From: Albidovulum sediminicola
GTDB taxonomy: Bacteria; Pseudomonadota; Alphaproteobacteria; Rhodobacterales; Rhodobacteraceae
Length of the DNA stretch: 64,000 bases
Assembly: GCF_025751575.1 (NCBI RefSeq)
Contig: NZ_JAOWLA010000018.1
Coordinates: 1-64,000, forward strand
Reading direction: 5' to 3'
The notes beneath the pieces were generated by a model. That model saw only the letters and a program-made list of their open reading frames with translations, was not told where the DNA came from and did no database searches. Positions 1-64,000 of the stretch are shown here, in pieces. Position numbers and translations under genes: made by a program. Positions within the stretch are counted from its first letter, which is position 1. Every line of letters begins with the position of its first letter.

Positions 1-125
1 GCCTGCCTCATGCTCGGCCAGAATGCCGATGATCTGCTCGTCGCTGTATCTCGTTCGCTTCATCGTCCGTCCCTTCGTTGGGTCGGACTCTAATCGCAGG
101 TGGAGGAAAAATCCCGTGGCAGGTC
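1..125 (-). mobile_element. IS3-family element end with partial orfA
   Basis: On the minus strand, 63 to 1 encodes the OrfA N-terminus (MKRTRYSDEQIIGIL, then AEHEAG), the usual opening of IS3-family transposase helix-turn-helix proteins; the frame is open at the window edge. The stretch 64-125 is the element's leader, and the outer end seems to be the minus-strand TGACCTGCC at 117-125. A diverged copy of the same orfA start plus leader lies at 18186-18285, so related elements bracket the first 18 kb. The 95 bases to 220 beyond the IS contain a short open plus-strand frame ending in GRCRVWAAGL, probably the stump of a disrupted gene. Confidence 0.75.
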
Positions 126-220
126 ACGGAGCGGCTGTCGCGCTGGACCCTGGGCGCGACCCAGGCGACGCTCGCGGCGCAGGGGCGCTGTCGCGTCTGG
201 GCAGCGGGGCTTGATCGCCG

Positions 221-1069
221 CTATCCGTTGATCTCAAGCTCTTCATTGATGTCGTCGATCAGCCCGGCGCGCTGAACCGCGGTTTCGCCGACATGACCCG
301 CATAGGACACCGCCAGAAGGCGCAGCAAGCTGACCATCGTGGTATGGGTCGCGACCAGCCCGTAGCTCGCGATATGGCAGCGCAGGACAAGGTCGGAAAA
401 GCGCTTGGCCTGCGCAAGGTTGCTGTGGTCGGTGATCATGATGATGCTGACGCGCGTCGTGCGGGCAAAGGACAGGATCGCCTTCAGCTCTTTCGTTTGC
501 GGCCCCTGCACAGTGACCACCAGCACATCGCGCGGCCCCATCATCGCCAGGTCTTCGGCCAGCGCCCCCTCGCCGGTGCCCAGAACATTCACGTTATGGC
601 GCAGGCGAGCGAATGTTATCCGGGCGTAGCGCGCGAACCACCCGTCCGCGCCAAGGCCCAGGAACCAGACCCGTGGCGCATCCGCGATCATGCGCGACGC
701 CTGGCGCAGCGCGTCCGGGTCCATTTCCTCGAACGTTCGGGTCAGGTTGGTCAGTTCAAGCTCAAGATGTTCGCTGATCTTGCGCCCAAGGACGGTGCCG
801 CCCTGAGGCGAAACGGAATAGCTGTAGGGTTGCGTCCGGTTCCGCTCTTCGCGCGCCTGAAGCTTCACCTCCTCGAAATCGGCGTAACCAAGCGCGCGGA
901 AGAACCTTGCGGCCGTCGCCTTGGACACATCGGCGATGTTCGCCAGTTCTGTTGCAGAATGCGTTTCAATCAGCGTCGGGGATTCGAGAATCACCCGCGC
1001 AAGCTTTTGCTCGCTTTTCGTCAGCCGGTTGATCCGTTCCTGGATTCTCAGGGACAATCTCGTCGACAT
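221..1069 (-). CDS. MurR/RpiR-family transcriptional regulator
   Basis: A 282-residue regulator with an N-terminal RpiR-type helix-turn-helix (about residues 1-75, including SATELANIADVSKATAARF) and a C-terminal SIS phosphosugar-binding domain (about 115-260, with VWFLGLGADGWFARYA and DVLVVTVQGPQTKEL). RpiR proteins sense phosphorylated sugars or related metabolites and usually control adjacent genes. The start is the ATG at 1069 behind AAAAGGCTGAAG; an upstream in-frame ATG at 1147 would place coding sequence across the operator-like repeats. It is divergent from the cyclo-ligase/ABC/adenine deaminase operon beginning at 1193, which is its likely target. The effector is unknown. Confidence 0.88.
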   Translation of the reverse strand: MSTRLSLRIQERINRLTKSEQKLARVILESPTLIETHSATELANIADVSKATAARFFRALGYADFEEVKLQAREERNRTQPYSYSVSPQGGTVLGRKISEHLELELTNLTRTFEEMDPDALRQASRMIADAPRVWFLGLGADGWFARYARITFARLRHNVNVLGTGEGALAEDLAMMGPRDVLVVTVQGPQTKELKAILSFARTTRVSIIMITDHSNLAQAKRFSDLVLRCHIASYGLVATHTTMVSLLRLLAVSYAGHVGETAVQRAGLIDDINEELEING

Positions 1070-1108
1070 CTTCAGCCTTTTCAGACCGTTAATTTTTTCT
1101 TTGACTGA

Positions 1109-1181
1109 GTGAAACGGGTGTTTCACAATTCTGGAACACTGGAACAATGTCTGAAACAGTGAAACAGCACTCTGAAACAGT
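1109..1181. promoter_or_regulatory. Operator-like repeat cluster in the divergent promoter region
   Basis: The gap between the regulator and the operon contains a perfect 7-4-7 inverted repeat, GTGAAAC (1109-1115) and GTTTCAC (1120-1126), followed by TGGAACA at 1132 and 1140 and TGAAACAG at 1152, 1160 and 1173. Iterated TGAAAC half-sites in a divergent regulator/operon gap are what an RpiR operator would look like. Its role as a binding site is inferred. Confidence 0.65.
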
Positions 1182-1192
1182 AGAGGCGCAAC

Positions 1193-1939
1193 GTGTCAAA
1201 ATCAAACATCATTCGTCAGCAGATCTGGAGCAAGCTGAAGGACGTGGCCAAGCCCGATACGAGGTTCGACAAGAATTTCGCGGAGGTCATCCCGGACTTT
1301 GAGGGCTCCGAGATCGCGACGAACCGCATTCTCGAGATGAAGGCCTGCAAGGACGCGGAGTTTCTGTTCATCACGCCGGACAACTGCCTGGTGGACCTGC
1401 GCCGGCAGCTGATCGAGATGGGCAAGCCCTTCTTCATGTCCACCTATGGGATCTATCGCGGCTTTCTCTACATCGAACCCGGCTCCGTTCCGAAGGGGCA
1501 TGAGCTTTACGCCGCCTGGCTTGACGGGATGGAGCATTTCGGCGTGCCGATCTCGCTTGAGGATGTCGCGCGGCGCGGGAAGATCGACTTTCTCGTCACC
1601 GGCGCATCGGCGGTGTCCGTCGATGGCGTGCGCTTCGGAAAGGGGCACGGTTTCTTCGATCTGGAATGGGGGATGTTCACCGACCTGGGGCTTGTCGGCG
1701 AAGATACGCCGGTTGTCGCGGCGGTCCACGACTGCCAGGTCGTGCAGGAAAAGCTGCATCCGAGCCCGACCGATATCCTGGTCGACTACATCGCGACGCC
1801 GGGCGGCCTGCACAAGGTCGAACGCCGCGCGAAGCGCCCGCGCGGCGTGATCTGGGATCTGCTCGATCCCAAGCAGATCGACCAGACACCGCCACTTCGG
1901 GAACTGCGCGCGATGCAGGGCCTGGCACCGTCTGCCTGA
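1193..1939 (+). CDS. 5-formyltetrahydrofolate cyclo-ligase paralogue (COG0212-like)
   Basis: A 248-residue protein with an MTHFS/5-FCL fold. The glycine-rich phosphate loop GVRFGKGHGFFDLEWGMF is visible at about residues 144-161, preceded by KIDFLVTGASAVSVD. True 5-FCL enzymes convert 5-formyl-THF to 5,10-methenyl-THF with ATP. This longer paralogue type is found in all domains of life, and published comparative genomics linked it to thiamin metabolism rather than folate. The GTG start at 1193 follows AGAGG at 1182-1186. It leads an operon with a THI5/NMT1-type importer and adenine deaminase, which fits salvage of a pyrimidine or purine-like base. The exact reaction is unknown. Confidence 0.8.
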   Translation: MSKSNIIRQQIWSKLKDVAKPDTRFDKNFAEVIPDFEGSEIATNRILEMKACKDAEFLFITPDNCLVDLRRQLIEMGKPFFMSTYGIYRGFLYIEPGSVPKGHELYAAWLDGMEHFGVPISLEDVARRGKIDFLVTGASAVSVDGVRFGKGHGFFDLEWGMFTDLGLVGEDTPVVAAVHDCQVVQEKLHPSPTDILVDYIATPGGLHKVERRAKRPRGVIWDLLDPKQIDQTPPLRELRAMQGLAPSA

Positions 1940-1982
1940 ACAACGAAAACAACCCGCGCGTCGCGGCTCAACGGAGGTTAAA

Positions 1983-2954
1983 ATGGCATTCACGATCAAC
2001 CGTCGGACATTCATCCAGGGCGCGGCAATCGCCGGTGCGTCGGCAGGACTGCCGCTGCGGGCGCGCGCGGCCTCGGCGCTGACCATGCAGGCAGCCTGGA
2101 TCAACGATGCAGAGTTTTCGGGCTACTTCCTGGCGATGGACAAGGGGTATTATTCCGACGAGGGGCTTGAGCTGACCTATCTGTCCGGCGGGCCCGACGT
2201 GATCCCCGAAAGCACGATCATCGCAGGGCGCGCGGATCTTGCGCTGACGACGCCCGACACGACGATCCGCGCGATTTCCGAGCAGGGCGCCAAGTTCAAG
2301 ATCATCGGCGCGCAGTACCAGAAGAACCCCATCGGGATCGTCTCGCTCAAGAAGAACCCGGTGAACACCCCCGCGGACCTGGTCGGCAAGACCGTCGCCG
2401 TTCCGCCGGTGAACACCGTCACCGTCGAGGCGCTGCTGAGCCTGAACGGCATCGACCGGAACGCGGTCAACATCGTCCCCTACGCCTATGATCCGACCCC
2501 GCTGGTACGCGGCGAAATCGACGCCTCGCTCGATTTCACGACCAACGTGCCCTACACGATCGGGCTGCTGGGCGAAGAAGCGCAATCCTTCCTGCTTTAC
2601 GATCATGGCGTGACGCTCTTCAACGACACGGTCGTCGTGACCGAGGAAACGCTTGCCTCCAGGCGGGCCGACCTGGTGGCCTGGCTGCGCGCCAGCCGCC
2701 GCGGGTGGGACGAAAACCTGGCCGACCCGTCGCTCTATCCGCCGCAATGGGAAGACAGCTGGTTCAAGGGCACCGGCCGCAGCATCGACAACGAGGTCTT
2801 CTTCAACACCGCCCAGAAGGATCTGATCGTCTCCGGCGGCGGCATCTTCTCCATGTCCGAGGAAGCGATCGAGAAGAACCTGGCGGCGTTGCAGGCGGTC
2901 GGCATCAACGGCACGCGCGAGATGTTCGACACCACGCTTCTTGAGGAGGTCTGA
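1983..2954 (+). CDS. ABC transporter substrate-binding protein, NMT1/THI5-like
   Basis: A 323-residue periplasmic binding protein. The N-terminus has a twin-arginine signal (RR at residues 7-8, hydrophobic AAIAGASAGLPLRARA after it). The mature part begins LTMQAAWINDAEFSGYFLAMDKGYYSDEGLEL, the opening of SsuA/THI5/NMT1 proteins that bind sulfonates, taurine, nitrate or hydroxymethylpyrimidine-type compounds. GGAGG at 1972-1976 precedes the ATG. Its stop overlaps the start of the ATPase gene by one base, so the importer is translationally coupled. Pairing with adenine deaminase and a COG0212 protein suggests a nucleobase-like ligand, but the ligand cannot be read from sequence. Confidence 0.87.
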   Translation: MAFTINRRTFIQGAAIAGASAGLPLRARAASALTMQAAWINDAEFSGYFLAMDKGYYSDEGLELTYLSGGPDVIPESTIIAGRADLALTTPDTTIRAISEQGAKFKIIGAQYQKNPIGIVSLKKNPVNTPADLVGKTVAVPPVNTVTVEALLSLNGIDRNAVNIVPYAYDPTPLVRGEIDASLDFTTNVPYTIGLLGEEAQSFLLYDHGVTLFNDTVVVTEETLASRRADLVAWLRASRRGWDENLADPSLYPPQWEDSWFKGTGRSIDNEVFFNTAQKDLIVSGGGIFSMSEEAIEKNLAALQAVGINGTREMFDTTLLEEV

Positions 2955-3724
2955 TGCACCACGATCAGGGCATCCACCTGCGCTCCGTCTGCAAGACCTA
3001 TCGCGGGCGGGGCGCGGATGTCGAGGCGCTCAGGGACATGAACCTGGATTGTGCGCCGGGATCGTTCACCGCGCTCATCGGGCCCTCGGGCTGCGGCAAG
3101 TCGACCGCGATGCGGATCGCCCTGGGGCTTGAGGACTACGACACCGGCGAGGTCCGGATCGCGGGCCATCCGCCGGCAGCCGCGACGGCGTCCGGGGTCA
3201 CGGGGGTGGCGTTTCAGGACGCCGCCCTCCTGCCCTGGCGAACCGTCGCCCGCAACATCGCCCTGCCGCTTGAGGTCCTGGGGCGCGATCCGGCGAAGCA
3301 CGGTCACGAGATCGCGAAGCTGATCGACCTGGTCGGTCTGAAGGGCTACGAGACCGCGCTTCCCGGCCAGCTTTCCGGCGGCATGCGCCAGCGTGTTTCC
3401 ATTGCCCGTTCGCTGATCACCGAACCCGAGGTCCTGTTCATGGACGAACCCTTCGGGGCGCTCGATCAGATCCGGCGGCGCCAGATGAATGTGGAGTTGC
3501 AGCGGATCTGGATGGAATCTGGGTCCACCGCGCTTCTGGTCACCCATGGCATCGACGAGGCGGCCTTTCTTGCCGACTATGTCGTGGTGATGCATGCAAA
3601 TCCCGGCCGCGTGGTCGAGATCATCGAAGTTCCTTTCGAACGGCCGCGCCGGAACGAGCTTTATTCCGCGCCCGCGTTCCATGCTCTTTGTGACAGGATC
3701 GCAAAGGTGCTTCATGGCGAATAG
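2954..3724 (+). CDS. ABC transporter ATP-binding protein (SsuB/TauB type)
   Basis: A 256-residue nucleotide-binding subunit with Walker A GPSGCGKST (about residues 43-51), the Q-loop region GVAFQDAALLPWR, the signature LSGGMRQR (about 139-146), Walker B VLFMDEP and the switch histidine in LLVTHGIDEA. This is the nitrate/sulfonate/taurine importer class, matching the neighbouring NMT1-type binding protein. It would energise import of the unknown base-like substrate. It overlaps the upstream gene by one base and the permease gene by 11 bases. Confidence 0.92.
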   Translation: MHHDQGIHLRSVCKTYRGRGADVEALRDMNLDCAPGSFTALIGPSGCGKSTAMRIALGLEDYDTGEVRIAGHPPAAATASGVTGVAFQDAALLPWRTVARNIALPLEVLGRDPAKHGHEIAKLIDLVGLKGYETALPGQLSGGMRQRVSIARSLITEPEVLFMDEPFGALDQIRRRQMNVELQRIWMESGSTALLVTHGIDEAAFLADYVVVMHANPGRVVEIIEVPFERPRRNELYSAPAFHALCDRIAKVLHGE

Positions 3725-5291
3725 GGCCGGTTTCCTTCGCAGCGGCACCTTCCGCAATCTCGCGATCCTGATCCTTGTCTGGGAAGTCGTGGGACGCGTG
3801 GACTGGATCGCCGGCGGGGCGCTGCCGGGGCTCAGCGAGATCCTGATCCGCCTCTGGGCGGACCGCGGCGATTATCCCGGCCACGTCTGGGCCACGGTCC
3901 AGGCCTCGGTCCTGGGTTTCGTGATCGGAAACCTCGTCGCGGTTGGTGCGGGCATCCTGTTCGTGCTGTTCCCGACACTGCTGCGGCTGACGCGCGGCTT
4001 CAATATCGCGGTCTTCGCCCTGCCCCCGATCGCCATCGCGCCGATCCTGGTCCTGACCCTGTCGGGCATGGCGCCGCGGATCACGCTCGCGGCCCTCGGG
4101 GTCTATTTCGTGACCATGAGCGCGACCGTCGTCGGCCTGTCGCAGTTCGACACCCGCGCGGCGGATGTCGTGCGCGCCTATGGCGGCAAGGACTGGATGG
4201 TGATGAAGCTGGTGCGCCTGCGCGGTGCGGTGCCCGACATCCTGAGCGGCCTGCGCATCGCCGCGCCGAACGCGGTTCTGGGCGCGATCCTGGCCGAGTT
4301 CGGCGGCGGCGGGCGCTGGGGCCTGGGCACCTACCTTCTCGGCTCGCTTGGCCGTGGCGATCCGGCGCGGCTTTGGGGGATCGGGCTGGTCGCGACCCTG
4401 ATCGCCGGGCTGAGCTATCTGGTCTTCGCCGTCATCTCGGCAAGAACGCTGGGCAGCAGCCGGTCGGTCACGCTCAACACCGCGATCCCCGATGCGGACG
4501 ACGGGGCGGAAAGATCGCTGCCCCTGCGCCTGGCGGTCATCGCCGGTGCAGCACTTCTGCCCTTCTTTCTCTGGTGGGCGTTCATCAAGCTGACAGGCGT
4601 CCCCGATCTGATCGCAAAGACCCCGCTTGGCGTTCTGGACTACCTTTTCCTGTCCGACACGTCACATATCGCAAGGGCCAAGTTGCTCGCGGCGCTGGCC
4701 GAGACGCTGCCCATCACCGCCATCGGCATGCTCGCCGGCCTTGGCTTCGCGTTCCTCCTCGCGATCTCGGCCCGGATGTTTCCCGGCTTCATCAAGACCT
4801 TCATGCCCATCGCGCTGGTCACCCAGACGATGCCCCTTGTCGCGCTGACGCCGCTGCTGGTGCTGATCCTTGGGCGCGGCACCTCGGTCACGCTCTGGAT
4901 CACGATTTCGGTGACGTTCTTTCCGGCCTTCGTGCTGCTTGTGCAGGGTATCCAGAGGGTGCCGCAATCCGTGCTCGACCTGCCCCGCGCCTACGGGGCG
5001 TCAGCCTGGACGGAACTGCGCATGGTCTCGATCCCGGCCGCGCTGCCGTACCTTTTCGCCGCGACGCGGCTGACGGTGCCCCGGGCGCTGCTTGGCGTCA
5101 TGATCGCCGAGTGGCTGGCGACGGGCACCGGGCTTGGCAATCTTCTGAACCAGTCCAGGGGGTATCTGGACTACGGCATGATCTGGACCGTCGCCGCGGT
5201 GTCGGTCTGTCTCTCTGTCGCCTTCTATTACGCGATCCTGTTGATCGAGCGGCGGACACTGACCCGGCTGGGGATGCAGTGGGTGGAATGA
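3714..5291 (+). CDS. ABC transporter permease with two fused permease domains
   Basis: About 525 residues, roughly twice the length of an SsuC/TauC permease. Two complete BPD_transp_1 domains follow each other: the first carries the EAA-loop sequence RAYGGKDW near residues 154-161 and [16 protein letters not shown] after it; the second carries RAYGASAW near residue 425 and [13 protein letters not shown]. One polypeptide therefore supplies what is normally a homodimer. The ATG at 3714 lies inside the end of the ATPase gene; an upstream in-frame ATG at 3594 would overlap it by 131 bases and is less likely. The stop overlaps the ATG of the deaminase. Confidence 0.88.
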
Positions 5292-6997
5292 CCATGAAAA
5301 GCGCGATACCGCTGGAGGCCCTGATCGACCAGGCGCGCGGCCTTGTGCCGGCCGATCTGGTCCTGCGGGGCGGCACCGTCCTTGATACCGTGACCGGCGA
5401 CCTGCTGACGGGCGATGTCGCGATCTGCGGCGATACCATCGTCGGCATCTGTGACAGCTACGAAGGGCGCGCGGTCATCGACGTCTCGGGGAAATACCTC
5501 GTTCCCGGCTTCATCGACACGCATCTGCATATCGAAAGCTCCTGCGTCACGCCGTTCGAGTTCGACCGCTGCGTCTGCCCCAAGGGCATAACGACGGCGA
5601 TCTGCGATCCGCACGAGATCGCCAATGTCGCCGGGGTGGAGGGGATCCGCTATTTCCTCGATGCCAGCGCCCATACGCTGATGGATATCCGGGTGCAGCT
5701 GTCGTCCTGCGTGCCCTCGACCGAAATGGAGACCGCAGGCGCCCGGATCGGGGCCGAGGATCTGATCGCGCTGCGGGATCATCCGGCCGTGATCGGCCTG
5801 GCGGAGTTCATGAACTACCCCGGCGTCATCAACAAGGCGCCGGGCGCCCTGGCCAAGCTTGACGCCTTTCGCGGGCAGCACATCGACGGCCATGCGCCGC
5901 TTCTGCGGGGCAAGGATCTGAACGCCTATCTCAGCACCGGGATCCGGACCGAGCACGAGGCGACCACGGCCGCCGAGGCCCTGGAAAAGCTGCGCAAGGG
6001 CATGCGCATCCTGATCCGGGAAGGGTCCGTGTCCAAGGATCTGGAGGCGCTGACACCGCTGCTCACCGAACGCAACTCCCCCTACATCTGCCTGTGCACC
6101 GACGACCGCAATCCGCTCGACATCGCCGAGCACGGCCATCTCGACCACATGATCCGGACGGCGATCGCGCGGGGGGCCGATCCTTTCGCGGTCTACCGCG
6201 CGGCCAGCCTGTCGGCGGCAGAGGCCTTCGGGCTGAAGGATCGCGGCCAGATTGCCCCCGGCAAGCGCGCCGATATCGTGGTGATGGAGGATCTCGCCAC
6301 CTGCCGCGCCAGGGTTGTCATCTGCGGTGGCAAGGTCGCGGACGATGCGGCCTTCGCCGCGCGGCGGACGATTGCGCCGGTCGCGCGCCATTCGGTCAAG
6401 CCCCCGGCCATTGCCGCCGCGTCGTTCCGCTGCGCGGGAAACCGGGCCGAAACCCCGGTCATCGGCATTCTGCCGGGCAAGATCATCACGGCACACCTGA
6501 CCGAGGACATCCTTCCCGACGCCGGCGACAAGCGCCCCGATCCCGCCCGCGATCTGGCAAGGGTTGCCGTGATCGAACGCCACGGCAGGAACGGCAATGT
6601 CGCGACCGGCTTCGTGCGCGGTTTCGAGATCGCGTCCGGCGCGATAGCCGCCACCGTCTGCCACGACCACCACAACATCGTCGCCGTGGGGGTGGACTAT
6701 GCCGACATGGCGCTGGCCGCGAACCGCCTGAAGGAGATCGAGGGCGGATTTGCCGTCGTCCGCGACGGCCGGATCCTTGCCGAACTGGCGCTTCCGATCG
6801 CCGGATTGATGAGCCTTGAGCCGTTCGAGATCGTGGAAGAGAAGCTGAGAGCCCTGCGGGCAGCCGCGCGGATGCTGGGCGTGGCGCTGGAAGAACCCTT
6901 CCTGCAAATGGCGTTCATCGCACTTCCGGTCATCCCGCATCTGAAGATAACCGACCACGGAATGGTCGATGTCGACCGGTTCGAGGTGATGGCCTAG
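5288..6997 (+). CDS. ade: Adenine deaminase (amidohydrolase superfamily)
   Basis: A 569-residue metal-dependent hydrolase, close to the length of known adenine deaminases (about 590). Visible motifs: [13 protein letters not shown] (metal-binding HxH), [11 protein letters not shown], the TEHE segment, CTDDRN (catalytic aspartate region), and the C-terminal domain with [10 protein letters not shown]. The family converts adenine to hypoxanthine and ammonia in purine salvage. The start is taken at the ATG overlapping the permease stop; a second ATG lies six bases on. Two related activities exist in this family, so a modified substrate such as a thiamine breakdown product is possible given the COG0212 and THI5-like neighbours. 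Confidence 0.88.
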
Positions 6998-7142
6998 GGC
7001 GAAGGCCGCCCGGCCCCGGGGGCCGCAAGGGTGCCCGACCCAAGGATCCGGCCGTCCCGGACCGCGACATGCGAGACAGCCGGCCTGATGGCGTTCATCG
7101 TCATGATTTTCTGGCGGAACAGATCCTCGCCCGCACATGCCC
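6998..7142 (-). pseudogene. 5' fragment of an amidohydrolase (YtcJ-like)
   Basis: The minus strand reads GEDLFRQKIMTMNAIRPAV then SHVAVRDGRILGSGTLA, the N-terminal strand pair of YtcJ-type amidohydrolases (the usual form is ...[25 protein letters not shown]). The frame ends within about 40 codons, against the end of the adenine deaminase gene, so only the beginning of the gene survives. The start codon is not clear. It was probably truncated when the neighbouring IS3 fragment arrived. Confidence 0.5.
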
Positions 7143-7340
7143 TCTCCGCCGTTCGTGGCCCCGGCTGCCTGACCAGACCAGGTCAAGGATGTTTCCCTAC
7201 CCACCCAGGAAATTCGCGACAGACCGCCAGGAGGTGCAGCACATCGCCATAGAATGGCGATGGCTCCACAACAGCTTACGCTCAACATGGGTATCGGCGG
7301 GATCACCCCCGCCACGAAGTGGAAAATGGCCGCGTGAGCC
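7143..7340 (+). mobile_element. Degenerate IS3-family orfB 3' end
   Basis: Two plus-strand frames joined by a frameshift encode the C-terminus of an IS3-family integrase-type transposase: QEVQHIAIEWRWLHNS in one frame, then LTLNMGIGGITPATKWKMAA and a TGA stop at 7335-7337 in the next. Intact elements end RPNMGIGGITPAMKLKMAA. Only the tail is recognisable and it cannot be active. From 7341 to 7431 I see no gene. Confidence 0.72.
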
Positions 7341-7431
7341 CCAGGGTCGCGCCCAGTTGAAACGGGGAGGATGACCGATCGACGGCCAGCTTGCGTGGCG
7401 CTGCGACGTCACAGCGTGATTGGCGCACCGC

Positions 7432-8280
7432 TTACAGAAGACCCAAAAGCAAATGGGACAGGGCGCTGTCCCGGTCTGTCAGATCGAGGATCACGTCAAA
7501 ATGGTTGCGGCCATCAACCTCTCGCACCGGCCAGCCGGTTGCTGCGGAAAAAGCGGCCGTTTGCCGGTGAAAGCCTGCGGCCTCGCCCTTGCCCGCCGCC
7601 AGGGCCAAGGCCCCGCGCAAACCCTGCGGCGGATGGAGGAGCGGGCTCTGGCTCAGTTCGGCAGGGGTGAAGCGCATCCATTCCTGCACATGGCAGGCTG
7701 CAAGCGGCGACAGTTCGAATAGACCTGAAACCGGCAGGCAGGCGCAAAGCGGCTGGTCGGGCAGTCCGGCGCCGGCTTGCCATCCCGGTTGCGCCACCGC
7801 AGCGGCAAGGTGGCCCCCGGCGGAAGATCCGGTGACAAGAATGCGGTCGCGGTCAATGCCAAGCGCCTCGGCATTGTGCCACAACCAGCCAAGGGCGCGG
7901 CGGCAATCGTCAATGATTTCGGTGATCGAGACCCCCGGCGCAAGCCGGTAGTCGGGCACTGCGCAGGCCACCCCGCAAGCGGCCAGCATCGGCGCCGCAA
8001 AGCGTGACTGTTCGCGCGACAGTGCCCGCCAATAGCCGCCATGCAGGAACAGAACCAGCGGCCTTGCCTGCCCCGGCACGGTTCCGAACAGATCCAGCTT
8101 CAGCCCGGTCTGGCGGCAAAACTCTATTCCGGTCCGGCCATGGGGCAGCTCCAGCGCCTGGTCTGACAGGCTTTGGTAAAGGCCCATGATTGCGGCGAAA
8201 CGGTCGGGGCTGACAGTCGCGCGCGCGGTGTAATCGGCATCAAGCTGCGCCAGAGGCAGCAGGTTTTCGCCTTCCAGCAT
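7432..8280 (-). CDS. Alpha/beta hydrolase, kynurenine formamidase-like
   Basis: A 282-residue serine hydrolase with the oxyanion motif HGGYW (about residues 79-83), nucleophile elbow GSSAGG (about 150-155), and a late histidine in GRNHFDVILDL. HGGYW-type hydrolases include arylformamidases that release formate from N-formylkynurenine. The ATG shares one base with the stop of the upstream dehydrogenase (TGATG), so it is the last gene of the operon that also holds 3-hydroxyanthranilate dioxygenase. An aryl-formamide or ester/amide hydrolase feeding or finishing that pathway is the best guess. Confidence 0.78.
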   Translation of the reverse strand: MLEGENLLPLAQLDADYTARATVSPDRFAAIMGLYQSLSDQALELPHGRTGIEFCRQTGLKLDLFGTVPGQARPLVLFLHGGYWRALSREQSRFAAPMLAACGVACAVPDYRLAPGVSITEIIDDCRRALGWLWHNAEALGIDRDRILVTGSSAGGHLAAAVAQPGWQAGAGLPDQPLCACLPVSGLFELSPLAACHVQEWMRFTPAELSQSPLLHPPQGLRGALALAAGKGEAAGFHRQTAAFSAATGWPVREVDGRNHFDVILDLTDRDSALSHLLLGLL

Positions 8281-9083
8281 CAGATCACCAACGGGTTGGC
8301 CCGGTTTTCGATCAGGCGCACCAAAGACAGCGCCGTCAGGGCCGAGGATTTGGGATTATGCGCCAGCGGCAGGTTGTCGAGCACGATCTCCATCCTCCCG
8401 AAGGCGCCCGTGGCGATCAGGCGGTGGCGGTTGGCCGTGGCCGCCGGGTCGGCGATCAGGCGCAGCGTGGTGGCGTCGGGGCCAAGGCCCGCAAGGGCCG
8501 TGATCAGCGCCACATTGGCATTTTGCGGAAAGCCTTGCGCAGCCTGGCGCGCCGATCCTTCGAAAAAGCAATGCGGGGCGGTCAGGTGGTCAAGGTCGCA
8601 AAGCGCCTCGGCCCCGGTCCCGCGCCATGCGGTCGCGGGCTTGGTCACTTCATGTATCACCGTTGTCAGCGCAAGCCGTGAGGCGGCAGCAAGCGCATCG
8701 ATCCCCCCCAAAGCGCCCGGCGTGATCAACACCTGGCGGCGGGCTTGGCGGGCATGTGCCAAAAGCCGGTCAAGCGCGCCGTCTTCAGCAAAGGCCGAGG
8801 TGGAAACCGGCGCGAAATCGGCCCCAGCGGCAAGGGCCGCCTCACCCCATGGCAGCACAGCGGCGCGCCCGGCGGCTTCCACCACCAGATCGGGGCGCAG
8901 TTCTGCGAGCTGGCCAGGGTCGGTGATCAAGGGCACCGCCCTTGCGTCACCCGTGCGCCCCCGATCTCGTCCCGGATGACGCACTGCCTTGGCGATCAGC
9001 GACACCGGGGCCTGCCGCGCATCAAGAAGGCGCTCCACCTCGGTACCGATGGCCCCTGAACCCACAAGCACCAGTCGCATCAT
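8280..9083 (-). CDS. Aspartate dehydrogenase-like (NadX family) oxidoreductase
   Basis: About 267 residues. A Rossmann nucleotide-binding segment starts the protein (LVLVGSGAIGTEV), and the family-specific motifs FPQNANVALITALAGLG and NPKSSALTALSLVRLIEN are near the C-terminal half, with the catalytic-type histidine in ANRHRLIAT. NadX enzymes interconvert L-aspartate and iminoaspartate with NAD(P). In a cluster with an aminophenol-cleaving dioxygenase, a role on an imine or amino-dicarboxylate intermediate is plausible instead of NAD synthesis. The ATG at 9083 overlaps the livF stop (ATGA); another ATG follows immediately. Confidence 0.8.
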   Translation of the reverse strand: MMRLVLVGSGAIGTEVERLLDARQAPVSLIAKAVRHPGRDRGRTGDARAVPLITDPGQLAELRPDLVVEAAGRAAVLPWGEAALAAGADFAPVSTSAFAEDGALDRLLAHARQARRQVLITPGALGGIDALAAASRLALTTVIHEVTKPATAWRGTGAEALCDLDHLTAPHCFFEGSARQAAQGFPQNANVALITALAGLGPDATTLRLIADPAATANRHRLIATGAFGRMEIVLDNLPLAHNPKSSALTALSLVRLIENRANPLVI

Positions 9084-9781
9084 ACCCCCACCCATGCCTG
9101 CACCCTGTCATGGTCGTTGACCAGATCGGCGCTGCTTCCCGACCAGACCGTGCGCCCCTTCTCCAAGATGAAATGCCGGTCGGCCAATCGCTTGAGAACC
9201 GAGAAGGTCTTGTCGATCAGAAGGATCGACTGGCCTTCGGCCTTCAGCCTCTCGACCACATGCCAGATCTCGGCGCGGATCACCGGGGCAAGGCCCTCGG
9301 TCGCCTCGTCAAGGATCAGAAGGCGCGGGTTGGTCATCAGCGCACGCCCAACCGCAAGCATCTGCTGTTCGCCGCCCGAGAGTGTCCCCGCCATCTGCCT
9401 GGCACGTTCGTTCAAGCGTGGGAACAACTCATAGATCCGGTTCAGGGTCCAGGGATTGGGGGTCTTCAGCCGGTGTGCCGCCGTGGCCACAAGATTTTCG
9501 CGCACCGTTAGCGTCGGGAAGATCTGCCGCCCCTCTGGCACAAGACCGAACCCCAGCCGCGCCACCTTTTCCGGTGGCAAGCCCGAGATGGGGCGGCCAT
9601 CGAACTCGACCCGCCCCCCCCGAAGCGGCAACTGTCCCATGATGGCGCGCACAGTTGTGGTTTTCCCCATGCCGTTGCGCCCCATCAGCGTGACCACTTC
9701 GCCGTCACGGATATCGAAGGAAACCCCGAACAAGGCCTGACTGGCGCCATAGGCGGCCTCAAGCGCGTGAACTGTCAGCAT
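9080..9781 (-). CDS. livF: Branched-chain-type ABC transporter ATP-binding protein LivF
   Basis: A 233-residue ATPase with Walker A GRNGMGKTT, the LivF-typical GLVPEGRQIFPTLTVRENL, signature LSGGEQQM, Walker B LLILDEATEGLAP and the final LIDKTFSVLKRLADRHFILEKG. The start at 9781 (MLTVHALEAAYG) is two bases from the livG stop; longer in-frame extensions overlap livG heavily. It works with LivG on the LivH/LivM channel. In this operon the importer most likely brings in an aromatic or amino-aromatic acid, as such Liv systems often do in catabolic clusters. Confidence 0.92.
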   Translation of the reverse strand: MLTVHALEAAYGASQALFGVSFDIRDGEVVTLMGRNGMGKTTTVRAIMGQLPLRGGRVEFDGRPISGLPPEKVARLGFGLVPEGRQIFPTLTVRENLVATAAHRLKTPNPWTLNRIYELFPRLNERARQMAGTLSGGEQQMLAVGRALMTNPRLLILDEATEGLAPVIRAEIWHVVERLKAEGQSILLIDKTFSVLKRLADRHFILEKGRTVWSGSSADLVNDHDRVQAWVGV

Positions 9782-9782
9782 C

Positions 9783-10532
9783 TCAGGCCTCCTCCTCGCC
9801 AAGATAGGCTTCGCGCACCTCGGGATTGGCGCGGATTTCATCCGCCTTTCCCACCGCGATGATCCGGCCATAAACCAGCACCGAAATGCGGTCGGCCAAG
9901 GCAAAGACCGCCTCCATATCATGTTCAACAAGAAGCATCGCGCAGCCGGTCCGCGCCGCGGCCAGCGTTTCGATCATCTGCTGGCTTTCCAGATGGCCCA
10001 GCCCCGCCATCGGTTCATCCAGCAACAAAAGCCGGGGCCTGCGGGCAAGCGCCATCAGCAGTTCAAGCTGCTTTTTCTCGCCGTGCGACAGATCGGCGAC
10101 AAGCACGCCGGCCCGTGGCCCCAATGCGGTTTCTGCCAGAGCGGCGTCGGTTTCATCCCAGATCTCACGGCGCCGGGCCACATTGTCGAAAAAGGCGAAA
10201 TTCCGACCTTCGCGGACCTGGACCGCAAGCCCCAGGTTCTGCCGCACCGTCATGTCTTCCAGAAGCGAGGTGATCTGGAAGGTGCGCCCCAGCCCAAGCG
10301 CCACCCGTTCATCAGCGCGCAACCGGGTGATGTCTTGCCCGGCAAGATGGATGCGCCCGGCACTGGGGGCCAGTTCGCCGCAGATCTGGTTGATCAGCGT
10401 TGACTTGCCCGCCCCGTTCGGGCCGATCAGCGCGTGGATCTCACCGCTTTCCACGGTCAGCGAAACATGGTCGGTGGCAGTCAGCCCGCCGAAGCTTTTG
10501 ACAAGCCCCGCGATTTCGAGAACGCGGCTCAT
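9783..10532 (-). CDS. livG: Branched-chain-type ABC transporter ATP-binding protein LivG
   Basis: A 249-residue ATPase with Walker A GPNGAGKST (about residues 37-45), GLGRTFQITSLLEDMTVRQNL, signature LSHGEKKQLEL and Walker B LLLLDEPMAGL. The LSHGEKK form and the C-terminal EVREAYLGEEEA are characteristic of LivG. It overlaps livM by four bases and precedes livF. Confidence 0.93.
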   Translation of the reverse strand: MSRVLEIAGLVKSFGGLTATDHVSLTVESGEIHALIGPNGAGKSTLINQICGELAPSAGRIHLAGQDITRLRADERVALGLGRTFQITSLLEDMTVRQNLGLAVQVREGRNFAFFDNVARRREIWDETDAALAETALGPRAGVLVADLSHGEKKQLELLMALARRPRLLLLDEPMAGLGHLESQQMIETLAAARTGCAMLLVEHDMEAVFALADRISVLVYGRIIAVGKADEIRANPEVREAYLGEEEA

Positions 10533-11506
10533 TTTCCGCGCCCGCCGGTCATGCGGGCGATCAGGGCCATCAGCCCGCCTCTGGACAGTAAGACCACCGC
10601 CAGAAGCAGCACCCCCACCGGCAGCATCCAGTGTTCGGTCAGCCGCGATAGCAGGGTCTCGATGATCGTCAGTGCCGCCGCTCCGACAAACGGTCCCGCC
10701 AGTGTGCCGACGCCGCCAAGGATCACCATCACCATCAACTCGCCCGAACGGGTCCAGTGCAGCATGTCGGGCGAGGCAAAGCGCAGGAAGTTCACCATCA
10801 AGGCCCCCGCAAGCCCGGCGCCCATGCCCGAGAGGATGAAGGCGGCGAGCTTGTAGCGATAGGTTGCGACGCCCATCGCCGTCATCCGGCGTTCGTTCTG
10901 GCGGATGCCGGCGATGATCTGTCCGAACGAGGACCGCACCAGTTGCCGCAGGAACAAATAATAGCCCGCGGCCACCACCAGAATGACCCAGTAAAGCGTG
11001 GCCTTGTCGCGCATGTTCAACCCCGGCAGGCTGTTGGTTCGGCGCACCATCACCCCATCCTCGCCACCATAGGTTTTCAGCGAGATGAACAGGAAGAAGA
11101 ACATCTGCGCGAAGGCCAGGGTGATCATGATGAACTGCACCCCGCCTGTTCGCAGCGAAAGCGCGCCGACCAGAGCCGCTGCGAGACCGGAGACAAGAAT
11201 GGCGGCGGGCAGGGTCAGCAACATCTGGCCGGTGCCGGGAATGATGCCCAGAAAGCGCGTGCCCTCATCGAAATGGAAATACAGGATACCGACAACATAA
11301 CCGCCGATGCCGAAAAAGGTGGCATGGCCAAAGCTGATCATCCCGCCATAGCCAAGGATGAAATTCAGGCTCGCCGCAGCCATGCCATAGATCAGCGCCT
11401 GACCGACCAGCCGGGTCCAGCTTGTCTGGCCTGTCAGCTCGGCCAGAACCGGCACTAGCGCCAACACCGCGAAAACGGCCAGCAGGGCGAGGGTTTCTCG
11501 TCTCAT
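10529..11506 (-). CDS. livM: Branched-chain-type ABC transporter permease LivM
   Basis: A 325-residue, strongly hydrophobic membrane protein, with the family landmarks ASLNFILGYGGMISFGHATFFGIGGY near residues 45-70 and GGVGTLAGPFVGAA near 270. It pairs with LivH to form the inner-membrane channel. It follows livH after 12 bases and overlaps livG by four. Confidence 0.92.
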   Translation of the reverse strand: MRRETLALLAVFAVLALVPVLAELTGQTSWTRLVGQALIYGMAAASLNFILGYGGMISFGHATFFGIGGYVVGILYFHFDEGTRFLGIIPGTGQMLLTLPAAILVSGLAAALVGALSLRTGGVQFIMITLAFAQMFFFLFISLKTYGGEDGVMVRRTNSLPGLNMRDKATLYWVILVVAAGYYLFLRQLVRSSFGQIIAGIRQNERRMTAMGVATYRYKLAAFILSGMGAGLAGALMVNFLRFASPDMLHWTRSGELMVMVILGGVGTLAGPFVGAAALTIIETLLSRLTEHWMLPVGVLLLAVVLLSRGGLMALIARMTGGRGK

Positions 11507-11518
11507 CGCCGACCTCTC

Positions 11519-12433
11519 CTAGCCCTGCGCCGCAAACAGGCCGCGCGGTCGAAGCAGAAGCACGATCGCCATCATCAGATAGATGCCCATGGATGAAATC
11601 CCCGTTCCCAGCGCCTGTGCCTCGGGTCCGGACATCACCTGGGCCAGCAGCGAAGGAAGGAAGGCGCGCAGCATGGTATCGGCAAGACCCAGCAAAAGCC
11701 CGGCGACGAAGGCCCCCTTGACCGATCCGACACCGCCGATCACCACCACGACAAAGGTTGCCAGAATGATCTCGTCTCCCATGCCGACCTGAACCGACAC
11801 GATGGGCGAGGCCATGACACCGGCGAGCCCGGCCAGCAACGCGCCAAGGCCGAAGACCGTGGTGTAAAGCCGCCGGATATCAACGCCAAGCGCGCGTACC
11901 ATTTCGCGGTTGGTGGCCCCGGCCCGCACCAGCATTCCAATGCGTGTGCGGTTGATCAGCAGGTAAAGCCCGGCCGCCACCGTCAGCCCGACCACGATCA
12001 CAAACAGGCGGTAGACCGGATAGGGCAGGCCCGGGAGGATCTCGACCGATCCCGAAAAGATCTCTGGCATGCTGGAAAACAGTGGCTGGCGCCCGAAGAT
12101 CAGTACCGTTCCCTGATTCAAGATCAGGATCAGCGCAAAGGTAGCCAGAACCTGATCCAGATGGTCACGGGCATAGAGGCGGCGGATGACCCCGACCTCG
12201 ACAAGTACCCCGATCAGACCCGAGACCAGCAACCCGGCAAGCAAACCGCCCCAGAAACTGCCGGTCTGAATGGCCACCCATGACGCGGCAAAGGCCCCGG
12301 CCATATAGAAGGCGCCATGGGCAAGGTTGATCACCCCCATGATGCCGAAAATCAGGGTCAGCCCCGCCGCGAGCAGGAAAAGCGTAACCCCATATTGCAG
12401 CCCGTTCAAAAGCTGCTCTGTCAGAAGGATCAT
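11519..12433 (-). CDS. livH: Branched-chain-type ABC transporter permease LivH
   Basis: A 304-residue membrane protein starting MILLTEQLLNGLQYGVTLFL with IFGIMGVINLAHGAFYMAGAF near residues 28-48 and the permease loop VIGGVGSVKGAF near 230, all typical of LivH. It is separated from the binding-protein gene by 92 bases that contain a strong hairpin (12476-12509). Confidence 0.93.
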   Translation of the reverse strand: MILLTEQLLNGLQYGVTLFLLAAGLTLIFGIMGVINLAHGAFYMAGAFAASWVAIQTGSFWGGLLAGLLVSGLIGVLVEVGVIRRLYARDHLDQVLATFALILILNQGTVLIFGRQPLFSSMPEIFSGSVEILPGLPYPVYRLFVIVVGLTVAAGLYLLINRTRIGMLVRAGATNREMVRALGVDIRRLYTTVFGLGALLAGLAGVMASPIVSVQVGMGDEIILATFVVVVIGGVGSVKGAFVAGLLLGLADTMLRAFLPSLLAQVMSGPEAQALGTGISSMGIYLMMAIVLLLRPRGLFAAQG

Positions 12434-12475
12434 CGGCCTGGAACCCCGGAAAGGATTTCTGGTTCGCCCTGCGAT

Positions 12476-12509
12476 AGCGGGCCGGGAAACAGGGGTTTCC
12501 CGGCCCGCT
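12476..12509 (-). terminator. Hairpin between binding-protein gene and livH
   Basis: A perfect 14-bp inverted repeat, AGCGGGCCGGGAAA (12476-12489) and TTTCCCGGCCCGCT (12496-12509), with a six-base loop, lies 16 bases past the binding-protein stop. On the transcribed minus strand no U-run follows, so it is more likely an mRNA-stabilising or partial attenuation structure than a full terminator. That would give more binding protein than permease. Confidence 0.7.
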
Positions 12510-12525
12510 GGGGGATTTGACGCAG

Positions 12526-13668
12526 TTACATCTTGCAGTCGGCTGCGTAGACGTCGCCCACCTGCTCGCGGATCTTGCCCTTGGTCACGCTCTTGGGGTT
12601 GCCGGCTTCATCGGCCACCACTTCGGTGACAAACCAGTCCTGAACCGGGTGCTGGTTCGGTCCGAAGGCGAAATTGCCGCGGGTCGAGATGAAATTGGCC
12701 TCTTTGAGCGCCGCGCGCAGGGCATCCACATCGGCATCGCCACCCACCTGTTGCAGCGCCGATCCGATCAGAAGGCCGGTGTCATAGCCCTGCTGGCCAT
12801 AGTTCGTCAGCGGCTTGTCGGGATAGGCTGCGGACCATGCGGCCAGCATCTGTCTGGAAGCCTCATTGTCGAAATCGGCCCCCCAATGCGTTGTGCCGAT
12901 GACCCCCAGGGCCGCCGGCCCAACCGCCTTGAGGATGACAGCATCGAACGAGGGTTCCGCAACCACCATCGGCACCGCGCCCAAAAGGCCAGACTGCTGA
13001 TACTGTTTCAGGAAGGCGATGCCCTGACCGCCAGGATGGAACTGGAAGACCACATCGGGCGCCCTGTCGCGGATCTGCGCCATTTCGCTTGCAAAGTCCG
13101 ACTGATCAACACCGGTGTAGATTTCGCTGACCTCGCCGCCGAATTCGCGGCTGAATCCGGCGATGGCATCCTTGCCGGCCTGATAATTCGGGGCAAGCGC
13201 CACGGCGGTCTTGTAGCCCCGGCCCTTGGCCGCGGCGCCAGCCGCCTCGTGCAGGCTGTCATTTTGCCAGCTTACGACAAAATAGTTGGCGTTGCACTTG
13301 GCCCCAGCCAAAGGCGAAGGGCCGGCGTTCGGGCTGACATAGAGCGCGCCCAGATCCATCGCCTCGGGCACCACGGCCATGGCGACGTTGGAAAAGACGA
13401 TGCCGGTCAACAGCTTGATGCCTTCTTCGTTCATCATCCGGTCGGCAATCTGCAAGCCGGTGTTCGGGTCGCGCCCGTCGTCTTCCACGACCAGTTCAAA
13501 CGGCACGCCGGTGGCCTCAAGACCCAATTTCATCCCGTCGCGGATCTGTTCGCCCAGATAGCCCGCGGGGCCGGACAGTGTGGTGATCACACCGATCTTG
13601 GTTCCCTCGGCCCACAAGGGCGTTGCCGCGGCCAGAACCAGGCTCGCAGTCAGCAGCAGTTTCTTCAT
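12526..13668 (-). CDS. Branched-chain-type ABC transporter substrate-binding protein
   Basis: A 380-residue periplasmic protein of the LivK-like class. Sec signal peptide MKKLLLTASLVLAAATPLWA, mature start EGTKIGVITTLSGPAGYLGEQIRDGMKLGLE, and later FANVAMAVVPEA-type and GALYVSPNAGPSPLAG segments of the type I periplasmic-binding fold. The ATG at 13668 follows AGGAG; the frame extends upstream without signal. It sits between nbaC and livH, so the whole importer is embedded in the aromatic catabolic operon and probably binds an aromatic amino acid or acid. Confidence 0.9.
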   Translation of the reverse strand: MKKLLLTASLVLAAATPLWAEGTKIGVITTLSGPAGYLGEQIRDGMKLGLEATGVPFELVVEDDGRDPNTGLQIADRMMNEEGIKLLTGIVFSNVAMAVVPEAMDLGALYVSPNAGPSPLAGAKCNANYFVVSWQNDSLHEAAGAAAKGRGYKTAVALAPNYQAGKDAIAGFSREFGGEVSEIYTGVDQSDFASEMAQIRDRAPDVVFQFHPGGQGIAFLKQYQQSGLLGAVPMVVAEPSFDAVILKAVGPAALGVIGTTHWGADFDNEASRQMLAAWSAAYPDKPLTNYGQQGYDTGLLIGSALQQVGGDADVDALRAALKEANFISTRGNFAFGPNQHPVQDWFVTEVVADEAGNPKSVTKGKIREQVGDVYAADCKM

Positions 13669-13757
13669 CGCACTCTCCTGTTGGTCGTTATTGGTCGTGT
13701 TCTTTGGCTTTGGCCCATGATGGTGCAGGCTTTCGCTGTGCTTCAAGCACAATATAC

Positions 13758-14321
<564 letters not shown>

Positions 14322-15278
14322 TCAGGCCAGCTTCAGGCCGCAGTTTTCAAACGCTTGTTTCGTTGCGGCCATCTCAGCCCTCGTCAGCTCCAGAAGCGGC
14401 GGGCGCACCCGGCCGCCGGTCTGGCCCAGAAGCTCCTGCCAGTATTTCTGATGCGCGTGGGGCTTCTCGGACGGCCGGGTGGCGCGCAGGGCCTGGCGAA
14501 CCGGCTCAAGACTGTCGCGCAGCACGCGGGCTTCGTCGGCCTTTCCGGCAAAGGCAAGATCGGTGTAGTCGCGCATCCGCCGGTCGGCGGCCGTCTGGAT
14601 CAGATAGGGCGGCGATGAACAGAGATAAAGCCGCCAGCCAAGTTCAAGGATGTTGTCCAGCCATTCTTCCTCGGAGGCAGTGGAAACCAGAATCCGGTCA
14701 CCGGCAAGCCTCGTCAGTTCCGCATACATGTCCCGCGGAACCGAATACTTGATGGCCACGACCGTCTCGATATCGGCCAGCCGGTTGCACAGCTGCGGGC
14801 TCATCAGATAGCCCGAATCCGGGTGGCTCCAAAGCGCGATACCAATATCGACCTTGCTGGCGATGGTCTCATAGTAGCGGACCAGGGTTTCGTCCTGCTG
14901 CCTGAAGAAGTGCAGAACCGGCGCGTGAACCACAATGTAATCGGCGCCGCAGTTCTGGGCATGACGGGCCAGATCAATCACCACATCCATGTTCTGGTCT
15001 GAACAGGACATGATCGTCTGTGCCCGTCCGTCCGCCGCCCTGACCGCCAGATCGAAGGCGCGCTTGCGCTCGTCGATCGACATTGAAAAGAACTCGCCCT
15101 GCTTGCCGGCGATGAAGAACCCGTCGATCCCCAGATCTTCGATCCAGTGGTTCATGTTGCGGGCAAAGCCCTCCTCGTCGATGGAGAGGTCTGCGCGGAA
15201 CGGCATGAGCGCCGCCGCCCATATCCCCTTCGTATGGGCAAAGGCGTGGGCCTTGGCGTCCTTGCGGCTGTATTTCAT
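14322..15278 (-). CDS. Dihydrodipicolinate synthase/N-acetylneuraminate lyase family aldolase
   Basis: A 318-residue TIM-barrel class I aldolase. The Schiff-base lysine is in VVAIKYSVP (about residue 169) and the pyruvate-carboxylate loop appears as GKQGEFFSMS (about residues 58-67, GTTGE in classical members). The tyrosine of the usual TPYY segment is not evident: the equivalent stretch reads VVHAPVLHF. Such departures occur in hydratase-aldolases acting on aromatic-derived pyruvates. The gene overlaps the aldehyde dehydrogenase gene (ATGA) and precedes nbaC, so it probably cleaves or condenses an intermediate of ring degradation. Not expected to be the lysine enzyme DapA. Confidence 0.83.
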   Translation of the reverse strand: MKYSRKDAKAHAFAHTKGIWAAALMPFRADLSIDEEGFARNMNHWIEDLGIDGFFIAGKQGEFFSMSIDERKRAFDLAVRAADGRAQTIMSCSDQNMDVVIDLARHAQNCGADYIVVHAPVLHFFRQQDETLVRYYETIASKVDIGIALWSHPDSGYLMSPQLCNRLADIETVVAIKYSVPRDMYAELTRLAGDRILVSTASEEEWLDNILELGWRLYLCSSPPYLIQTAADRRMRDYTDLAFAGKADEARVLRDSLEPVRQALRATRPSEKPHAHQKYWQELLGQTGGRVRPPLLELTRAEMAATKQAFENCGLKLA

Positions 15279-16741
15279 GCTTTGGCTCCTGCGACAGTCG
15301 GTTCGGTTTCAAGCTCCATCCGATGCGAAATGGTCTTGGTGACGGTGTAGTGATGCAGCCCCTCCGACCCGCCTTCGCGCCCATGGCCAGAATATTTCAC
15401 GCCGCCGAACGGCACTTCGGCCACCGATGCCTCAAGCGTATTGATCGAAAGTGTCCCGGCCTCGATCTCGTTGGTCAACCGCTCGACATTGGCGGCGGAA
15501 TGGGTAAAGGCATACGAGGCCAGCCCATAGGGCAGGGCATTGGCGCGGGTGATGGCCTCGCCCAGATTGGCCACCGGGTTGATAATGGCCACCGGGCCAA
15601 AGGGTTCTTCCGTCATAACGCGGGCATTGTCCGGCACATCCGCAAGCACGGTGACAGGGAAAAAGTAGCCCGGCCCTTTGGGGCGCGTGCCGCCGGCAAG
15701 CACCCTGGCCCCCTTGGCGCGGGCATCTTCCACCAGCGCATCAAGCGCGGCGATGCGGCGGATATTGGCCACCGGCCCCATCTCCGTTGCCGGGTCCAGC
15801 CCGTTACCCATGCGCACCCGTGCGGCCCGTTCCGCAAAGGCGCGGGCAAAGGTCTCGCAGCGCTTCTCCGCCACGAAAAACCGGGTGGGCGAGGTGCAGA
15901 CCTGCCCGGAGTTGCGGGCCTTGCGCACCGCCGAAATCACCCCCGCCGCCTGGGCATCGACATCATCGCAAACGATGACCGGGGCGTGGCCACCCAGTTC
16001 CATCAGAACCGGCGTCATCGACCTGGCGGCCATTTCGGTCAAGTGAACCCCGACCGAGGTCGAGCCGGTAAAGGCGACCACACGCACCTTGTCTTGTGGT
16101 ATCAGATAGGAGGAAATCTCGGACGGGTGGCCAAACACAAGGTTCAGCACCCCGGCGGGCAGGCCGGCATCCTGAAAGGCGCGGGCGATATGAACTGCCC
16201 CCGCAGGGGTTTCCTCGGCGGCCTTTAGGATGATCGAACAGCCCGAGGCAAGCGCGCCCGCAATCTTGCGTGCGGGTTGGCTAAGCGGAAAGTTCCAGGG
16301 CGAGAAACCGGCAACGATGCCCGCCGCCTCGCGTACCACGGTATAGCGGATGCCGGGCACCGATGGCACGACCTGCCCGAAAAGCCGCTGGGCCTCGCCC
16401 GCGTCCCATTCGAAGAACTCGGCGCCACGGATTACCTCAAGCCTTGCCTGCATCAGCGGCTTGCCATTTTCCATGGTGATCGACGGGGCGATATCGTTCA
16501 TGCGTTCGCGCAGCAGCGCCGCCGCCTTCACGATGATCTGCGCCCGGACCCGTGGCGCGGTGCGGCTCCAGATGCGGTGCCCGCGTTCCGCGGCCTCAAG
16601 CGCCAGATCCAGCTCCGCCTGCCCAGCAACGGGGAGCCGGCCGATCTCGTCCTCGGTGGCCGGGTTCAGGACCGGCAGCGTTTCGCTGGTGGCAAGCCAG
16701 CGGTTGTCGATGAAAAGTCTCGGCTCGGGGTAAAGGGTCAT
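15275..16741 (-). CDS. NAD(P)-dependent aldehyde dehydrogenase, succinate-semialdehyde type
   Basis: A 488-residue ALDH, first gene of the minus-strand operon. Visible: the cofactor segment FSPWNFPLSQPARKIAGALASG, FTGSTSVG, catalytic glutamate in MELGGHAPVIV, the nucleophile cysteine in NSGQVCTSPTRF and the late EEPFGPVAIINP. The profile is that of GabD-like semialdehyde dehydrogenases; 2-aminomuconate semialdehyde dehydrogenase would be a pathway-consistent alternative. Start chosen at MTLYPEPRLF (16741) behind AAGG; an in-frame extension to 16786 is possible. It is divergent from the LysR gene. Confidence 0.88.
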   Translation of the reverse strand: MTLYPEPRLFIDNRWLATSETLPVLNPATEDEIGRLPVAGQAELDLALEAAERGHRIWSRTAPRVRAQIIVKAAALLRERMNDIAPSITMENGKPLMQARLEVIRGAEFFEWDAGEAQRLFGQVVPSVPGIRYTVVREAAGIVAGFSPWNFPLSQPARKIAGALASGCSIILKAAEETPAGAVHIARAFQDAGLPAGVLNLVFGHPSEISSYLIPQDKVRVVAFTGSTSVGVHLTEMAARSMTPVLMELGGHAPVIVCDDVDAQAAGVISAVRKARNSGQVCTSPTRFFVAEKRCETFARAFAERAARVRMGNGLDPATEMGPVANIRRIAALDALVEDARAKGARVLAGGTRPKGPGYFFPVTVLADVPDNARVMTEEPFGPVAIINPVANLGEAITRANALPYGLASYAFTHSAANVERLTNEIEAGTLSINTLEASVAEVPFGGVKYSGHGREGGSEGLHHYTVTKTISHRMELETEPTVAGAKA

Positions 16742-16816
16742 GGCGTGGCCTTCGATATGTCCGGCCCGATTAAGGCGCACTGGCATATTGAACGCAAATG
16801 AAGTAATCGAAGTTAT

Positions 16817-16835
16817 ATATTCTTAATTGGAATAT
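16817..16835. promoter_or_regulatory. LysR-type operator candidate
   Basis: ATATTC-N7-GAATAT (16817-16822 and 16830-16835) is a perfect inverted repeat in an AT-rich patch, ending six bases before the regulator ATG in the 99-base divergent gap. Position and the dyad with an AT-rich core suit a LysR autoregulatory/activation site. Confidence 0.55.
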
Positions 16836-16840
16836 CAGAC

Positions 16841-17794
16841 ATGGCCCCCATCCCGCGTCTTGAAACCCGTCTGTCCCTTCGCCACCTGACCCTGCTGACC
16901 GCCATCGACCGGGAGGGCAGTCTGCTGGGCGCGGCGCAAAGCGTTGGGCTGACGCAATCGGCCGTGACGAAGGCGCTGCAAGAGGCCGAGGCCGTGGTGG
17001 GAACCCGCCTGTTTGAGCGCACCAATCGCGGTGCGCTGGCGACGCAGGAAGGGCAGGTGCTGCTGGCCCATGCCAAGCTGGTTCTGACACAGCTTCGCCA
17101 TGCGGGTCAGGAGCTCGAGGATATGCGCACGGGCTCGGGCGGGCGGGTTGCGGTAGGGGTTCTGGTCTCGGCGGCGGTGTCGATCCTGCCGATGGCGATT
17201 GCCGCTGTCATGAAGGACCGCCCCAATCTTGCGGTGAAGGTGATCGAAGGCACCAATGATGTGCTGATGCCCCTGTTGCGCACGGGGGAGCTGGATCTGG
17301 TGATTGGTCGCCTGCCCGTCTTTTCCTCCGGCAGCGGCATTGCCGAAGAAACGCTGTGCGAGGATTACGCAAGCATCGTCCTGCGCCGGGGCCACCCGCT
17401 GCTTGAGCGCAAGCAGCTTGGCCTTGGGGATCTGATGGGCCACCCGTGGATCTTGCCTCGACACGAAACCAGCCTGCGCCGCCAGATTGATGAGGCATTC
17501 CGGCAGGCCGGATTGCGCGCCCCGATCAATATCGTTGAATCGGTTTCGCTCCTGACCAACCGCGCGCTTGTACTGCGGGCCAACTACCTCGCGGTCTGGC
17601 CGGTGCAACTGGCCCAGACCGAGCGCGATCTGGGGCTTGTGCAGATCCTTGACATCGACCTGCCCACCACCCGCCGCCCGATCGGTATTTCAACCCGCCG
17701 CGATGCCCGGCTTTCCCCGGCGGCAGAAACCCTGATCAAGGCGCTGCGCCATGAGGCGGCGCGGACGGCGGCCGGCATGGCCCATTCGTCGTAA
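16841..17794 (+). CDS. LysR-family transcriptional regulator
   Basis: A 317-residue regulator with the N-terminal winged helix (LSLRHLTLLTAIDREGSLLGAAQSVGLTQSAVTKALQEAE, about residues 13-53; RLFERTNRGALAT next) and a periplasmic-binding-like effector domain from about residue 95. The divergent position beside the ALDH/aldolase/nbaC operon makes it that operon's likely activator, responding to a pathway intermediate. Confidence 0.9.
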   Translation: MAPIPRLETRLSLRHLTLLTAIDREGSLLGAAQSVGLTQSAVTKALQEAEAVVGTRLFERTNRGALATQEGQVLLAHAKLVLTQLRHAGQELEDMRTGSGGRVAVGVLVSAAVSILPMAIAAVMKDRPNLAVKVIEGTNDVLMPLLRTGELDLVIGRLPVFSSGSGIAEETLCEDYASIVLRRGHPLLERKQLGLGDLMGHPWILPRHETSLRRQIDEAFRQAGLRAPINIVESVSLLTNRALVLRANYLAVWPVQLAQTERDLGLVQILDIDLPTTRRPIGISTRRDARLSPAAETLIKALRHEAARTAAGMAHSS

Positions 17795-18059
17795 AACCCG
17801 GATAGATCGATTATGCTTTTTGTTGAAGAACTCGAAGCGATCGCACTCCGGGTGCCGGCTGGGCTGTAGGCAGACCTCGTGTTAAGCGGCGTGATTACCC
17901 TGGATGAGCGTCAGCAGCCCAGCATGGCGTGTTCCTCTGTCGCGCAGCCCTCAATTCGGGTCCGTTGCATTAACGGAATAGAGCGGCGTTTATCGTCGGG
18001 GATGCTCGCCGTTCACGCAGCGTCCCGGAACAGTCTTTCTACAAAGACAGTCTCGTTGA
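17795..18059. other. Non-coding stretch, no recognisable gene
   Basis: Short open frames only, with stops in all frames and no conserved translation that I recognise. It lies between the LysR gene and transposase fragments and is probably decayed mobile-element sequence. Confidence 0.5.
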
Positions 18060-18285
18060 TTACCCCTGTCTCACAATTCTCGAACAGGTCTTCTCGAATG
18101 GTGCAGAAGGTACCATACCAGCGAGCGCAGCCTTGGCTCCGGCCAGCGTCTGGAACCCGCGCATGGGGCGCAATCGATGCTTCGCCCCGACCTCATGCTC
18201 GCGCAATATGCCGATGATCTGCCCGTCCGTGTATCTCGAGCGATTCATCGTCCGTCCCTTCGTTGGGCCAGACCCTAGCATCAGA
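18060..18285 (-). mobile_element. IS3 orfA start joined to IS6-like C-terminal sequence
   Basis: Minus-strand translation from 18248 starts MNRSRYTDGQIIGILREHEVG, an IS3 OrfA opening nearly identical to the one at the left edge of the window, then passes without a break into AKHRLRPMRGFQTLAGAKA, which resembles the KxRxRPMxGFKS segment near the C-terminus of IS6-family transposases. The upstream leader (18249-18285) matches that of the left-edge element. This is a chimeric, inactive fragment. Confidence 0.55.
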
Positions 18286-18299
18286 TGGAAGAATTCTCG

Positions 18300-18598
18300 G
18301 GGGGCACAGCAACAAGCTTCGGTCATATGGTGCTGCCTTGAGGCATCCCGACGCGGTCTACCGGCAGGAAACAGGACGCTGGATGAACAACCGGGTGGAG
18401 AGTTCACATCTTCCGTTCCGACGTCGGGAACGAGCCATGCTCCGCTTTCGGCGGATGCGAAGTTTGCGGAAGTTCGCCGCCGTTCACGCTTCCGTCTGCA
18501 ACCACTTCAATCAGGAATGCAGCCTCTCCAGCAGGCCCCTCTTCAAGCAGAACCGCGCCGCCGCTCTCGACGGGTGGCGCGGTCTCTACGCGGCATAA
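18300..18598 (+). mobile_element. IS6-family transposase C-terminal fragment
   Basis: The plus strand encodes VYRQETGRWMNNRVESSHL then PFRRRERAMLRFRRMRSL and later HASVCNHFNQE, followed by RAAALDGWRGLYAA and a stop. This is the conserved C-terminus of IS6-family (IS26-like) DDE transposases (RxNNRAExSHxPxRRRER). The N-terminal two thirds are missing; the region upstream is replaced by IS3 leader sequence, so it is a dead fragment. Confidence 0.78.
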
Positions 18599-18723
18599 GG
18601 GACAGCTGTCCTCGTGGAGACTGGTTCGCATTCGCCTGATGGTGTGCACGGCTCCACCTCGACGGCATCGCAACGCGCCATGCTGGTGCTGTCGTAACCC
18701 AACGGAGGGAGGGAGCCGCCCAC

Positions 18724-19185
18724 ATGGAGATTACAACGCTCGGGATCGACCTGGCCAAATCCGTGTTTCAGCTTCACGGCGTTGACGCGGATGGTGGCGT
18801 CGTCTTGCAGAAGAAGCTGCGCCGGAGCGCGGTACTCGACGTTCTCGGCAAGCTGAGCCCTTGCCTGATCGGGATGGAAGCCTGCGCCACATCACACCAT
18901 TGGGCGCGTGAGATCGCGGCACTTGGCCATGAGGTCAGGCGGATCCCGCCCGCCTTTGTAAAGCCCTATGTGAAGCGGCAGAAGAATGACGCGGCTGACG
19001 CCGCGGCGATCTGCTAGGCCGTGACACGACCAAACATGCGTTTTGTGCCGATTGCTCGGTATCGGCGCCACCTCTGTGACACGGCGAGCGGAGACGATCG
19101 ACACGCGGACCGGCGCTTGGCTCGGATCCCTGCTCGAGCGCACACCAACGCGGCTCGTGAGGGGCGAGAACTACAGGGTCGCAGC
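18724..19185 (+). pseudogene. IS110-family transposase, interrupted and internally deleted
   Basis: Opens MEITTLGIDLAKSVFQLHG with the DEDD-type residues visible (D in GIDLAK, E in GMEAC, D pair in NDAADAA). An in-frame TAG at 19015-19017 stands where a glutamate codon is expected (AICxAVTRPNMRFVPI continues after it). After about 19070 most of the gene is lost; a C-terminal-like piece, WLGSLLERTPTRLV then GENYR, follows at 19110-19185. The element cannot be active. Confidence 0.8.
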
Positions 19186-19426
19186 GGCCATCTGACCGGA
19201 GGCAAGCGGCGCCCGAAGGGCACCGCTACAAGATGCAAGGGCAGAGTTGCGTGGTGATGATCAAGCGAGACCGCTGCCGGAACACCCCGAGGTGCTGTCA
19301 GGGCGTTGCAGCTCGATCATCTGAATGGGAACCGGCTCGCGGACTTGATCAGGGCCAGCGGTCAGTCGCACCGCGCGCAAAGGCCGGAAACATGACCGCA
19401 CCCAGCGCGATGCTGCCGACGGTGGA

Positions 19427-19545
19427 ATGGCCCTGACAAACCAACCATGCCGGAACCACAGCCTGGCGTTCGAGACAAAAGCGGCGATTACCGCGATCAA
19501 AGGTAACAAGACGATGATTGAGATTTCGCAGGCGTTCGTCATCCG
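19427..19545 (+). mobile_element. IS3-family orfA N-terminal remnant
   Basis: The translation MALTNQPCRNHSLAFETKA followed by AITAIKGNKTMIEISQAFVI matches the start of OrfA proteins of the type RRNHSPAFKAKVALAAIKGDKTxxELSQxFDVHPxQI, then degrades. Only the DNA-binding start remains. The preceding 19186-19426 and following 19546-19667 contain no other recognisable gene. Confidence 0.65.
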
Positions 19546-19667
19546 TGGGACTGTTCAACGCTCCAGGGTCAGGCGGCCCGCTTGTGTCGAAGATCCTCGG
19601 CGGCACTTGGCTCCGCGACGGGCAGCGCGAAGCCTTCGATCCCGCTGTCTGGCTGAGGTGAAGTCCT

Positions 19668-20348
19668 TCAGTCCGGGCCGGTCAGGAGCGCCGCCAGATC
19701 GTCAAGGCCGACGACATGGCAATAAATCATGTTGATGATCTCAAGCTCCCGCTCATGCAGCGCATCGGTGGCCGCCGCGCAGGCATCGTGGACGACGAGG
19801 ACGTCGAAGCTTTCATCGGCGAGCGAACGAACCGTGGAACTGACGCATTGATCGGTGAAGATGCCTGCGACGATCACATGTGTGATGCCGATATTGCGCA
19901 GCATGAGCCGCAGGTTGGTGCCGGTCAGGGCGCTGTCTGTCGTCTTGGTGACCACGATCTCGTCCCCGCGCGGGGCAAGCGCGTCGACGATCTGGCTGTC
20001 GACCCTGTCCTTCGGCAGCAGGAGGTAGTTGAACCCCGGCCTCTTCTGGCTGAGGGACCGGTCGCGGCCGTCCTCGGTCTGGCAGGCGATGCGTGCATAC
20101 ATCACCTCGATCCCTTCAGCGCGCGCCCAGTCGATCAGCCGGGCGCAGTTGGGGATCACGGTCCCGGTCATGCGGTCGAAGAATGGCTGCCAGCGGCGCT
20201 GCTCTGCGGGGTCGTCCTTGGGCTCAAGGTAGGTATTCTGGATGTCGATCACCAGCACCGCTGTGTGGCGGCGGCTCAAGACGATGTCCTCGGGATCTTC
20301 CGCCAATTCGTAATAGAAGCTGCGAAAGGCTTTCTTCCAGTCACTCAT
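19668..20348 (-). CDS. Isochorismatase-family cysteine hydrolase
   Basis: A 226-residue cysteine hydrolase with the catalytic triad D35 (VIDIQNTY), K135 (VVTKTTDSAL) and C168 (FTDQCVSSTVRSL). The family cleaves amides, carbamoyl groups or enol ethers, for example N-carbamoylsarcosine, biuret or nicotinamide. It is the last gene of the 14-gene microcompartment operon, ten bases after the kinase gene. Its part in amino-alcohol breakdown is not known; removing an N-acyl or N-carbamoyl group from the imported amine is one option. Confidence 0.85.
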   Translation of the reverse strand: MSDWKKAFRSFYYELAEDPEDIVLSRRHTAVLVIDIQNTYLEPKDDPAEQRRWQPFFDRMTGTVIPNCARLIDWARAEGIEVMYARIACQTEDGRDRSLSQKRPGFNYLLLPKDRVDSQIVDALAPRGDEIVVTKTTDSALTGTNLRLMLRNIGITHVIVAGIFTDQCVSSTVRSLADESFDVLVVHDACAAATDALHERELEIINMIYCHVVGLDDLAALLTGPD

Positions 20349-20358
20349 CCCCTGCTCC

Positions 20359-21372
20359 TCATGCCAGGGCGCGCATACGCTCCAAATAGGCCTGTCCCAA
20401 CCGCGCCGTTGTGGCGGCGAAGCCGGAGGCCAGCGCCTGCGGTTCCGGCGCCTCGATATGGCTGCCGATCCAGGCCAGAAGCGCCATGCGCCGCAGCATG
20501 ACGAAGGTGTCGATCTCGACCTCTTCGGCCGCGCTCAGCGGGCGGACGGAGCGGTATCCCCTGACCCAGGCCGCCTTCAGGCCCGGAATGCGGGGGTCAT
20601 CCTCGATAAAGCTGATCGCCGCGGCGAAATCGTAAAGGAACCAACCCCAGCCGCAGTCGTCGAAGTCGATGAGCCGCGTGCCCTTGGCGTCGATCAGGAG
20701 GTTGGCCAGCCGCATGTCGGCATGGATCAAGTTGAAACGGTCCGGGGCCTTGCCGAAGGCGGCAAGGCGCGCGCGCACCGTCCGCTCCACCTCTTCCAGG
20801 ACACCGGCGACCTCGGGCGTCACTTCGGGCGCGTCGCGCCAGTTGCCCCAGGTCGGGTTCGGGCCAAAGACCGTTTTCTCATCCCAGGTCAGGCGCTGAA
20901 AATCATCGGGTTTTTCCCAGCCAAGAACATGGTCATGGCAGCGCGCGGCGATCGCCCCAAGCTCCTCATACCCGGCGCTCATGTCGGCGCTTTCGTCGGG
21001 GGCGGACCCTTCGACGAAATGGAACAGCACCATGTAGCGCGGGGCCGCAAGCCCTTTCCCATGCGCCTGCTGGATCGGGTCGCCGTTGCGGCCGACATAG
21101 ACACCGGGGGTGATCACCACGCCCGCGCCGTCCAGCGCCTCCAACCATCCCAGCTCGCACTCGATTGCCCGGTGGGTGTGGTAATTTTCTCGGTGGATGC
21201 GCAGGACCGCGCGATACCCGCCCGGCGCCTCGACCAGATAGGTCGCGTTCTCGGACACGTTGATGAGCCGCGCCGTCGCGCCATCCGGCACGTCCCAAAG
21301 CGGCAGGGAGGATTGGGCCAGATCGTTCAGATGGCCCAGCATTTCTTCCAGAGGCATATCGGAACCGGACAT
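20359..21372 (-). CDS. APH-family kinase, probable 1-amino-2-propanol kinase
   Basis: A 337-residue phosphotransferase of the aminoglycoside/choline kinase fold with catalytic loop HADMRLANLL (H217, D219, N224) and the metal-binding DFDD (236-239). In the mycobacterial RMM microcompartment a kinase of this family phosphorylates (S)-1-amino-2-propanol, preparing it for elimination by a PLP enzyme. The same enzyme set (kinase, SDR, class III PLP enzyme, acylating ALDH, shell proteins) is in this operon, which supports that role over antibiotic resistance or homoserine kinase. The substrate could also be ethanolamine or another amino alcohol. Confidence 0.82.
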   Translation of the reverse strand: MSGSDMPLEEMLGHLNDLAQSSLPLWDVPDGATARLINVSENATYLVEAPGGYRAVLRIHRENYHTHRAIECELGWLEALDGAGVVITPGVYVGRNGDPIQQAHGKGLAAPRYMVLFHFVEGSAPDESADMSAGYEELGAIAARCHDHVLGWEKPDDFQRLTWDEKTVFGPNPTWGNWRDAPEVTPEVAGVLEEVERTVRARLAAFGKAPDRFNLIHADMRLANLLIDAKGTRLIDFDDCGWGWFLYDFAAAISFIEDDPRIPGLKAAWVRGYRSVRPLSAAEEVEIDTFVMLRRMALLAWIGSHIEAPEPQALASGFAATTARLGQAYLERMRALA

Positions 21373-21390
21373 CGCGTCCTCCTTCGACAG

Positions 21391-22161
21391 TCAGATTTCG
21401 GCGATAGCTTCCAGCGATTCCGGGATGATCTGGCCGCCATCGACAACGATCTGCTGGCCGGTGATATAGCCCGCCTCATCCGAGGCGAAGAAAAGGGCGG
21501 CGTTGCCGATATCCTCGACCGCGCCAAGCCGCTTCAGCGGGATCGAGGCGGCCATCGTGGCCAGGTAGTCCTCCCCCAGATCCTGAAGCCCCTCCGTGTA
21601 GATGTTCCCCGGCATGACGGCATTGATGGTGGTGTTGTAGCGCGCCAGTTCCATCGCGGCGGTCTTGAGGAAGCCAAGCTGCCCCGCCTTCGACGCGCCG
21701 TAATGCGACCAGCCCGGAAAGCCCGTGATCGGCCCGGTGATCGAAGAAGTCAGCACCACACGGCCCTTGCCAGCCTTTTCGAAATGCGGGATCGCCGCCT
21801 TGACCGACAGGAAGGCCGACCGCAGGTTGGTGGCCATCACCTGGTCCCATTCGCCGGGGTCCATGTCGACGATCTTTGTCTGTGGAAAGGCGCCCGCGTT
21901 GGCGCACATGACATGCAGCCCGCCCTGCGCCGCCGCCGTACTATCGACCATGCCCTTGACCGATGACCAGTCGGACACGTCGCAGACCTCATAGCGCACG
22001 TCGCCCTCGATCTCTGCTGCCGCCTTCTTCAGATCATCCTCGTTCCGCGCGGCGATCGTGACCTTGGCCCCTTGGCGGGCGAAGACGGTGGCAATGCCGC
22101 GGCCGATCCCCTTGGACCCACCTGTGACGATGACACTTTTGCCTTTCAGTGACGTAAGCAT
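21391..22161 (-). CDS. SDR oxidoreductase, probable 1-amino-2-propanol dehydrogenase
   Basis: A 256-residue classical short-chain dehydrogenase: cofactor motif GGSKGIG (14-20), NAG at 88-90, catalytic S139/S140, Y154 and K158 (YGASK), and the C-terminal TGQQIVVDGGQ. The mycobacterial RMM locus has an SDR that interconverts aminoacetone and 1-amino-2-propanol; operon context argues for that here. No encapsulation helix is visible at either end. The start is the ATG at 22161. Confidence 0.87.
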   Translation of the reverse strand: MLTSLKGKSVIVTGGSKGIGRGIATVFARQGAKVTIAARNEDDLKKAAAEIEGDVRYEVCDVSDWSSVKGMVDSTAAAQGGLHVMCANAGAFPQTKIVDMDPGEWDQVMATNLRSAFLSVKAAIPHFEKAGKGRVVLTSSITGPITGFPGWSHYGASKAGQLGFLKTAAMELARYNTTINAVMPGNIYTEGLQDLGEDYLATMAASIPLKRLGAVEDIGNAALFFASDEAGYITGQQIVVDGGQIIPESLEAIAEI

Positions 22162-22191
22162 GATGCGATCTCCCTGCGAGTTTCTTGTTTT

Positions 22192-23004
22192 TCAGTCCTG
22201 CGCGACCCGTGCGTCCCTGTTGACCCGCACCAGCCAGGCCACCGCGAAGGCGGCAAGGATCAGGACGAAGGACCCGACCACCGACATGACGCCCAGCGTC
22301 GGCACCAACGGTGAATAGCCCGACACCATCTTGGCATAGAGCCATTCGGGCAGGGTGGAATCCGCGCCCGTGGTGAAAAGTGACAGCGGGAAGTTCCCCC
22401 AGCTGAGAAGGAAGGCGAAAAGTCCGGCGGAAACCAGCCCCGGCATCAGCAGGGGCAGCGTGATCTCACGCAGGATTGTGACGGTGTTGGCGCCCATGTC
22501 ACGCGCGGCCTCTTCCAGCGCAGGGTCGAAACTGTAGGCGCGGATGGCGACGATCAGCGTGGCAATTGGGGCAATCCAGACAAGGTGGGCGACGACGGCC
22601 GTCTTCCAGGTCGGGATAATGCCGAGAGAGTTGAACCACATCAGAAGGGCAAGGCCCAAAACCGTCTGCGGGAAGAAGATCGGCAGCAGGATCAGCTTCT
22701 GGAACGTGGTGCGGAACCGCCAGTGATAACGCGCGAAGGCCAGCGCGCCGAAGAAGGCCACCACCACCGAGATCACGGTCACCAGCACCGCGACCGAAAG
22801 CGACGTCGTCAGAAGCTCGCTGACCGTGCTGCTGGCCATCGCCTCGCCATACCACTTTGTCGAATAACGCTTGATCGGAAAGCTAAGGTATCGCGCCTGC
22901 GAGACCGAGGCAAAGCCGACCGAGACCAGCGGCAGGTAAAGGAACGCGATGACGATGACGCCGTAGACGTACAGCACGATCCGGGTCGAGCGGCTGGTGG
23001 ACAT
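22192..23004 (-). CDS. ABC transporter permease, PotC-like
   Basis: A 270-residue permease starting MSTSRSTRIVLYVYGVIVIAF, with six hydrophobic segments and the EAA loop EEAARDMGANTVTILREITLPLLMPG at about residues 175-200. It shares one base with the stop of the partner permease gene (TGATG), which fixes the start; longer frames run through that gene. It belongs to the spermidine/putrescine class and should import a small cation such as an amino alcohol for the microcompartment. Confidence 0.88.
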   Translation of the reverse strand: MSTSRSTRIVLYVYGVIVIAFLYLPLVSVGFASVSQARYLSFPIKRYSTKWYGEAMASSTVSELLTTSLSVAVLVTVISVVVAFFGALAFARYHWRFRTTFQKLILLPIFFPQTVLGLALLMWFNSLGIIPTWKTAVVAHLVWIAPIATLIVAIRAYSFDPALEEAARDMGANTVTILREITLPLLMPGLVSAGLFAFLLSWGNFPLSLFTTGADSTLPEWLYAKMVSGYSPLVPTLGVMSVVGSFVLILAAFAVAWLVRVNRDARVAQD

Positions 23005-23858
23005 CAGCGTTTCCTCCCCATGATCGCATCCAGATCGACCTTGGACACGCCAAAAAGCGCAAGCCCCCCGATGATGACGATCAGGATCATAGAAAGGGCG
23101 GAGCCAAGCGGCCAGTTCTGCCCGAAGGTGAAGGCCGTCTCGACATCGTCGGCAATCGCGATGACCGCCTGACCGCCAAGGATCTTGGATTCCGCCAGTG
23201 CCCCCGCCGCCAGAACGAAGCTCAGGAGCGATCCGACCACGATGCCCGGCGCCGCCAGCGGCACCTCGATCTGCCAAAGCACCTGCCAGCGCGAGGCGCC
23301 AAGATCGTAGGCCGCCTGCCGCGTGTCGTCGGGCACCATGGAAATGCCCTGTGCCAGCGGAAAGAGCATGAAGGGCAGGTAGACGTAGACCAGGCCGAAG
23401 ATGATGATCGGAACGGAGTAGAGCGGGCCTTCGAAGCCGACCCCGGTCCATGAGCGCAGATGCCCCTCGATCAGCCCACCCTTCATCAGCGTCAGCACCC
23501 AGCCGAAGAGTCGGATGTTTTCCGAGACGAAAAGGCTCATCACCACCGCGACGGTCAGGATCAGGCTGAAGCGGCCAAAGACCTTCGCCATCGCATAGGC
23601 GAGCGGCCAGCAGAGCACGACAAGGATCACGGTCGCGCAAAGCGCCATGCCCAGCGACCAGAGGAGCGACTTGTAGTAACCTTGCGAGAAGAACAGCGAA
23701 TAGGCCGAGAAATCCGGCATGTTCGCCAGCGAGAAGACCTTGGGCGGCATGATCGAGAACAGCGCCACCACGACGAGCGGCGCCAGGAACGACAACAGCA
23801 GGACCAGCGCCAGCGGCAGCGCGGAAAGAAACCCCAGTTTCCCGTCGAGTCTGTTCAT
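23004..23858 (-). CDS. ABC transporter permease, PotB-like
   Basis: A 284-residue permease with an N-terminal helix (LSALPLALVLLLSFLAPLVVVALF), the PotB-type PLAYAMAK segment and the EAA loop RQAAYDLGASRWQVLWQIEVPLAAPG near residues 185-210. It overlaps the ATPase gene by four bases and the PotC-like gene by one. Confidence 0.89.
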   Translation of the reverse strand: MNRLDGKLGFLSALPLALVLLLSFLAPLVVVALFSIMPPKVFSLANMPDFSAYSLFFSQGYYKSLLWSLGMALCATVILVVLCWPLAYAMAKVFGRFSLILTVAVVMSLFVSENIRLFGWVLTLMKGGLIEGHLRSWTGVGFEGPLYSVPIIIFGLVYVYLPFMLFPLAQGISMVPDDTRQAAYDLGASRWQVLWQIEVPLAAPGIVVGSLLSFVLAAGALAESKILGGQAVIAIADDVETAFTFGQNWPLGSALSMILIVIIGGLALFGVSKVDLDAIMGRKR

Positions 23859-24928
23859 GCCGCCTCGCCGATGAAATGGGTGTTCGCGGCGTTGAAACCC
23901 AGCGTGACCTTCTGTCCCTCGGCTGCGCTCAGACGTTCCTCGCGCAGCTTCTCGACCGTCACCATGCCGTTTTCGGTCTTGATCTCATACTGGATGCGGG
24001 AGCCGAGCGCGTATTCGCCGTGGACCACGCCGCTCAGCGTGAAGTCGAAGCTGCCCCCGCTGTCCGCGAGGCGCAGATATTCGGGACGCACCATCAACAG
24101 GCCGTCATGCCCCGGCGCCAGGTCCGACAGCGCGACCCCCGGCCGGACCGACAGCGTCGGGCTTTCGATCCGGCCATCCGCGCCGGCACGCAGCGGGAAC
24201 AGGTTCACCTCGCCCATGAACTCGGCGACGAAGCGGCTGACCGGGGCGCTATAGATCTGGTCGGCGACGGCGATCTGTTCGAACTGACCGTCTTTCATGA
24301 TGGCGATCCGGTCGGACATCACCATCGCCTCTTCCAGCGAATGGGTGATGTAGACGAAGGTCTTGCCGGTGCGGGTGTGCAGGTCCTTCAGCTCTTTCTC
24401 AAGCGTCTTGCGCAGCCGGTAGTCGAGCGCCGAGAGCGGTTCGTCGAAGAACAGGATCTCCGGATCGAAGGCAAGCGCGCGCGCCAGCGCCACGCGCTGC
24501 CGTTCGCCGCCCGAACACTGGGAGATGCGCTTGTCATAGTATCTGCGCGGCAGCCGCAGAAGGTCGAGCAACTCTTCCGCCCTCGCGCGCCGCTTGGCCG
24601 GCGCCTCCTTGCGGATCTTCATCGGGAACTCGATGTTCTGCCCGACCGTCATATGCGGAAAAAGCGCCAGCGACTGAAACACCATGCACGTCGGGCGCAG
24701 GTTCGCGGGCGTCTGGTCAATTCGCTTGTCGCGCAGCCAGATCTCGCCCTCTGTCACCTCGTCCATGCCGACGAGCAGGCGGATCATCGTCGACTTGCCG
24801 CTGCCGGACGGCCCCACGATCGTGAAGAACTCGCCCTCGGCGATGTCGAGGTCGATGCCCTTCAGCGCCGTGAAGTTACCAAACCGCTTGACGACGCCGC
24901 GAAGGCGCAGAAGTCCCGGAGAGTCCAT
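23855..24928 (-). CDS. ABC transporter ATP-binding protein, PotA-like
   Basis: About 357 residues: ATPase domain with Walker A GPSGSGKST, VFQSLALFPHMTVGQNI, signature CSGGERQRVALARAL, Walker B ILFFDEPLSALD, and switch ITHSLEEAM, followed by a C-terminal TOBE domain (about 270-355) typical of PotA. The first signature residue is Cys-Ser-Gly-Gly rather than LSGG, a minor oddity. Start chosen at MDSPGLLRLR (24928) behind AAGG; an ATG at 24946 is possible. It lies 73 bases from the binding-protein gene. Confidence 0.9.
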   Translation of the reverse strand: MDSPGLLRLRGVVKRFGNFTALKGIDLDIAEGEFFTIVGPSGSGKSTMIRLLVGMDEVTEGEIWLRDKRIDQTPANLRPTCMVFQSLALFPHMTVGQNIEFPMKIRKEAPAKRRARAEELLDLLRLPRRYYDKRISQCSGGERQRVALARALAFDPEILFFDEPLSALDYRLRKTLEKELKDLHTRTGKTFVYITHSLEEAMVMSDRIAIMKDGQFEQIAVADQIYSAPVSRFVAEFMGEVNLFPLRAGADGRIESPTLSVRPGVALSDLAPGHDGLLMVRPEYLRLADSGGSFDFTLSGVVHGEYALGSRIQYEIKTENGMVTVEKLREERLSAAEGQKVTLGFNAANTHFIGEAA

Positions 24929-25001
24929 GCCCCAACCTTGCTGCATTCATTCAATTTCAGGCACCTCCGGGGCAGGTTTCGCCGCCCCGGAGCCGGCAGT
25001 G

Positions 25002-26144
25002 TCACGACCGGCGTTCTTGCGTGTAGATCTCGATCAGCGCGTCATAAGAGGCGACGACATCGTAATCGAGCGACCGCGCCATCTCTTCTTCCAGGCTGTC
25101 AATCTGGATCGCGTCCAGTTCTTCCTCGTCGAACTGGGCCATGACCTCGGGATTGCCCATCTGGGCGACCGGGTTGTAGGTGCCCTCGGTGAAGGCCACC
25201 GCCTTGGCAACCTCGGGCGCCTGAACGAATTCGAGGAAGTCCTCGGCCAGATCGCTCGGGTTCGGGTTGTTGACAGCCGAGGTCAGCTCGATCCAGACGC
25301 AACCGCCCTTGCCATCGACCGGCCCGCTTCTCGGCGTGATCGCGCGCACGTTCGTCGCGCCGTCGTAGCGCGCCGGAGAGGCGGTGTAGGTGCCGCCGGT
25401 GAAATAGGCGTCAATCTCGCCGTTGATCAGCGCGGTGTTCATGGCCACCAGATCGTCGGTCAAAAGCTTCGCGCCGCCGAAGATAGTCTTGGCCGTCTCG
25501 CGGAACTTGTCGACATCGCCCCCCTCGATCGGCGCGAAGGGATTGAGGCCGGCGGTCAGGCACATGTGGATGACGTTCCAGTTGTCATAGGTCAGAACGC
25601 CGAAACGGCCCTTCATCGCCGGGTCGAGGAAGAGGTTCCAGCCCTGCTCCTCTGCCGTCTCGCGGCTGATCACATCGGTGTTCACAACGAAGCTGAAGGG
25701 GCCATAGCGCTGCGGCATACCGATCAGGTTACCGTCATCGGCGAAGGCCAGCGGATAGGCCGGGCTCGCGAATTCCGGCAGCATCTTATCGAAATAGGGC
25801 AGGAACCGCTCTTTGTTCAGCGGCTTGATCAGGCCCTCGGGATAGAGCTGGTCGCGCGCCCAGGGCTGGTTGACGTTGATCAGGTCCCAGACCGAGGTTT
25901 CGCCCGCCCGCAGCTTGTTGATCATGTCCGGGTCGGAGGTGCCGCTTTCGGCGCGCACCGTCGCATCGGGATGTGCCGACCGGAAGGGGCCAAGCACCTG
26001 GTCGGAATTGTAGCCTTCCCAGCAAAGGATATTCATCCCGTCGGTGCGGCCCGCGAAGGCGGGGCCAAGCGGTCCGGCCCCGGCAAGCCCTGCAAGCGCG
26101 GCGGTCCGCCCAATGAATTGCCGTCTGGATAGTCCTTTTCTCAT
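25002..26144 (-). CDS. ABC transporter substrate-binding protein, PotD-like
   Basis: A 380-residue periplasmic protein with a twin-arginine signal (SRRQFIGRTAALAGLAG) and the PotD/PotF-type mature start NILCWEGYNSDQVLGPFRSAHP. Acidic and aromatic residues are plentiful as in polyamine-binding proteins; TGGTYTASPARYDG lies in the binding domain. It is placed inside the microcompartment operon between shell and transport genes. Mycobacterial RMM loci use an amino-acid-type permease instead, so this is a different uptake solution for, presumably, a cationic amine. Confidence 0.87.
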   Translation of the reverse strand: MRKGLSRRQFIGRTAALAGLAGAGPLGPAFAGRTDGMNILCWEGYNSDQVLGPFRSAHPDATVRAESGTSDPDMINKLRAGETSVWDLINVNQPWARDQLYPEGLIKPLNKERFLPYFDKMLPEFASPAYPLAFADDGNLIGMPQRYGPFSFVVNTDVISRETAEEQGWNLFLDPAMKGRFGVLTYDNWNVIHMCLTAGLNPFAPIEGGDVDKFRETAKTIFGGAKLLTDDLVAMNTALINGEIDAYFTGGTYTASPARYDGATNVRAITPRSGPVDGKGGCVWIELTSAVNNPNPSDLAEDFLEFVQAPEVAKAVAFTEGTYNPVAQMGNPEVMAQFDEEELDAIQIDSLEEEMARSLDYDVVASYDALIEIYTQERRS

Positions 26145-26197
26145 TTGTTTGCCTCCTGTTGGTTGGTTTGGGGTTCCCCCCTTCTTTTGCGCCCCGT

Positions 26198-26827
26198 TCA
26201 GGCGCGGCGGCCTTTGATACTTTCGAGAACTTCGGTGATCCGGTCGCGGGCCAGCTTCATGTCGGCCAGCGTGCCAGACATAAAGATGCGGCCCGTCGCG
26301 CCCATCATCTGCACATCGTTCAACGTGCAGTTCGGCGCGGCCTTCTCCGCCTCATTCGCCGCGACGCAGGCGAAGAGGGCAGGCGTCATCTCATAGATCA
26401 GAAGCGCCACGCCCGGCACCAGGATCGATCCGTCGCGTGAGCGGTTGAGGATGATGGCATGCTGGTCCGACAGGTCCTCGATGATGTCGTGATAGAGGAC
26501 CTTGGGGGCGAGCTGATCCTCGGGCTTGGCGCCGATCCCCTTCAGGATCGCATTTCCCGCCGCCGTCAGGTCGGCCATGTCGTCGGCATGAAGCTCCAAG
26601 AGGCCGAACTGGCGTTCGGTGAAGAGGATGCCCGGCTCCATGTCTGGCGCCGCCTTCAGCGCCAGATCGGTGATCCGGTGAATGCTCAGCGCGGGCGCGA
26701 CTTCGATGATCAGCGAGTTCTGCCCGCGAAACGGAGGATAGGCCCGCGCGCGCGACGGCGACGACAGGTAGGCCGCGAACTGCGGTTGCAGATCCTCGAT
26801 CGGCAAATAGACGCGAAGCTCGGTCAT
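26198..26827 (-). CDS. Microcompartment shell protein, tandem BMC domain (BMC-T), first
   Basis: A 209-residue protein with two BMC folds: residues about 1-100 (ELRVYLPIEDLQPQFAAYL start, ILFTERQFGLLELHADD) and about 110-205 (HAIILNRSRDGSILVPGVALLIYEMTP, then MMGATGRIFMSGT). Trimers of such proteins form pseudohexameric facets, often with a gated pore. Start at MTELRVYL (26827); the longer frame crosses the BMC-H gene. It is a paralogue of the BMC-T at 27849-28460, with which it shares the QLQPQ-type opening and the GATGR/GANGR loop. Confidence 0.9.
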   Translation of the reverse strand: MTELRVYLPIEDLQPQFAAYLSSPSRARAYPPFRGQNSLIIEVAPALSIHRITDLALKAAPDMEPGILFTERQFGLLELHADDMADLTAAGNAILKGIGAKPEDQLAPKVLYHDIIEDLSDQHAIILNRSRDGSILVPGVALLIYEMTPALFACVAANEAEKAAPNCTLNDVQMMGATGRIFMSGTLADMKLARDRITEVLESIKGRRA

Positions 26828-26861
26828 ACCCTCGTCACCCTTTCCTGCGCGCGGACGGTCA

Positions 26862-27146
26862 TCACTTCGCGGCAGCGGCCGAGAAATGCTTGCCAAGATC
26901 GGCATGGGGGCGCGGAATGACATGCACCGCCGTCACCTCGCCGACCTGACTGGCGGCTTCTGCGCCAGCCTCGGTCGCGGCCTTGACCGCACCCACGTCG
27001 CCACGCACGACGACGGAGACCAGCCCGCCGCCCACCTCGTTGCGGGCCACGATCTCGACATTTGCCGCCTTGACCATCGCATCCGCGGCCGACAGCGCGG
27101 GCACATAGCCCTTTGTTTCAATCATTCCGATAGCCAGATTCGCCAT
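26862..27146 (-). CDS. Microcompartment shell protein, single BMC domain (BMC-H)
   Basis: A 94-residue hexamer-forming shell protein. The classical opening [26 protein letters not shown] and the middle [27 protein letters not shown] are those of PduA/EutM/CcmK-type proteins, and the end [13 protein letters not shown] is typical. It would form the bulk of the facets with the usual central pore. Start at [10 protein letters not shown] (27146). It is the only BMC-H in the locus. Confidence 0.96.
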
Positions 27147-27157
27147 GATGTGTTCCT

Positions 27158-27418
27158 TCATGCTTTGCTTTTGCTGGTGTTGTCTTCGTCGATGGAGCCG
27201 ATGATCAGGGCATCGACCGGCGCGGTCTTGCCCGTGAAGAAGGCGGCCGCCACCGATCCTTGCGTGATCAGGACCGGCTCGCCGGTGTTGCAGCCGAGCG
27301 GGTCAAAGGCGATCAGCTTCGCGCCGCTTTCCGTCTCAACTTCCAGCAGCGCCCCTGCGGGCAGGGAGGAGACGCGGCGCGACGACCATATCTTGCCTAT
27401 GACGCGTCCTTGAATCAT
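27158..27418 (-). CDS. Microcompartment vertex protein (BMC-P, EutN/CcmL family)
   Basis: An 86-residue pentamer-forming protein beginning [28 protein letters not shown], with [22 protein letters not shown]-like GxGxGE and GSVA signature segments of the EutN/CcmL family. It closes the twelve vertices of the shell. Four-base overlap with the PduM/EutQ-like gene, 11 bases from the BMC-H gene. Confidence 0.94.
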
Positions 27419-27852
27419 CTGTCTGCCCTTTCGATCCTGATGCCCCTGCGCCGCGCCTCGTCCCTGGCAAGCGGCGTCAGCCGGTTTTGCGGGCCAAGCC
27501 GCAAGGAGCGCACCCCGTTACCCAGGGCCGCGATGTCGCGTTCCGTGATAAGCGCCTTGTCGATCGTGCCCGGTGGCGTACGGGCCGGGCCTGTGACGAT
27601 CGGCGCAGTGTATGCGGCCCCGACCCTCGCCCCCTCTTCCAGATCGAAGCGATGATCTCCCGCCATCACCCGCGCCGCGAATTCGGGCGAGGCTGCGCGG
27701 CGCAGAAGATCCTGCGCGAAACGGTTCAGCTCGGCACTCGACCCGATGCGGATCCGTTCCGTCTGCGGCGCGGCGGGGGCCGCATCGGCGCGGAGCGCAG
27801 CAATTTCCTCGCGCAAGATGGCACGAATCTCGTCCCGAAGGGCTGACATCAC
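27415..27852 (-). CDS. PduM/EutQ-like microcompartment-associated protein
   Basis: A 145-residue protein whose function I do not know. It has three parts: an N-terminal amphipathic helix (MSALRDEIRAILREEIAALR) followed by an Ala/Pro linker, resembling encapsulation peptides; a middle segment; and a C-terminal motif ITERDIAALGNGVRSLRLG then NRLTPLARDEARRRGIRI. That last pattern (IT..DI...L...TP.AR..A...GI) resembles the end of PduM and the start of EutQ. Position between pentamer and trimer shell genes supports a structural or lumen-organising role. Overlaps both neighbours by four bases. Confidence 0.6.
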   Translation of the reverse strand: MMSALRDEIRAILREEIAALRADAAPAAPQTERIRIGSSAELNRFAQDLLRRAASPEFAARVMAGDHRFDLEEGARVGAAYTAPIVTGPARTPPGTIDKALITERDIAALGNGVRSLRLGPQNRLTPLARDEARRRGIRIERADR

Positions 27853-28460
27853 AACGCCCCTGCATCGCGCAACGCGCCTTCGGCGGCGTTTCTGGCATTG
27901 CGGACATCGGCCTCCGTCCCGGCAAGATAAAGTCGCCCGTTGGCGCCAATCATCCGCATGTCGATCAGCTTCACGTCAGCTTCCTTCTCCGCCTCGTTGC
28001 AGGCGAGGATGGCGTAGGCAGCCGACTGGCATTCCAGCAGGTAGATGCTGTCCCCACCCAGCACCATCGACCCCAGCTTGTTGCGGTTCATCAGGAAGGC
28101 GTGCTGGTCGCTGACATTGGTCACGAGCTTCGAGGCGAGGATCTTCGGCGGCGCCACGTCATCGGCCGTCTTGTCCAGCGCCGAAAGGATCGCCGCCGCA
28201 CCCGCCTGCACCTCGGCGGTGGAGCGGGAGTGGAACTGCAAGGTGCCGAACTGACGTTCGACGACCAGAAGCCCGGCGCGCACATCGGCGCTTTTCAGCA
28301 CGATGTCGGTCAGCGCCTCGACATCAAGGCCAGGCGCGATTTCCACGATCTGTGCGGCCATGCGCAGCCGGGGCAGTGTGCCGCGCATCCAGGTGGAGAT
28401 ATAGGCCAGCGTCTGCGGCTGAAGCTGGTCGATGAAGATGGAGGCCCTGAGGTCGGTCAT
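27849..28460 (-). CDS. Microcompartment shell protein, tandem BMC domain (BMC-T), second
   Basis: A 203-residue tandem-domain shell protein: LRASIFIDQLQPQTLAYISTWM at the start, LLVVERQFGTLQFHSRS ending the first fold, HAFLMNRNKLGSMVLGGDSIYLLECQSAAYA and MIGANGRLYLAGT in the second. Two non-identical BMC-T proteins in one small locus suggest two kinds of pore, for example one for small substrates and one for cofactors. It overlaps both neighbours by four bases. Confidence 0.92.
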   Translation of the reverse strand: MTDLRASIFIDQLQPQTLAYISTWMRGTLPRLRMAAQIVEIAPGLDVEALTDIVLKSADVRAGLLVVERQFGTLQFHSRSTAEVQAGAAAILSALDKTADDVAPPKILASKLVTNVSDQHAFLMNRNKLGSMVLGGDSIYLLECQSAAYAILACNEAEKEADVKLIDMRMIGANGRLYLAGTEADVRNARNAAEGALRDAGAL

Positions 28461-29989
28461 TTCCCGGCCCCCTGAAGGCTGCGAAGTTCTTCGAGGATCA
28501 GCTGCCGCAACGTATCACGGTCGAAACTCTCACGCGCGGGCGGCGGCGCGGCGGCAGGGGCACGCGCGGCGGCCCGGTCCGTCGATACCGCGCTAAGGTC
28601 GATGCCGGAAAGGTCCGCCGGCACATCCTTGCCGTAGGCGATCCGGGTCCATTGCACCAGATGCTGCGGGCCGACATTCTCCCCCACCGAGGACCGCCCG
28701 GCAAAGCCGGTACCGATGGTGAAAGAGGGCGGCAGATAGGTCGCGAAACCCGCCGCGCCCTGAGAGCAGGGCGCATTCACCACCACGCGGTAGACCGGCA
28801 TTTCCTGTGAGAAGCGGACCAGCCTTGCGGTATCGTCGCCGTGGAAGGCCGCCGAATGCCCCGCGCCGCGCCGCGCCGTGTGCTTGGCGAAGGTCAGCGC
28901 CTGCTGGAAATCCACGGCCGAGGTCAGCGTCAGCACCGGGCAAAGCTTTTCGCGGAAGAGAAGATCGTCCTGCCCCGGCGTTGCCACCACGGGCACCAGG
29001 ATCCGGGCCGAGGGGCTGACGCGGATGCCCGCGCGTTCGGCGATCCAGGCAGCACTCTTGCCGATGGACTCGAGGTTCAGGCTGCCCTTGCCGAACAGGT
29101 AATCGCGCAGCCGGTTCGTGTCCGCCTCATTGCAGACATGCGCGCCTGCGCTGCGCAGCGCGCGTTCCATGTTGCCACGATTGCTGTCCAGCGTCAGGAC
29201 GACGCTTTCATTGGTGCAAAGGATGGAATTGTCGAAACTCTTGCTCTCGACCAGACAGCGCGCGGCGGCATCGACCCCGGCGGTCGGATCGACATATGCG
29301 ACCGCATTCCCCGGCCCGACGCCAAGCGCCGGATTGCCCGAGGAATAGGCCGCGCGCACCATTGCGGTTCCGCCGGTGGCGATGATGACGTTGATCCGGT
29401 CGGAGGACATGATGTCCTGCACCAGCGGGATCGACGGTTCCTCGACGCACTGGATCAGGCCCGACGGCGCCCCCGCCGCCTCGGCCGCCTCGGCCAGGTG
29501 GTGCGCCGCGGCCACCGATACCGCCTTCGCGACGGGGTGCGGGCTGATGACGATGGCATTGCGGCTCAGGATCGCCAGCATCGCCTTGTAGTAGACGGTC
29601 GCGACCGGGTTCGTCGCGGGGGCCAGCGCAAAGACCACGCCCGCCGGTTTTGGGAGTTCGACGATCTTGCGCGCCGCGTCGATGCGCGGGGTGACCAGAT
29701 CCAGGTCGCGGTAGTGATCGAGAAGCGCGTGGGTGCAAAGCTCGTTCTTGATCTTCTTGTGCTCGACGACGCCAAAGCCGGTCTCGGTCACGGCGAGGTC
29801 GGCGAAATGGCCCGCCTTCTCATAGCCCGCGCGCGCGACCGCCTCGGCAATCGCCAGCACCGCATCGCGGCTGAAGCTGCGGTAGTAGCGTGCCGCCCAG
29901 GCCGCGCGGCCGACCTTCATCCGGGCGCTGGACAGCGCGCGGTCGGGGACCGATAGACGGGGCGCATCGAATGTCGTGTGTTCGCTCAT
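28457..29989 (-). CDS. Acylating aldehyde dehydrogenase with C-terminal encapsulation helix
   Basis: A 510-residue PduP/EutE-class enzyme oxidising an aldehyde (propionaldehyde or acetaldehyde) to acyl-CoA with NAD. Catalytic cysteine C258 in SFDNSILCTNESVV; LAPATNPVATVYYKAM and GVGPGNAVAYVD are family landmarks. After the enzyme core comes an Ala/Pro-rich linker (about 470-487) and a terminal amphipathic helix, RDTLRQLILEELRSLQG, the pattern of an encapsulation peptide that docks cargo inside the shell. In PduP the signal is N-terminal; C-terminal placement is known for aldehyde dehydrogenases of other BMC types. Confidence 0.9.
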   Translation of the reverse strand: MSEHTTFDAPRLSVPDRALSSARMKVGRAAWAARYYRSFSRDAVLAIAEAVARAGYEKAGHFADLAVTETGFGVVEHKKIKNELCTHALLDHYRDLDLVTPRIDAARKIVELPKPAGVVFALAPATNPVATVYYKAMLAILSRNAIVISPHPVAKAVSVAAAHHLAEAAEAAGAPSGLIQCVEEPSIPLVQDIMSSDRINVIIATGGTAMVRAAYSSGNPALGVGPGNAVAYVDPTAGVDAAARCLVESKSFDNSILCTNESVVLTLDSNRGNMERALRSAGAHVCNEADTNRLRDYLFGKGSLNLESIGKSAAWIAERAGIRVSPSARILVPVVATPGQDDLLFREKLCPVLTLTSAVDFQQALTFAKHTARRGAGHSAAFHGDDTARLVRFSQEMPVYRVVVNAPCSQGAAGFATYLPPSFTIGTGFAGRSSVGENVGPQHLVQWTRIAYGKDVPADLSGIDLSAVSTDRAAARAPAAAPPPARESFDRDTLRQLILEELRSLQGAGK

Positions 29990-31266
29990 GCTGCCCGCCT
30001 GCCGGATTTGAGAAGCTGCCTTGCGCGGGGCATTGCAGAGTCGAAGCGGTCGAGGATCTCCTGGCAGAGGTCGACGTCAAGGACCACGCCCGGCTTGAAC
30101 TGCAACACGCGCTTGTCGAGAGAGGAGAAGATCGCCCAGACCCCGTTTTCGTAAAGTGCCCGCGACACCGCAACCGCGCCTTCGGGGTGGTCGAATTCGA
30201 GCCCCAGCACCACGCCCCGCTGCCGCACGCCCACGAAGATATCGCTGTGGCGCTTCATCATCTCGGCCATGCCCCGCGCGAAGAATTCCGCCACGAAATG
30301 CACGTTCGATATGACTTCGGGCCGTTGCAGCATCTCGATGACATGGTGGCCGACGACGCAGCCAAGCTCGGCGCCCCCGGAGGTGGAGATATGGGCCGCG
30401 CCGTCCTCGATCAGCCAGCCGCCACATTCCTCGTTCACCATGCAGGCGCTGATCGGGTAAATCCCGCCGCCCAGGCCCTTGCCGCAGACGAAGATGTCGG
30501 GCTGCAGGCCATAGCCCTGCCAGCCCCACATGATGCCGGTGCGCATCAGGCCGGTCTGCACCTCATCCGCGATGAACTTGGTGCCGTATTTGCGGCAGAG
30601 GTCCTGACAGGCCTTCAAATAACCGTCGCGCGGCATCGGGAAACCGTAGGTCGCGGGGATCGTCTCGACGATGAAGGCGGCGACGTCACCCTTTCTCAGC
30701 ACCTCTTCCAGCGCGCCTTCATCGTTGAAGGGGACATGGATGAATTCATCGGGGCGGTCGGCGAGAAAGATCTTCGAAAACCGCTCATCCCCGGTGGCGA
30801 CCGAAAGGCCGGAATGGCCGTGATAGCCCTTTATGATAGAGACGATCTTGCGCCTTTTGGTGGCGTAACGCGCTGTTTTCAGGGCTATTTCGACCGCCTC
30901 CGCGCCGCCGGATCCGAAGATCGCGTATTTCATGTGCGGCGCGGTCTTGACCAGCTTCTCCGCAAAGGCGGCGCGTGCGACGGACGGGAACCAGTGGTTG
31001 CCCATGTCGAAATAATCGAGGCCGGATTTCAGCACCTCGACCAGTTCGGGATGCCTGTGGCCAAAATTGTAGGTCCCGCCGTTCAGGTGCAGGTCAATCA
31101 GCCGTTTGCCCGACATGTCGTAGAGGAAGTACCCCTCACGACGGTCGATCACCATCGGCGTGCCGGCATCCCTCCAGAAGCTGACCTTTCCGGGATTCCA
31201 GTACTCTGCCGCCTTGGCGAGAAGTTCCTCCTTCGAGTCAAAGGCGAAGTATCCGTAGTTGAACAC
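29986..31266 (-). CDS. Class III aminotransferase-fold PLP enzyme, probable amino-alcohol phosphate phospho-lyase
   Basis: A 426-residue fold-type I PLP enzyme with Schiff-base lysine K263 (CGKGLGGG), cofactor aspartate D234 (ADEVQTG) and phosphate-binding GSGGAEAVEIA (118-128). In RMM loci a class III member is believed to eliminate phosphate and ammonia from phosphorylated 1-amino-2-propanol, giving propionaldehyde; ethanolamine-phosphate phospho-lyase is a close precedent. The GTG start at 31266 follows GGGAG. It is the first gene of the operon and faces the DeoR regulator. Confidence 0.85.
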   Translation of the reverse strand: MFNYGYFAFDSKEELLAKAAEYWNPGKVSFWRDAGTPMVIDRREGYFLYDMSGKRLIDLHLNGGTYNFGHRHPELVEVLKSGLDYFDMGNHWFPSVARAAFAEKLVKTAPHMKYAIFGSGGAEAVEIALKTARYATKRRKIVSIIKGYHGHSGLSVATGDERFSKIFLADRPDEFIHVPFNDEGALEEVLRKGDVAAFIVETIPATYGFPMPRDGYLKACQDLCRKYGTKFIADEVQTGLMRTGIMWGWQGYGLQPDIFVCGKGLGGGIYPISACMVNEECGGWLIEDGAAHISTSGGAELGCVVGHHVIEMLQRPEVISNVHFVAEFFARGMAEMMKRHSDIFVGVRQRGVVLGLEFDHPEGAVAVSRALYENGVWAIFSSLDKRVLQFKPGVVLDVDLCQEILDRFDSAMPRARQLLKSGRRAA

Positions 31267-31307
31267 CTGATTCTCCCGTCATTCCACATAAATCCTAGCA
31301 TCTAACG

Positions 31308-31368
31308 TTTGACTCGCAACATATTTTGACTGACTACGGGCATTTTTTTGTGGGATTTCTGCCCGTAG
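31308..31368. promoter_or_regulatory. Operator candidates in the BMC/DeoR divergent region
   Basis: The 145-base gap holds a direct repeat TTTGACT (31308-31314 and 31325-31331, 17 bases apart) and a perfect inverted repeat CTACGGGCA (31334-31342) and TGCCCGTAG (31360-31368) around an AT-rich 17-base core. DeoR-family repressors commonly bind such repeats near their own promoter, so this probably controls the microcompartment operon and the regulator together. Confidence 0.6.
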
Positions 31369-31411
31369 CCTCATAAGGTAGGGTCAGAGAGAATCCGGCA
31401 CAGGACCCGAC

Positions 31412-32170
31412 ATGTCGAAGAAGTCGATCCGCCACGACCACATCCTGAGCGCGCTCGAGATCGACCCCTCGATCCGTGTCAGCGCGCTTTGCGAACAGCT
31501 CGGCGTCTCGGCGGAGACGATCCGCCGCGATCTGGCGGAACTTGACGAGACCGGGCGGATCAAGCGGACCTATGGCGGGGCGGTGCGCACGAAGGCGTTC
31601 GAGCCCGCGCTGTCCGAACGCTCGAAGCTGCACATCGAGGCGCGTGAAAAGATTGCGCAACTGGCGCTGTCGCGGATCGGGGACACCCACAGCCTGTTCA
31701 TCGGGGGGGGGGCGACCACGCTGCATTTCGCGCGGGCCCTGCGCGCAATCGACCGTCCGCTGACGGTCCTGACGGCCGCCTTCAGCATAGCAACCGAACT
31801 GTCCATGAACCCTTTGATCCAGGTGATGTCGCTGCCCGGCATCGTCGAGCCGAAGGAGGGGTTGGTCCACGGTGCGGAAACGCTGAAATGCATCGGACAG
31901 TTCCGCACGCCGATCGCCGTGGTGGGCGCGTCCGCGATCGACGAAGACGGCGTGAGCGAGGCACTGCTTCACGCCGCGCAGGTCTACTCGGCGATGATCA
32001 ACCATGCTGATGAGACACTGATCGTCGCCGACAGCTCGAAGCTCGGGAACCGCTCGCTTCAGCAGATCGTCGAATGGAACCGCAACGTCACATTGATCAC
32101 CGACGCGCCGCCGCCGCCTCGGCTTGCCAGCGCCATCCGGCAACGCGGCGGCACTGTGATCTGGAGCTGA
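31412..32170 (+). CDS. DeoR-family transcriptional regulator
   Basis: A 252-residue regulator with the DeoR helix-turn-helix (VSALCEQLGVSAETIRRDLAELDETGRIKRTYGGAV, about 19-54) and the DeoR C-terminal sensor domain (IGGGATTLHFARAL; VVGASAIDEDGVSEA; IVADSSKLG). The sensor usually binds a phosphorylated metabolite; a phosphorylated amino alcohol made by the kinase of the divergent operon would fit. It sits in divergent orientation to the microcompartment operon and is its likely repressor. Confidence 0.88.
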   Translation: MSKKSIRHDHILSALEIDPSIRVSALCEQLGVSAETIRRDLAELDETGRIKRTYGGAVRTKAFEPALSERSKLHIEAREKIAQLALSRIGDTHSLFIGGGATTLHFARALRAIDRPLTVLTAAFSIATELSMNPLIQVMSLPGIVEPKEGLVHGAETLKCIGQFRTPIAVVGASAIDEDGVSEALLHAAQVYSAMINHADETLIVADSSKLGNRSLQQIVEWNRNVTLITDAPPPPRLASAIRQRGGTVIWS

Positions 32171-32384
32171 GGGGGAGCTGTCAGGTCGAGGGGGACCTGC
32201 CTTGCACCACGATTACCTGCGCATTCGCATGAGCTGGCAAATCCCGGCAGCGAATCCGGCCAGCTGCCCCGATGAAGCCGGGAAACTCCAGCCCCGGGCG
32301 ATCCAAGGATGGGTCTCGCTTCAACCAACCGACGGATTCTCCCAAAGGCTGGAGGGAAGCCGGGACGCGGGTCACATCGCGCCC

Positions 32385-32620
32385 GCAGAGCCGACACCGA
32401 ACGCCCACATTCCCGCCTCGGCTGGCAGACCCCCGCCGCCTTCGCCCAGACCTTCATACCGCGACGGGGGCTGACGCTCCGCAACCCGTAAAGCGCCGCG
32501 CCAGCCCCGTTGAACAACCCGCCCGAACAGGCAAAACTCAAACCCGGAGTCTCGCTCACGCTGGATAAAAGCCGGGGGCGACGTCACTTGGAATAAGTCG
32601 GCGGCGCATGATAGCGGGCA
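32385..32620 (+). mobile_element. IS3-type integrase-core transposase 3' remnant
   Basis: The plus strand encodes ADTERPHSRLGWQTPAAFAQ then TFIPRRGLTLRNP before a stop; the RPHSxLGxxTPAxFA pattern is the end of the IS3-family (IS407-like) transposase catalytic domain. A following frame reads AKLKPGVSLTLDKSRG, the usual tail region of the same elements. Nothing else of the element remains. The gap 32171-32384 after the DeoR gene shows no gene. The fragment marks the right boundary of the microcompartment module. Confidence 0.7.
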
Positions 32621-32668
32621 GGATATCTCCAAATATGTGTACGCCTCATGAGCCTGTCTCCTTCCTTT

Positions 32669-33169
32669 TCAGTCTGCCGTGGCGCGCGCAAGGTAGTCGG
32701 AAACCATGTTGCCAAAACTCTGTTCGACGGCGAATTCGAACCCATCTGCCACTCGACATAGAAGCGCCTTGAGGCCGAAAACCTCGGTGAACGTCACCGC
32801 CGTATCGCCGAAGGTCGCCGGATGCAGGTCAAGCGGGCAGGCAATTGCCATGATCTGCGCCGCATCTGGACCGGTGACGTCAAAGAATGTCAGCGTATCC
32901 GATATCCGGACGATACTAATGTCAGCCGGTGCTGCGTCCGGTTTCAGCGCCGCCGACAGCGGTTCCTCACGCTCGATCTCCGCCCGCAGGATCCAGTGGT
33001 TGCGGCCAATGTGATAGAGGCTGTCGCGGTCTGAAACCGACTTCCGGTTGGGTGCATCTGGAAAGGCCGGCAGAATCCGGCCGGCCCATTGCCTGAGAGC
33101 GTCGGGGTCACCCTTCAGATCGAAAAGCGCCGAGATTTCTTGGCGATGTATTTTCACATCATATCTCAT
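32669..33169 (-). CDS. soxG: Sarcosine oxidase gamma subunit
   Basis: A 166-residue SoxG. Recognisable segments: DPDALRQWAGRILPAFPDAPN, GRNHWILRAE and VRISDTLTFFDVTGPDAAQIMAIACPLDLHP. It is a structural subunit of heterotetrameric sarcosine oxidase, which demethylates sarcosine to glycine, giving 5,10-methylene-THF and hydrogen peroxide. Last gene of soxBDAG, one base after the soxA stop. Confidence 0.88.
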   Translation of the reverse strand: MRYDVKIHRQEISALFDLKGDPDALRQWAGRILPAFPDAPNRKSVSDRDSLYHIGRNHWILRAEIEREEPLSAALKPDAAPADISIVRISDTLTFFDVTGPDAAQIMAIACPLDLHPATFGDTAVTFTEVFGLKALLCRVADGFEFAVEQSFGNMVSDYLARATAD

Positions 33170-33170
33170 C

Positions 33171-36110
33171 TCATGATCTCAGCCGCTCGCCTTCCAGGTC
33201 ATGAAACACCGGGGCCGTGATTATCGCGGGGATTGCGCCGTCCTTCAGCCGGGCATACGCGGTTTCCCCATGTCTTGTTCGGCCATTTTCGATCAGACCC
33301 AGACCCACCCACCGATTTTGCACGACACTCCAGACGCAGGCCGTCGTCACACCTTCGGTTGCCTCCTTGCGCCCACCGGGGGTGAGTGGCGCACCCTCTG
33401 GGATCGCGCGGTTGGGATCTAACGGTAGCAGCCCTACCAGTTCGCGCCGTCTGCGTGACCCTTGGCGGCGAAGATCGACCGAGCGCTTGCCAAGAAAATC
33501 CGCCTTCGTCTTCGACATGACCCAACTCATTCCGAGGTCATAGGGGTCAACGGTCCCATCCACCTCATGCCCGAGCGACAGAAAACCTTTCTCTACACGC
33601 AGCACATGGCTCGCCTCGGAACCGACCGGTTCGATATCGAAAGACGCGCCTGCCTTCATCACCCTGTCCCACAGCATGCGCATGTGGCGTGGGGCGACAT
33701 TGACCTCGTAGGACAGTTCGCCGGTAAAACTGACCCGCATCACTCGTGCGGGCAGCCCTGCGACAGTGCCGTCGCGGAATGACATAAATGGGAACGACTC
33801 CGGCGACAGATCGATACTGGTACCGAGTGCCGTCATGACCTCTCGGGCCTTCGGACCGCAGACGGTTGCATTGTTCCACTGGCTTGTGACCGTAGTGACA
33901 TACACCTGCCAGTCGGGTCGCAGTGTCTGGAGGATTTTCTCCATATGCTGGTGTATCGCATCGGCATGCCCCGTCGAAGTTGACACCACCCACCGGTGTT
34001 CATCGATGCGAAAGGCCACCCCATCATCCAGTATCAGCCCGTCATCGGACAGCATCAGACCATAGCGACCGTTCCCAGGTTTCAAGTTGGACATGACGTT
34101 GGTGTAGATGAAGTCAAGAAACCGGGCGACATCGCGCCCCTTAAGCTCAAACGTACCAAGCGGCGAGCCATCATAGACACCAACCCGTTCGCGCACCGCC
34201 CGGCATTCCCGGTTCACCGTGTCCTGAAAGCTTTCGCCCTCGCGTGGGAAGTAACCGGGGCGCCGCCAGCGCGCGCCGGCTTCGTACATGACCGCACCGT
34301 TTGCTTGGTTCCAGGCGGTGATTGGCGTGTGGCGATAAGGGAACAGGACCGATTCCTCACGCAGGCCGGCAATCGCGCCGAACGACACTGGCGTATAGGG
34401 CGAGCGGAAAGTCGTCGTGCCGACATCGCGCAAGTTGACACCGTGATGCTGGGCGATCGTACCGATTATGTTGATGTTGCCGGTCTTGCCTTGGTCGATA
34501 CCCATGCCGCCCGTTGTGTAGCGCTTGACATGTTCGACATTGCTGTAGCCTTCGCGCAGCGCGAGAAGCACATCATCGACCGAAACATCGTTCTGGATGT
34601 CCAGAAATGCCTTGCCGCTGGGACCGGGCGTGTCCACCCGCCACAGTGGCTCGATCGTGTAAGCTATATCGTCGGATTCGGGGACATCGCACGGCCCGGA
34701 GTCGAATCCGCAGGCCGAAGCCGCCTCTGATCCGGCCTCGGCCCCAGTTCTGAGCGCGTCAGCCAACGTCATTCGGCCGGTCGCGGCACCGACGCTGAGG
34801 GTTGGCTGCGCCGGGACATCCGGGACGAAACACGCAATCGTCGGATCATACCGCAGGGTTCCCCGAGATTGCGAAAACAGATGCACCGCCGGGTTCCAGC
34901 CGCCGGAATGCGCCAGAAGATCGCAGCGGATCTCCCGCGCGGTCCCGCCATCCCGGCGCGACACAGTGACCGCGCGGATGCGTTTGCGTCCCTTGGCCGC
35001 AGTTACAACATGGCCAGCCAGAACCTCGATACCAGCAACCTGCTCCAAATTCCTAGCGGACACTGAATCGCGGCAGTCGACGATGGCAGCAATGCTAATC
35101 CCGGCTGCGGCCATGTCCGCGGCCGCCGCATAAGCGCTGTCGTTGTTGGTGAATACTACCGCGCGATTGCCCGGAATCGCAGCATAGCGATTTACATACG
35201 TCTGAACGGCCGAGACGAGCATCACACCCGGTCGGTCATTGTTTGCGAACACCATTGCGCGTTCGATGGCTCCAGTCGCGCAGATTACCTTCCGCGCGCG
35301 CACACGCCAACTGCGTTCTAGAAGCGCACCATGATCTGGTTTGCGTTCATTCACGACCACCAGATTGTGCTCGCGATAGGCCCAGACGGTTGCATTCTGC
35401 AAATGGGTGACGTTATCCATCATCGCCAATTCCGCCACAGCATCCGCGACCCAATCCATGGCCGGTCGGCCATCGATCTGGAGCGTACGGCTCAGCAAGC
35501 TCCCGCCCGCTTCAGTCGCTTCGTCGGCCAAAAACACCCGTGCGCCGGCGCGCCCAGCAACCAGCGCAGCCATAAGACCCGAAGGTCCTGCCCCGGCGAT
35601 TAGAACATCCGCATGGGCATGGCGGGCTTCGAAATGCCCATGGGCAGGCGGATCCGACGGAGCGGCGGCCAGTCCCGCCGCGCGGCGTATGATCGGTTCG
35701 AAAAGATGCCAGCTCGGCCATTTGAAGGTCTTGTAATAGAACCCCGCAGGGATCAGGCGCGCAAACAACTGGTTGATCGCGCCAAGGTCAAACTCGGCTG
35801 AGGGCCAGCAATTGACCGACTTGGCCCGGAGGCCGCTTCTGATCGCGACCGTGGTAATCTGATTGTTGGCCGAAGCATCCGCGCCCTCCAGCTCAACCAG
35901 AGAAGCCGGCTCCTCGACCCCGCTTCCCACGATCCCCCGCGGGCGGTGGTATTTGAAGCTGCGCGCGGTCACAGATACGCCGTTCGCGATCAGGGCCGAG
36001 GCAAGGGTATCGCCTTCAAAGCCGTCGTAGGGCTTGCCGTTGAAGTGAAAACGCAACTTACGATTACGATCGATGCGTCCACCTGTGGGCCGCCGGTAGT
36101 CATGCGCCAT
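33171..36110 (-). CDS. soxA: Sarcosine oxidase alpha subunit
   Basis: A 979-residue subunit with domains in the usual order: N-terminal 2Fe-2S-like ferredoxin fold (FHFNGKPYDGFEGDTLASALIANGV), a dinucleotide-binding oxidoreductase core (VLIAGAGPSGLMAALVAGRAGA near residue 175) and a C-terminal GcvT-like folate-binding domain (GKDVARFLDFIYTNVMSNLKPGNGRYGLM; RVSFTGELSYEVNV; KGFLSLGHEVDGTVDPYDLGM). Start at MAHDYRRPTG (36110) behind GGAGG; it overlaps soxD by 11 bases. Length and domains match the family. Confidence 0.94.
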   Translation of the reverse strand: MAHDYRRPTGGRIDRNRKLRFHFNGKPYDGFEGDTLASALIANGVSVTARSFKYHRPRGIVGSGVEEPASLVELEGADASANNQITTVAIRSGLRAKSVNCWPSAEFDLGAINQLFARLIPAGFYYKTFKWPSWHLFEPIIRRAAGLAAAPSDPPAHGHFEARHAHADVLIAGAGPSGLMAALVAGRAGARVFLADEATEAGGSLLSRTLQIDGRPAMDWVADAVAELAMMDNVTHLQNATVWAYREHNLVVVNERKPDHGALLERSWRVRARKVICATGAIERAMVFANNDRPGVMLVSAVQTYVNRYAAIPGNRAVVFTNNDSAYAAAADMAAAGISIAAIVDCRDSVSARNLEQVAGIEVLAGHVVTAAKGRKRIRAVTVSRRDGGTAREIRCDLLAHSGGWNPAVHLFSQSRGTLRYDPTIACFVPDVPAQPTLSVGAATGRMTLADALRTGAEAGSEAASACGFDSGPCDVPESDDIAYTIEPLWRVDTPGPSGKAFLDIQNDVSVDDVLLALREGYSNVEHVKRYTTGGMGIDQGKTGNINIIGTIAQHHGVNLRDVGTTTFRSPYTPVSFGAIAGLREESVLFPYRHTPITAWNQANGAVMYEAGARWRRPGYFPREGESFQDTVNRECRAVRERVGVYDGSPLGTFELKGRDVARFLDFIYTNVMSNLKPGNGRYGLMLSDDGLILDDGVAFRIDEHRWVVSTSTGHADAIHQHMEKILQTLRPDWQVYVTTVTSQWNNATVCGPKAREVMTALGTSIDLSPESFPFMSFRDGTVAGLPARVMRVSFTGELSYEVNVAPRHMRMLWDRVMKAGASFDIEPVGSEASHVLRVEKGFLSLGHEVDGTVDPYDLGMSWVMSKTKADFLGKRSVDLRRQGSRRRRELVGLLPLDPNRAIPEGAPLTPGGRKEATEGVTTACVWSVVQNRWVGLGLIENGRTRHGETAYARLKDGAIPAIITAPVFHDLEGERLRS

Positions 36111-36354
36111 CGGGGCCTCCAACGATGTCATGCGTGCGCGTATCACGCCAGATTGTCAGCCATTCACCGCAACCACGCGTGTGACACCAGCGCTCCTGGA
36201 CTGGGCCAAGAGGGTTTGGCACGACGGTCAGATAGTCCACCCATTCGGCATCGCTGACCTTGGTCGGGTCAGGCCTGTCGGCTCCGGCAGGGCCACCAAA
36301 GCTAAACTCGCTTTCATTGCGTTCGCCGCAAAAGGGGCAGGTGATGATAAGCAT
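36100..36354 (-). CDS. soxD: Sarcosine oxidase delta subunit
   Basis: An 84-residue zinc-binding subunit. It opens MLIITCPFCGERNESEFSFGG and has CHTRGCGEWLTIWRDT near residue 57; the cysteine/histidine set (CPFC, CHTRGC) is the zinc site of SoxD. Between soxB and soxA as in other soxBDAG operons. Confidence 0.94.
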   Translation of the reverse strand: MLIITCPFCGERNESEFSFGGPAGADRPDPTKVSDAEWVDYLTVVPNPLGPVQERWCHTRGCGEWLTIWRDTRTHDIVGGPDGA

Positions 36355-36367
36355 GCGCCTGTTCTTT

Positions 36368-37618
36368 CTAACGGGCCGTTGTAGTGCCAGATTCCATGAT
36401 GAAATCCAGATGCCGGAAACGATCGAGTGTGAAGGGCGCCATTAGTGGATGCGGCGCGCCCTTAGCCACCAGATGCGCAAGCGTCAGCCCGCCTGCAGGG
36501 ATCGCCTTGTAGCCCCCCCACCAGCCCGCTGTGACGAAGAGCCCTTCGACATCGGTCTTCGACATGATCGGGGATGCATCATGCGCGATATCGAGATGCC
36601 CGCCCCATTGCCGCATCAGCTTGAGTTTCTTGAACGCCGGAAACAGTGACAGCATCGCCGAGACGGTATCTTCGAAGACGTGTTGCTTGATGTCCCGACG
36701 AAAGCTCTGCCCCATGTCGGGCGCGCCGCCGATAACCATCTCGCCTTTGTCCGACTGGCTGAAATAGAACCCGCTGTCCGGGCAGTTCACGATCACATCG
36801 ACGAGCGGCTTCACCGGCTCCGACACGAAAGCGGTCAGGTTCATCGTTCGGAGCGGCAGGCGTAGTCCGGCGGTCTCGGTCACTGAGGTGGTGTGACCGG
36901 ATACAGCCACCACCACCTTTCGCGCTCGGATCGTCCCTCGGTTGGTCTCTACACCTTCGATGGCGCCCTGCCCGTCTCGGATCAGGGCTTTAACGGCAGT
37001 CTGCTGATGTATTTCCACGCCCCGCGCATCCGCGGCACGCGCATAGCCCCATGCCACCGCATCGTGGCGGTTCACGGCCGCGTCTGTGTGAACCATACCG
37101 CCGATAATCGGCAAACGCGCATCCGCCCCGCCACCCGTCAGCGCGGGAATGCGGCGGCGCAGTTCTGCCGTCGAGATTTGCTCGTATGTTGCGCCATAGA
37201 TGTCCATCGTCAGCTGGCGGCGGCGCAGCTCGCGCATCTTTGGATAGGTCTGGACCACGTCAACCATCGTGCGCTTGGAGTGCATCATGTTGAAATTGAG
37301 TTCGCGGGTCAGACCTTCGAACATGGCGACCGACTTCACATAGAATGGGATCGATTCGTCGCGCATATAGTTTGATCTTATGGTGACGGTGTTGCGGGCG
37401 ATGTTGCCGCCACCCAGCCAGCCGCGCTCGACCACCGCGACGCCGGTGATGCCAAACTCCTTGGCCAGATAATAGGCCGTGGCCAATCCATGCCCCCCTG
37501 CCCCGATCACGATGACATCGTAGCGATCCTTCAACGGCGGGCTGCGCCAAGCCTGTCGCCAGTTTCTATGGCTGCAGACTGCGTTCCGGGCGAGGGAGAG
37601 GATTGAGTAATTCTGCAT
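36368..37618 (-). CDS. soxB: Sarcosine oxidase beta subunit
   Basis: A 416-residue FAD/FMN subunit. The start MQNYSILSLARNAV and the following RNWRQAWRSPPLKDRYDVIVIGAGGHGLATAYYLAKEFG are the standard SoxB opening, with the dinucleotide motif GAGGHG near residue 42. WWGGYKAIPAGG near the end belongs to the flavin-binding C-terminus. An upstream ATG at 37639 is possible but gives an atypical N-terminus. First gene of the operon, facing the XRE-cupin regulator. Confidence 0.94.
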   Translation of the reverse strand: MQNYSILSLARNAVCSHRNWRQAWRSPPLKDRYDVIVIGAGGHGLATAYYLAKEFGITGVAVVERGWLGGGNIARNTVTIRSNYMRDESIPFYVKSVAMFEGLTRELNFNMMHSKRTMVDVVQTYPKMRELRRRQLTMDIYGATYEQISTAELRRRIPALTGGGADARLPIIGGMVHTDAAVNRHDAVAWGYARAADARGVEIHQQTAVKALIRDGQGAIEGVETNRGTIRARKVVVAVSGHTTSVTETAGLRLPLRTMNLTAFVSEPVKPLVDVIVNCPDSGFYFSQSDKGEMVIGGAPDMGQSFRRDIKQHVFEDTVSAMLSLFPAFKKLKLMRQWGGHLDIAHDASPIMSKTDVEGLFVTAGWWGGYKAIPAGGLTLAHLVAKGAPHPLMAPFTLDRFRHLDFIMESGTTTAR

Positions 37619-37624
37619 GATAGT

Positions 37625-37666
37625 AACATTTCTCATCATCAGTTATAATCGGTCAAGGGAAATGTT
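37625..37666. promoter_or_regulatory. Inverted repeat upstream of soxB
   Basis: AACATTTC (37625-37632) and GAAATGTT (37659-37666) form a perfect 8-bp inverted repeat with a 26-base spacer directly before the soxB start, within the 267-base divergent gap. It may be the binding site of the neighbouring XRE-cupin regulator. The rest of the gap to 37885 shows no gene. Confidence 0.45.
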
Positions 37667-37885
37667 GGCCGACGGATCGGTTCTTGCCAGCAACGCAAAA
37701 CTCGCGCTGCAGATGGCAAACGCCCTCCTCCGTGGCCATTTGGCACCGCATCAGAACCGGTCGGCAGGAAATGAGCGTAACTTGAATCCCGCTGGAATCT
37801 GTCCGACCTATGGTAAGTCGCCCAGGCCGTTATTAGACGGGACACATTGAGAAACCGAAGCTCATGGGAGAATAGAGAGGAGCGA

Positions 37886-38464
37886 ATGGCCGGAAGTTCG
37901 GAGGTCGAGGCAGAGGTCGGGCGCGCGCTACATCGGCTCCGCCAGGAACGCGGCATGACCGTGAGCGATCTGGCGGCGCGGGCAAACCTTTCGACGGCGA
38001 TGATTTCCCGGATCGAGAACGGGAATGTCTCGCCATCGCTCTCCACGCTTCACTCCCTGTCGGAAGCCTTGTCTGTCTCCATCATGGCCCTGTTCTCGAA
38101 CAGCGAGAATTCGGCCGATATCCATCATGTGCGTTCCGGCGGCGGCCTGCCGGCCCGGCGGGTCACACCGGGGCACGCGCATGACTATCTACTGCTTGGC
38201 AAGCACTTCGGCCCCGGCGGCAGATTTCAATCTGCCCGTATCCGCATCCGCCGCGCTGGCGCTGGTACGCTGCCCCGTTATCAACATGAGGGACACGTCT
38301 TCATCTACATGATCTCCGGCGAGGCCACCTATACTTGCGGCACAGAAAGCTTCACGATGCAGTCGGGCGACACGCTCAGCTTTGATGCCAAACTGCCGCA
38401 CGGGTTCGGCGAGATTGCCAGCGATGCGATCGAGTTCATCACCGTGTCGGCAAGACCGGACTGA
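37886..38464 (+). CDS. XRE-family regulator with C-terminal cupin domain
   Basis: A 192-residue regulator: helix-turn-helix at about 11-68 (LRQERGMTVSDLAARANLSTAMISRIENGNVSPSLSTLHSLSEAL) and a cupin sensor at about 110-190 (HEGHVFIYMISGEATYTCGTESFTMQSGDTLSFDAKLPHGF). Such proteins often regulate catabolism of amines and amino acids. The ATG at 37886 has GAGAGGAG upstream. Divergent from soxBDAG, its likely target; sarcosine or a product may be the ligand. Confidence 0.9.
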   Translation: MAGSSEVEAEVGRALHRLRQERGMTVSDLAARANLSTAMISRIENGNVSPSLSTLHSLSEALSVSIMALFSNSENSADIHHVRSGGGLPARRVTPGHAHDYLLLGKHFGPGGRFQSARIRIRRAGAGTLPRYQHEGHVFIYMISGEATYTCGTESFTMQSGDTLSFDAKLPHGFGEIASDAIEFITVSARPD

Positions 38465-38665
38465 TCAAGCTCCAAAGCCTCTAAGGAAAAATCGCACCGA
38501 TGCGCAGGCTTTTGACGGTTCAGGTCCCGGCCTGTGAACCACCGTGGGCAACGAAACTCTATGGGAGAGATACGTCACGGCGGCGCCACGGCTACCTACA
38601 CCTTCAGAGCAACGATACAGCGATCACAATCTTCAACCGCACCAGCAAGTTCGCTGTGACCCGGC

Positions 38666-38894
38666 TTGTCGAATAGTCTGAGAGACGGACGGCACGGGAA
38701 GTCCTGGAGCGTCTGCTCAAGGCCGTTCCCCACCCATCTCGCCGGTCTCATGGCCGCCTGGAACTTCGCTCGCAGCCTCAAGACCCTGAGCGGGCTCACG
38801 CCTTTCCAATACAACCGCGAAGCCTGGACTTCAGAGCCCGATCGTTTCATCGTGGATCCCACCCGCCAGATGCCGGGACTGCACAACTGGCCCC
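38666..38894 (+). mobile_element. IS481-family transposase 3' remnant
   Basis: The plus strand encodes NFARSLKTLSGLTPFQYN then REAWTSEPDRFIVDPTRQM and PGLH, matching the end of IS481 transposases (LKTLxGLTPYEFICKxWTxEPxRFxLNPxHQMPGLNT). The catalytic domain is absent. Upstream 38465-38665 has no recognisable gene. It separates the sarcosine oxidase module from the next catabolic genes. Confidence 0.78.
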
Positions 38895-39977
38895 CTAGAA
38901 TCCGATGTTACGCTTCGGAGCGGCGAATATCGCCTTGGCGCATGGATAGCGATCCAGAATTTCCGGCCCGCCGGGCACCAATTCGGGGTGCAGAACACCG
39001 TCCTTCCAGACTTCGATGCCGTCGACGATGATCGTCGGGTCAACGATATTCCAGGAAATCTCTCCGGGCGCGTAAGCGCCGCAGGTGTGGAAATGCAAGA
39101 GCCTCGGATTGCCGAAAGCCGCGCCGCTCCAACGCTCATAATTGTCCGACGCCTTGCCGGAGAACTCACATCCCGGATGGATCCCGGCATGCCATGAATG
39201 AACGAAATCCCTGTCGACACCAAACTTGTCCGCCACGAACCGGTAGTGCGCTTCGGCTGCATCGACGGCCGCTTTGTCGCCAGAAAATCCGACGATACGG
39301 CCTTCCGTGAACGTCGCGAAAAGCGCGCCGTCGTATTCGCGCGCATAAGGATCATAATACATCGATCCGGTTCCGACGAGGAAGCCGGGCAGCGCGACGG
39401 TACCGGTAAAACCCGCTGCGGGGATCGGTGTAAAGACCGGCATCGGAAATCGGTAGATGCTGACATCCTGCAACGGCGCGACCGAACGCGGCCCACCGCC
39501 TCGAAAATCCGTTCCGGCGGGGCAGGTTACATGGATGGCCCTGGCCCCGCCGAGCATCCGGTTGAGGGCAGATTTTAGCAGATCGAATGCGCGAAAATCA
39601 GCCGTGCCATAGGCCGATCCGAGCATGCCGACATCGAGCGCATAGGATACGACCGCCTGACCGTTCGACTTCATATCAGAGAAGCGAAGCTGGTCACCGA
39701 TGCGGGCAAGAAAGACAGTTCGATCAGCTAGAGCCATCGCTGTTCGAACTTCGGCGGGAACCTCCGTGGCTTGCGGTTCGAATGCCACTTCCTTGAGGGT
39801 CACGCTCGCTCCGATCCGGCGCCCGGCCTCGGCGATCACTCTTGCGATATCTTCATCATAATATCCCAGTCCGGGTTCCTCACAAATTATGAGCAGCCGG
39901 TCGTTTCGCCTTGTGCCAGCGCAGTTGACCAAAAGGTTCGCCGCACCTCTTTCAACGGAAAGCTCCTGAGCTGGCAT
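38895..39977 (-). CDS. M29 aminopeptidase T/NicX-like metalloenzyme
   Basis: A 360-residue protein of the family that contains leucyl aminopeptidase (aminopeptidase T-like) and 2,5-dihydroxypyridine 5,6-dioxygenase NicX. Visible: an N-terminal NDRLLIICEEPGLGYYDEDIARVIAEAGR, GGGPRSVAPLQ, and the metal-site region HSWHAGIHPGCEFSG and LLHFHTCGAYAPGEISW. The HFH arrangement differs from what I recall of the His-x-Asp iron ligands of NicX, so dioxygenase activity is not assured. It is divergent from a LysR gene and a Rieske oxygenase, which favours a catabolic role over peptide hydrolysis. Confidence 0.68.
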   Translation of the reverse strand: MPAQELSVERGAANLLVNCAGTRRNDRLLIICEEPGLGYYDEDIARVIAEAGRRIGASVTLKEVAFEPQATEVPAEVRTAMALADRTVFLARIGDQLRFSDMKSNGQAVVSYALDVGMLGSAYGTADFRAFDLLKSALNRMLGGARAIHVTCPAGTDFRGGGPRSVAPLQDVSIYRFPMPVFTPIPAAGFTGTVALPGFLVGTGSMYYDPYAREYDGALFATFTEGRIVGFSGDKAAVDAAEAHYRFVADKFGVDRDFVHSWHAGIHPGCEFSGKASDNYERWSGAAFGNPRLLHFHTCGAYAPGEISWNIVDPTIIVDGIEVWKDGVLHPELVPGGPEILDRYPCAKAIFAAPKRNIGF

Positions 39978-40060
39978 AGCATACCTGAGATCTGACTGAT
40001 GCGCCTCAATAGCGGCAGCCGCCGAGAGATTTCAATTTGAGTCTCATTATCCGATACATT

Positions 40061-40077
40061 AACATATCTAATATGTT
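40061..40077. promoter_or_regulatory. Palindrome overlapping a LysR start codon
   Basis: AACATAT-CTA-ATATGTT is a perfect 7-3-7 palindrome in which the right arm contains the ATG at 40073. Binding there would block both transcription and access to the start, so it suggests tight autoregulation of the LysR gene. Confidence 0.55.
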
Positions 40078-41002
40078 GCCGAACCTTCCCTTCGTCGCTC
40101 TGCGCGCTTTTGAAGCGGTCGTACGCCTGCGCGGCTTCGGCCGCGCTGCCGAAGAACTGGGCGTGACACAAAGTTCGGTCAGCCAACATGTTAAAATGGT
40201 TGAGGATTGGATTGGGTGCCGCCTGCTGGTTCGTGGACCGAGAACAACGGTCGCGACAAAGGAAGGCCAGATGCTGGCAAATGCGATCGACGCCGGTATC
40301 GGGCAAATAGGAGAGCTGTGCGATAAGCTGCGCCACAGCGGGCGCGCGGACCCCACGATCACCGTATCCTGTGCGCCGGGCTTTGCTGTTAACTGGCTGT
40401 TTCCGCGCCTGATCAAATTCGATCAGCTTCACCCCGACACGCCAGTGTCAATATTAACCGATCCCTCACCGGTCGGATTTGCCGCAGGACAGGTCGATGT
40501 GGCAATCCTCTACGGCATGGGCGACCATCCCGGATTGCACACGGAACGGCTTCTGAATGAGCGGGTTTTCCCGGTCTGCTCACCGGCGCTGCTAAGCGGG
40601 GGGCCCGCGCTGAATAAGGTCGCTGACCTTGCCCACCATACTTTCCTGCTGGACGAGCTGGCCGATATTGGCGGCAACCCACCGACCTGGGCGTTCTGGG
40701 CGGAGCAGACACGGCAGATTTTGCCACAACCCGCGCGCACCCGAAGGTTCGGACAAGCCAACATGGTCGTACAGGCCGCGATTCAGGGTCTGGGAGTTGC
40801 GCTCGGCCGGGAACCGCTCGTAACGGATGCGCTGGCGACTGGCCAACTCATACGTCCACTCGAAGGCATTGCCGTGTCCCAGTTCGCCTATTGGTTCGTT
40901 TGCCCCAAGGCGGCGATGAAATCCGATCGTATCCTGCGGTTCCACGAATGGCTGTTTCATGAGGCCGGCAATAGTCAGGAGCGGCACCTTAAGAAAACCT
41001 AA
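40073..41002 (+). CDS. LysR-family regulator (GcvA-like)
   Basis: A 309-residue regulator with the GcvA/AmpR-type opening LPNLPFVALRAFEAVVRLRGFGRAAEELGVTQSSVSQHVKMVEDWIG and RLLVRGPRTTVATKEG (about 1-70), then the substrate-binding domain (ITVSCAPGFAVNWLFPRLIKFDQLHPDTPV). The ATG at 40073 starts the conserved sequence; a TTG frame begins at 40037. It lies between a divergent M29/NicX-like gene and a Rieske oxygenase on the same strand and may regulate both. Confidence 0.9.
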   Translation: MLPNLPFVALRAFEAVVRLRGFGRAAEELGVTQSSVSQHVKMVEDWIGCRLLVRGPRTTVATKEGQMLANAIDAGIGQIGELCDKLRHSGRADPTITVSCAPGFAVNWLFPRLIKFDQLHPDTPVSILTDPSPVGFAAGQVDVAILYGMGDHPGLHTERLLNERVFPVCSPALLSGGPALNKVADLAHHTFLLDELADIGGNPPTWAFWAEQTRQILPQPARTRRFGQANMVVQAAIQGLGVALGREPLVTDALATGQLIRPLEGIAVSQFAYWFVCPKAAMKSDRILRFHEWLFHEAGNSQERHLKKT

Positions 41003-41090
41003 TGCCATACATTATGACAGAGCTATTGGGGGAGCGGCTCGCCCTGCCCTAGACTGGCCGAATATGGCTCCAGAACAAGGCAACAAAGGC

Positions 41091-42131
41091 ATGTATCTAA
41101 AGAACGCTTGGTACGTCGCAGGTTGGAGCAAGGACTTCGACCATGATCTGAAAGCCGAAACTTTTCTTGGCGAAGAGATCGTCATCTACCGCAAGAGGGA
41201 CGGCTCACCGGTGGCGCTGGAAGATGCCTGCCCGCACCGCAAGCTGCCGCTGTCAAAGGGCAGTCTGAAGGATGATACCGTGGTATGTGGCTATCACGGT
41301 CTGACCTTCGATTGCAGCGGCGCCTGCGTTGCGGCACCGACGCAGCCCGACAGGATCCCGAGCCGGGCGGTGGTTAGGTCCTATCCGGTCGTTGACCGGT
41401 ACCGATTCCTGTGGATCTGGATGGGCGATCCTTCGCTAGCCGACCCGGACAAGATTTTCCCGATCGAGAATTTCGACAGTCCGGAATGGGGATATACCGA
41501 CGGCGGGGTTATTGACATAGAGTGCAATTACCTGTGGATCGTCGACAACCTGCTTGATCCAAGCCATGTGGCATGGGTCCATCTTACCTCCTTCGCCGGT
41601 GCCGGCACAGAGGACCAGCCGCTCCATGTTGCGCGGACCGAACGCGGGGTGATCGTGTCGCGCTGGATCTACGACCGGCCGCCGTCGCCCTATTACGCCG
41701 GTCTGGTCCGGTTCGAGGGAAACTGCGACCGGCTCCAACACTACGAAATGTGTTATCCCGCCATAGGACTGAACAAGTCGGTCTACACGCCGGTGGGCAC
41801 CGGCGGGCCGGACATGGCGCCCGTCGAAAAAACCTTCATCAATATCTCCTACAATTTCATGACCCCGATCGACGAGGATCGCAGCCGCTATTTCTGGTTC
41901 CAGCACCGCAATTCCGACCCACAAGACCAAGCGATTTCCGAAAAGATGAATGCTGGCGCCCGCATGGCTTTCGAAGAGGACCGGGCGGTTCTGGTCGCGG
42001 TTCACAAGGGCATGAAGCACAAGAAGACCCCCAATATCGATCTCGGGCTCGACTCCGGCGCAAAGCTGTTTCGATTGCAACTGCAGCGACTGATTGATGA
42101 GGACGCCTCCGCCGTTACGGCAGCGCGATAG
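41091..42131 (+). CDS. Rieske non-heme iron oxygenase, VanA-like
   Basis: A 346-residue oxygenase subunit. Rieske [2Fe-2S] site: CPHRKLPLSKG and CGYHGLTFDCSG (CxH...CxxH); mononuclear iron site in DNLLDPSHVAWVH (NxxDxxHxxxxH). Members include vanillate O-demethylase and related enzymes that hydroxylate or demethylate aromatic acids and amines. Start taken at MYLKNAWYVAGW (family-typical); an ATG at 41064 is possible. It needs a reductase, none of which is adjacent. Overlapping downstream there is an AhpD-like gene. Confidence 0.88.
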   Translation: MYLKNAWYVAGWSKDFDHDLKAETFLGEEIVIYRKRDGSPVALEDACPHRKLPLSKGSLKDDTVVCGYHGLTFDCSGACVAAPTQPDRIPSRAVVRSYPVVDRYRFLWIWMGDPSLADPDKIFPIENFDSPEWGYTDGGVIDIECNYLWIVDNLLDPSHVAWVHLTSFAGAGTEDQPLHVARTERGVIVSRWIYDRPPSPYYAGLVRFEGNCDRLQHYEMCYPAIGLNKSVYTPVGTGGPDMAPVEKTFINISYNFMTPIDEDRSRYFWFQHRNSDPQDQAISEKMNAGARMAFEEDRAVLVAVHKGMKHKKTPNIDLGLDSGAKLFRLQLQRLIDEDASAVTAAR

Positions 42132-42264
42132 TCTGGCAAACGACGGACCTGAGCCTGTGGCTCTCGCATCGCAGGGCCTGCCGACGCGGATAGACGGCCG
42201 ACGCTTCGAAGGACAACAGCCGATTGGTGCTCCGTTCGGCATCGACAACAAAGAAGGGAAGACT

Positions 42265-42846
42265 ATGTCCGCCTGGATAAGAATGATCTCGGACGAAGAT
42301 GCGGATCCGGCGCTGCGCGACGTTCTCGACCTCGCCCGGACGCCGCACGGTACGGTGGATAACGTCATGCGTGTGCATTCACTACGCCCCAACACGATGA
42401 AAGGCCATGTCTTCCTTTACCGCGCCGCCCTGCATGACGAGGCCAACAGCTTGCCGACTTGGCTTCAGGAAACCCTCAGCTCCTATGTATCGATACTGAA
42501 CGATTGTCCTTACTCTCTCGCCAACCATTGGGCCAATGCACGCCATCTGATCGGTGATGATGTACGGGCGCACCAGATCGAAAAGGCGCTGCATGCACGC
42601 AAGCCGGATACGGCCCTTGCTGGGCGAGAGCTGGCCTTGATGCGCTATGCCGAAAAACTGACCCTGACGCCAGGCAAGATGGCAAAAACCGATGTCGAGG
42701 ATCTCCGGCGCGAAGGGCTGGACGACGGGCAGATCCTGGAGGCCAACCAGATCATCGGATACTTCAACTATGTGAACCGGCTGCTGAACGGACTCGGCGT
42801 GACAACCGACGGCGATGTCATTGGCTACTATTCGAAAGACGATTGA
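42265..42846 (+). CDS. AhpD-like/carboxymuconolactone decarboxylase-fold protein
   Basis: A 193-residue alkylhydroperoxidase-D-like protein starting MSAWIRMISDEDADPALRDVL. The active-site helix reads NDCPYSLANHWANARHL, where typical peroxidase-related members have CxxC followed by a histidine: here the second cysteine is serine, so thiol peroxidase chemistry is doubtful. QIIGYFNYVNRLLNGLGV is the usual C-terminal family motif. It follows the VanA-like gene on the same strand (133-base gap) and may act on the same pathway or protect against peroxide. Confidence 0.82.
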   Translation: MSAWIRMISDEDADPALRDVLDLARTPHGTVDNVMRVHSLRPNTMKGHVFLYRAALHDEANSLPTWLQETLSSYVSILNDCPYSLANHWANARHLIGDDVRAHQIEKALHARKPDTALAGRELALMRYAEKLTLTPGKMAKTDVEDLRREGLDDGQILEANQIIGYFNYVNRLLNGLGVTTDGDVIGYYSKDD

Positions 42847-42954
42847 ACTCACGCGCCGCGGGCCACCCCTGCCCTCTTGAGCCTCAATCCGGGTTGCCGG
42901 GCGGTCCCGGCTGCAGCGCGCTAAAACCGTTTTCCGTGATCTGGGCCGATCGTG

Positions 42955-43707
42955 TCAGTGCCCGAGCAGTTGGCTCAAGAACAGTTGCGCCCTATCGCTC
43001 TGCGGATTGCTGAAGAACTCCTGCGGTTCGGCGATCTCGATGATCTCGCCCTCATCCATGAACACGACGCGATCGGCGACCTTTCGGGCAAATCCCATCT
43101 CGTGTGTCACGCAGATCATCGTCATTCCTTCCTCAGCCAACTCGATCATCACATCGAGCACGCCCGCGATCATCTCCGGGTCCAGCGCCGAAGTAGGCTC
43201 GTCAAACAGCATGATCTTGGGCTTCATGCAGAGCGCCCGCGCGATCGCCACACGTTGCTGTTGGCCACCAGACAGTTGCGGCGGGTATTTGCCCGCCTGC
43301 CCGGCAATATGAACTCGCTCCAGGTAGCCCATGGCGAGTTCGGTAGCCTCGGCCTTCGATGCGCCACGATTGCGCATCGGGCCCAAGATGAGATTGTCAA
43401 GAATGGTCATGTGCGGAAAGAGATTGAAGCTTTGGAATACCATGCCGACTTCGCGCCGGATCAGCTCGATGTTCTTCATTCCGGGCTTCACCTCCACCCC
43501 GTCAACCAGGATCGTGCCCTTCTGATGGGCCTCAAGCTGGTTGATGCAGCGGATCATCGTGGATTTTCCTGACCCGGAGGGGCCGCAGACCACCACTCTC
43601 TCTCCCTCGGCGACCGTCAGGTTTATGTCATGCAGCGCACTGAATTCGCCGTACCACTTGCACATGTGTTTGATTTCGACCAGCGGTTTTGCAGTCGCAT
43701 CGAGCAT
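42955..43707 (-). CDS. Polar amino acid ABC transporter ATP-binding protein (GlnQ-like)
   Basis: A 250-residue ATPase with Walker A GPSGSGKST (about 41-49), VFQSFNLFPHMTILDNL, signature LSGGQQQRVAIARAL, Walker B IMLFDEPTSALDPE and MICVTHEMGFARKVADRVVFMDEGEIIE, the standard GlnQ/GltL profile. Last gene of a four-gene importer (permease, binding protein, permease, ATPase). Confidence 0.94.
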   Translation of the reverse strand: MLDATAKPLVEIKHMCKWYGEFSALHDINLTVAEGERVVVCGPSGSGKSTMIRCINQLEAHQKGTILVDGVEVKPGMKNIELIRREVGMVFQSFNLFPHMTILDNLILGPMRNRGASKAEATELAMGYLERVHIAGQAGKYPPQLSGGQQQRVAIARALCMKPKIMLFDEPTSALDPEMIAGVLDVMIELAEEGMTMICVTHEMGFARKVADRVVFMDEGEIIEIAEPQEFFSNPQSDRAQLFLSQLLGH

Positions 43708-43719
43708 GGTTACGATCTC

Positions 43720-44625
43720 CTATCGGCGATTTCGGGAGGCGCGGCGTTCCAGCCAGCCGAACAGCAGCGCAAAGCTGTAGCACAGGATGAAGTACATAGC
43801 GCCGACCAGAATCCATGTCTCGAAGACCTTTGTGGTCGTCGACGCAACCTCGGTCGCCAGATAGGTCAGTTCCTGGATCGAAATCAGCGAGACGATCGCC
43901 GAATCCTTGATTAGCGTGATGAACTGTCCCGCCAACGGCGGAAGGATCTTCCGCAACGCTTGGGGCAGGACTACATCGCGCAGTACATTCGTGCGCGACA
44001 GTCCGATTGCACGCGCGGCCTCCCACTGGCCATGTGGGACCGACTGTATTCCCGCGCGAACGATTTCAGTGATATAAGCGCCTTCGAACATCGCCAGGCA
44101 CAGGACCCCGGCCAGAAAGTTCGGGAAAAGCTGAGGGTCTCCGAACAGGACGCGAAACATGGGATTGTCGACGAGCACTGCGCTTCTATCGATATCCTCA
44201 ATGCCAAGTAGGGGAAAAATCTGGCTTGAGATAAAGAAGTAGAAGATGAAGATGAAGACCAGTGGCGGGAGGTTCCGGATCAACTCGACATAACCGCGGC
44301 TGAGAATGCGCAGGGTCAGATTCTCGCTTGTGCGCCAGTATCCCATGACGACGCCAATGATGCTTGCAAGGATGGTGGCCCAGACCGCCAGACGCAATGT
44401 CGTGGCCAGCCCGAAAAGCAGCAGGTTAGCGACATATGCGCCGGATGTCTCATCATAGCGAATGATGAAATTGATAACTCGCGACCAACTCCAATTATAG
44501 ACCAGAACGTCGTTTACACGATAGCCGGCGTAAAGAAGCAACGCTGCTACGCCTGCAAAAAGAGCGAAATCGACCAGGCTCAATCGCTTTTTCGGCGGCG
44601 CCGGAGGCGAAGAGGTGCGATCCAT
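43720..44625 (-). CDS. Polar amino acid ABC transporter permease (second)
   Basis: A 301-residue permease of the HisM/GltK class, with the pair of landmarks VELIRNLPPLVFIFIFYFFIS and AGIQSVPHGQWEAARAIGLSRTNVLRDVVLPQALRKILPPLAGQFITLIKDSAIVSLI. It has an extended cytoplasmic N-terminus. Follows the binding-protein gene and precedes the ATPase gene by 12 bases. Confidence 0.92.
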   Translation of the reverse strand: MDRTSSPPAPPKKRLSLVDFALFAGVAALLLYAGYRVNDVLVYNWSWSRVINFIIRYDETSGAYVANLLLFGLATTLRLAVWATILASIIGVVMGYWRTSENLTLRILSRGYVELIRNLPPLVFIFIFYFFISSQIFPLLGIEDIDRSAVLVDNPMFRVLFGDPQLFPNFLAGVLCLAMFEGAYITEIVRAGIQSVPHGQWEAARAIGLSRTNVLRDVVLPQALRKILPPLAGQFITLIKDSAIVSLISIQELTYLATEVASTTTKVFETWILVGAMYFILCYSFALLFGWLERRASRNRR

Positions 44626-44697
44626 TCAGTTTATTCCTTGGGGCAAAAAAGAGGCGCTGGCCGATCCCCGCGCCTCTCGTTGTCGTGGCTGTGCTTC

Positions 44698-45528
44698 CTA
44701 TTCCGCGGCCACCATGTCCTTCCAGGCCGACTGGTCCTTGAACCAGTAGTCGTTCGTTTCCTGGAGCCAGCCATTCGAGGTGTTGACCAGAATCCAGTTG
44801 GAGAAGAAGTTCAGCGTATCAACGTCGCCCTTGCGAATTCCGAAGGCTTCGTCGCCGCGGGTCAAGTACTCGCCGTCGTTGGCAACAAACACCTTGTCCG
44901 GGTTTGCATCCGCCCAGAAACGCGGCTTGGGTGCCGATGAAATCATCGCATGGGCATTGCCGTTGACCACCTCCTGAAAGGCCTGCGCGTCATCATCAAA
45001 TTGTCGCAGCGTCGCTTTGGGGAAACGCTTCTGTGCATAGTTGCAGGGTGTGGCGCCGCGACGGCACGCAATCGTCACACTGGCATCGTTATAGTCGTCG
45101 AGCGACGTGAAGCCTCCGGCAAGCTCCTTGTTGCTGGCCATCTGCTGGCCGGAATGCGCATAGGGGATCGTGAAGTTCACCGTCAGGTTCCGCTCCGGCG
45201 TGATCGACATGCCACCGATGATGACATCGAACTTTTTCGCGAGCAGTGCCGGAATGATCCCGCTCCAGGCGGTAGGAACGAATTCCACTTCGACTCCCAT
45301 GTCCGCTGCCACCTTTTTGGCGACATCGATTTCAAAGCCGATCAGATTTCCTTCCTTATCCCGCATTGCCCAGGGCACGAAGGTGGACATGCCGACGCGT
45401 AGTTTGCCGCGCTGCAGGACCTCTTCCAAAGCGCTCTGTCCGGCGACAGGTGTCGCCGAAGTGGCAACCGCAGCGACCGCAAAACTCGCGGCAGAAACTA
45501 ACACTTTCATGAATTGCAGAAATTTCAT
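44698..45528 (-). CDS. Polar amino acid ABC transporter substrate-binding protein
   Basis: A 276-residue SBP_bac_3 protein: Sec signal peptide (LVSAASFAVAAVATSATPVAGQ), mature start LRVGMSTFVPWAMRDKEGNLIGFEIDVAKKVAADMGVEVEFVPTAWSGIIPALLAKKFDVIIGGMSITPER, a textbook opening. Two cysteines flank CRRGATPC. GGAGG precedes the ATG. It presumably binds the amino acid degraded by the nearby aminotransferase/decarboxylase module. Confidence 0.93.
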   Translation of the reverse strand: MKFLQFMKVLVSAASFAVAAVATSATPVAGQSALEEVLQRGKLRVGMSTFVPWAMRDKEGNLIGFEIDVAKKVAADMGVEVEFVPTAWSGIIPALLAKKFDVIIGGMSITPERNLTVNFTIPYAHSGQQMASNKELAGGFTSLDDYNDASVTIACRRGATPCNYAQKRFPKATLRQFDDDAQAFQEVVNGNAHAMISSAPKPRFWADANPDKVFVANDGEYLTRGDEAFGIRKGDVDTLNFFSNWILVNTSNGWLQETNDYWFKDQSAWKDMVAAE

Positions 45529-45570
45529 CGGTTCTCCTCCAGTGTTTTGAACGTGTTCTGGTTATTGGTC

Positions 45571-46422
45571 TCAGCGCTTGGTCTTGTTCAACGAACGTTC
45601 GAACAGGCTCACGCTGATCGACAAGGTGACCGTCACGGCCAGGTAAATTCCTGCCACCAGGAACCAGACCTCGAAGGCCATAAACGTGTCGGAGATCAGA
45701 TTCAGTCCAGCAGTGGTCAATTCGGACACAGCGATCACGCTGACGATCGCTGAATGCTTGATCAGCGAGATGAGCAGCCCGGTGAGTGGCGGCAGGATCA
45801 GCGGCAGTGACTGCGGAATGACCACAAAGCGGTACTTGTCGACGACGTTCAGGCCGATAGCGTCGGCGCCTTCATACTGTCCGTGATCGACGCCAGTGAT
45901 CCCGCCACGAATGATCTCGGCCGCAAATGACCCCTCGAAGAACGCCAGGCACAACACGCCCGCCCAGAAACGGTCGATACCGAAGATCGGGGCCAATACA
46001 AAATAGAACAGGAAGAGCTGCACCAGCAGCGGTGTGTTGCGGATCGCTTCCAGATACCACTTGGCGATGATCCGCCCCGCAATCGAATTCGAAAGACGCG
46101 CGAAGGCGGTCAAGAACCCAATCGAAACGGCGATGAAACCGCTCACCGCAGCCAGTTTCAAAGTCTGGATCAGCCCCTTGACCAGCGGACCCCAGATGAT
46201 CTCTCCGTCAATGACGCGATAGAAGAATGGTTCGACCCGGTACCATTGCCACCTGTACTCCATCGCTTGCGCGCCGCGCCAGATCAGAACGCCGAGCACA
46301 AGAAAAATCAGCACCGCCTGCGCAACCTGCCAGATCGTCCGTGTGAGGGCGCGGACGTCCAGCCCGACCTCCTCTCGCACACGCAGTTCGCGAGGGGTTG
46401 ACGCTGCGGTCCTGCTTTGCAT
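45571..46422 (-). CDS. Polar amino acid ABC transporter permease (first)
   Basis: A 283-residue permease of the HisQ/GltJ class with YLEAIRNTPLLVQLFLFYFVLAP and GGITGVDHGQYEGADAIGLNVVDKYRFVVIPQSLPLILPPLTGLLISLIKHSAIVSVIAV. Start at the ATG (46422) behind GGGAG; a TTG frame begins at 46434. First gene of the importer operon, divergent from LysR. Confidence 0.91.
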   Translation of the reverse strand: MQSRTAASTPRELRVREEVGLDVRALTRTIWQVAQAVLIFLVLGVLIWRGAQAMEYRWQWYRVEPFFYRVIDGEIIWGPLVKGLIQTLKLAAVSGFIAVSIGFLTAFARLSNSIAGRIIAKWYLEAIRNTPLLVQLFLFYFVLAPIFGIDRFWAGVLCLAFFEGSFAAEIIRGGITGVDHGQYEGADAIGLNVVDKYRFVVIPQSLPLILPPLTGLLISLIKHSAIVSVIAVSELTTAGLNLISDTFMAFEVWFLVAGIYLAVTVTLSISVSLFERSLNKTKR

Positions 46423-46481
46423 GAACGCTCCCAAGACTCACGGCCGACACCTTTGAACAAGTATCGGTGCCACATATAGCC

Positions 46482-46554
46482 TAGTCAACTTTTTTTGTAT
46501 GCTCATATCAAATAAGATTATAATGATGACTACTCGCTGGCGTAAGTTTGACTA
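46482..46554. promoter_or_regulatory. Widely spaced inverted repeat in a LysR divergent region
   Basis: TAGTCAACTT (46482-46491) and AAGTTTGACTA (46544-46554) form an imperfect inverted pair (seven exact bases, TAGTCAA/TTGACTA, plus CTT/AAG) across an AT-rich 52-base stretch between the importer operon and the LysR gene. Two LysR contact sites flanking the shared promoters would look like this. Confidence 0.45.
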
Positions 46555-46594
46555 ATCACTATGCGTCGTCGCGGCACCAAGGGGATAAAGCGCC

Positions 46595-47485
46595 ATGAAG
46601 ATTACGTTTCGGCAGGTCGACGCGTTCCGCACCGTCGTTTCAACCGGCACCGTGACGGAGGCGGCGGCGATGCTGGGCGTCTCGCAACCCGCTGTCAGCC
46701 GGCTAATTTCGGATCTGGAATCCGAAGTCGGGTTTCAGCTCTTCCAGCGATCGGGCCGGGTTCTGGTCCCTACCGAGGAAGCGAGGCTGCTGGTCTGTGA
46801 AGTCCGGCAGGCGATCAGCGGGATGGAGCATATCAAGCAGGCGGCCATCGCGATAGGCAAGTTCGGCCACGCCCGGCTCACGCTTGTCACCACACCGACA
46901 TTTTCTACGCAACTCGCCCCCGACCTGATCAGCAGCTTTGCCAAGGTGCGCCCCGAGGCTATGGCGCGCATGGAGATCGAGGCCAACGACGACACGGTCG
47001 AATGGATGGTGTCGCAGAACCACGATTTCGGGATCACTGCCAACGAACCTGTGAATCCCTCGTTCGAAAGCCTGATGATCAAGAACGACGATGTCTATTG
47101 CGTCCTTCCGAGCCATCACGAACTGGCGGGAAAAAACCTGATACACGCCCATGACCTTTCCGGCGAGGTCTTCATCTCATACATTGCCACATCCCGATTC
47201 AGGTTTGAAATCGACCGCTTCTTCGAGGCGAAGAAGATCGAACGCCGGATGCTGTATGAGACACGCACCACCGATGCGATTTGCCGTCTGGTTGCGCGCG
47301 GCCTCGGGGTCGCGGTGGTCGGCTCCAGCGAGAGCTATCTCAGCACAATGCCCGATTGCGTCGCGCTGCCCTTCGCGGCACCTCTGAGCTTTCGCGCGGT
47401 ACTGTTCTGGTCGAAGAACCGGCCGCTCTCTGCGGTTGCAAACACGTTCCTAGAGATCGCGCAAAGATCCGTCAGCGCCGGTTGA
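46595..47485 (+). CDS. LysR-family transcriptional regulator
   Basis: A 296-residue regulator: winged helix at about 1-60 (ITFRQVDAFRTVVSTGTVTEAAAMLGVSQPAVSRLISDLESEVGFQLFQRSGRVLVPTEEA), sensor domain from about 90. The style is that of amino-acid-linked LysR proteins such as NocR/OccR. Divergent from the polar amino acid importer, and convergent with the decarboxylase gene, whose 3' end it overlaps by 14 bases. Confidence 0.9.
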   Translation: MKITFRQVDAFRTVVSTGTVTEAAAMLGVSQPAVSRLISDLESEVGFQLFQRSGRVLVPTEEARLLVCEVRQAISGMEHIKQAAIAIGKFGHARLTLVTTPTFSTQLAPDLISSFAKVRPEAMARMEIEANDDTVEWMVSQNHDFGITANEPVNPSFESLMIKNDDVYCVLPSHHELAGKNLIHAHDLSGEVFISYIATSRFRFEIDRFFEAKKIERRMLYETRTTDAICRLVARGLGVAVVGSSESYLSTMPDCVALPFAAPLSFRAVLFWSKNRPLSAVANTFLEIAQRSVSAG

Positions 47486-48044
47486 GCGCCGCGCGGAAGC
47501 GTTGTCGCGCGGCGGCACTGTGGACATGGGCATAGTCGCGCGGATAGGCTTCGCCCGGAACTATCTCCAGGACCGCCATCTGCGGTCCCGGCGCCTTGAG
47601 CAGCTCGGGTAGCCCCTCGCGAAGCGCATCGGGATCGTCAAAGCTGCGGGCACCGACATATCCCGCGGCGCGGGCCATAGCCGCGAAATCGACCCTATCG
47701 GCTCCCGGGATTGGATGCGCGCCATTGACCTCGTAAACCCGGTTCGCGAACAGGAAGTGGTAAAGATTGGTGACGCCTGCATTGGCAATGGTCACAAGTG
47801 AGCCGAGGTTCATCAGCAGACTGCCATCGCCATCGAAGACGAATACTCTTCGTTCAGGATTTGCCAGCGCTAGTCCGAGCGCGTGGGACGACGCTTGGCC
47901 CATCGCGCCGACCCCGACATAGTTAAGATCTCGGGGATTCAGGACCAGCCAGTCAAAGCAACTCTGGTAGACTGCGACGACAATATCTTCGTCGGCCACA
48001 TGCGGGATCGCGGCTTTCAATGCATCGTCACGTCGCAATGTCAT
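47472..48044 (-). CDS. TPP-dependent 2-oxoacid decarboxylase beta subunit (ComE-like)
   Basis: A 190-residue thiamine pyrophosphate-binding subunit: GVGAMGQASSHALGLALA and the TPP/Mg motif VFDGDGSLLMNLGSLVTIANAGVTNLYHFLFAN (GDGS ... N). Two-subunit enzymes of this build decarboxylate sulfopyruvate (ComDE) or phosphonopyruvate. The gene overlaps the alpha-subunit gene in ATGA fashion, so a complex is expected. The substrate is presumably the 2-oxoacid made by the adjacent aminotransferase. Confidence 0.85.
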   Translation of the reverse strand: MTLRRDDALKAAIPHVADEDIVVAVYQSCFDWLVLNPRDLNYVGVGAMGQASSHALGLALANPERRVFVFDGDGSLLMNLGSLVTIANAGVTNLYHFLFANRVYEVNGAHPIPGADRVDFAAMARAAGYVGARSFDDPDALREGLPELLKAPGPQMAVLEIVPGEAYPRDYAHVHSAAARQRFRAALNRR

Positions 48045-48589
48045 GGTGCCTCCGGCGCACGGCCAATCAGGAATACATGGGGGCGAGACGTGGCATATGC
48101 TGCGACGATTGCCTCCTGAATGTGGTCGACATCTTCGGGATCTTCGATCAGCGAATGCGATAACTGCATCGCATCGAGTACGGGGCGGATGATACGCACG
48201 CCATAAACAGCCGATTGTTCCGGTCCGAGATGAGGTTCTTTGCCCTGGAGCCCCACCATCATCACCACGGGCAGCTTGTAATCCATGCCGATCGCGCGGA
48301 TTGCGTTCAGGGAGTCCATCAACCCGGTCTGCTGCATGATCAAAACCGCACGGGTGCCATTATAAGACATCGCCGCACAGATCGACACGCCTTCATCCTC
48401 CTTACAGATCCGGGTCAGGCGGAAGTCAGGGTCACGCGAGATGGGCCAGAGCAGCCCGTCACTGGTCACGATATCGGGCAGGGCAATGATTTCGCGCACA
48501 CCAGCGGATTTGATACCAGCGATAATCTTGGCACCGGCAGGATGGGCGACGGTCGACGCCAGAGGGGCGATGGATGGAGAGGCAACCAT
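48041..48589 (-). CDS. TPP-dependent 2-oxoacid decarboxylase alpha subunit (ComD-like)
   Basis: A 182-residue pyrimidine-binding subunit: AGVREIIALPDIVTSDGLLWPI, the cofactor-activating glutamate in RICKEDEGVSICAAMSYNG and LIMQQTGLMDSLNAIRAIGMDYKLPVVMMVG. It matches the N-terminal domain of sulfopyruvate/phosphonopyruvate decarboxylases. The ATG shares one base with the aminotransferase stop (TAATG). Confidence 0.85.
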   Translation of the reverse strand: MVASPSIAPLASTVAHPAGAKIIAGIKSAGVREIIALPDIVTSDGLLWPISRDPDFRLTRICKEDEGVSICAAMSYNGTRAVLIMQQTGLMDSLNAIRAIGMDYKLPVVMMVGLQGKEPHLGPEQSAVYGVRIIRPVLDAMQLSHSLIEDPEDVDHIQEAIVAAYATSRPHVFLIGRAPEAP

Positions 48590-49683
48590 TATCCATCTCC
48601 GATCAGAAAGGATGAAATCACGGCAACGCAGGCGCGCAGTTCCTCCGGCCGGCCGATCGTGATCCGGATAAAGTCGTGGAATGCGGGCGAAGCGAACCTG
48701 CGCACCGAAATACCACGCGCCCGCAACGCGGCGTCGGCAGCCTCTGCCGTCTTTTCAGGATTAGGAAATTTCACCAGAACGAAGTTCGCTTGGCTTGGGA
48801 CCACCTGAAGCCCCAAACCCTCAAGTTCAGAAGTCAGCCAGGTGCGACTGCCAAGATTGGCGCTTCGGACGAATGAGGTATGGGCATGATCTTCCAGCGC
48901 GGCGATCGCCGCCGCAGCCGACGGCGAAGCAACCGGGAAGGTCAGCGCGATGCGGCGCAGCGTGTCAATCACATCGTCGGGGCCATAGGCCCAGCCCACT
49001 CGCGCACCTGCCAGTCCAAATATCTTGGAGAAGGTGCGACACATCACGACGTTGCCGGACTCTTCTACCAACTTGTGTGCAGGCTCATAGTCGGGGGCGT
49101 CCACATATTCCTCGTAAGCGCTGTCAATGACCAGCAGTGCGTCATTGGGCATGGCGGCATGCAATCGACGCAGCTCAACCCCAGACAGGTAGGTGCCGGC
49201 GGGGTTTTCAGGACTGGCAATATAGATGATGCGCGTTCGCTCGCTGATGGCGGCAATCATTCGGTCGACTGACGGTTTGAAATTGTCATCAGGCACCGAG
49301 ATCAATGCAGCATCATTGGCGTAGGCATAGTTCGGCACCTTGAGATAGCCGTTGACGCTGCGCATCAGTTCGGTGCCGGGTCCGAGATAGGCGCGCGCCA
49401 GACGCGCAAGCAGGTCATCTGATCCCTGACCGATGGTGATTAGGTCGGCCTGCAGGCCAAAACGGCGAGCTATCGCGGGCGCAAGGGCCGCATCTGGATC
49501 TTCAAGGTAGCGCTCGATCCCGGCAACCGCTGCGCGCGCCGCAGCGGCCGCATGGGGGCTCGGCCCATAAACGCTTTCGTTTGAATTCAGATGGATCGCA
49601 GCAGGCGAGATCGTCGTGTCAGCCGCGCCGATCATGTGAGGCCGAATCTTGTCAATTGCCGATTTCGCGCGCGGGACGGCCAT
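48589..49683 (-). CDS. Histidinol-phosphate aminotransferase-like class I/II aminotransferase
   Basis: A 364-residue fold-type I PLP enzyme: HLNSNESVYGPSP near the start, ITIGQGSDDLLARLARAYLGPG, NPAGTYLSG, IDSAYEEYV and the Schiff-base lysine in CRTFSKIFGLAGARVGWAYG. This is the HisC-like group, which also includes aromatic, phosphono and sulfonato amino acid transaminases. Coupling to a two-subunit 2-oxoacid decarboxylase and an amino acid importer indicates catabolism by transamination then decarboxylation, not histidine synthesis. ATG at 49683 behind GGAGG. Confidence 0.87.
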   Translation of the reverse strand: MAVPRAKSAIDKIRPHMIGAADTTISPAAIHLNSNESVYGPSPHAAAAARAAVAGIERYLEDPDAALAPAIARRFGLQADLITIGQGSDDLLARLARAYLGPGTELMRSVNGYLKVPNYAYANDAALISVPDDNFKPSVDRMIAAISERTRIIYIASPENPAGTYLSGVELRRLHAAMPNDALLVIDSAYEEYVDAPDYEPAHKLVEESGNVVMCRTFSKIFGLAGARVGWAYGPDDVIDTLRRIALTFPVASPSAAAAIAALEDHAHTSFVRSANLGSRTWLTSELEGLGLQVVPSQANFVLVKFPNPEKTAEAADAALRARGISVRRFASPAFHDFIRITIGRPEELRACVAVISSFLIGDG

Positions 49684-49810
49684 CTCTACCTCCGAGTACA
49701 CAAAAATTATCGTATCACACATAGCACTTATTTTTTCAATTCACTTTCTATTTTATTATGTTAGAAAACTGGTCGGCAGGCGCGAAATTCCTCACACCGA
49801 AGGACTGCAG
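49684..49810. promoter_or_regulatory. AT-rich divergent promoter region
   Basis: This 127-base gap separates the aminotransferase operon (minus) from the deacylase operon (plus). It is far richer in A and T than its surroundings, for example between 49727 and 49772, and must carry both promoters. I could not define an operator by eye. Confidence 0.5.
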
Positions 49811-50827
49811 ATGCCTAACCATGCTTCCGATAGCCGCCTTCGGCTAACCATCGACCTCGACAGGCCCGGCCGCAGCGTCGGCGATCTGATGCTGCGCTGG
49901 TCAGACAACACCAATCCATTGGGCTATCACCCGATCCCGGTGATTAGCATCAAAGGCCGTGACGGGCCGGTTGTGTTGATTCTCGGCGGCACTCACGGTG
50001 ACGAGTTCGAGGGCCCTGCCGCGATCATGCGGCTGGCTCGCCGCCTTTCGCCCGATACGCTCGCGGGCCAGGTTATCCTAATACCGGCATTGAATGCCCC
50101 AGCGCTCGCGGCCTCTTCCCGAGTGAACCCTCTGGACGGGGCCAACCTGAACCGCGCCTTTCCTGGCGATGCCGACGGCGGTCCCAGCGCGATGCTGGCA
50201 CATTTCGTCGAAACGGTGCTGATGCCGCGCGTTGACGCAGTTATCGATCTGCACTCCGGTGGCAAGGCCGCGTTCTTCCAGCCCTGCGCTCTGGCGACCC
50301 GCACTGCAGACTCTGGCCTCTATGCGCGCAACCTGGCTCTTGCAAAGGCTTTTGGCCTGCCGTTGATCTGGGTTCTGGGCGAAAACAATGACAACAGGTC
50401 AGTCAATGCCGCCGCCGAACGTGCAGGCGTGCCGATGATCGCGGCCGAACTGGGAGGCGGAGGCGGGTCGGACCCCGCCATCACCGGGCTGGCGGAATTC
50501 GGGCTGTTGCAATGTCTGGGATACCTTGGCCTGGTTGACAGCCCGCCTGTTTCAAACACACCGCCCCGACGCGTGCAGATCGCTTCGCCACTGGATTCGG
50601 TCTATGCGCCGGCCGACTGCCTGTTTGATCGCGCCGTTAGCGCCGGACAGGACGTCAGCGCCGGCCAGACCGTCGGTTGGGTCCATCATCCGGCCGAGCC
50701 CGAGCGAGCGTCGCGATTGCTGTCCTTTCCCACCGACGGGCTTGTGCTTGCTCACATCTGCCGTGGCATGGTGCGCCGCGGCGAGTTGCTGGCCCTGGTT
50801 GCCCGCGATGTCCCCGAAGGTCATTGA
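49811..50827 (+). CDS. M14-family deacylase (succinylglutamate desuccinylase/aspartoacylase, DoeB-like)
   Basis: A 338-residue zinc hydrolase with GGTHGDEFEGPAAIMRLARRL (zinc H and E), VNPLDGANLNRAFPG and VIDLHSGGKAAFF (third zinc ligand H). The arrangement is closest to DoeB-type N-acetyl-diaminobutyrate deacetylases. It would remove an N-acyl group from an amino acid-like substrate. Start at MPNHASDSRL (49811) behind AAGGA. First gene of an eight-gene plus-strand operon, adjoining the next ATG without a gap. Confidence 0.85.
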   Translation: MPNHASDSRLRLTIDLDRPGRSVGDLMLRWSDNTNPLGYHPIPVISIKGRDGPVVLILGGTHGDEFEGPAAIMRLARRLSPDTLAGQVILIPALNAPALAASSRVNPLDGANLNRAFPGDADGGPSAMLAHFVETVLMPRVDAVIDLHSGGKAAFFQPCALATRTADSGLYARNLALAKAFGLPLIWVLGENNDNRSVNAAAERAGVPMIAAELGGGGGSDPAITGLAEFGLLQCLGYLGLVDSPPVSNTPPRRVQIASPLDSVYAPADCLFDRAVSAGQDVSAGQTVGWVHHPAEPERASRLLSFPTDGLVLAHICRGMVRRGELLALVARDVPEGH

Positions 50828-52294
50828 ATGAAGGAATACACGCATTTTATCCGCGGCGCCTTCACGGGCGAAACCGGCGAGAAGATCCACAGCGTGGATC
50901 CTGCCACCGGTCGCGCGTGGTCACGGATCTCACGCGGGAGCGTCGCAGATGCAGATCGGGCGATGCGCGCCGCCGACCATGCCTTCCGCGAAGGGCCCTG
51001 GGCGGAGGCCGACGGCATCGCAAGGGCAGATTTTCTGGAGCGGCTTGCTGACCACCTGGAACTCCATTGGCAAGAGCTTGTTGAAGCCGAAGTGCGCGAC
51101 AACGGCAAGCGCATCAGCGAGGTGCGCGGACAGTTTTCCAACCTCCACATGTGGTACAGGCATTTTGCGGCCCAGGCGCGCAAGATCGGGCCTGAGCCAC
51201 AAGCAAATCGCGTCCTAGGCGTGGAAAGCGAGACGCAGTTCCTGCCTTATGGCGTGGTCGTGGCGATCACGCCGTGGAACTCCCCGCTGATGATCCTGGC
51301 GTGGAAGTTGGGCCCGGCCTTGGCAGCCGGCAACACGGTGGTGGTGAAGCCGTCGGAGTTGGCCTCGGCTTCGACCCTCGAATTTGCCCGCTTGGCACAT
51401 GAAGCGGGTCTGCCGGCAGGCGTATTGAACGTGGTCACCGGATATGGCCATGAAGCCGGCGAAGCGCTGGTGCGTCATCCACTGACCCGCAAGGTGACCT
51501 TTACTGGCTCGGATACTGGTGGCCGCAAGGTGGCCGCCGCAGCGGCGGAAGGCGTCGTGCCAACCACTCTCGAACTGGGCGGGAAGTCGCCGCAGATCGT
51601 ATTTGCCGATGCCGATCTCAGCAACGCGATGAACGGGATCCTATCCGGCATCTTCTTGTCCAATGGGCAGAGCTGCGTTGCCGGTTCGCGACTTATTGTC
51701 GAGGCTTCGATTGCCGAAATTTTCGTGGAGCGTCTGCTCGAGAGAGCCCGGATCCTGCGGCTCGGTGACCCGATGGATCCAACCACCCAGGTGGGTCCGC
51801 TGGCCAACGAGCCGCATTGGCGAAAGGTGACGGACATGATCGAACAGGCGAAGGCAGATGGCGCCACTTGTCTGCTGGATGGGACCAAAGCGGCGGCCGG
51901 TCATAGTGGCTTTTATGTAGGGCCCACGATCTTCACCGATGTCGCCCCGAAGACCCGGCTGTGGCAAGAGGAAGTTTTTGGCCCGGTACTTGCCGTAACA
52001 AGCTTCACCGAAGAGTGTCAGGCGGTCGCGCTGGCCAATGACAGCGACTACGGGCTGGCTGGCGGCGTCTGGACAGCAGATCCGGGCAAAGGCAAGCGCG
52101 TTGCAAGTGCAATCAACGCTGGCACCGTTTACATCAATCATTACCGCAGTACCGATCCGGGCAGCCCCATCGGCGGGGTCAAACTTTCGGGCTATGGCCG
52201 CGAACTCGGGCCCGACGCGGTGAAGGACTACCTGCAAGTCAAGTCGGTTTGGACCGGTCATCAGCCGATGCCGGACCCGTTCCCGTCGCCCTGA
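50828..52294 (+). CDS. NAD-dependent aldehyde dehydrogenase
   Basis: A 488-residue ALDH with AITPWNSPLMILAWKLGPALAAGNTVVVKPSELAS, FTGSDTGG, the glutamate in LELGGKSPQIVFADAD and the catalytic cysteine in SNGQSCVAGSRL, then EEVFGPVLAV. It resembles betaine/hydroxymuconic semialdehyde-type ALDHs. A natural substrate would be the aldehyde produced by the divergent aminotransferase/decarboxylase pair. ATG directly after the deacylase stop. Confidence 0.9.
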   Translation: MKEYTHFIRGAFTGETGEKIHSVDPATGRAWSRISRGSVADADRAMRAADHAFREGPWAEADGIARADFLERLADHLELHWQELVEAEVRDNGKRISEVRGQFSNLHMWYRHFAAQARKIGPEPQANRVLGVESETQFLPYGVVVAITPWNSPLMILAWKLGPALAAGNTVVVKPSELASASTLEFARLAHEAGLPAGVLNVVTGYGHEAGEALVRHPLTRKVTFTGSDTGGRKVAAAAAEGVVPTTLELGGKSPQIVFADADLSNAMNGILSGIFLSNGQSCVAGSRLIVEASIAEIFVERLLERARILRLGDPMDPTTQVGPLANEPHWRKVTDMIEQAKADGATCLLDGTKAAAGHSGFYVGPTIFTDVAPKTRLWQEEVFGPVLAVTSFTEECQAVALANDSDYGLAGGVWTADPGKGKRVASAINAGTVYINHYRSTDPGSPIGGVKLSGYGRELGPDAVKDYLQVKSVWTGHQPMPDPFPSP

Positions 52295-52303
52295 GGAGGA
52301 AGT

Positions 52304-53671
52304 ATGACCAGCCCTTTCGATATCCCTGTCGGCAATTTCTCCGGCCATGAGAGGCAGGAAGTCTGGAAGCTGAAGCACGACCCGGAACTGACCGAGGTTG
52401 GTCCCGGCACTCCCTGCGGCGAATATCTTCGCCGCTTCTGGATGCCGGTCGCGATGACAGACCAGGTGGGCGACCTGCCCTACCGAATTCGCATCCTCGG
52501 CGAGGACCTGGTGCTGTTCCGCGAGAAAAAGGAGGGCAAGTTGGGGCTGACGCATCTGCACTGCTGCCATCGCAACATGAGCCTGGAGTTTGGCATCGTC
52601 GAGGACGGCGGCATCCGCTGCTCCTATCATGGCTGGAAGTATGGTCTTGACGGGACGATTTTGGAAACGCCCTGCGAACCGCCGGCGAGCCAGGTGAAGA
52701 AGAAGGCCTGCCTCGGGGCCTATCCAGTGATCGAATACAAAGGGCTCGCCTTCACCTATATGGGTCCGGCTGCGCAGAGACCGCCCTTTCCGGTGATGGA
52801 TACTTTCGATGAAGAGGGCGACGAACTGGTGCCCTATCTCATCACCTCGCCCTGCAATTGGCTTCAGGTCATGGAGAATGCCTGGGACCCGTTTCACGTC
52901 GTCTATCTGCACACACTCGCGGTGCGCTCGCAGTTTATCGACGCTTTCGCCGAGATGCCGATGATCGAGTTCCACGAAAGCGCGGCGGGGGACTTCTATA
53001 CCAACGTGCGGCGCGTCGGCGACTTCGTCTGGATCCGGGTGCATGATCACATGCTGCCTTCCTTCACTCAGAACGGCGGGCACTTCCCGGTTCCGGACCG
53101 ATCGCGCTACTTTGGCCGCGGTGGGTTGACGCGTTGGATCACGCCCGTCGACGACACACACACGATGGTCATCGCGTGGCGACATTTCCGCGATCCCGAA
53201 TTCAACGACGACCCGCGCGGGCTGACCGACAAAAGTCAGGTGGGTTTCGGCAAGACCGATTTTTACGGGCAGGGCCCGGATCGGACATACGAGCAGCGAC
53301 AACGTGATCCGGGAGACTACGACGCCTGGGTCAGCCAGGGTCCCATCAACGTCCACGCACGCGAGAATCTCTCGTTCACCGACCGTGGCGTGGCCAAGGT
53401 GCGGCGCATGCTCAGGAACGCCATCCGCGCACTCCAGAACGGCGTAGCTCCGGCTCAGCCCAGTGACCACTACACGGGCGTAATCCCCACCTATGCCGGC
53501 GACACGGTGCTGCGGATCGGACCGCAAGAGGGCCGCGACGACGGCGCACTTCTAAAGGAAATCTCGCACGATGTGGCACGAATCTACCGCAGCGGCGACC
53601 ACTTGGCAGGGGCTGAGCGCCGGGCCTTCATCGTCAAGGCGCTTCAGGACTACGAGGCGGGCTGGGCATGA
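52304..53671 (+). CDS. Rieske non-heme iron oxygenase, phthalate dioxygenase-like
   Basis: A 455-residue oxygenase of the phthalate 4,5-dioxygenase type. Rieske ligands in HLHCCHRNMSLEFG and CSYHGWKYGLDG; mononuclear iron site in NWLQVMENAWDPFHVVYLH. Longer than the VanA-like enzyme at 41091. GAGGAGG precedes the ATG. The ferredoxin at 57452, in the same operon, is the probable electron donor; no reductase gene is seen. The substrate is unknown. Confidence 0.9.
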   Translation: MTSPFDIPVGNFSGHERQEVWKLKHDPELTEVGPGTPCGEYLRRFWMPVAMTDQVGDLPYRIRILGEDLVLFREKKEGKLGLTHLHCCHRNMSLEFGIVEDGGIRCSYHGWKYGLDGTILETPCEPPASQVKKKACLGAYPVIEYKGLAFTYMGPAAQRPPFPVMDTFDEEGDELVPYLITSPCNWLQVMENAWDPFHVVYLHTLAVRSQFIDAFAEMPMIEFHESAAGDFYTNVRRVGDFVWIRVHDHMLPSFTQNGGHFPVPDRSRYFGRGGLTRWITPVDDTHTMVIAWRHFRDPEFNDDPRGLTDKSQVGFGKTDFYGQGPDRTYEQRQRDPGDYDAWVSQGPINVHARENLSFTDRGVAKVRRMLRNAIRALQNGVAPAQPSDHYTGVIPTYAGDTVLRIGPQEGRDDGALLKEISHDVARIYRSGDHLAGAERRAFIVKALQDYEAGWA

Positions 53672-54309
53672 GGCGAGTTTCGATCAACCCGGGCAAGGTC
53701 GCCTGGTCCGGCGAAAATCCGGGCATCTATCTCAAGACCGATCCGCGTGGCACCTACACGACGCTCGCACTCTTCTTCCGGGTGGTTCTCTCGCCTCATG
53801 GACGCGGACATGCCGCGCTGGTCATCGGTGCGCCCGACGTGGCGAAGGGCTGGCCTGACGTGCCGAACCTGATCCTGACCGACAACCAGCTGATGATGCG
53901 CTGGATCGTCGACGGCTGGGTGAGGAAGATGCCGACCTTCCTCGGCAAGGCTGGGCTCGGGGCGATGACCTGGCTTGATTGCGACTCTGTCGAGAAGCGC
54001 CCGGGTGACCTGAGATCTCGCTACAGCGAAACCCTGCGCGGTTCGGGCGTGACGGTGCAGATGATCTGGCGCGACATGGGGCCACCATTGCCGGTGGAGG
54101 TGACAAAAGAAAATTCGGCCACCAAGGAGCACGAGATGTACTCGGTGTTTCTAGAAGCACGAGAAGCGCAGGTCATTGTGAACGGGACAGCACTTGCGGG
54201 CGCGGTCGCGGAACGGCAGTTCTTTGGCCGCACCATGTCGACAGCGTTTCTGGCCTTTTCCGAAACCTGGGTCACGCCCATGCCGGCGACGCGGCCAGGA
54301 GACGCATGA
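53668..54309 (+). CDS. Unrecognised family, tandem paralogue A
   Basis: A 213-residue protein that I do not recognise. No signal peptide, no long membrane helix. Features shared with the next gene: WSGENPGIYLK near residue 12, ALFFRVVLSPHGRGHAAL, PNLILTDNQ, RYSETLRGSGVTVQMIWRDMGPP (about 112-134), QVIVNGTALAGAVAER and AFLAFSETWV at the end. The repeated aromatic and Gly-rich strands suggest a beta-rich soluble protein. Four-base overlap with both neighbours puts it between a Rieske oxygenase and a DUF1116 gene. Confidence 0.8.
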   Translation: MRRVSINPGKVAWSGENPGIYLKTDPRGTYTTLALFFRVVLSPHGRGHAALVIGAPDVAKGWPDVPNLILTDNQLMMRWIVDGWVRKMPTFLGKAGLGAMTWLDCDSVEKRPGDLRSRYSETLRGSGVTVQMIWRDMGPPLPVEVTKENSATKEHEMYSVFLEAREAQVIVNGTALAGAVAERQFFGRTMSTAFLAFSETWVTPMPATRPGDA

Positions 54310-54935
54310 TGCCACTTACGGACCCCATCACCCCGGGTGTCGTTGACTGGACCGGCGAAAACCCCGGCATCCTGTTGAAAGACACGGACGGCAATTTTTC
54401 CGCGATGGCGCTCTTTTTCCGCGTTGCCTGGTCACCCGTCGGCCAAGGCCAGGTGCTGTTGCTCTACGGCACGCCGGGCGCGGCCGAAGGCACGGTGGGG
54501 GCGCCGAATGTAATGTTGGCCGACAACATGCCGCTAGCTGCATTCCTGAAGGAAAACTTCATCGGCAAACTGCCCGCCTTTCGCTCAGTACCCGCTTTTG
54601 ACGCGCTCCCGGTGAAGTTGGCGCAGACGGTACGCAGTACCGGCGACCCGATGGGGCATCGCTACACTGAAACCGTCTCGGGCGAGGGATTGACGGTCGA
54701 ACTGGTCTGGGAAGATCTGGGGCCGCCGAGAGCGCTAGAGCTGATGCCAAACCAAGTTGGAACGGGGCAACATACCATGTTCACGCTTTTGGTCCCCGCC
54801 AACGATGCAAAGATCATCGTTAACGGGCATCTCTTGCCAGGGGCGGTGGGCGAAAGGATCCAGGCTGGGTTCAAGACCACAACGGCGTTTCTTTACTTCT
54901 CGGAAACATGGGTCCTTCCGCCGGAGGTCGCATGA
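54306..54935 (+). CDS. Unrecognised family, tandem paralogue B
   Basis: A 209-residue paralogue of the preceding protein, sharing WTGENPGILLK, MALFFRVAWSPVGQGQVLL, PNVMLADNM, RYTETVSGEGLTVELVWEDLGPP, KIIVNGHLLPGAVGER and AFLYFSETWV, with clear divergence elsewhere. Two retained paralogues side by side suggest a heteromeric complex. The function is unknown; operon neighbours suggest a role in substrate binding or as accessory subunits of an oxygenase or amide-processing enzyme. Confidence 0.8.
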   Translation: MMPLTDPITPGVVDWTGENPGILLKDTDGNFSAMALFFRVAWSPVGQGQVLLLYGTPGAAEGTVGAPNVMLADNMPLAAFLKENFIGKLPAFRSVPAFDALPVKLAQTVRSTGDPMGHRYTETVSGEGLTVELVWEDLGPPRALELMPNQVGTGQHTMFTLLVPANDAKIIVNGHLLPGAVGERIQAGFKTTTAFLYFSETWVLPPEVA

Positions 54936-56121
54936 CACTTCATCCCGCCGACCGCCTGGCTTTTGACCGCGCCATGGTGACCCAGCCTGTCTGGAACCGG
55001 TTCAACACGGCCGCCGAGGCCCTGTCCTTGCCCGAAAATGTGCTGCTTCACGCCGGACCGGCCTTTGCCGCGCCGGATCTGATTACGGCACCGATCCTCA
55101 ATTCCGCCTGCGTGGCCGCTGTCTATGAGGGTTTGGCAAGGAATTTTGATCAAGCCGAGGCAATGATCATGGCCGGGGAAATCGAGCTCCGTCCCGCTCA
55201 AGATCACGATGTCGTAACGCCGCTGGCAGCCGTGGTAAGTGCTTCAATGCCGCTCCACACGATCTATGATGCGTGGCGTGGCCAGCAGCGTGTATATGCG
55301 CCGATCAATGCCGGTTCGCGACCTGCCATTCGGCTGGGATTGCGCTCCGAGGCGGTACTCACCCATATCCGCTGGCTCAACACGCGCTTTCTGGAGGTCC
55401 TGCAAAATGGCGTTGCCGAAGGGTTAGCGTTGGTACCGCTTGCGGTGATTGGTCTTGTTGGCGGCGACGACTGTCATGGGCGCACTTCGGTCGCGACCAA
55501 GGCACTGATTGGGGAACTGAAGGATCGCACAAGGGGCGGCATCACCGATGAAGATGCGCTCGATTTCATGGCGAGCTCTCCTTCCTTGTTCCTGAACCTG
55601 TGGATGGCCGCCACGAAGTGCATGATGAAGCTGGCCGAAGGCATAGACGGGTCGAGTTTTGTCACCGCCGCCGGTGGTAACGGCCACGAGATGGGGATTC
55701 AGATATCGGGCCTGCCGGGGCGCTGGTTCACCGTTCCTGCCAAACCGCCGAAGGGCAACTTCGATGTCGATCTGCCGCCGACCCGCGCACTTGGTGCGAT
55801 CGGCGACAGCGCCGTGGTCGAAGCTTTCGGCCTGGGCGCCATGGCCATCGATCTCTGCCCGGCGCAAAAAGCCGCGCTTGGCACCTATCTTCCCGGCGAC
55901 AGCCAAGCGCGCACCACCGGACTGTCGGTCGGCTCCCACCCCTACTTCCGTGCGCTGGACGTACGACTAGGGAGCACCGCGCGCGGCGCTGTGGCAATAG
56001 GGGCGGGCCCGGTTGTCGGGCTCGGCATTCTCGATCGGTTAGGCAAGGCTGGACGGCTTGGCGGTGGGATCTACGACATGCCGGTTGCGCCCTTTGCACA
56101 AGCCATGAAAGCGCTTGAGGA

Positions 56122-56125
<4 letters not shown>
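54932..56125 (+). CDS. DUF1116 family protein (AllG/YlbE-like)
   Basis: A 397-residue protein with segments I associate with DUF1116: NSACVAAVYEGLARNFDQAEAMI, SRPAIRLGLRSEAVLTHIRWLN, LIGLVGGDDCHGRTSVATKAL-like and TAAGGNGHEMGIQISGLPGRWFTVPA. In Escherichia coli the related YlbE (AllG) is one of three subunits of the oxamate carbamoyltransferase of allantoin breakdown, together with FdrA and YlbF. Neither of those partners is visible here; instead two unrecognised paralogues precede it and an amidase follows. ATGA overlaps on both sides. Confidence 0.72.
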
Positions 56126-57775
<1,650 letters not shown>

Positions 57776-57867
57776 AACGGTGCGCATGTGTCGCGCGGGC
57801 TTGCGCGGGTTGGCCCGTGGATGAAGGCCGCAACTCAGTCCCCGCCCGATCTTTTCTGCCGCAGCGC

Positions 57868-57893
57868 TGAAACTTTCGCGTCATCCCCTTCGT
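57868..57893 (+). promoter_or_regulatory. ECF sigma-type promoter
   Basis: TGAAAC at 57868-57873 and CGTGAC from 57891 (17-base spacer) match the AAC/CGT pattern of ECF promoters. A copy with identical boxes and spacer lies upstream of the small secreted gene at 62056. It lies 55 bases before the secreted DUF7282-like gene, which heads the sigma factor operon, so autoregulation by that sigma factor is likely. Confidence 0.7.
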
Positions 57894-57947
57894 GACTGCA
57901 AACACAACCGGCGTGGTTGTTGAAACCCGATTAGGAGGAATGACCTG

Positions 57948-58361
57948 ATGAAAGTTGTCTGGCTATCACTTGCGCTCTGCGGTTTGTCTTCGACGGCACA
58001 TGCCGCGGCGCATGGCATGGCGCCAATGGTGGAAGCGGTGGATCAGCCCGTCGCCGAGGGCGTCGTGACCGCCGAAAAGATCGTCGCGCCGGAAACCGGC
58101 TGGCTTGTCGTGCACCGCACCGGGGCCGAGATGAAGCCCGGCCCGGTGGTCGGCCATGCGCCGCTGCGCAAGGGCGAAAACCTGGATGTCGCGGCGATCC
58201 TGACCGAGGCGGTCGCGCCCGGCGAGATGCTCATGCTGATGGTGCATTCCGAGGCGGGCGGCATGCAGACGGGCATCTTCGAATACACACTCGGCGCGAC
58301 GGAAGACGGCCCCATCCGCATCGACGACAAGCTGGTGATGACGGTCATCACCGCGCAGTAG
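57948..58361 (+). CDS. Secreted DUF7282-like protein
   Basis: A 137-residue exported protein with a Sec signal (MKVVWLSLALCGLSSTAHA). The mature part, with VTAEKIVAPETGWLVVHRTG, VVGHAPLRKGENLDVAAILTEAVAPGEMLMLMVHSEAG and IRIDDKLVMTVITAQ, is the DUF7282 pattern known from envelope-associated proteins near ECF sigma factors. Function unknown. It has a strong AGGAGG ribosome site and an ECF-type promoter, and is followed by the sigma and anti-sigma genes. Confidence 0.8.
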   Translation: MKVVWLSLALCGLSSTAHAAAHGMAPMVEAVDQPVAEGVVTAEKIVAPETGWLVVHRTGAEMKPGPVVGHAPLRKGENLDVAAILTEAVAPGEMLMLMVHSEAGGMQTGIFEYTLGATEDGPIRIDDKLVMTVITAQ

Positions 58362-58477
58362 TCGGTAACGAGTGCGAAGGTGGCGCCCGCGGCCGGACCG
58401 GTCGCGGGCGTATTCGTTTGGACCTGCCGCGCTCGCGGGGTATGGTCGCGGTTGCGGACGGGACGGGATGAGGCGGC

Positions 58478-59020
58478 GTGAGGACACCAGCGGATATCGA
58501 ACAGCTCATCCTGAAGGTCGGGCTTGGAGATCGCAACGCGTTTTCAACGCTTTACGATGCGACGAGCGCGAAGCTTTTCGGTGTCTGCCTGCGTATCCTG
58601 AACAACACCGCCGAAGCCGAGGACGCCGTGCAGGAGGCGTTTGTCAGGATCTGGCAGAAATCCCACCGCTACGGGATGACCGGCAACAGTCCGATGACCT
58701 GGCTGATCACGCTGACGCGCAACCTGGCCATCGACCGGCTCAGGGCGCGGGCGCCCCGGACGGCGGATCTTGGCGATGTTCCCGATATGCGTGATCCAGG
58801 CCCGACGCCGGAAGCTGCGGCGATCGCGGCCTCTGAGGCCGCGCGCATCGGGTCCTGTCTGGACGAACTGGAAGCGCCGCGCGCCGATGCCGTTCGCGGC
58901 GCCTATCTGAAGGGGGAGAGCTACCAGGAACTGGCCGCCCGCCACGGCGTCCCGCTCAATACGATGCGAACCTGGCTGCGCCGCAGCCTGCTGAAACTGA
59001 AGGACTGTCTGAGCCGATGA
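58478..59020 (+). CDS. ECF RNA polymerase sigma factor
   Basis: A 180-residue ECF sigma factor. Region 2 spans about residues 10-75 (FSTLYDATSAKLFGVCLRILNNTAEAEDAVQEAFVRIWQKS) and region 4 about 120-178 (GAYLKGESYQELAARHGVPLNTMRTWLRRSLLKLKDCL). The GTG start at 58478 follows GAGG. The stop overlaps the anti-sigma ATG, the normal arrangement. Resembles SigK-type factors that work with RskA-like anti-sigma proteins. Confidence 0.92.
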   Translation: MRTPADIEQLILKVGLGDRNAFSTLYDATSAKLFGVCLRILNNTAEAEDAVQEAFVRIWQKSHRYGMTGNSPMTWLITLTRNLAIDRLRARAPRTADLGDVPDMRDPGPTPEAAAIAASEAARIGSCLDELEAPRADAVRGAYLKGESYQELAARHGVPLNTMRTWLRRSLLKLKDCLSR

Positions 59021-59703
59021 CCGCAACGGATGAGAGGCGCGACGACGACATCGCCCTGGCGGGCGAATACGCATTGCATCTGCTCGATGCCGACGAACGG
59101 CGCGCCTTCGAGGAGCGGTTGGCGCGCGAACCCGATCTGCGCGCGCTTCTTGGCGAATGGGAGGAGCATTTCGCCGGTCTGTCCGCCGAAATCGCATCTG
59201 TGGCTCCGCCCCGGCACCTCAAGCCCGCAATCGAGCAGCGATTGTTCGCGGCAGCAAAACCCGCCCGCCCGCGCCGGTCAAGGATCTGGCTGCTCGGCGG
59301 CCTGCTGACAGCGGCGGTTCTGGTTCTGGCGTTCGTCGCGCTCTTGCCGCCGTCACGGCCCGCCGGTCCCGCCTATGTCGCCGAAGTCGCGGCCGAGGAC
59401 CGCTCGCTTGTCGTGGCGGCGCGGTTTGATCCGGTGCGCGGTACGCTGGCGGTCGACCGGCTGGCAGGCGGGGCGGCCGAAAACCGCGTGCTCGAACTTT
59501 GGCTCATCGCGGAGGGCGCCGCCGCGCCGGTTTCGCTGGGTGTGTTGCCCGCCGATCCGCAGGCCGAGATAGCTCTGGCGGGCGAGATCATCGGCTTGAT
59601 GGCGGGTGGCACGCTCGCGATCAGCGACGAACCGCCGGGAGGTTCGCCGACCGGGCAGCCGACGGGCGCGGTGCTTGCCGTGGGGGCGCTATCGACGTTG
59701 TAG
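59017..59703 (+). CDS. RskA-like anti-sigma factor
   Basis: A 228-residue single-pass membrane protein: cytoplasmic anti-sigma domain at about 1-85 (LAGEYALHLLDADERRAFEERLAREPDLRALLGEWEEHFAGL), a transmembrane helix at about 90-110 (IWLLGGLLTAAVLVLAFVALL) and a periplasmic RskA domain (LELWLIAEGAAAPVSLGVL). It holds the upstream sigma factor inactive until an envelope signal releases it. ATGA overlap with the sigma gene. Confidence 0.9.
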   Translation: MTATDERRDDDIALAGEYALHLLDADERRAFEERLAREPDLRALLGEWEEHFAGLSAEIASVAPPRHLKPAIEQRLFAAAKPARPRRSRIWLLGGLLTAAVLVLAFVALLPPSRPAGPAYVAEVAAEDRSLVVAARFDPVRGTLAVDRLAGGAAENRVLELWLIAEGAAAPVSLGVLPADPQAEIALAGEIIGLMAGGTLAISDEPPGGSPTGQPTGAVLAVGALSTL

Positions 59704-59749
59704 CCCTGACGGGATCGGCATGGTCCAAGGGGAGGGGCGGCCCGGCGGA

Positions 59750-60841
59750 TCAGACGATCCGCTCTGCGAACCAGTAAAGCCCCACCGCGGCGATGGCGAT
59801 GGAAGCCATCACGGAAATCCGCGCGAAATGCGGCGCGGGGGCGCGCATCCACCAGGCGAGCATGACATAGGCCGCCGCGATGACGGCGATCTGCCCGACT
59901 TCGACCCCGAGATTGAAGCCGATCAGCGCGGCCAGGAATCCACGGTCGGGCAGGCCGAACTCTCCAAGAACGGAGGCGAAGCCAAGCCCGTGCAGAAGCC
60001 CGAAGCCGAAGACCAGAAGGGGGCGCCAGCGGCTTTGGCCGTGGGACAGGATATTCTCGACCGCGACGAAGACGATCGAGGCGGCGATCACCGGCTCGAC
60101 GATCGATGCGGGCACGCGGACATAGCCAAGCCCGGCGGCGGCGAGCGTGATCGTATGGGCCAGCGTGAAGGCCGATACCTGCATCAGCAGCGGCCTGAGC
60201 CGGGTCGAGAAGAAGAAAAGGCCCAGCACGAAGAGGATATGGTCCAGCCCCTTCGGAACGATGTGATCGAACCCGACCGGGATGTAGCGCAGGAAAGTCC
60301 CAAGCGGCGTCGCGGCGTTGCCGCCGGCAAGCGCCACCGGCGGGCTGAGCTGACCGGGTTCGAGATAACCGGCATAGCCGTCCTTGACCCCGTTCTGGCG
60401 CACCACCATGGCCCCATAGGCGGCCGCCCAACCCAGTGTCACCGCACGCGCGCCGGCTGGCAGGTCGGCATGAAACCGCAGCGTCGATGTACGCGTCAGC
60501 GCCGGGTCGCCGATCTCGGGCACCTCGACGCCATCCAGTTCGAGCGAAAGCGCCGCGCCATCCACCAGGACGCGGACATCCCCGGCCATGTCCGGCCAGA
60601 AATCCTGGAAGCGCGCGGCCAGCCGCGGCGCGGGCAAGGCCCGCAGCGCGTTGTAATCCGCCGCCTCGGGCGCGAGGTCGGAATTGGCGACCGCGCCAAG
60701 GTCGATCCCAGACAGGATGCCTTCAAGGTTCAGCCGCAGGTCAAACCGCAGCGTATTGCCGTCGCGTTCCATGTCGGCGATGGCGGGAAGGATTTCATGC
60801 GCATGGGCCGCCGGCGCGGCAAGCGCGAGCGCGAATGCCAA
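59750..60841 (-). CDS. HupE/UreJ family membrane protein
   Basis: About 363 residues: a signal peptide ending APAAHA, then HEILPAIADMERDGN, a periplasmic domain to about residue 190, and the HupE/UreJ_2 membrane domain GFDHIVPKGLDHILFVLGLFFFSTRLRPLLMQVSAFTLAHTITL through VENILSHGQSRWRPLLVFGFGLLHGLGFASVLGEFGL. The histidine-rich membrane motifs suggest nickel or cobalt handling. No ATG or GTG lies near; the TTG at 60841 fits the signal peptide, but the start is uncertain. Divergent from a DUF4198 protein. Confidence 0.82.
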   Translation of the reverse strand: MAFALALAAPAAHAHEILPAIADMERDGNTLRFDLRLNLEGILSGIDLGAVANSDLAPEAADYNALRALPAPRLAARFQDFWPDMAGDVRVLVDGAALSLELDGVEVPEIGDPALTRTSTLRFHADLPAGARAVTLGWAAAYGAMVVRQNGVKDGYAGYLEPGQLSPPVALAGGNAATPLGTFLRYIPVGFDHIVPKGLDHILFVLGLFFFSTRLRPLLMQVSAFTLAHTITLAAAGLGYVRVPASIVEPVIAASIVFVAVENILSHGQSRWRPLLVFGFGLLHGLGFASVLGEFGLPDRGFLAALIGFNLGVEVGQIAVIAAAYVMLAWWMRAPAPHFARISVMASIAIAAVGLYWFAERIV

Positions 60842-60853
60842 TGCGGCGGCCCT

Positions 60854-60888
60854 GACAAGCGGAAAGCCGCCACGCCTTTCCGCTTGTC
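60854..60888. promoter_or_regulatory. 13-bp perfect inverted repeat in the HupE/DUF4198 gap
   Basis: GACAAGCGGAAAG (60854-60866) and CTTTCCGCTTGTC (60876-60888) with a nine-base loop sit in the gap between two divergent metal-uptake-type genes. As DNA it could be a repressor site for both; as RNA on the minus strand it would form a stem immediately before the proposed HupE start. No U-run follows on either strand. Confidence 0.65.
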
Positions 60889-60973
60889 GATCCCGGGTGG
60901 ATCGCCAAGACTGGCCGCAAGCAGCCTCGGGCCGGGGCCGCCCGAGCAGAGCCCGTAGGAGGCGAAAAGCGAA

Positions 60974-61795
60974 ATGCGCGCGATTTGGATAGGGCTGGTC
61001 GCCAACATCCTTGCCGTCACCGGCGCGGTCGGACACGAATTCTGGATCGCGCCAGAGAGCTATCGCAGCGATCCAGGCGCGGAGATCACCGCTCACCTGC
61101 GTGTCGGGCAGGACATGTCGGGCGACGCCATCCCCTATCTGTCGCGCACGGTCGCGGGCATGGGCCACTGGGGCCCCGACAGCACCAGCGCGATCGGCGC
61201 CCGCGAGGGCGATCTGCCCGCGATCGCCGGTGTCGGCCTCGACGCCCCGGGGCTTCACCGCCTTTCGGTCGAGACGAACCCCGCCTATATCGTCTTTGAC
61301 ACGCTCACCGACTTCGCGGACTACCTCGCCTATGAGGGGCTCGACGCGGTCGCAGCCCTGCACCGCGAACGCGGACTGGCCGAGACGGAGATCGCCGAGG
61401 CCTATATCCGCAACGCGCGCACGCTGGTGCAGGTCGGACCCGCGCGCGAGGACCAGCGCGACGCGCCCACTGGCATGGCCTTCGAACTGACGGCGCTCGG
61501 CAATCCCTATCTGCCGGGCCAGTCCGGGATCGAGGTTCTGCTGCAATGGCAGGGCGTGGCCGAGGCGGAAACGCAGCTTGCGATCTTCCATCTGCCGCTG
61601 GGCGGCACCGCGCCCGCCGACACCGTCCGGACCCTGACGCGCACCGACGCAAAGGGCCGGGCAAGGATCGCGATCGACGCTGCGGGCACCTACCTGCTCA
61701 ACTCGGTGCATATGGAGCCCGTCGAGGGGCCGGGTTCGGTCGTGTGGCAAAGCCATTGGGCGTCCCTCACCTTCGCTGTCGCCGCGTCGCGGTGA
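60974..61795 (+). CDS. DUF4198 domain periplasmic protein
   Basis: A 273-residue exported protein: signal MRAIWIGLVANILAVTGAVG, then HEFWIAPESYRSDPGAEITAHLRVGQDMSGD, the DUF4198 (NikM-like) opening, and EVLLQWQGVAEAETQLAIFHL with GTYLLNSVHMEPV at the end. Family members accompany nickel/cobalt importers. AGGAGG precedes the ATG. Pairing with HupE/UreJ across a shared promoter region suggests common metal-dependent control. Confidence 0.82.
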   Translation: MRAIWIGLVANILAVTGAVGHEFWIAPESYRSDPGAEITAHLRVGQDMSGDAIPYLSRTVAGMGHWGPDSTSAIGAREGDLPAIAGVGLDAPGLHRLSVETNPAYIVFDTLTDFADYLAYEGLDAVAALHRERGLAETEIAEAYIRNARTLVQVGPAREDQRDAPTGMAFELTALGNPYLPGQSGIEVLLQWQGVAEAETQLAIFHLPLGGTAPADTVRTLTRTDAKGRARIAIDAAGTYLLNSVHMEPVEGPGSVVWQSHWASLTFAVAASR

Positions 61796-61800
61796 CGGAT

Positions 61801-61827
61801 GAAGCCCGGCCTTGGCGGCCGGGCTTC
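61801..61827. terminator. Bidirectional terminator-type hairpin
   Basis: GAAGCCCGGCC (61801-61811) and GGCCGGGCTTC (61817-61827) form an 11-bp perfect stem with a five-base loop between two convergent genes. There is no clear U-run, but GC stem, position and symmetry suit termination for both strands. Confidence 0.7.
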
Positions 61828-61840
61828 CGGTCATCGGGGA

Positions 61841-62056
61841 TCAGCGGCCGGCGTTGCCAATCGCCGGGCTGTTGATGGGTCCCTTGTCGTCGGGGCGATT
61901 GCCTTTTGCGCCGCCAAGGCTCTGGGCCGGGCCGACGGTCTGCGCGCCGACACCCACGCCGGGAATGTCGGTCTGACCCTGGTCATGGCCCTTCGCCAGA
62001 ACGCCGCTTGCGGCGAGACAGAGCGCCGCCGTGGTCACGAGGATTGTCCGTTTCAT
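61841..62056 (-). CDS. Small secreted protein of unknown function
   Basis: A 71-residue protein with a Sec signal (MKRTILVTTAALCLAASGVLA) leaving a mature peptide of about 50 residues, rich in Gly, Asp, Pro and Gln (KGHDQGQTDIPGVGVG). No cysteines and no family I recognise. AAGGAGA precedes the ATG, and an ECF-type promoter at 62091-62119 lies 35 bases upstream with the same boxes as that of the DUF7282-like gene, so both should respond to the same envelope stress sigma factor. Confidence 0.72.
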   Translation of the reverse strand: MKRTILVTTAALCLAASGVLAKGHDQGQTDIPGVGVGAQTVGPAQSLGGAKGNRPDDKGPINSPAIGNAGR

Positions 62057-62090
62057 GTCGTATCTCCTTTCATGGTGAACGAGCACTGAA

Positions 62091-62119
62091 GTCACGGACC
62101 GGCGCACCGGAAAGTTTCA
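62091..62119 (-). promoter_or_regulatory. ECF sigma-type promoter (second copy)
   Basis: On the minus strand TGAAAC (62119-62114), then 17 bases, then CGTGAC (62096-62091). The -35 flank (CTGAAACTTTC) and -10 flank (CGTGACT) are the same as at 57867-57897. It drives the small secreted protein gene. Confidence 0.7.
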
Positions 62120-62157
62120 GGGGACAGGGAAAATTTTTCGATCGGTGCCTGCGCAGG

Positions 62158-62174
62158 CGGGAGTGGGCAAAACC
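62158..62174 (+). repeat. 17-bp direct repeat, left copy
   Basis: CGGGAGTGGGCAAAACC; an identical copy in the same orientation is at 63091-63107. The pair encloses the orphan gene at 62344-63021. The right copy lies just before an ISKra4-like remnant, so the repeat may be part of that element's end. Confidence 0.75.
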
Positions 62175-62343
62175 TCATACTTCAGCGCAAAGCACGGCCG
62201 TTGATTTCGTTGGATTTCTCATCTCACAATTAAGGGCTACGCGACAGTAGGCCGTCTCGACCTGCGGTCCGCGCTTGATGACACGCTCGCCCGCGTCGTA
62301 GTTGCAGGTGCGACCGCCGATCAGCGAGGGCGCATGCGGCTTG

Positions 62344-63021
62344 TTACTTCTTGGGTCTTACAATGGCCGAAAGTGCGTCCCTAGCGATGTGTCCAAGCTC
62401 CGCATCAGTTGCGCTCTTGGAAACGACAAATTCCCGAAAGGCTGGATCGGCCTGTCTAACCGCGAAGAACTCCCCTTTTTTTTCTTCATAGTTCTTAAAA
62501 ACAAATACTTGGTCATTGCTGTAAGAATCCGCTGCTGAAAAGAAAGACACGATATCCGCGAATTTTTTGACACCAAGCTTGTCGAGCGCAATTTTCTCCC
62601 ACGCTCGATAGGCCGCCCGTTCCTTGGCCGCACTCGCGTAGCGCGGCATGTCCTTGACGTTTACCCGTCTGCTCGCGGCATGGCATCGCCTGATCTCTGC
62701 ACCCAGTTCTGCATCGGAAGCACCGTGCGGAACGAAAAGGTCCAAACCCTGATCAAAGTCCAGACCTTCGACGAAACAAAAGACGCGACTCGTCAGCCTG
62801 TAGAACTCGCCCATGTCCCAGAACAGGATGTTGCCGGTGGCTTTTCCGTAGTCAAAATCGCTCATTCCCGCCCTACTCGACAACCGTGAGGATGACGTAA
62901 CACCTTGTGTCTTGCCATAGGCCGCCGCATTGCTCAACGCGTCCATGATTTCTCTCGGTGCGCCGTCTGGTATCGCAAGTTCTATGCCGCGAGACCTGAT
63001 CAGCGCTTCATCAATACCCAT
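62344..63021 (-). CDS. Hypothetical protein with CdiI-like repeats
   Basis: A 225-residue protein without a clear family assignment. It contains the same short motif twice: VPHGASDAELGAEIRRCHAAS (about 97-117) and VSKSATDAELGHIARDALSA (about 200-219), each following a hydrophobic strand. This (A/S)xDxELGxxxxxAL ending is seen in some contact-dependent-inhibition immunity proteins, so a duplicated immunity-type domain is possible. No partner toxin is visible. It is richer in A+T than nearby core genes, lies between direct repeats, and looks horizontally acquired. Confidence 0.62.
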   Translation of the reverse strand: MGIDEALIRSRGIELAIPDGAPREIMDALSNAAAYGKTQGVTSSSRLSSRAGMSDFDYGKATGNILFWDMGEFYRLTSRVFCFVEGLDFDQGLDLFVPHGASDAELGAEIRRCHAASRRVNVKDMPRYASAAKERAAYRAWEKIALDKLGVKKFADIVSFFSAADSYSNDQVFVFKNYEEKKGEFFAVRQADPAFREFVVSKSATDAELGHIARDALSAIVRPKK

Positions 63022-63090
63022 GCCTGGCGGGCCGATTTTTGGTAACCCTTACCCGCATCGACGTACCGTTTCAGTAGAGTCTCAACCTGC

Positions 63091-63107
63091 CGGGAGTGGG
63101 CAAAACC
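63091..63107 (+). repeat. 17-bp direct repeat, right copy
   Basis: Identical to 62158-62174 (CGGGAGTGGGCAAAACC), 933 bases downstream in the same orientation and about 50 bases before the ISKra4-like transposase remnant. Confidence 0.75.
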
Positions 63108-63153
63108 CGGGGGTGACTGTGTATGCTGGTGGTTCATTGAGAGCGGAACTGCC

Positions 63154-63440
63154 ATGGGCGTGCGGATTATTGTCGAGACGACCTTTGAGAACCGAACCAC
63201 GAAGACGCGTGGTCTCGGCGGCTTGTCCCGCCCGTTTCGACGTACGCAGCCTCAGGGGTTCGGGCTGTTGCTCGAAGATGCCAAGACGATCCTGGGACAT
63301 TGCAGAATGCGATCCTGCTCGACCAGATTGAGGAAGTTTCCGAAGCCAGCAGGATCTGTCCTGACTGCGGCAGGGTGCGAGCCATCCATGAATCTCGGTC
63401 GAAGGTGCTCGACACGCTCCGCGGCAGGTTTCATGCCAAG
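63154..63440 (+). mobile_element. ISKra4-family transposase N-terminal remnant, frameshifted
   Basis: Opens MGVRIIVETTFENRTTKT, continues GFGLLLEDAKTILGH, then after a frameshift near 63295 LLDQIEEVSEASRICPDCG and RVRAIHESRSKVLDTLRGRF. The CxxCG zinc-finger-like pair and LLEDAKxIL match the N-terminus of ISKra4-family transposases. The rest is missing. At about 63440 the sequence switches to a decayed parB gene on the other strand. Confidence 0.75.
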
Positions 63441-63761
63441 GCCTCGCGCAGCGCCAAAGTCCGGTGGGCCGTCAGATCCATGACCCGCCGTTCGGGCAGC
63501 GGCCTCAGTGCGCCGTCGTCCTCTTCGTCGGAGAGGTCCGCGCCGATCGGCTGACCACCCGAGGTGATGACGGTGCCCCCCAATAGAAGTCGCGGTGAGC
63601 TGTCAACCGAAACCCCCGGGACCGATCCCCTGCCCTGTGCTATCCGCGCCTTCAGCATCCTGGACCACAGGCGCCTCACGCGGCTCGTTCTCAGACCGAA
63701 CATAGCCGCGATAGACCGCAAGGTTGCCATCCCGATCCAGCGTGACGAACGCGCCAGCCTT
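63441..63761 (-). pseudogene. Plasmid-type ParB-family partition protein remnant
   Basis: Minus-strand frames read AGAFVTLDRDGNLAVYRGYV, then after a stop and frameshift GTVITSGGQPIGADLSDEED and PLPERRVMDLTAHRTLALREA. The GAFVTLDRDGxLxVYRGYV and ELTAHRTLALRxA segments are characteristic of the large ParB/RepB proteins on alphaproteobacterial plasmids. Both ends are missing and the frame is broken; the ISKra4 remnant cuts its 3' side. The stretch 63762-63858 shows no intact gene. This is the best sign of a plasmid history. Confidence 0.65.
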
Positions 63762-63858
63762 GCTTTACTTCAGGAAATCAATTCGCTCCGGTGCGTTGGT
63801 GACGCGCCGTCAGCGCTGGCCCGGACAATCCAACCGCGCGCCACATTACCTAAAGGCC

Positions 63859-64000
63859 TCAAACCGCCGCCGCCCAGACGCGATAGCGGCCCTGCCCCGT
63901 GACCTCCCGGATCAGCCCACGCGCGGCGAGCGTATCGAGGTTGCGCTGGACGGCGGCACGGGAAGCGCCGGTCAGGTCCTCGGCCATGGGGGCCGAGAGC
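63859..64000 (-). CDS. C-terminal winged-helix segment of a protein cut by the window edge
   Basis: The last 46 codons on the minus strand read LSAPMAEDLTGASRAAVQRN then LDTLAARGLIREVTGQGRYR and VWAAAV before a TGA. This is a small winged-helix DNA-binding end of the kind found at the C-termini of Fic-family and plasmid-encoded DUF1612 proteins. The rest lies outside the window. A similar ending (GRCRVWAAGL) occurs on the plus strand at 175-210, next to the left-edge IS. Confidence 0.55.
   Translation of the reverse strand, partial: LSAPMAEDLTGASRAAVQRNLDTLAARGLIREVTGQGRYRVWAAAV

Follow-up and report, generated by a model that had tools for sequence, protein, structure and literature searches.

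A Probable RMM2-Type Bacterial Microcompartment Locus for Amino-Alcohol Breakdown in Albidovulum sediminicola

The window, which is the whole stretch of 64,000 nucleotides analyzed here, carries a 14-gene operon on the minus strand at 19668-31266 and a divergent DeoR gene on the plus strand at 31412-32170 (Table 1). The initial annotation had described an uninterrupted minus-strand run of 14 genes, and all 14 were found on this strand. Its shell set of one BMC-H, two BMC-T, and one BMC-P is present in full at 26198-28460. The APH kinase, SDR, class III PLP enzyme, and aldehyde dehydrogenase (AldDH) that it named were all recovered by Pfam or PDB matches, and Pfam found the genes for the DeoR regulator, the PotABCD-type importer, and the cysteine hydrolase. 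Starts were corrected for a BMC-T (now 26198-26827) and the second permease (now 22192-23004). The solute-binding protein (25002..26144) has a weak Tat match and thus a possible Tat signal.

Table 1. Genes of the microcompartment cassette, with coordinates in the window and the matches on which each assignment is based.
Feature	Position	Strand	Evidence
Isochorismatase-family cysteine hydrolase, putative amide/ureido hydrolase	19668..20348	-	PF00857 E 2.2e-34
APH-fold kinase, probable (S)-1-amino-2-propanol kinase	20359..21372	-	6ef6 E 1.8e-81
SDR, probable 1-amino-2-propanol dehydrogenase	21391..22161	-	6ci8 E 6.5e-91; 6ci9 E 5.6e-90
ABC permease, PotC-like	22192..23004	-	PF00528; PotC model 119 bits, cut-off 326 not reached
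ABC permease, PotB-like position	23004..23858	-	PF00528 E 1.1e-8
ABC ATPase with TOBE_2 domain, PotA-like	23855..24946	-	PF00005, PF08402
Extracellular solute-binding protein, PotD-like	25002..26144	-	PF13343, PF01547; weak PotD match 27.6 bits
BMC-T, MSM0271-like	26198..26827	-	5suh E 3.8e-81, 274.7 bits
BMC-H shell protein	26862..27161	-	PF00936 E 9.3e-27
BMC-P vertex protein	27158..27418	-	PF03319 E 4.8e-19
u145, conserved 145-aa orphan	27415..27852	-	no Pfam match; N-terminal encapsulation-like helix
BMC-T, MSM0275-like	27849..28460	-	5l39 E 3.3e-74, 252 bits
Acylating-type aldehyde dehydrogenase (AldDH), C-terminal encapsulation-like motif	28457..29989	-	PF00171
Class III PLP enzyme, candidate amino-alcohol-phosphate phospho-lyase	29986..31266	-	PF00202
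DeoR-family regulator, divergent	31412..32170	+	PF00455 E 1.5e-36, PF08220

The cassette coordinates are real boundaries: both a genome alignment and the matches of 80 fetched related loci end there. Against Defluviimonas denitrificans DSM 18921, 19636-32170 is spanned by a single alignment (12,549 bp, 90.4% identity). A more sensitive search found matches inside the cassette in all 80 loci, and none of the cassette matches started before 19621 or ended past 32170; matches elsewhere in the window occurred in only one locus (L083), at 43 kb. The cassette has probably moved horizontally. Insertion-sequence debris had been proposed on both sides, and this stood for one of them: 18263-19017 contains remnants of IS240/IS110-type transposases (with the IS110 match slightly below its cut-off), whereas past 32170 the three ORFs scanned contain no transposase domain. 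Short pieces of 32171-33170 are repeated at four other places in the genome. GC content does not set the cassette apart. An inverted repeat of 9 bases, located between DeoR and the gene for the PLP enzyme, was considered as an operator and rejected, since 33 other loci were compared and none shares this repeat.

The name RMM was given to organelles of actinobacteria, and to our knowledge the biochemistry of these organelles rests on enzymes of Mycobacterium smegmatis and Rhodococcus. Both BMC-T proteins fit the M. smegmatis RMM shell proteins with a score margin of at least 100 bits. The first of them (26198..26827) was missed by Pfam and matches MSM0271 in a phmmer search of the PDB (E 3.8e-81), with 274.7 bits; the next chain, which belongs to the other RMM BMC-T, reaches 147 and the best of the remaining chains 141. 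The MSM0275-like protein scores 252 bits, and the second-best PDB chain has 152. At E 0.001 or better, PF00936 has no match in the genome outside the cassette.

The kinase and the SDR also have M. smegmatis RMM-operon enzymes as their best PDB matches, namely 6ef6 and 6ci8, which we take to be the RMM aminopropanol kinase and the RMM aminopropanol dehydrogenase. The kinase is 44.2% identical to 6ef6 over 303 aligned residues, with the last 10-residue block excluded, and the SDR is 58.2% identical to 6ci8 across 256 residues. Alignments show that catalytic residues are kept across the relatives of the cassette enzymes, including D219, N224, and D236 of the kinase (66/66 rows) and the hydrolase triad of D35 (44/44), K135 (43/44, the remaining row having an X), and C168 (44/44). 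The PDB matches of the hydrolase include biuret hydrolases, RutB, and N-carbamoylsarcosine amidohydrolase, all at 60 bits or less; the best, 6xix, is a biuret-hydrolase-type cysteine hydrolase with only 60 bits. A passage of Axen et al. (2014) describes the RMM-type locus as comprising an APH phosphotransferase, an SDR, an aminotransferase-fold enzyme, and an AldDH, and all four are in the locus. The shell, kinase, and SDR matches support well the RMM-type identity proposed at the outset, the predicted amino-alcohol kinase, and the propionaldehyde-type pathway.

The best NCBIfam models for the AldDH are AdhE and acetylating acetaldehyde dehydrogenase, both under cut-off, and its Cys258 is kept in 77 of 77 rows. 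A putative encapsulation motif lies at AldDH residue 494 and is common to AldDH and u145 only. This motif, which was designed after both sequences had been seen, occurs in 48 of 76 AldDH and 52 of 77 u145 sequences and is absent from all 838 proteins of 13 other families taken together. The hydrophobic moment was discarded as evidence for encapsulation: the AldDH tail reaches 0.53, under the 95% control value of 0.62, and the u145 helix reaches 0.72, slightly below the 99% control value of 0.722. The shared motif is therefore relied on instead. The true start of u145 is probably the ATG at 27849. Its predicted structure has a mean pLDDT of 84.7 and a pTM of 0.38, and a fold search of this model against the PDB gave no match at E 0.001.

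By record title, the 80 related loci include 56 from Alphaproteobacteria and 12 from Gammaproteobacteria; the locus is thus neither rare nor peculiar to this organism. Gene counts refer to the 55 loci of at least 18 kb, with presence judged by identity thresholds within the fetched stretch. Most of these loci carry the same gene set as the window. The shell, AldDH, and PLP enzyme are found in 55/55, u145 in 54, the kinase in 51, the SDR in 50, and the hydrolase in 33, with 22 giving no hydrolase in the fetched stretch at the threshold used. The feeder genes (importer, hydrolase, kinase) vary, and the core of shell, AldDH, and PLP enzyme is constant. Some feeder variants have a PF01425 amidase, a different gene of the isochorismatase family, or an alpha/beta hydrolase. 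L084 and L071, neither of which enters the kinase count, carry choline-kinase-family genes, and L071 also has an APH homologue that is 36% identical to the window kinase.

Taken together, a microcompartment of the catalogue RMM2 type for amino-alcohol breakdown is the reading that we hold to be rather probable. The organelle would most likely produce an aldehyde from an amino alcohol and, in turn, an acyl-CoA from that aldehyde, and its role is most likely the breakdown of 1-amino-2-propanol or aminoacetone through a phosphate ester. In the proposed pathway, the PotABCD-like importer would bring in the amino alcohol or its amide or ureido derivative, and the cysteine hydrolase would free the amine where needed. 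The SDR would interconvert aminoacetone and 1-amino-2-propanol, and the kinase would convert the latter in the cytosol to 1-amino-2-propanol phosphate, which would then enter the shell. There, the class III PLP enzyme would eliminate ammonia and phosphate to give propionaldehyde, and the encapsulated AldDH would turn this into propionyl-CoA before it can leak out. The signal for DeoR is probably a phosphorylated intermediate. The analysis shows which genes are present, their homology and conserved catalytic residues, the type of shell, and a conserved co-occurrence, whereas all of these reactions, the direction of the SDR step, the placement of enzymes inside the shell, and the imported compound are inferred.

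Aminopropanol or aminoacetone is favored because the SDR is conserved in the long loci. The amide-type hydrolase and the separate clade of the PLP enzyme leave room for another feeder compound, and the different substrate suggested earlier is therefore possible. The plain aminopropanol route has no step for the hydrolase, and the occurrence of this enzyme in only part of the long loci likewise counts against the pathway. The window kinase finds no match in loci L063, L085, and L112, which also counts against the pathway, and no other kinase was seen among the few genes scanned there.

A main substrate of ethanolamine, or of several amino alcohols, appears unlikely; ethanolamine phosphate would then give acetaldehyde and acetyl-CoA, as a B12-independent alternative to EutBC. 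The acetaldehyde-type models nearest to the AldDH, the choline/ethanolamine-kinase-family genes in some feeder variants, and a permease annotated for ethanolamine near the R. jostii locus would fit this explanation, but the SDR would be useless for ethanolamine and is nonetheless kept. Moreover, three Lys-type phospholyase-like paralogues in the genome, two of them adjoining APH-kinase matches, could already serve ethanolamine phosphate. EutB is found in none of the 8 genomes that carry a locus with this type of PLP enzyme, among them the window's own, but it is rare in the class anyway (27/385 genomes), so zero overlap with the 11 shell-positive genomes is expected by chance, and its absence was rejected as evidence on ethanolamine.

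The key PLP enzyme belongs, on its sequence, to a branch without a characterized member, and this is what may be new. In a midpoint-rooted tree with long reference branches, which included 5g4i and not 6tor, the clade of the window enzyme has 100/100 support and does not fall inside the proven phospholyase clade of 5g4i. The enzyme scores highest against ArgD and other transaminase models of NCBIfam, all under cut-off, and this and its position in the tree count against the proposed pathway. These scores would suit a true aminotransferase that turns aminopropanol or aminoacetone into lactaldehyde or methylglyoxal, as in the Aut scenarios discussed in part of Ravcheev and Thiele (2019) and considered in a passage of Axen et al. 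(2014). We regard it as quite unlikely. At the usual carboxylate-binding Arg site the enzyme has Q389, with Gln in 83 of 84 rows, and the Arg of PatA and ArgD-like transaminases is absent in all 84. Arg loss was not kept as proof of lyase chemistry, since it is weakened by the 13 class III paralogues within the genome, of which 3 have Arg, 3 have Lys, 3 have another residue, and 4 are gapped. A kinase ahead of a transaminase would also be without obvious use, and where the fetched stretch around a relative of the PLP enzyme contains no shell gene, the partner is an enzyme that phosphorylates or that cleaves phosphodiesters. One such relative is adjacent to an APH-kinase homologue with 31% identity to the window kinase (L120), another to a type I phosphodiesterase (L118), and a third to a gene annotated 'alkaline phosphatase family' (L119). 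Such a kinase or phosphodiesterase could supply a phosphorylated amino alcohol. It is improbable that the substrate is some other nitrogen compound (an amino alcohol with an N-carbamoyl or N-acyl group, for instance) that truly enters the pathway through the hydrolase: the intact triad, the kinds of hydrolase matched in the PDB, and the hydrolytic genes among other feeders would agree with this, but those matches are weak and many long loci yielded no hydrolase.

Beyond the aminopropanol reading, we tentatively suggest, at somewhat less than even likelihood, that the proteobacterial RMM2 is a general machine converting phospho-amino alcohols to acyl-CoA. It would have a fixed core of shell, tagged AldDH, tagged orphan protein, and PLP lyase, exchangeable feeders (importer, amide hydrolase, and kinase or phosphodiesterase), and, as signature enzyme, a second and separately evolved phospholyase family. 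With the full operon in culturable Paracoccaceae, and with its PLP enzyme from a separate branch, it can be tested directly whether phosphorylation followed by elimination is a general route and whether it evolved twice. The cassette could also explain amino-alcohol use by proteobacteria without EutB.

Compared with the EUT microcompartment, the EutBC ammonia-lyase is unsupported here, and EutB has no match in the window's genome. The phospholyases 5g4i and 6tor share with the window enzyme the class III PLP fold and a replacement of the transaminase Arg at the same site; they have Lys there, whereas the window enzyme has Gln and, relative to 5g4i, lies in a separate clade on a long stem. The locus on Rhodococcus jostii RHA1 pRHL2 has the same order of AldDH, BMC-T, 145-aa protein, BMC-P, BMC-H, and BMC-T, with phosphotransferase and isochorismatase-family genes in the fetched stretch. 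In contrast, part of its shell cassette is duplicated, u145 gives no match to its 145-aa protein at E 1e-6, and its PLP enzyme is only 25% identical to the window's and belongs to the proven phospholyase clade (5g4i E 2.6e-94; grouping support 100/99). In a plasmid search for BMC-T that gave five records, only R. jostii exceeded 45% identity.

RMM1 of M. smegmatis and Rhodococcus erythropolis (Aut/AAU) resembles the window in that the best PDB matches of the shell, kinase, and SDR are M. smegmatis proteins. RMM1 has, according to a passage of Axen et al. (2014), a GntR regulator and an amino-acid permease, whereas the window has DeoR and a binding-protein-dependent ABC importer, and membership in RMM1 is therefore not claimed. 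In the sense of the same passage, RMM2 has diol dehydratase genes and lacks hydrolases; unlike it, the window has a hydrolase and no diol dehydratase among its 14 genes. One alphaproteobacterial RMM2 is named in print, that of Paracoccus yeei, which part of PMC8156839 describes as growing on 1,2-propanediol; the proposed route does not explain this growth.

The organelle type is very probably already catalogued as RMM2 by Sutter et al. (2021, PMC8217296), because two of the related loci fit the RMM2 outliers given there, from Epsilonproteobacteria and Ca. Marinimicrobia and each beside a phage integrase. These loci (L103 and L094), which come from Sulfurimonas and Marinimicrobia MAGs, are adjoined by an integrase, with PF13356 and PF00589 in L103 and PF00589 only in L094, where the gene is cut by the contig end. 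They differ from the window in having no hydrolase and no DeoR match, and they share its shell, PLP enzyme, AldDH, kinase, SDR, and permeases. They would be the two records of Sutter et al. (2021) themselves, and the window would likewise agree gene by gene with the catalogue RMM2.

The RMM-type cassette is real and sharply delimited. The initial annotation had described 14 minus-strand genes and a divergent DeoR gene, and all of them are found where it placed them. Pfam domains are assigned in 12 of the 14 operon genes; the first BMC-T and a conserved 145-aa orphan protein (u145) are without a match in that search, and this BMC-T is MSM0271-like by phmmer. At E 0.001, PF00936 is absent from the 4.13 Mb genome outside the cassette. 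The catalytic residues of the cassette enzymes are intact and conserved in relatives, as counted over rows comprising the window and the fetched loci within set length and identity limits: D219, N224, and D236 of the kinase in 66/66 rows, Cys258 of the aldehyde dehydrogenase (AldDH) in 77/77, Ser, Tyr, and Lys of the SDR in 65/65, Asp and Cys of the hydrolase in 44/44 and its Lys in 43/44 (one X), and Lys263 and Asp234 of the class III PLP enzyme in 84/84.

Coordinates of features in the window and in related loci
Feature	Sequence	Position	Strand
Hydrolase	window	19668-20348	-
Kinase	window	20359-21372	-
SDR	window	21391-22161	-
BMC-T, MSM0271-like	window	26198-26827	-
u145	window	27415-27852	-
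BMC-T, MSM0275-like	window	27849-28460	-
AldDH	window	28457-29989	-
PLP enzyme	window	29986-31266	-
Inverted repeat	window	31334-31368	
DeoR	window	31412-32170	+
Sarcosine-oxidase-like subunit genes	window	32669-36146	
Duplicated shell sets	L037	15433-20922	
Integrase gene	L103	391-1620	
PF00589 match	L094	77-814	
Shell-less operon	L118	4089-14148	
Shell-less operon	L119	2092-11269	

A single blastn alignment of 12,549 bp and 90.4% identity to the Defluviimonas denitrificans locus covers 19636-32170. In a more sensitive search, 80/80 fetched loci match within the cassette, with match limits at 19621 (earliest start) and 32170 (latest end); outside it, the window is matched by only one of these 80 (L083, at 43 kb). 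Since the ends are shared among loci and the flanks are not, the cassette is read as a self-contained and putatively mobile unit. Its GC content (0.638) is close to that of the left (0.638) and right (0.609) flanks, so it is not marked as foreign by composition. Of the IS debris proposed on both sides, the left part is borne out by transposase remnants; the right side holds short pieces only, which recur at four further genomic sites. Directly past the cassette lie sarcosine-oxidase-like subunit genes (with GCV_T, SO_alpha_A3, and Fer2_4 domains), which the fetched loci do not share. Between the PLP-enzyme gene and DeoR lies an inverted repeat with 9-base arms, which is absent from 33 other loci examined; a spacing of ~145 bp between these two genes is frequent in other loci.

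Of 385 genomes in the class, this one among them, 11 have a relative of the MSM0275-like BMC-T and eight a close relative of the PLP enzyme (E 1e-90 or better), all eight being among the 11. A scan of genome contigs gave 361 relatives, and the best 80, chosen by similarity to the window, were used; some of these are one contig met twice (L026/L110, with identical PLP enzymes, and L027/L117, with contigs of equal length). By record title, the best 80 comprise 56 Alphaproteobacteria, 12 Gammaproteobacteria, eight unspecified Proteobacteria, and one each of Neomarinimicrobiota, Sulfurimonas, Comamonas, and an unplaced marine bacterium. Gene content was counted, with author-set identity thresholds, in the 55 loci of at least 18 kb, the 25 shorter ones being excluded. 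Both BMC-T, BMC-H, BMC-P, AldDH, and the PLP enzyme are each present in 55/55, u145 in 54, the kinase in 51, the SDR in 50, the permeases in 49 and 48, the ATPase in 48, the binding protein in 47, the hydrolase in 33, and DeoR in 27. Of the four loci scored as lacking the kinase, L071 does encode a homologue, which at 36% identity falls below the threshold.

The supply genes vary around this constant core. Most long loci, like the window, combine the core with the kinase, the SDR, a Pot-like importer, and often the hydrolase. Locus L062 has an APH kinase, an amino-acid permease, and an alpha/beta hydrolase, and L071 and L084 have sugar-type ABC importer parts, a PF01425 amidase, and choline-kinase-family genes, with an additional, different isochorismatase-family gene in L071. 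In three loci whose ORF calls are confused by antisense frames and whose genes were scanned in part, L063 has a PF01425 amidase, L085 has a Liv-type importer and no kinase among the genes scanned, and L112 (two genes scanned) has a PLP-enzyme match split in two pieces. Three loci carry a PLP enzyme of this kind without a shell gene in the fetched stretch: in L120 it lies beside an APH-kinase homologue that shares 31% identity with the window kinase, in L118 beside a type I phosphodiesterase, and in L119 beside a protein annotated as 'alkaline phosphatase family'. Because shell-less relatives pair with an APH kinase or a phosphodiesterase, a phosphorylated amino alcohol would fit as the input of the PLP enzyme. 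The L118 and L119 PLP enzymes are nested among the RMM2 ones in the tree. Both operons are on rhizobial plasmids, with DeoR and an oligopeptide-type ABC importer; DUF1045 and PhnF are near that of L118.

In the maximum-likelihood tree of PLP enzymes (37 rows), where references are segments with long branches and rooting is by midpoint, the window enzyme falls in its own clade (100/100) and that of Rhodococcus jostii RHA1 plasmid pRHL2 pairs with 5g4i (100/99). The R. jostii enzyme matches the phospholyases 5g4i (E 2.6e-94) and 6tor (E 9e-88) and shares only 25% identity with the window enzyme. The Arg site of PatA/ArgD-like transaminases is Gln in 83/84 PLP-enzyme rows and Lys in R. jostii; the 13 other class III enzymes of the own genome have Arg (3), Lys (3), a gap (4), or Thr, Leu, and Cys (one each). 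From its own clade and these residues, the RMM2 PLP enzyme appears to belong to a separate lineage and not to be a transaminase, and lyase chemistry is the best guess. The three Lys-type paralogues, with a phospholyase-like site, are on contigs C5, C22, and C55 (L138, L140, and L137), and those on C5 and C22 (2/3) adjoin APH-kinase matches. On pRHL2 (L037), a set of BMC-T, 145-aa protein, BMC-P, and BMC-H genes is present twice with identical protein accessions, flanking a BMC-T gene and the phospholyase-clade class III enzyme.

A motif defined post hoc, [LI]Rx(1-2)[LI][LI]xEE[LIMF], is found in 48/76 AldDH and 52/77 u145 sequences and in 0/838 proteins of the other 13 families. Since it is common to both and absent from the other families, AldDH and u145 are likely tagged cargo; in an amphipathicity control AldDH is not significant, and the PLP enzyme is without an encapsulation-like motif. 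In the model of u145, the N-terminal part forms a long helix; confidence is good locally (mean pLDDT 84.7) and low globally (pTM 0.38), and a fold search against the PDB gives no match at E 0.001.

Three loci of one genus (L030, L031, and L036, from genomes G357, G279, and G185) have an RMM-like shell and AldDH, with no match to the PLP enzyme, kinase, or SDR. By a Pfam scan of L030 only, its shell is flanked by a TauD-family dioxygenase and a TRAP transporter (DctP and DctM); the L030-type locus may encode another organelle, of a sulfonate or ester type. Specialist attention is warranted for the separate clade of the PLP enzyme and for the exchangeable feeders.

The MSM0275-like BMC-T scores 252 bits to MSM0275 vs 152 for the next chain, and the other 275 bits to MSM0271 vs 147. 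Identity is 44.2% between the kinase and 6ef6 and 58.2% between the SDR and 6ci8; we take these two entries to be the aminopropanol kinase and aminopropanol dehydrogenase of M. smegmatis, their PDB entry names being generic. A literature search found no description of an RMM-type organelle in this bacterial group, and none of the matches listed concerned Roseovarius. An RMM2 is published for Paracoccus yeei (PMC8156839), and according to Ravcheev and Thiele 2019 the Aut cluster occurs in Actinobacteria, Firmicutes, and Proteobacteria. RMM2 of Axen et al. 2014 has a diol dehydratase and lacks the hydrolases, and the window locus does not fit it. Sutter et al. 2021 (PMC8217296) describe two outlier loci, in Epsilonproteobacteria and Ca. 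Marinimicrobia, each adjoining an integrase with pfam13356 and pfam00589. Both domains are present in one gene of a Sulfurimonas MAG (L103), and a Neomarinimicrobiota MAG (L094) has PF00589 in a gene cut by the contig end. The shell, PLP enzyme, AldDH, kinase, SDR, and permeases of the window recur in both loci. In the tree, the PLP enzyme of L094 is inside the window enzyme's clade. Because these two loci fit the integrase-flanked outliers and share the window's gene set, the window locus is very probably RMM2 in the 2021 sense.
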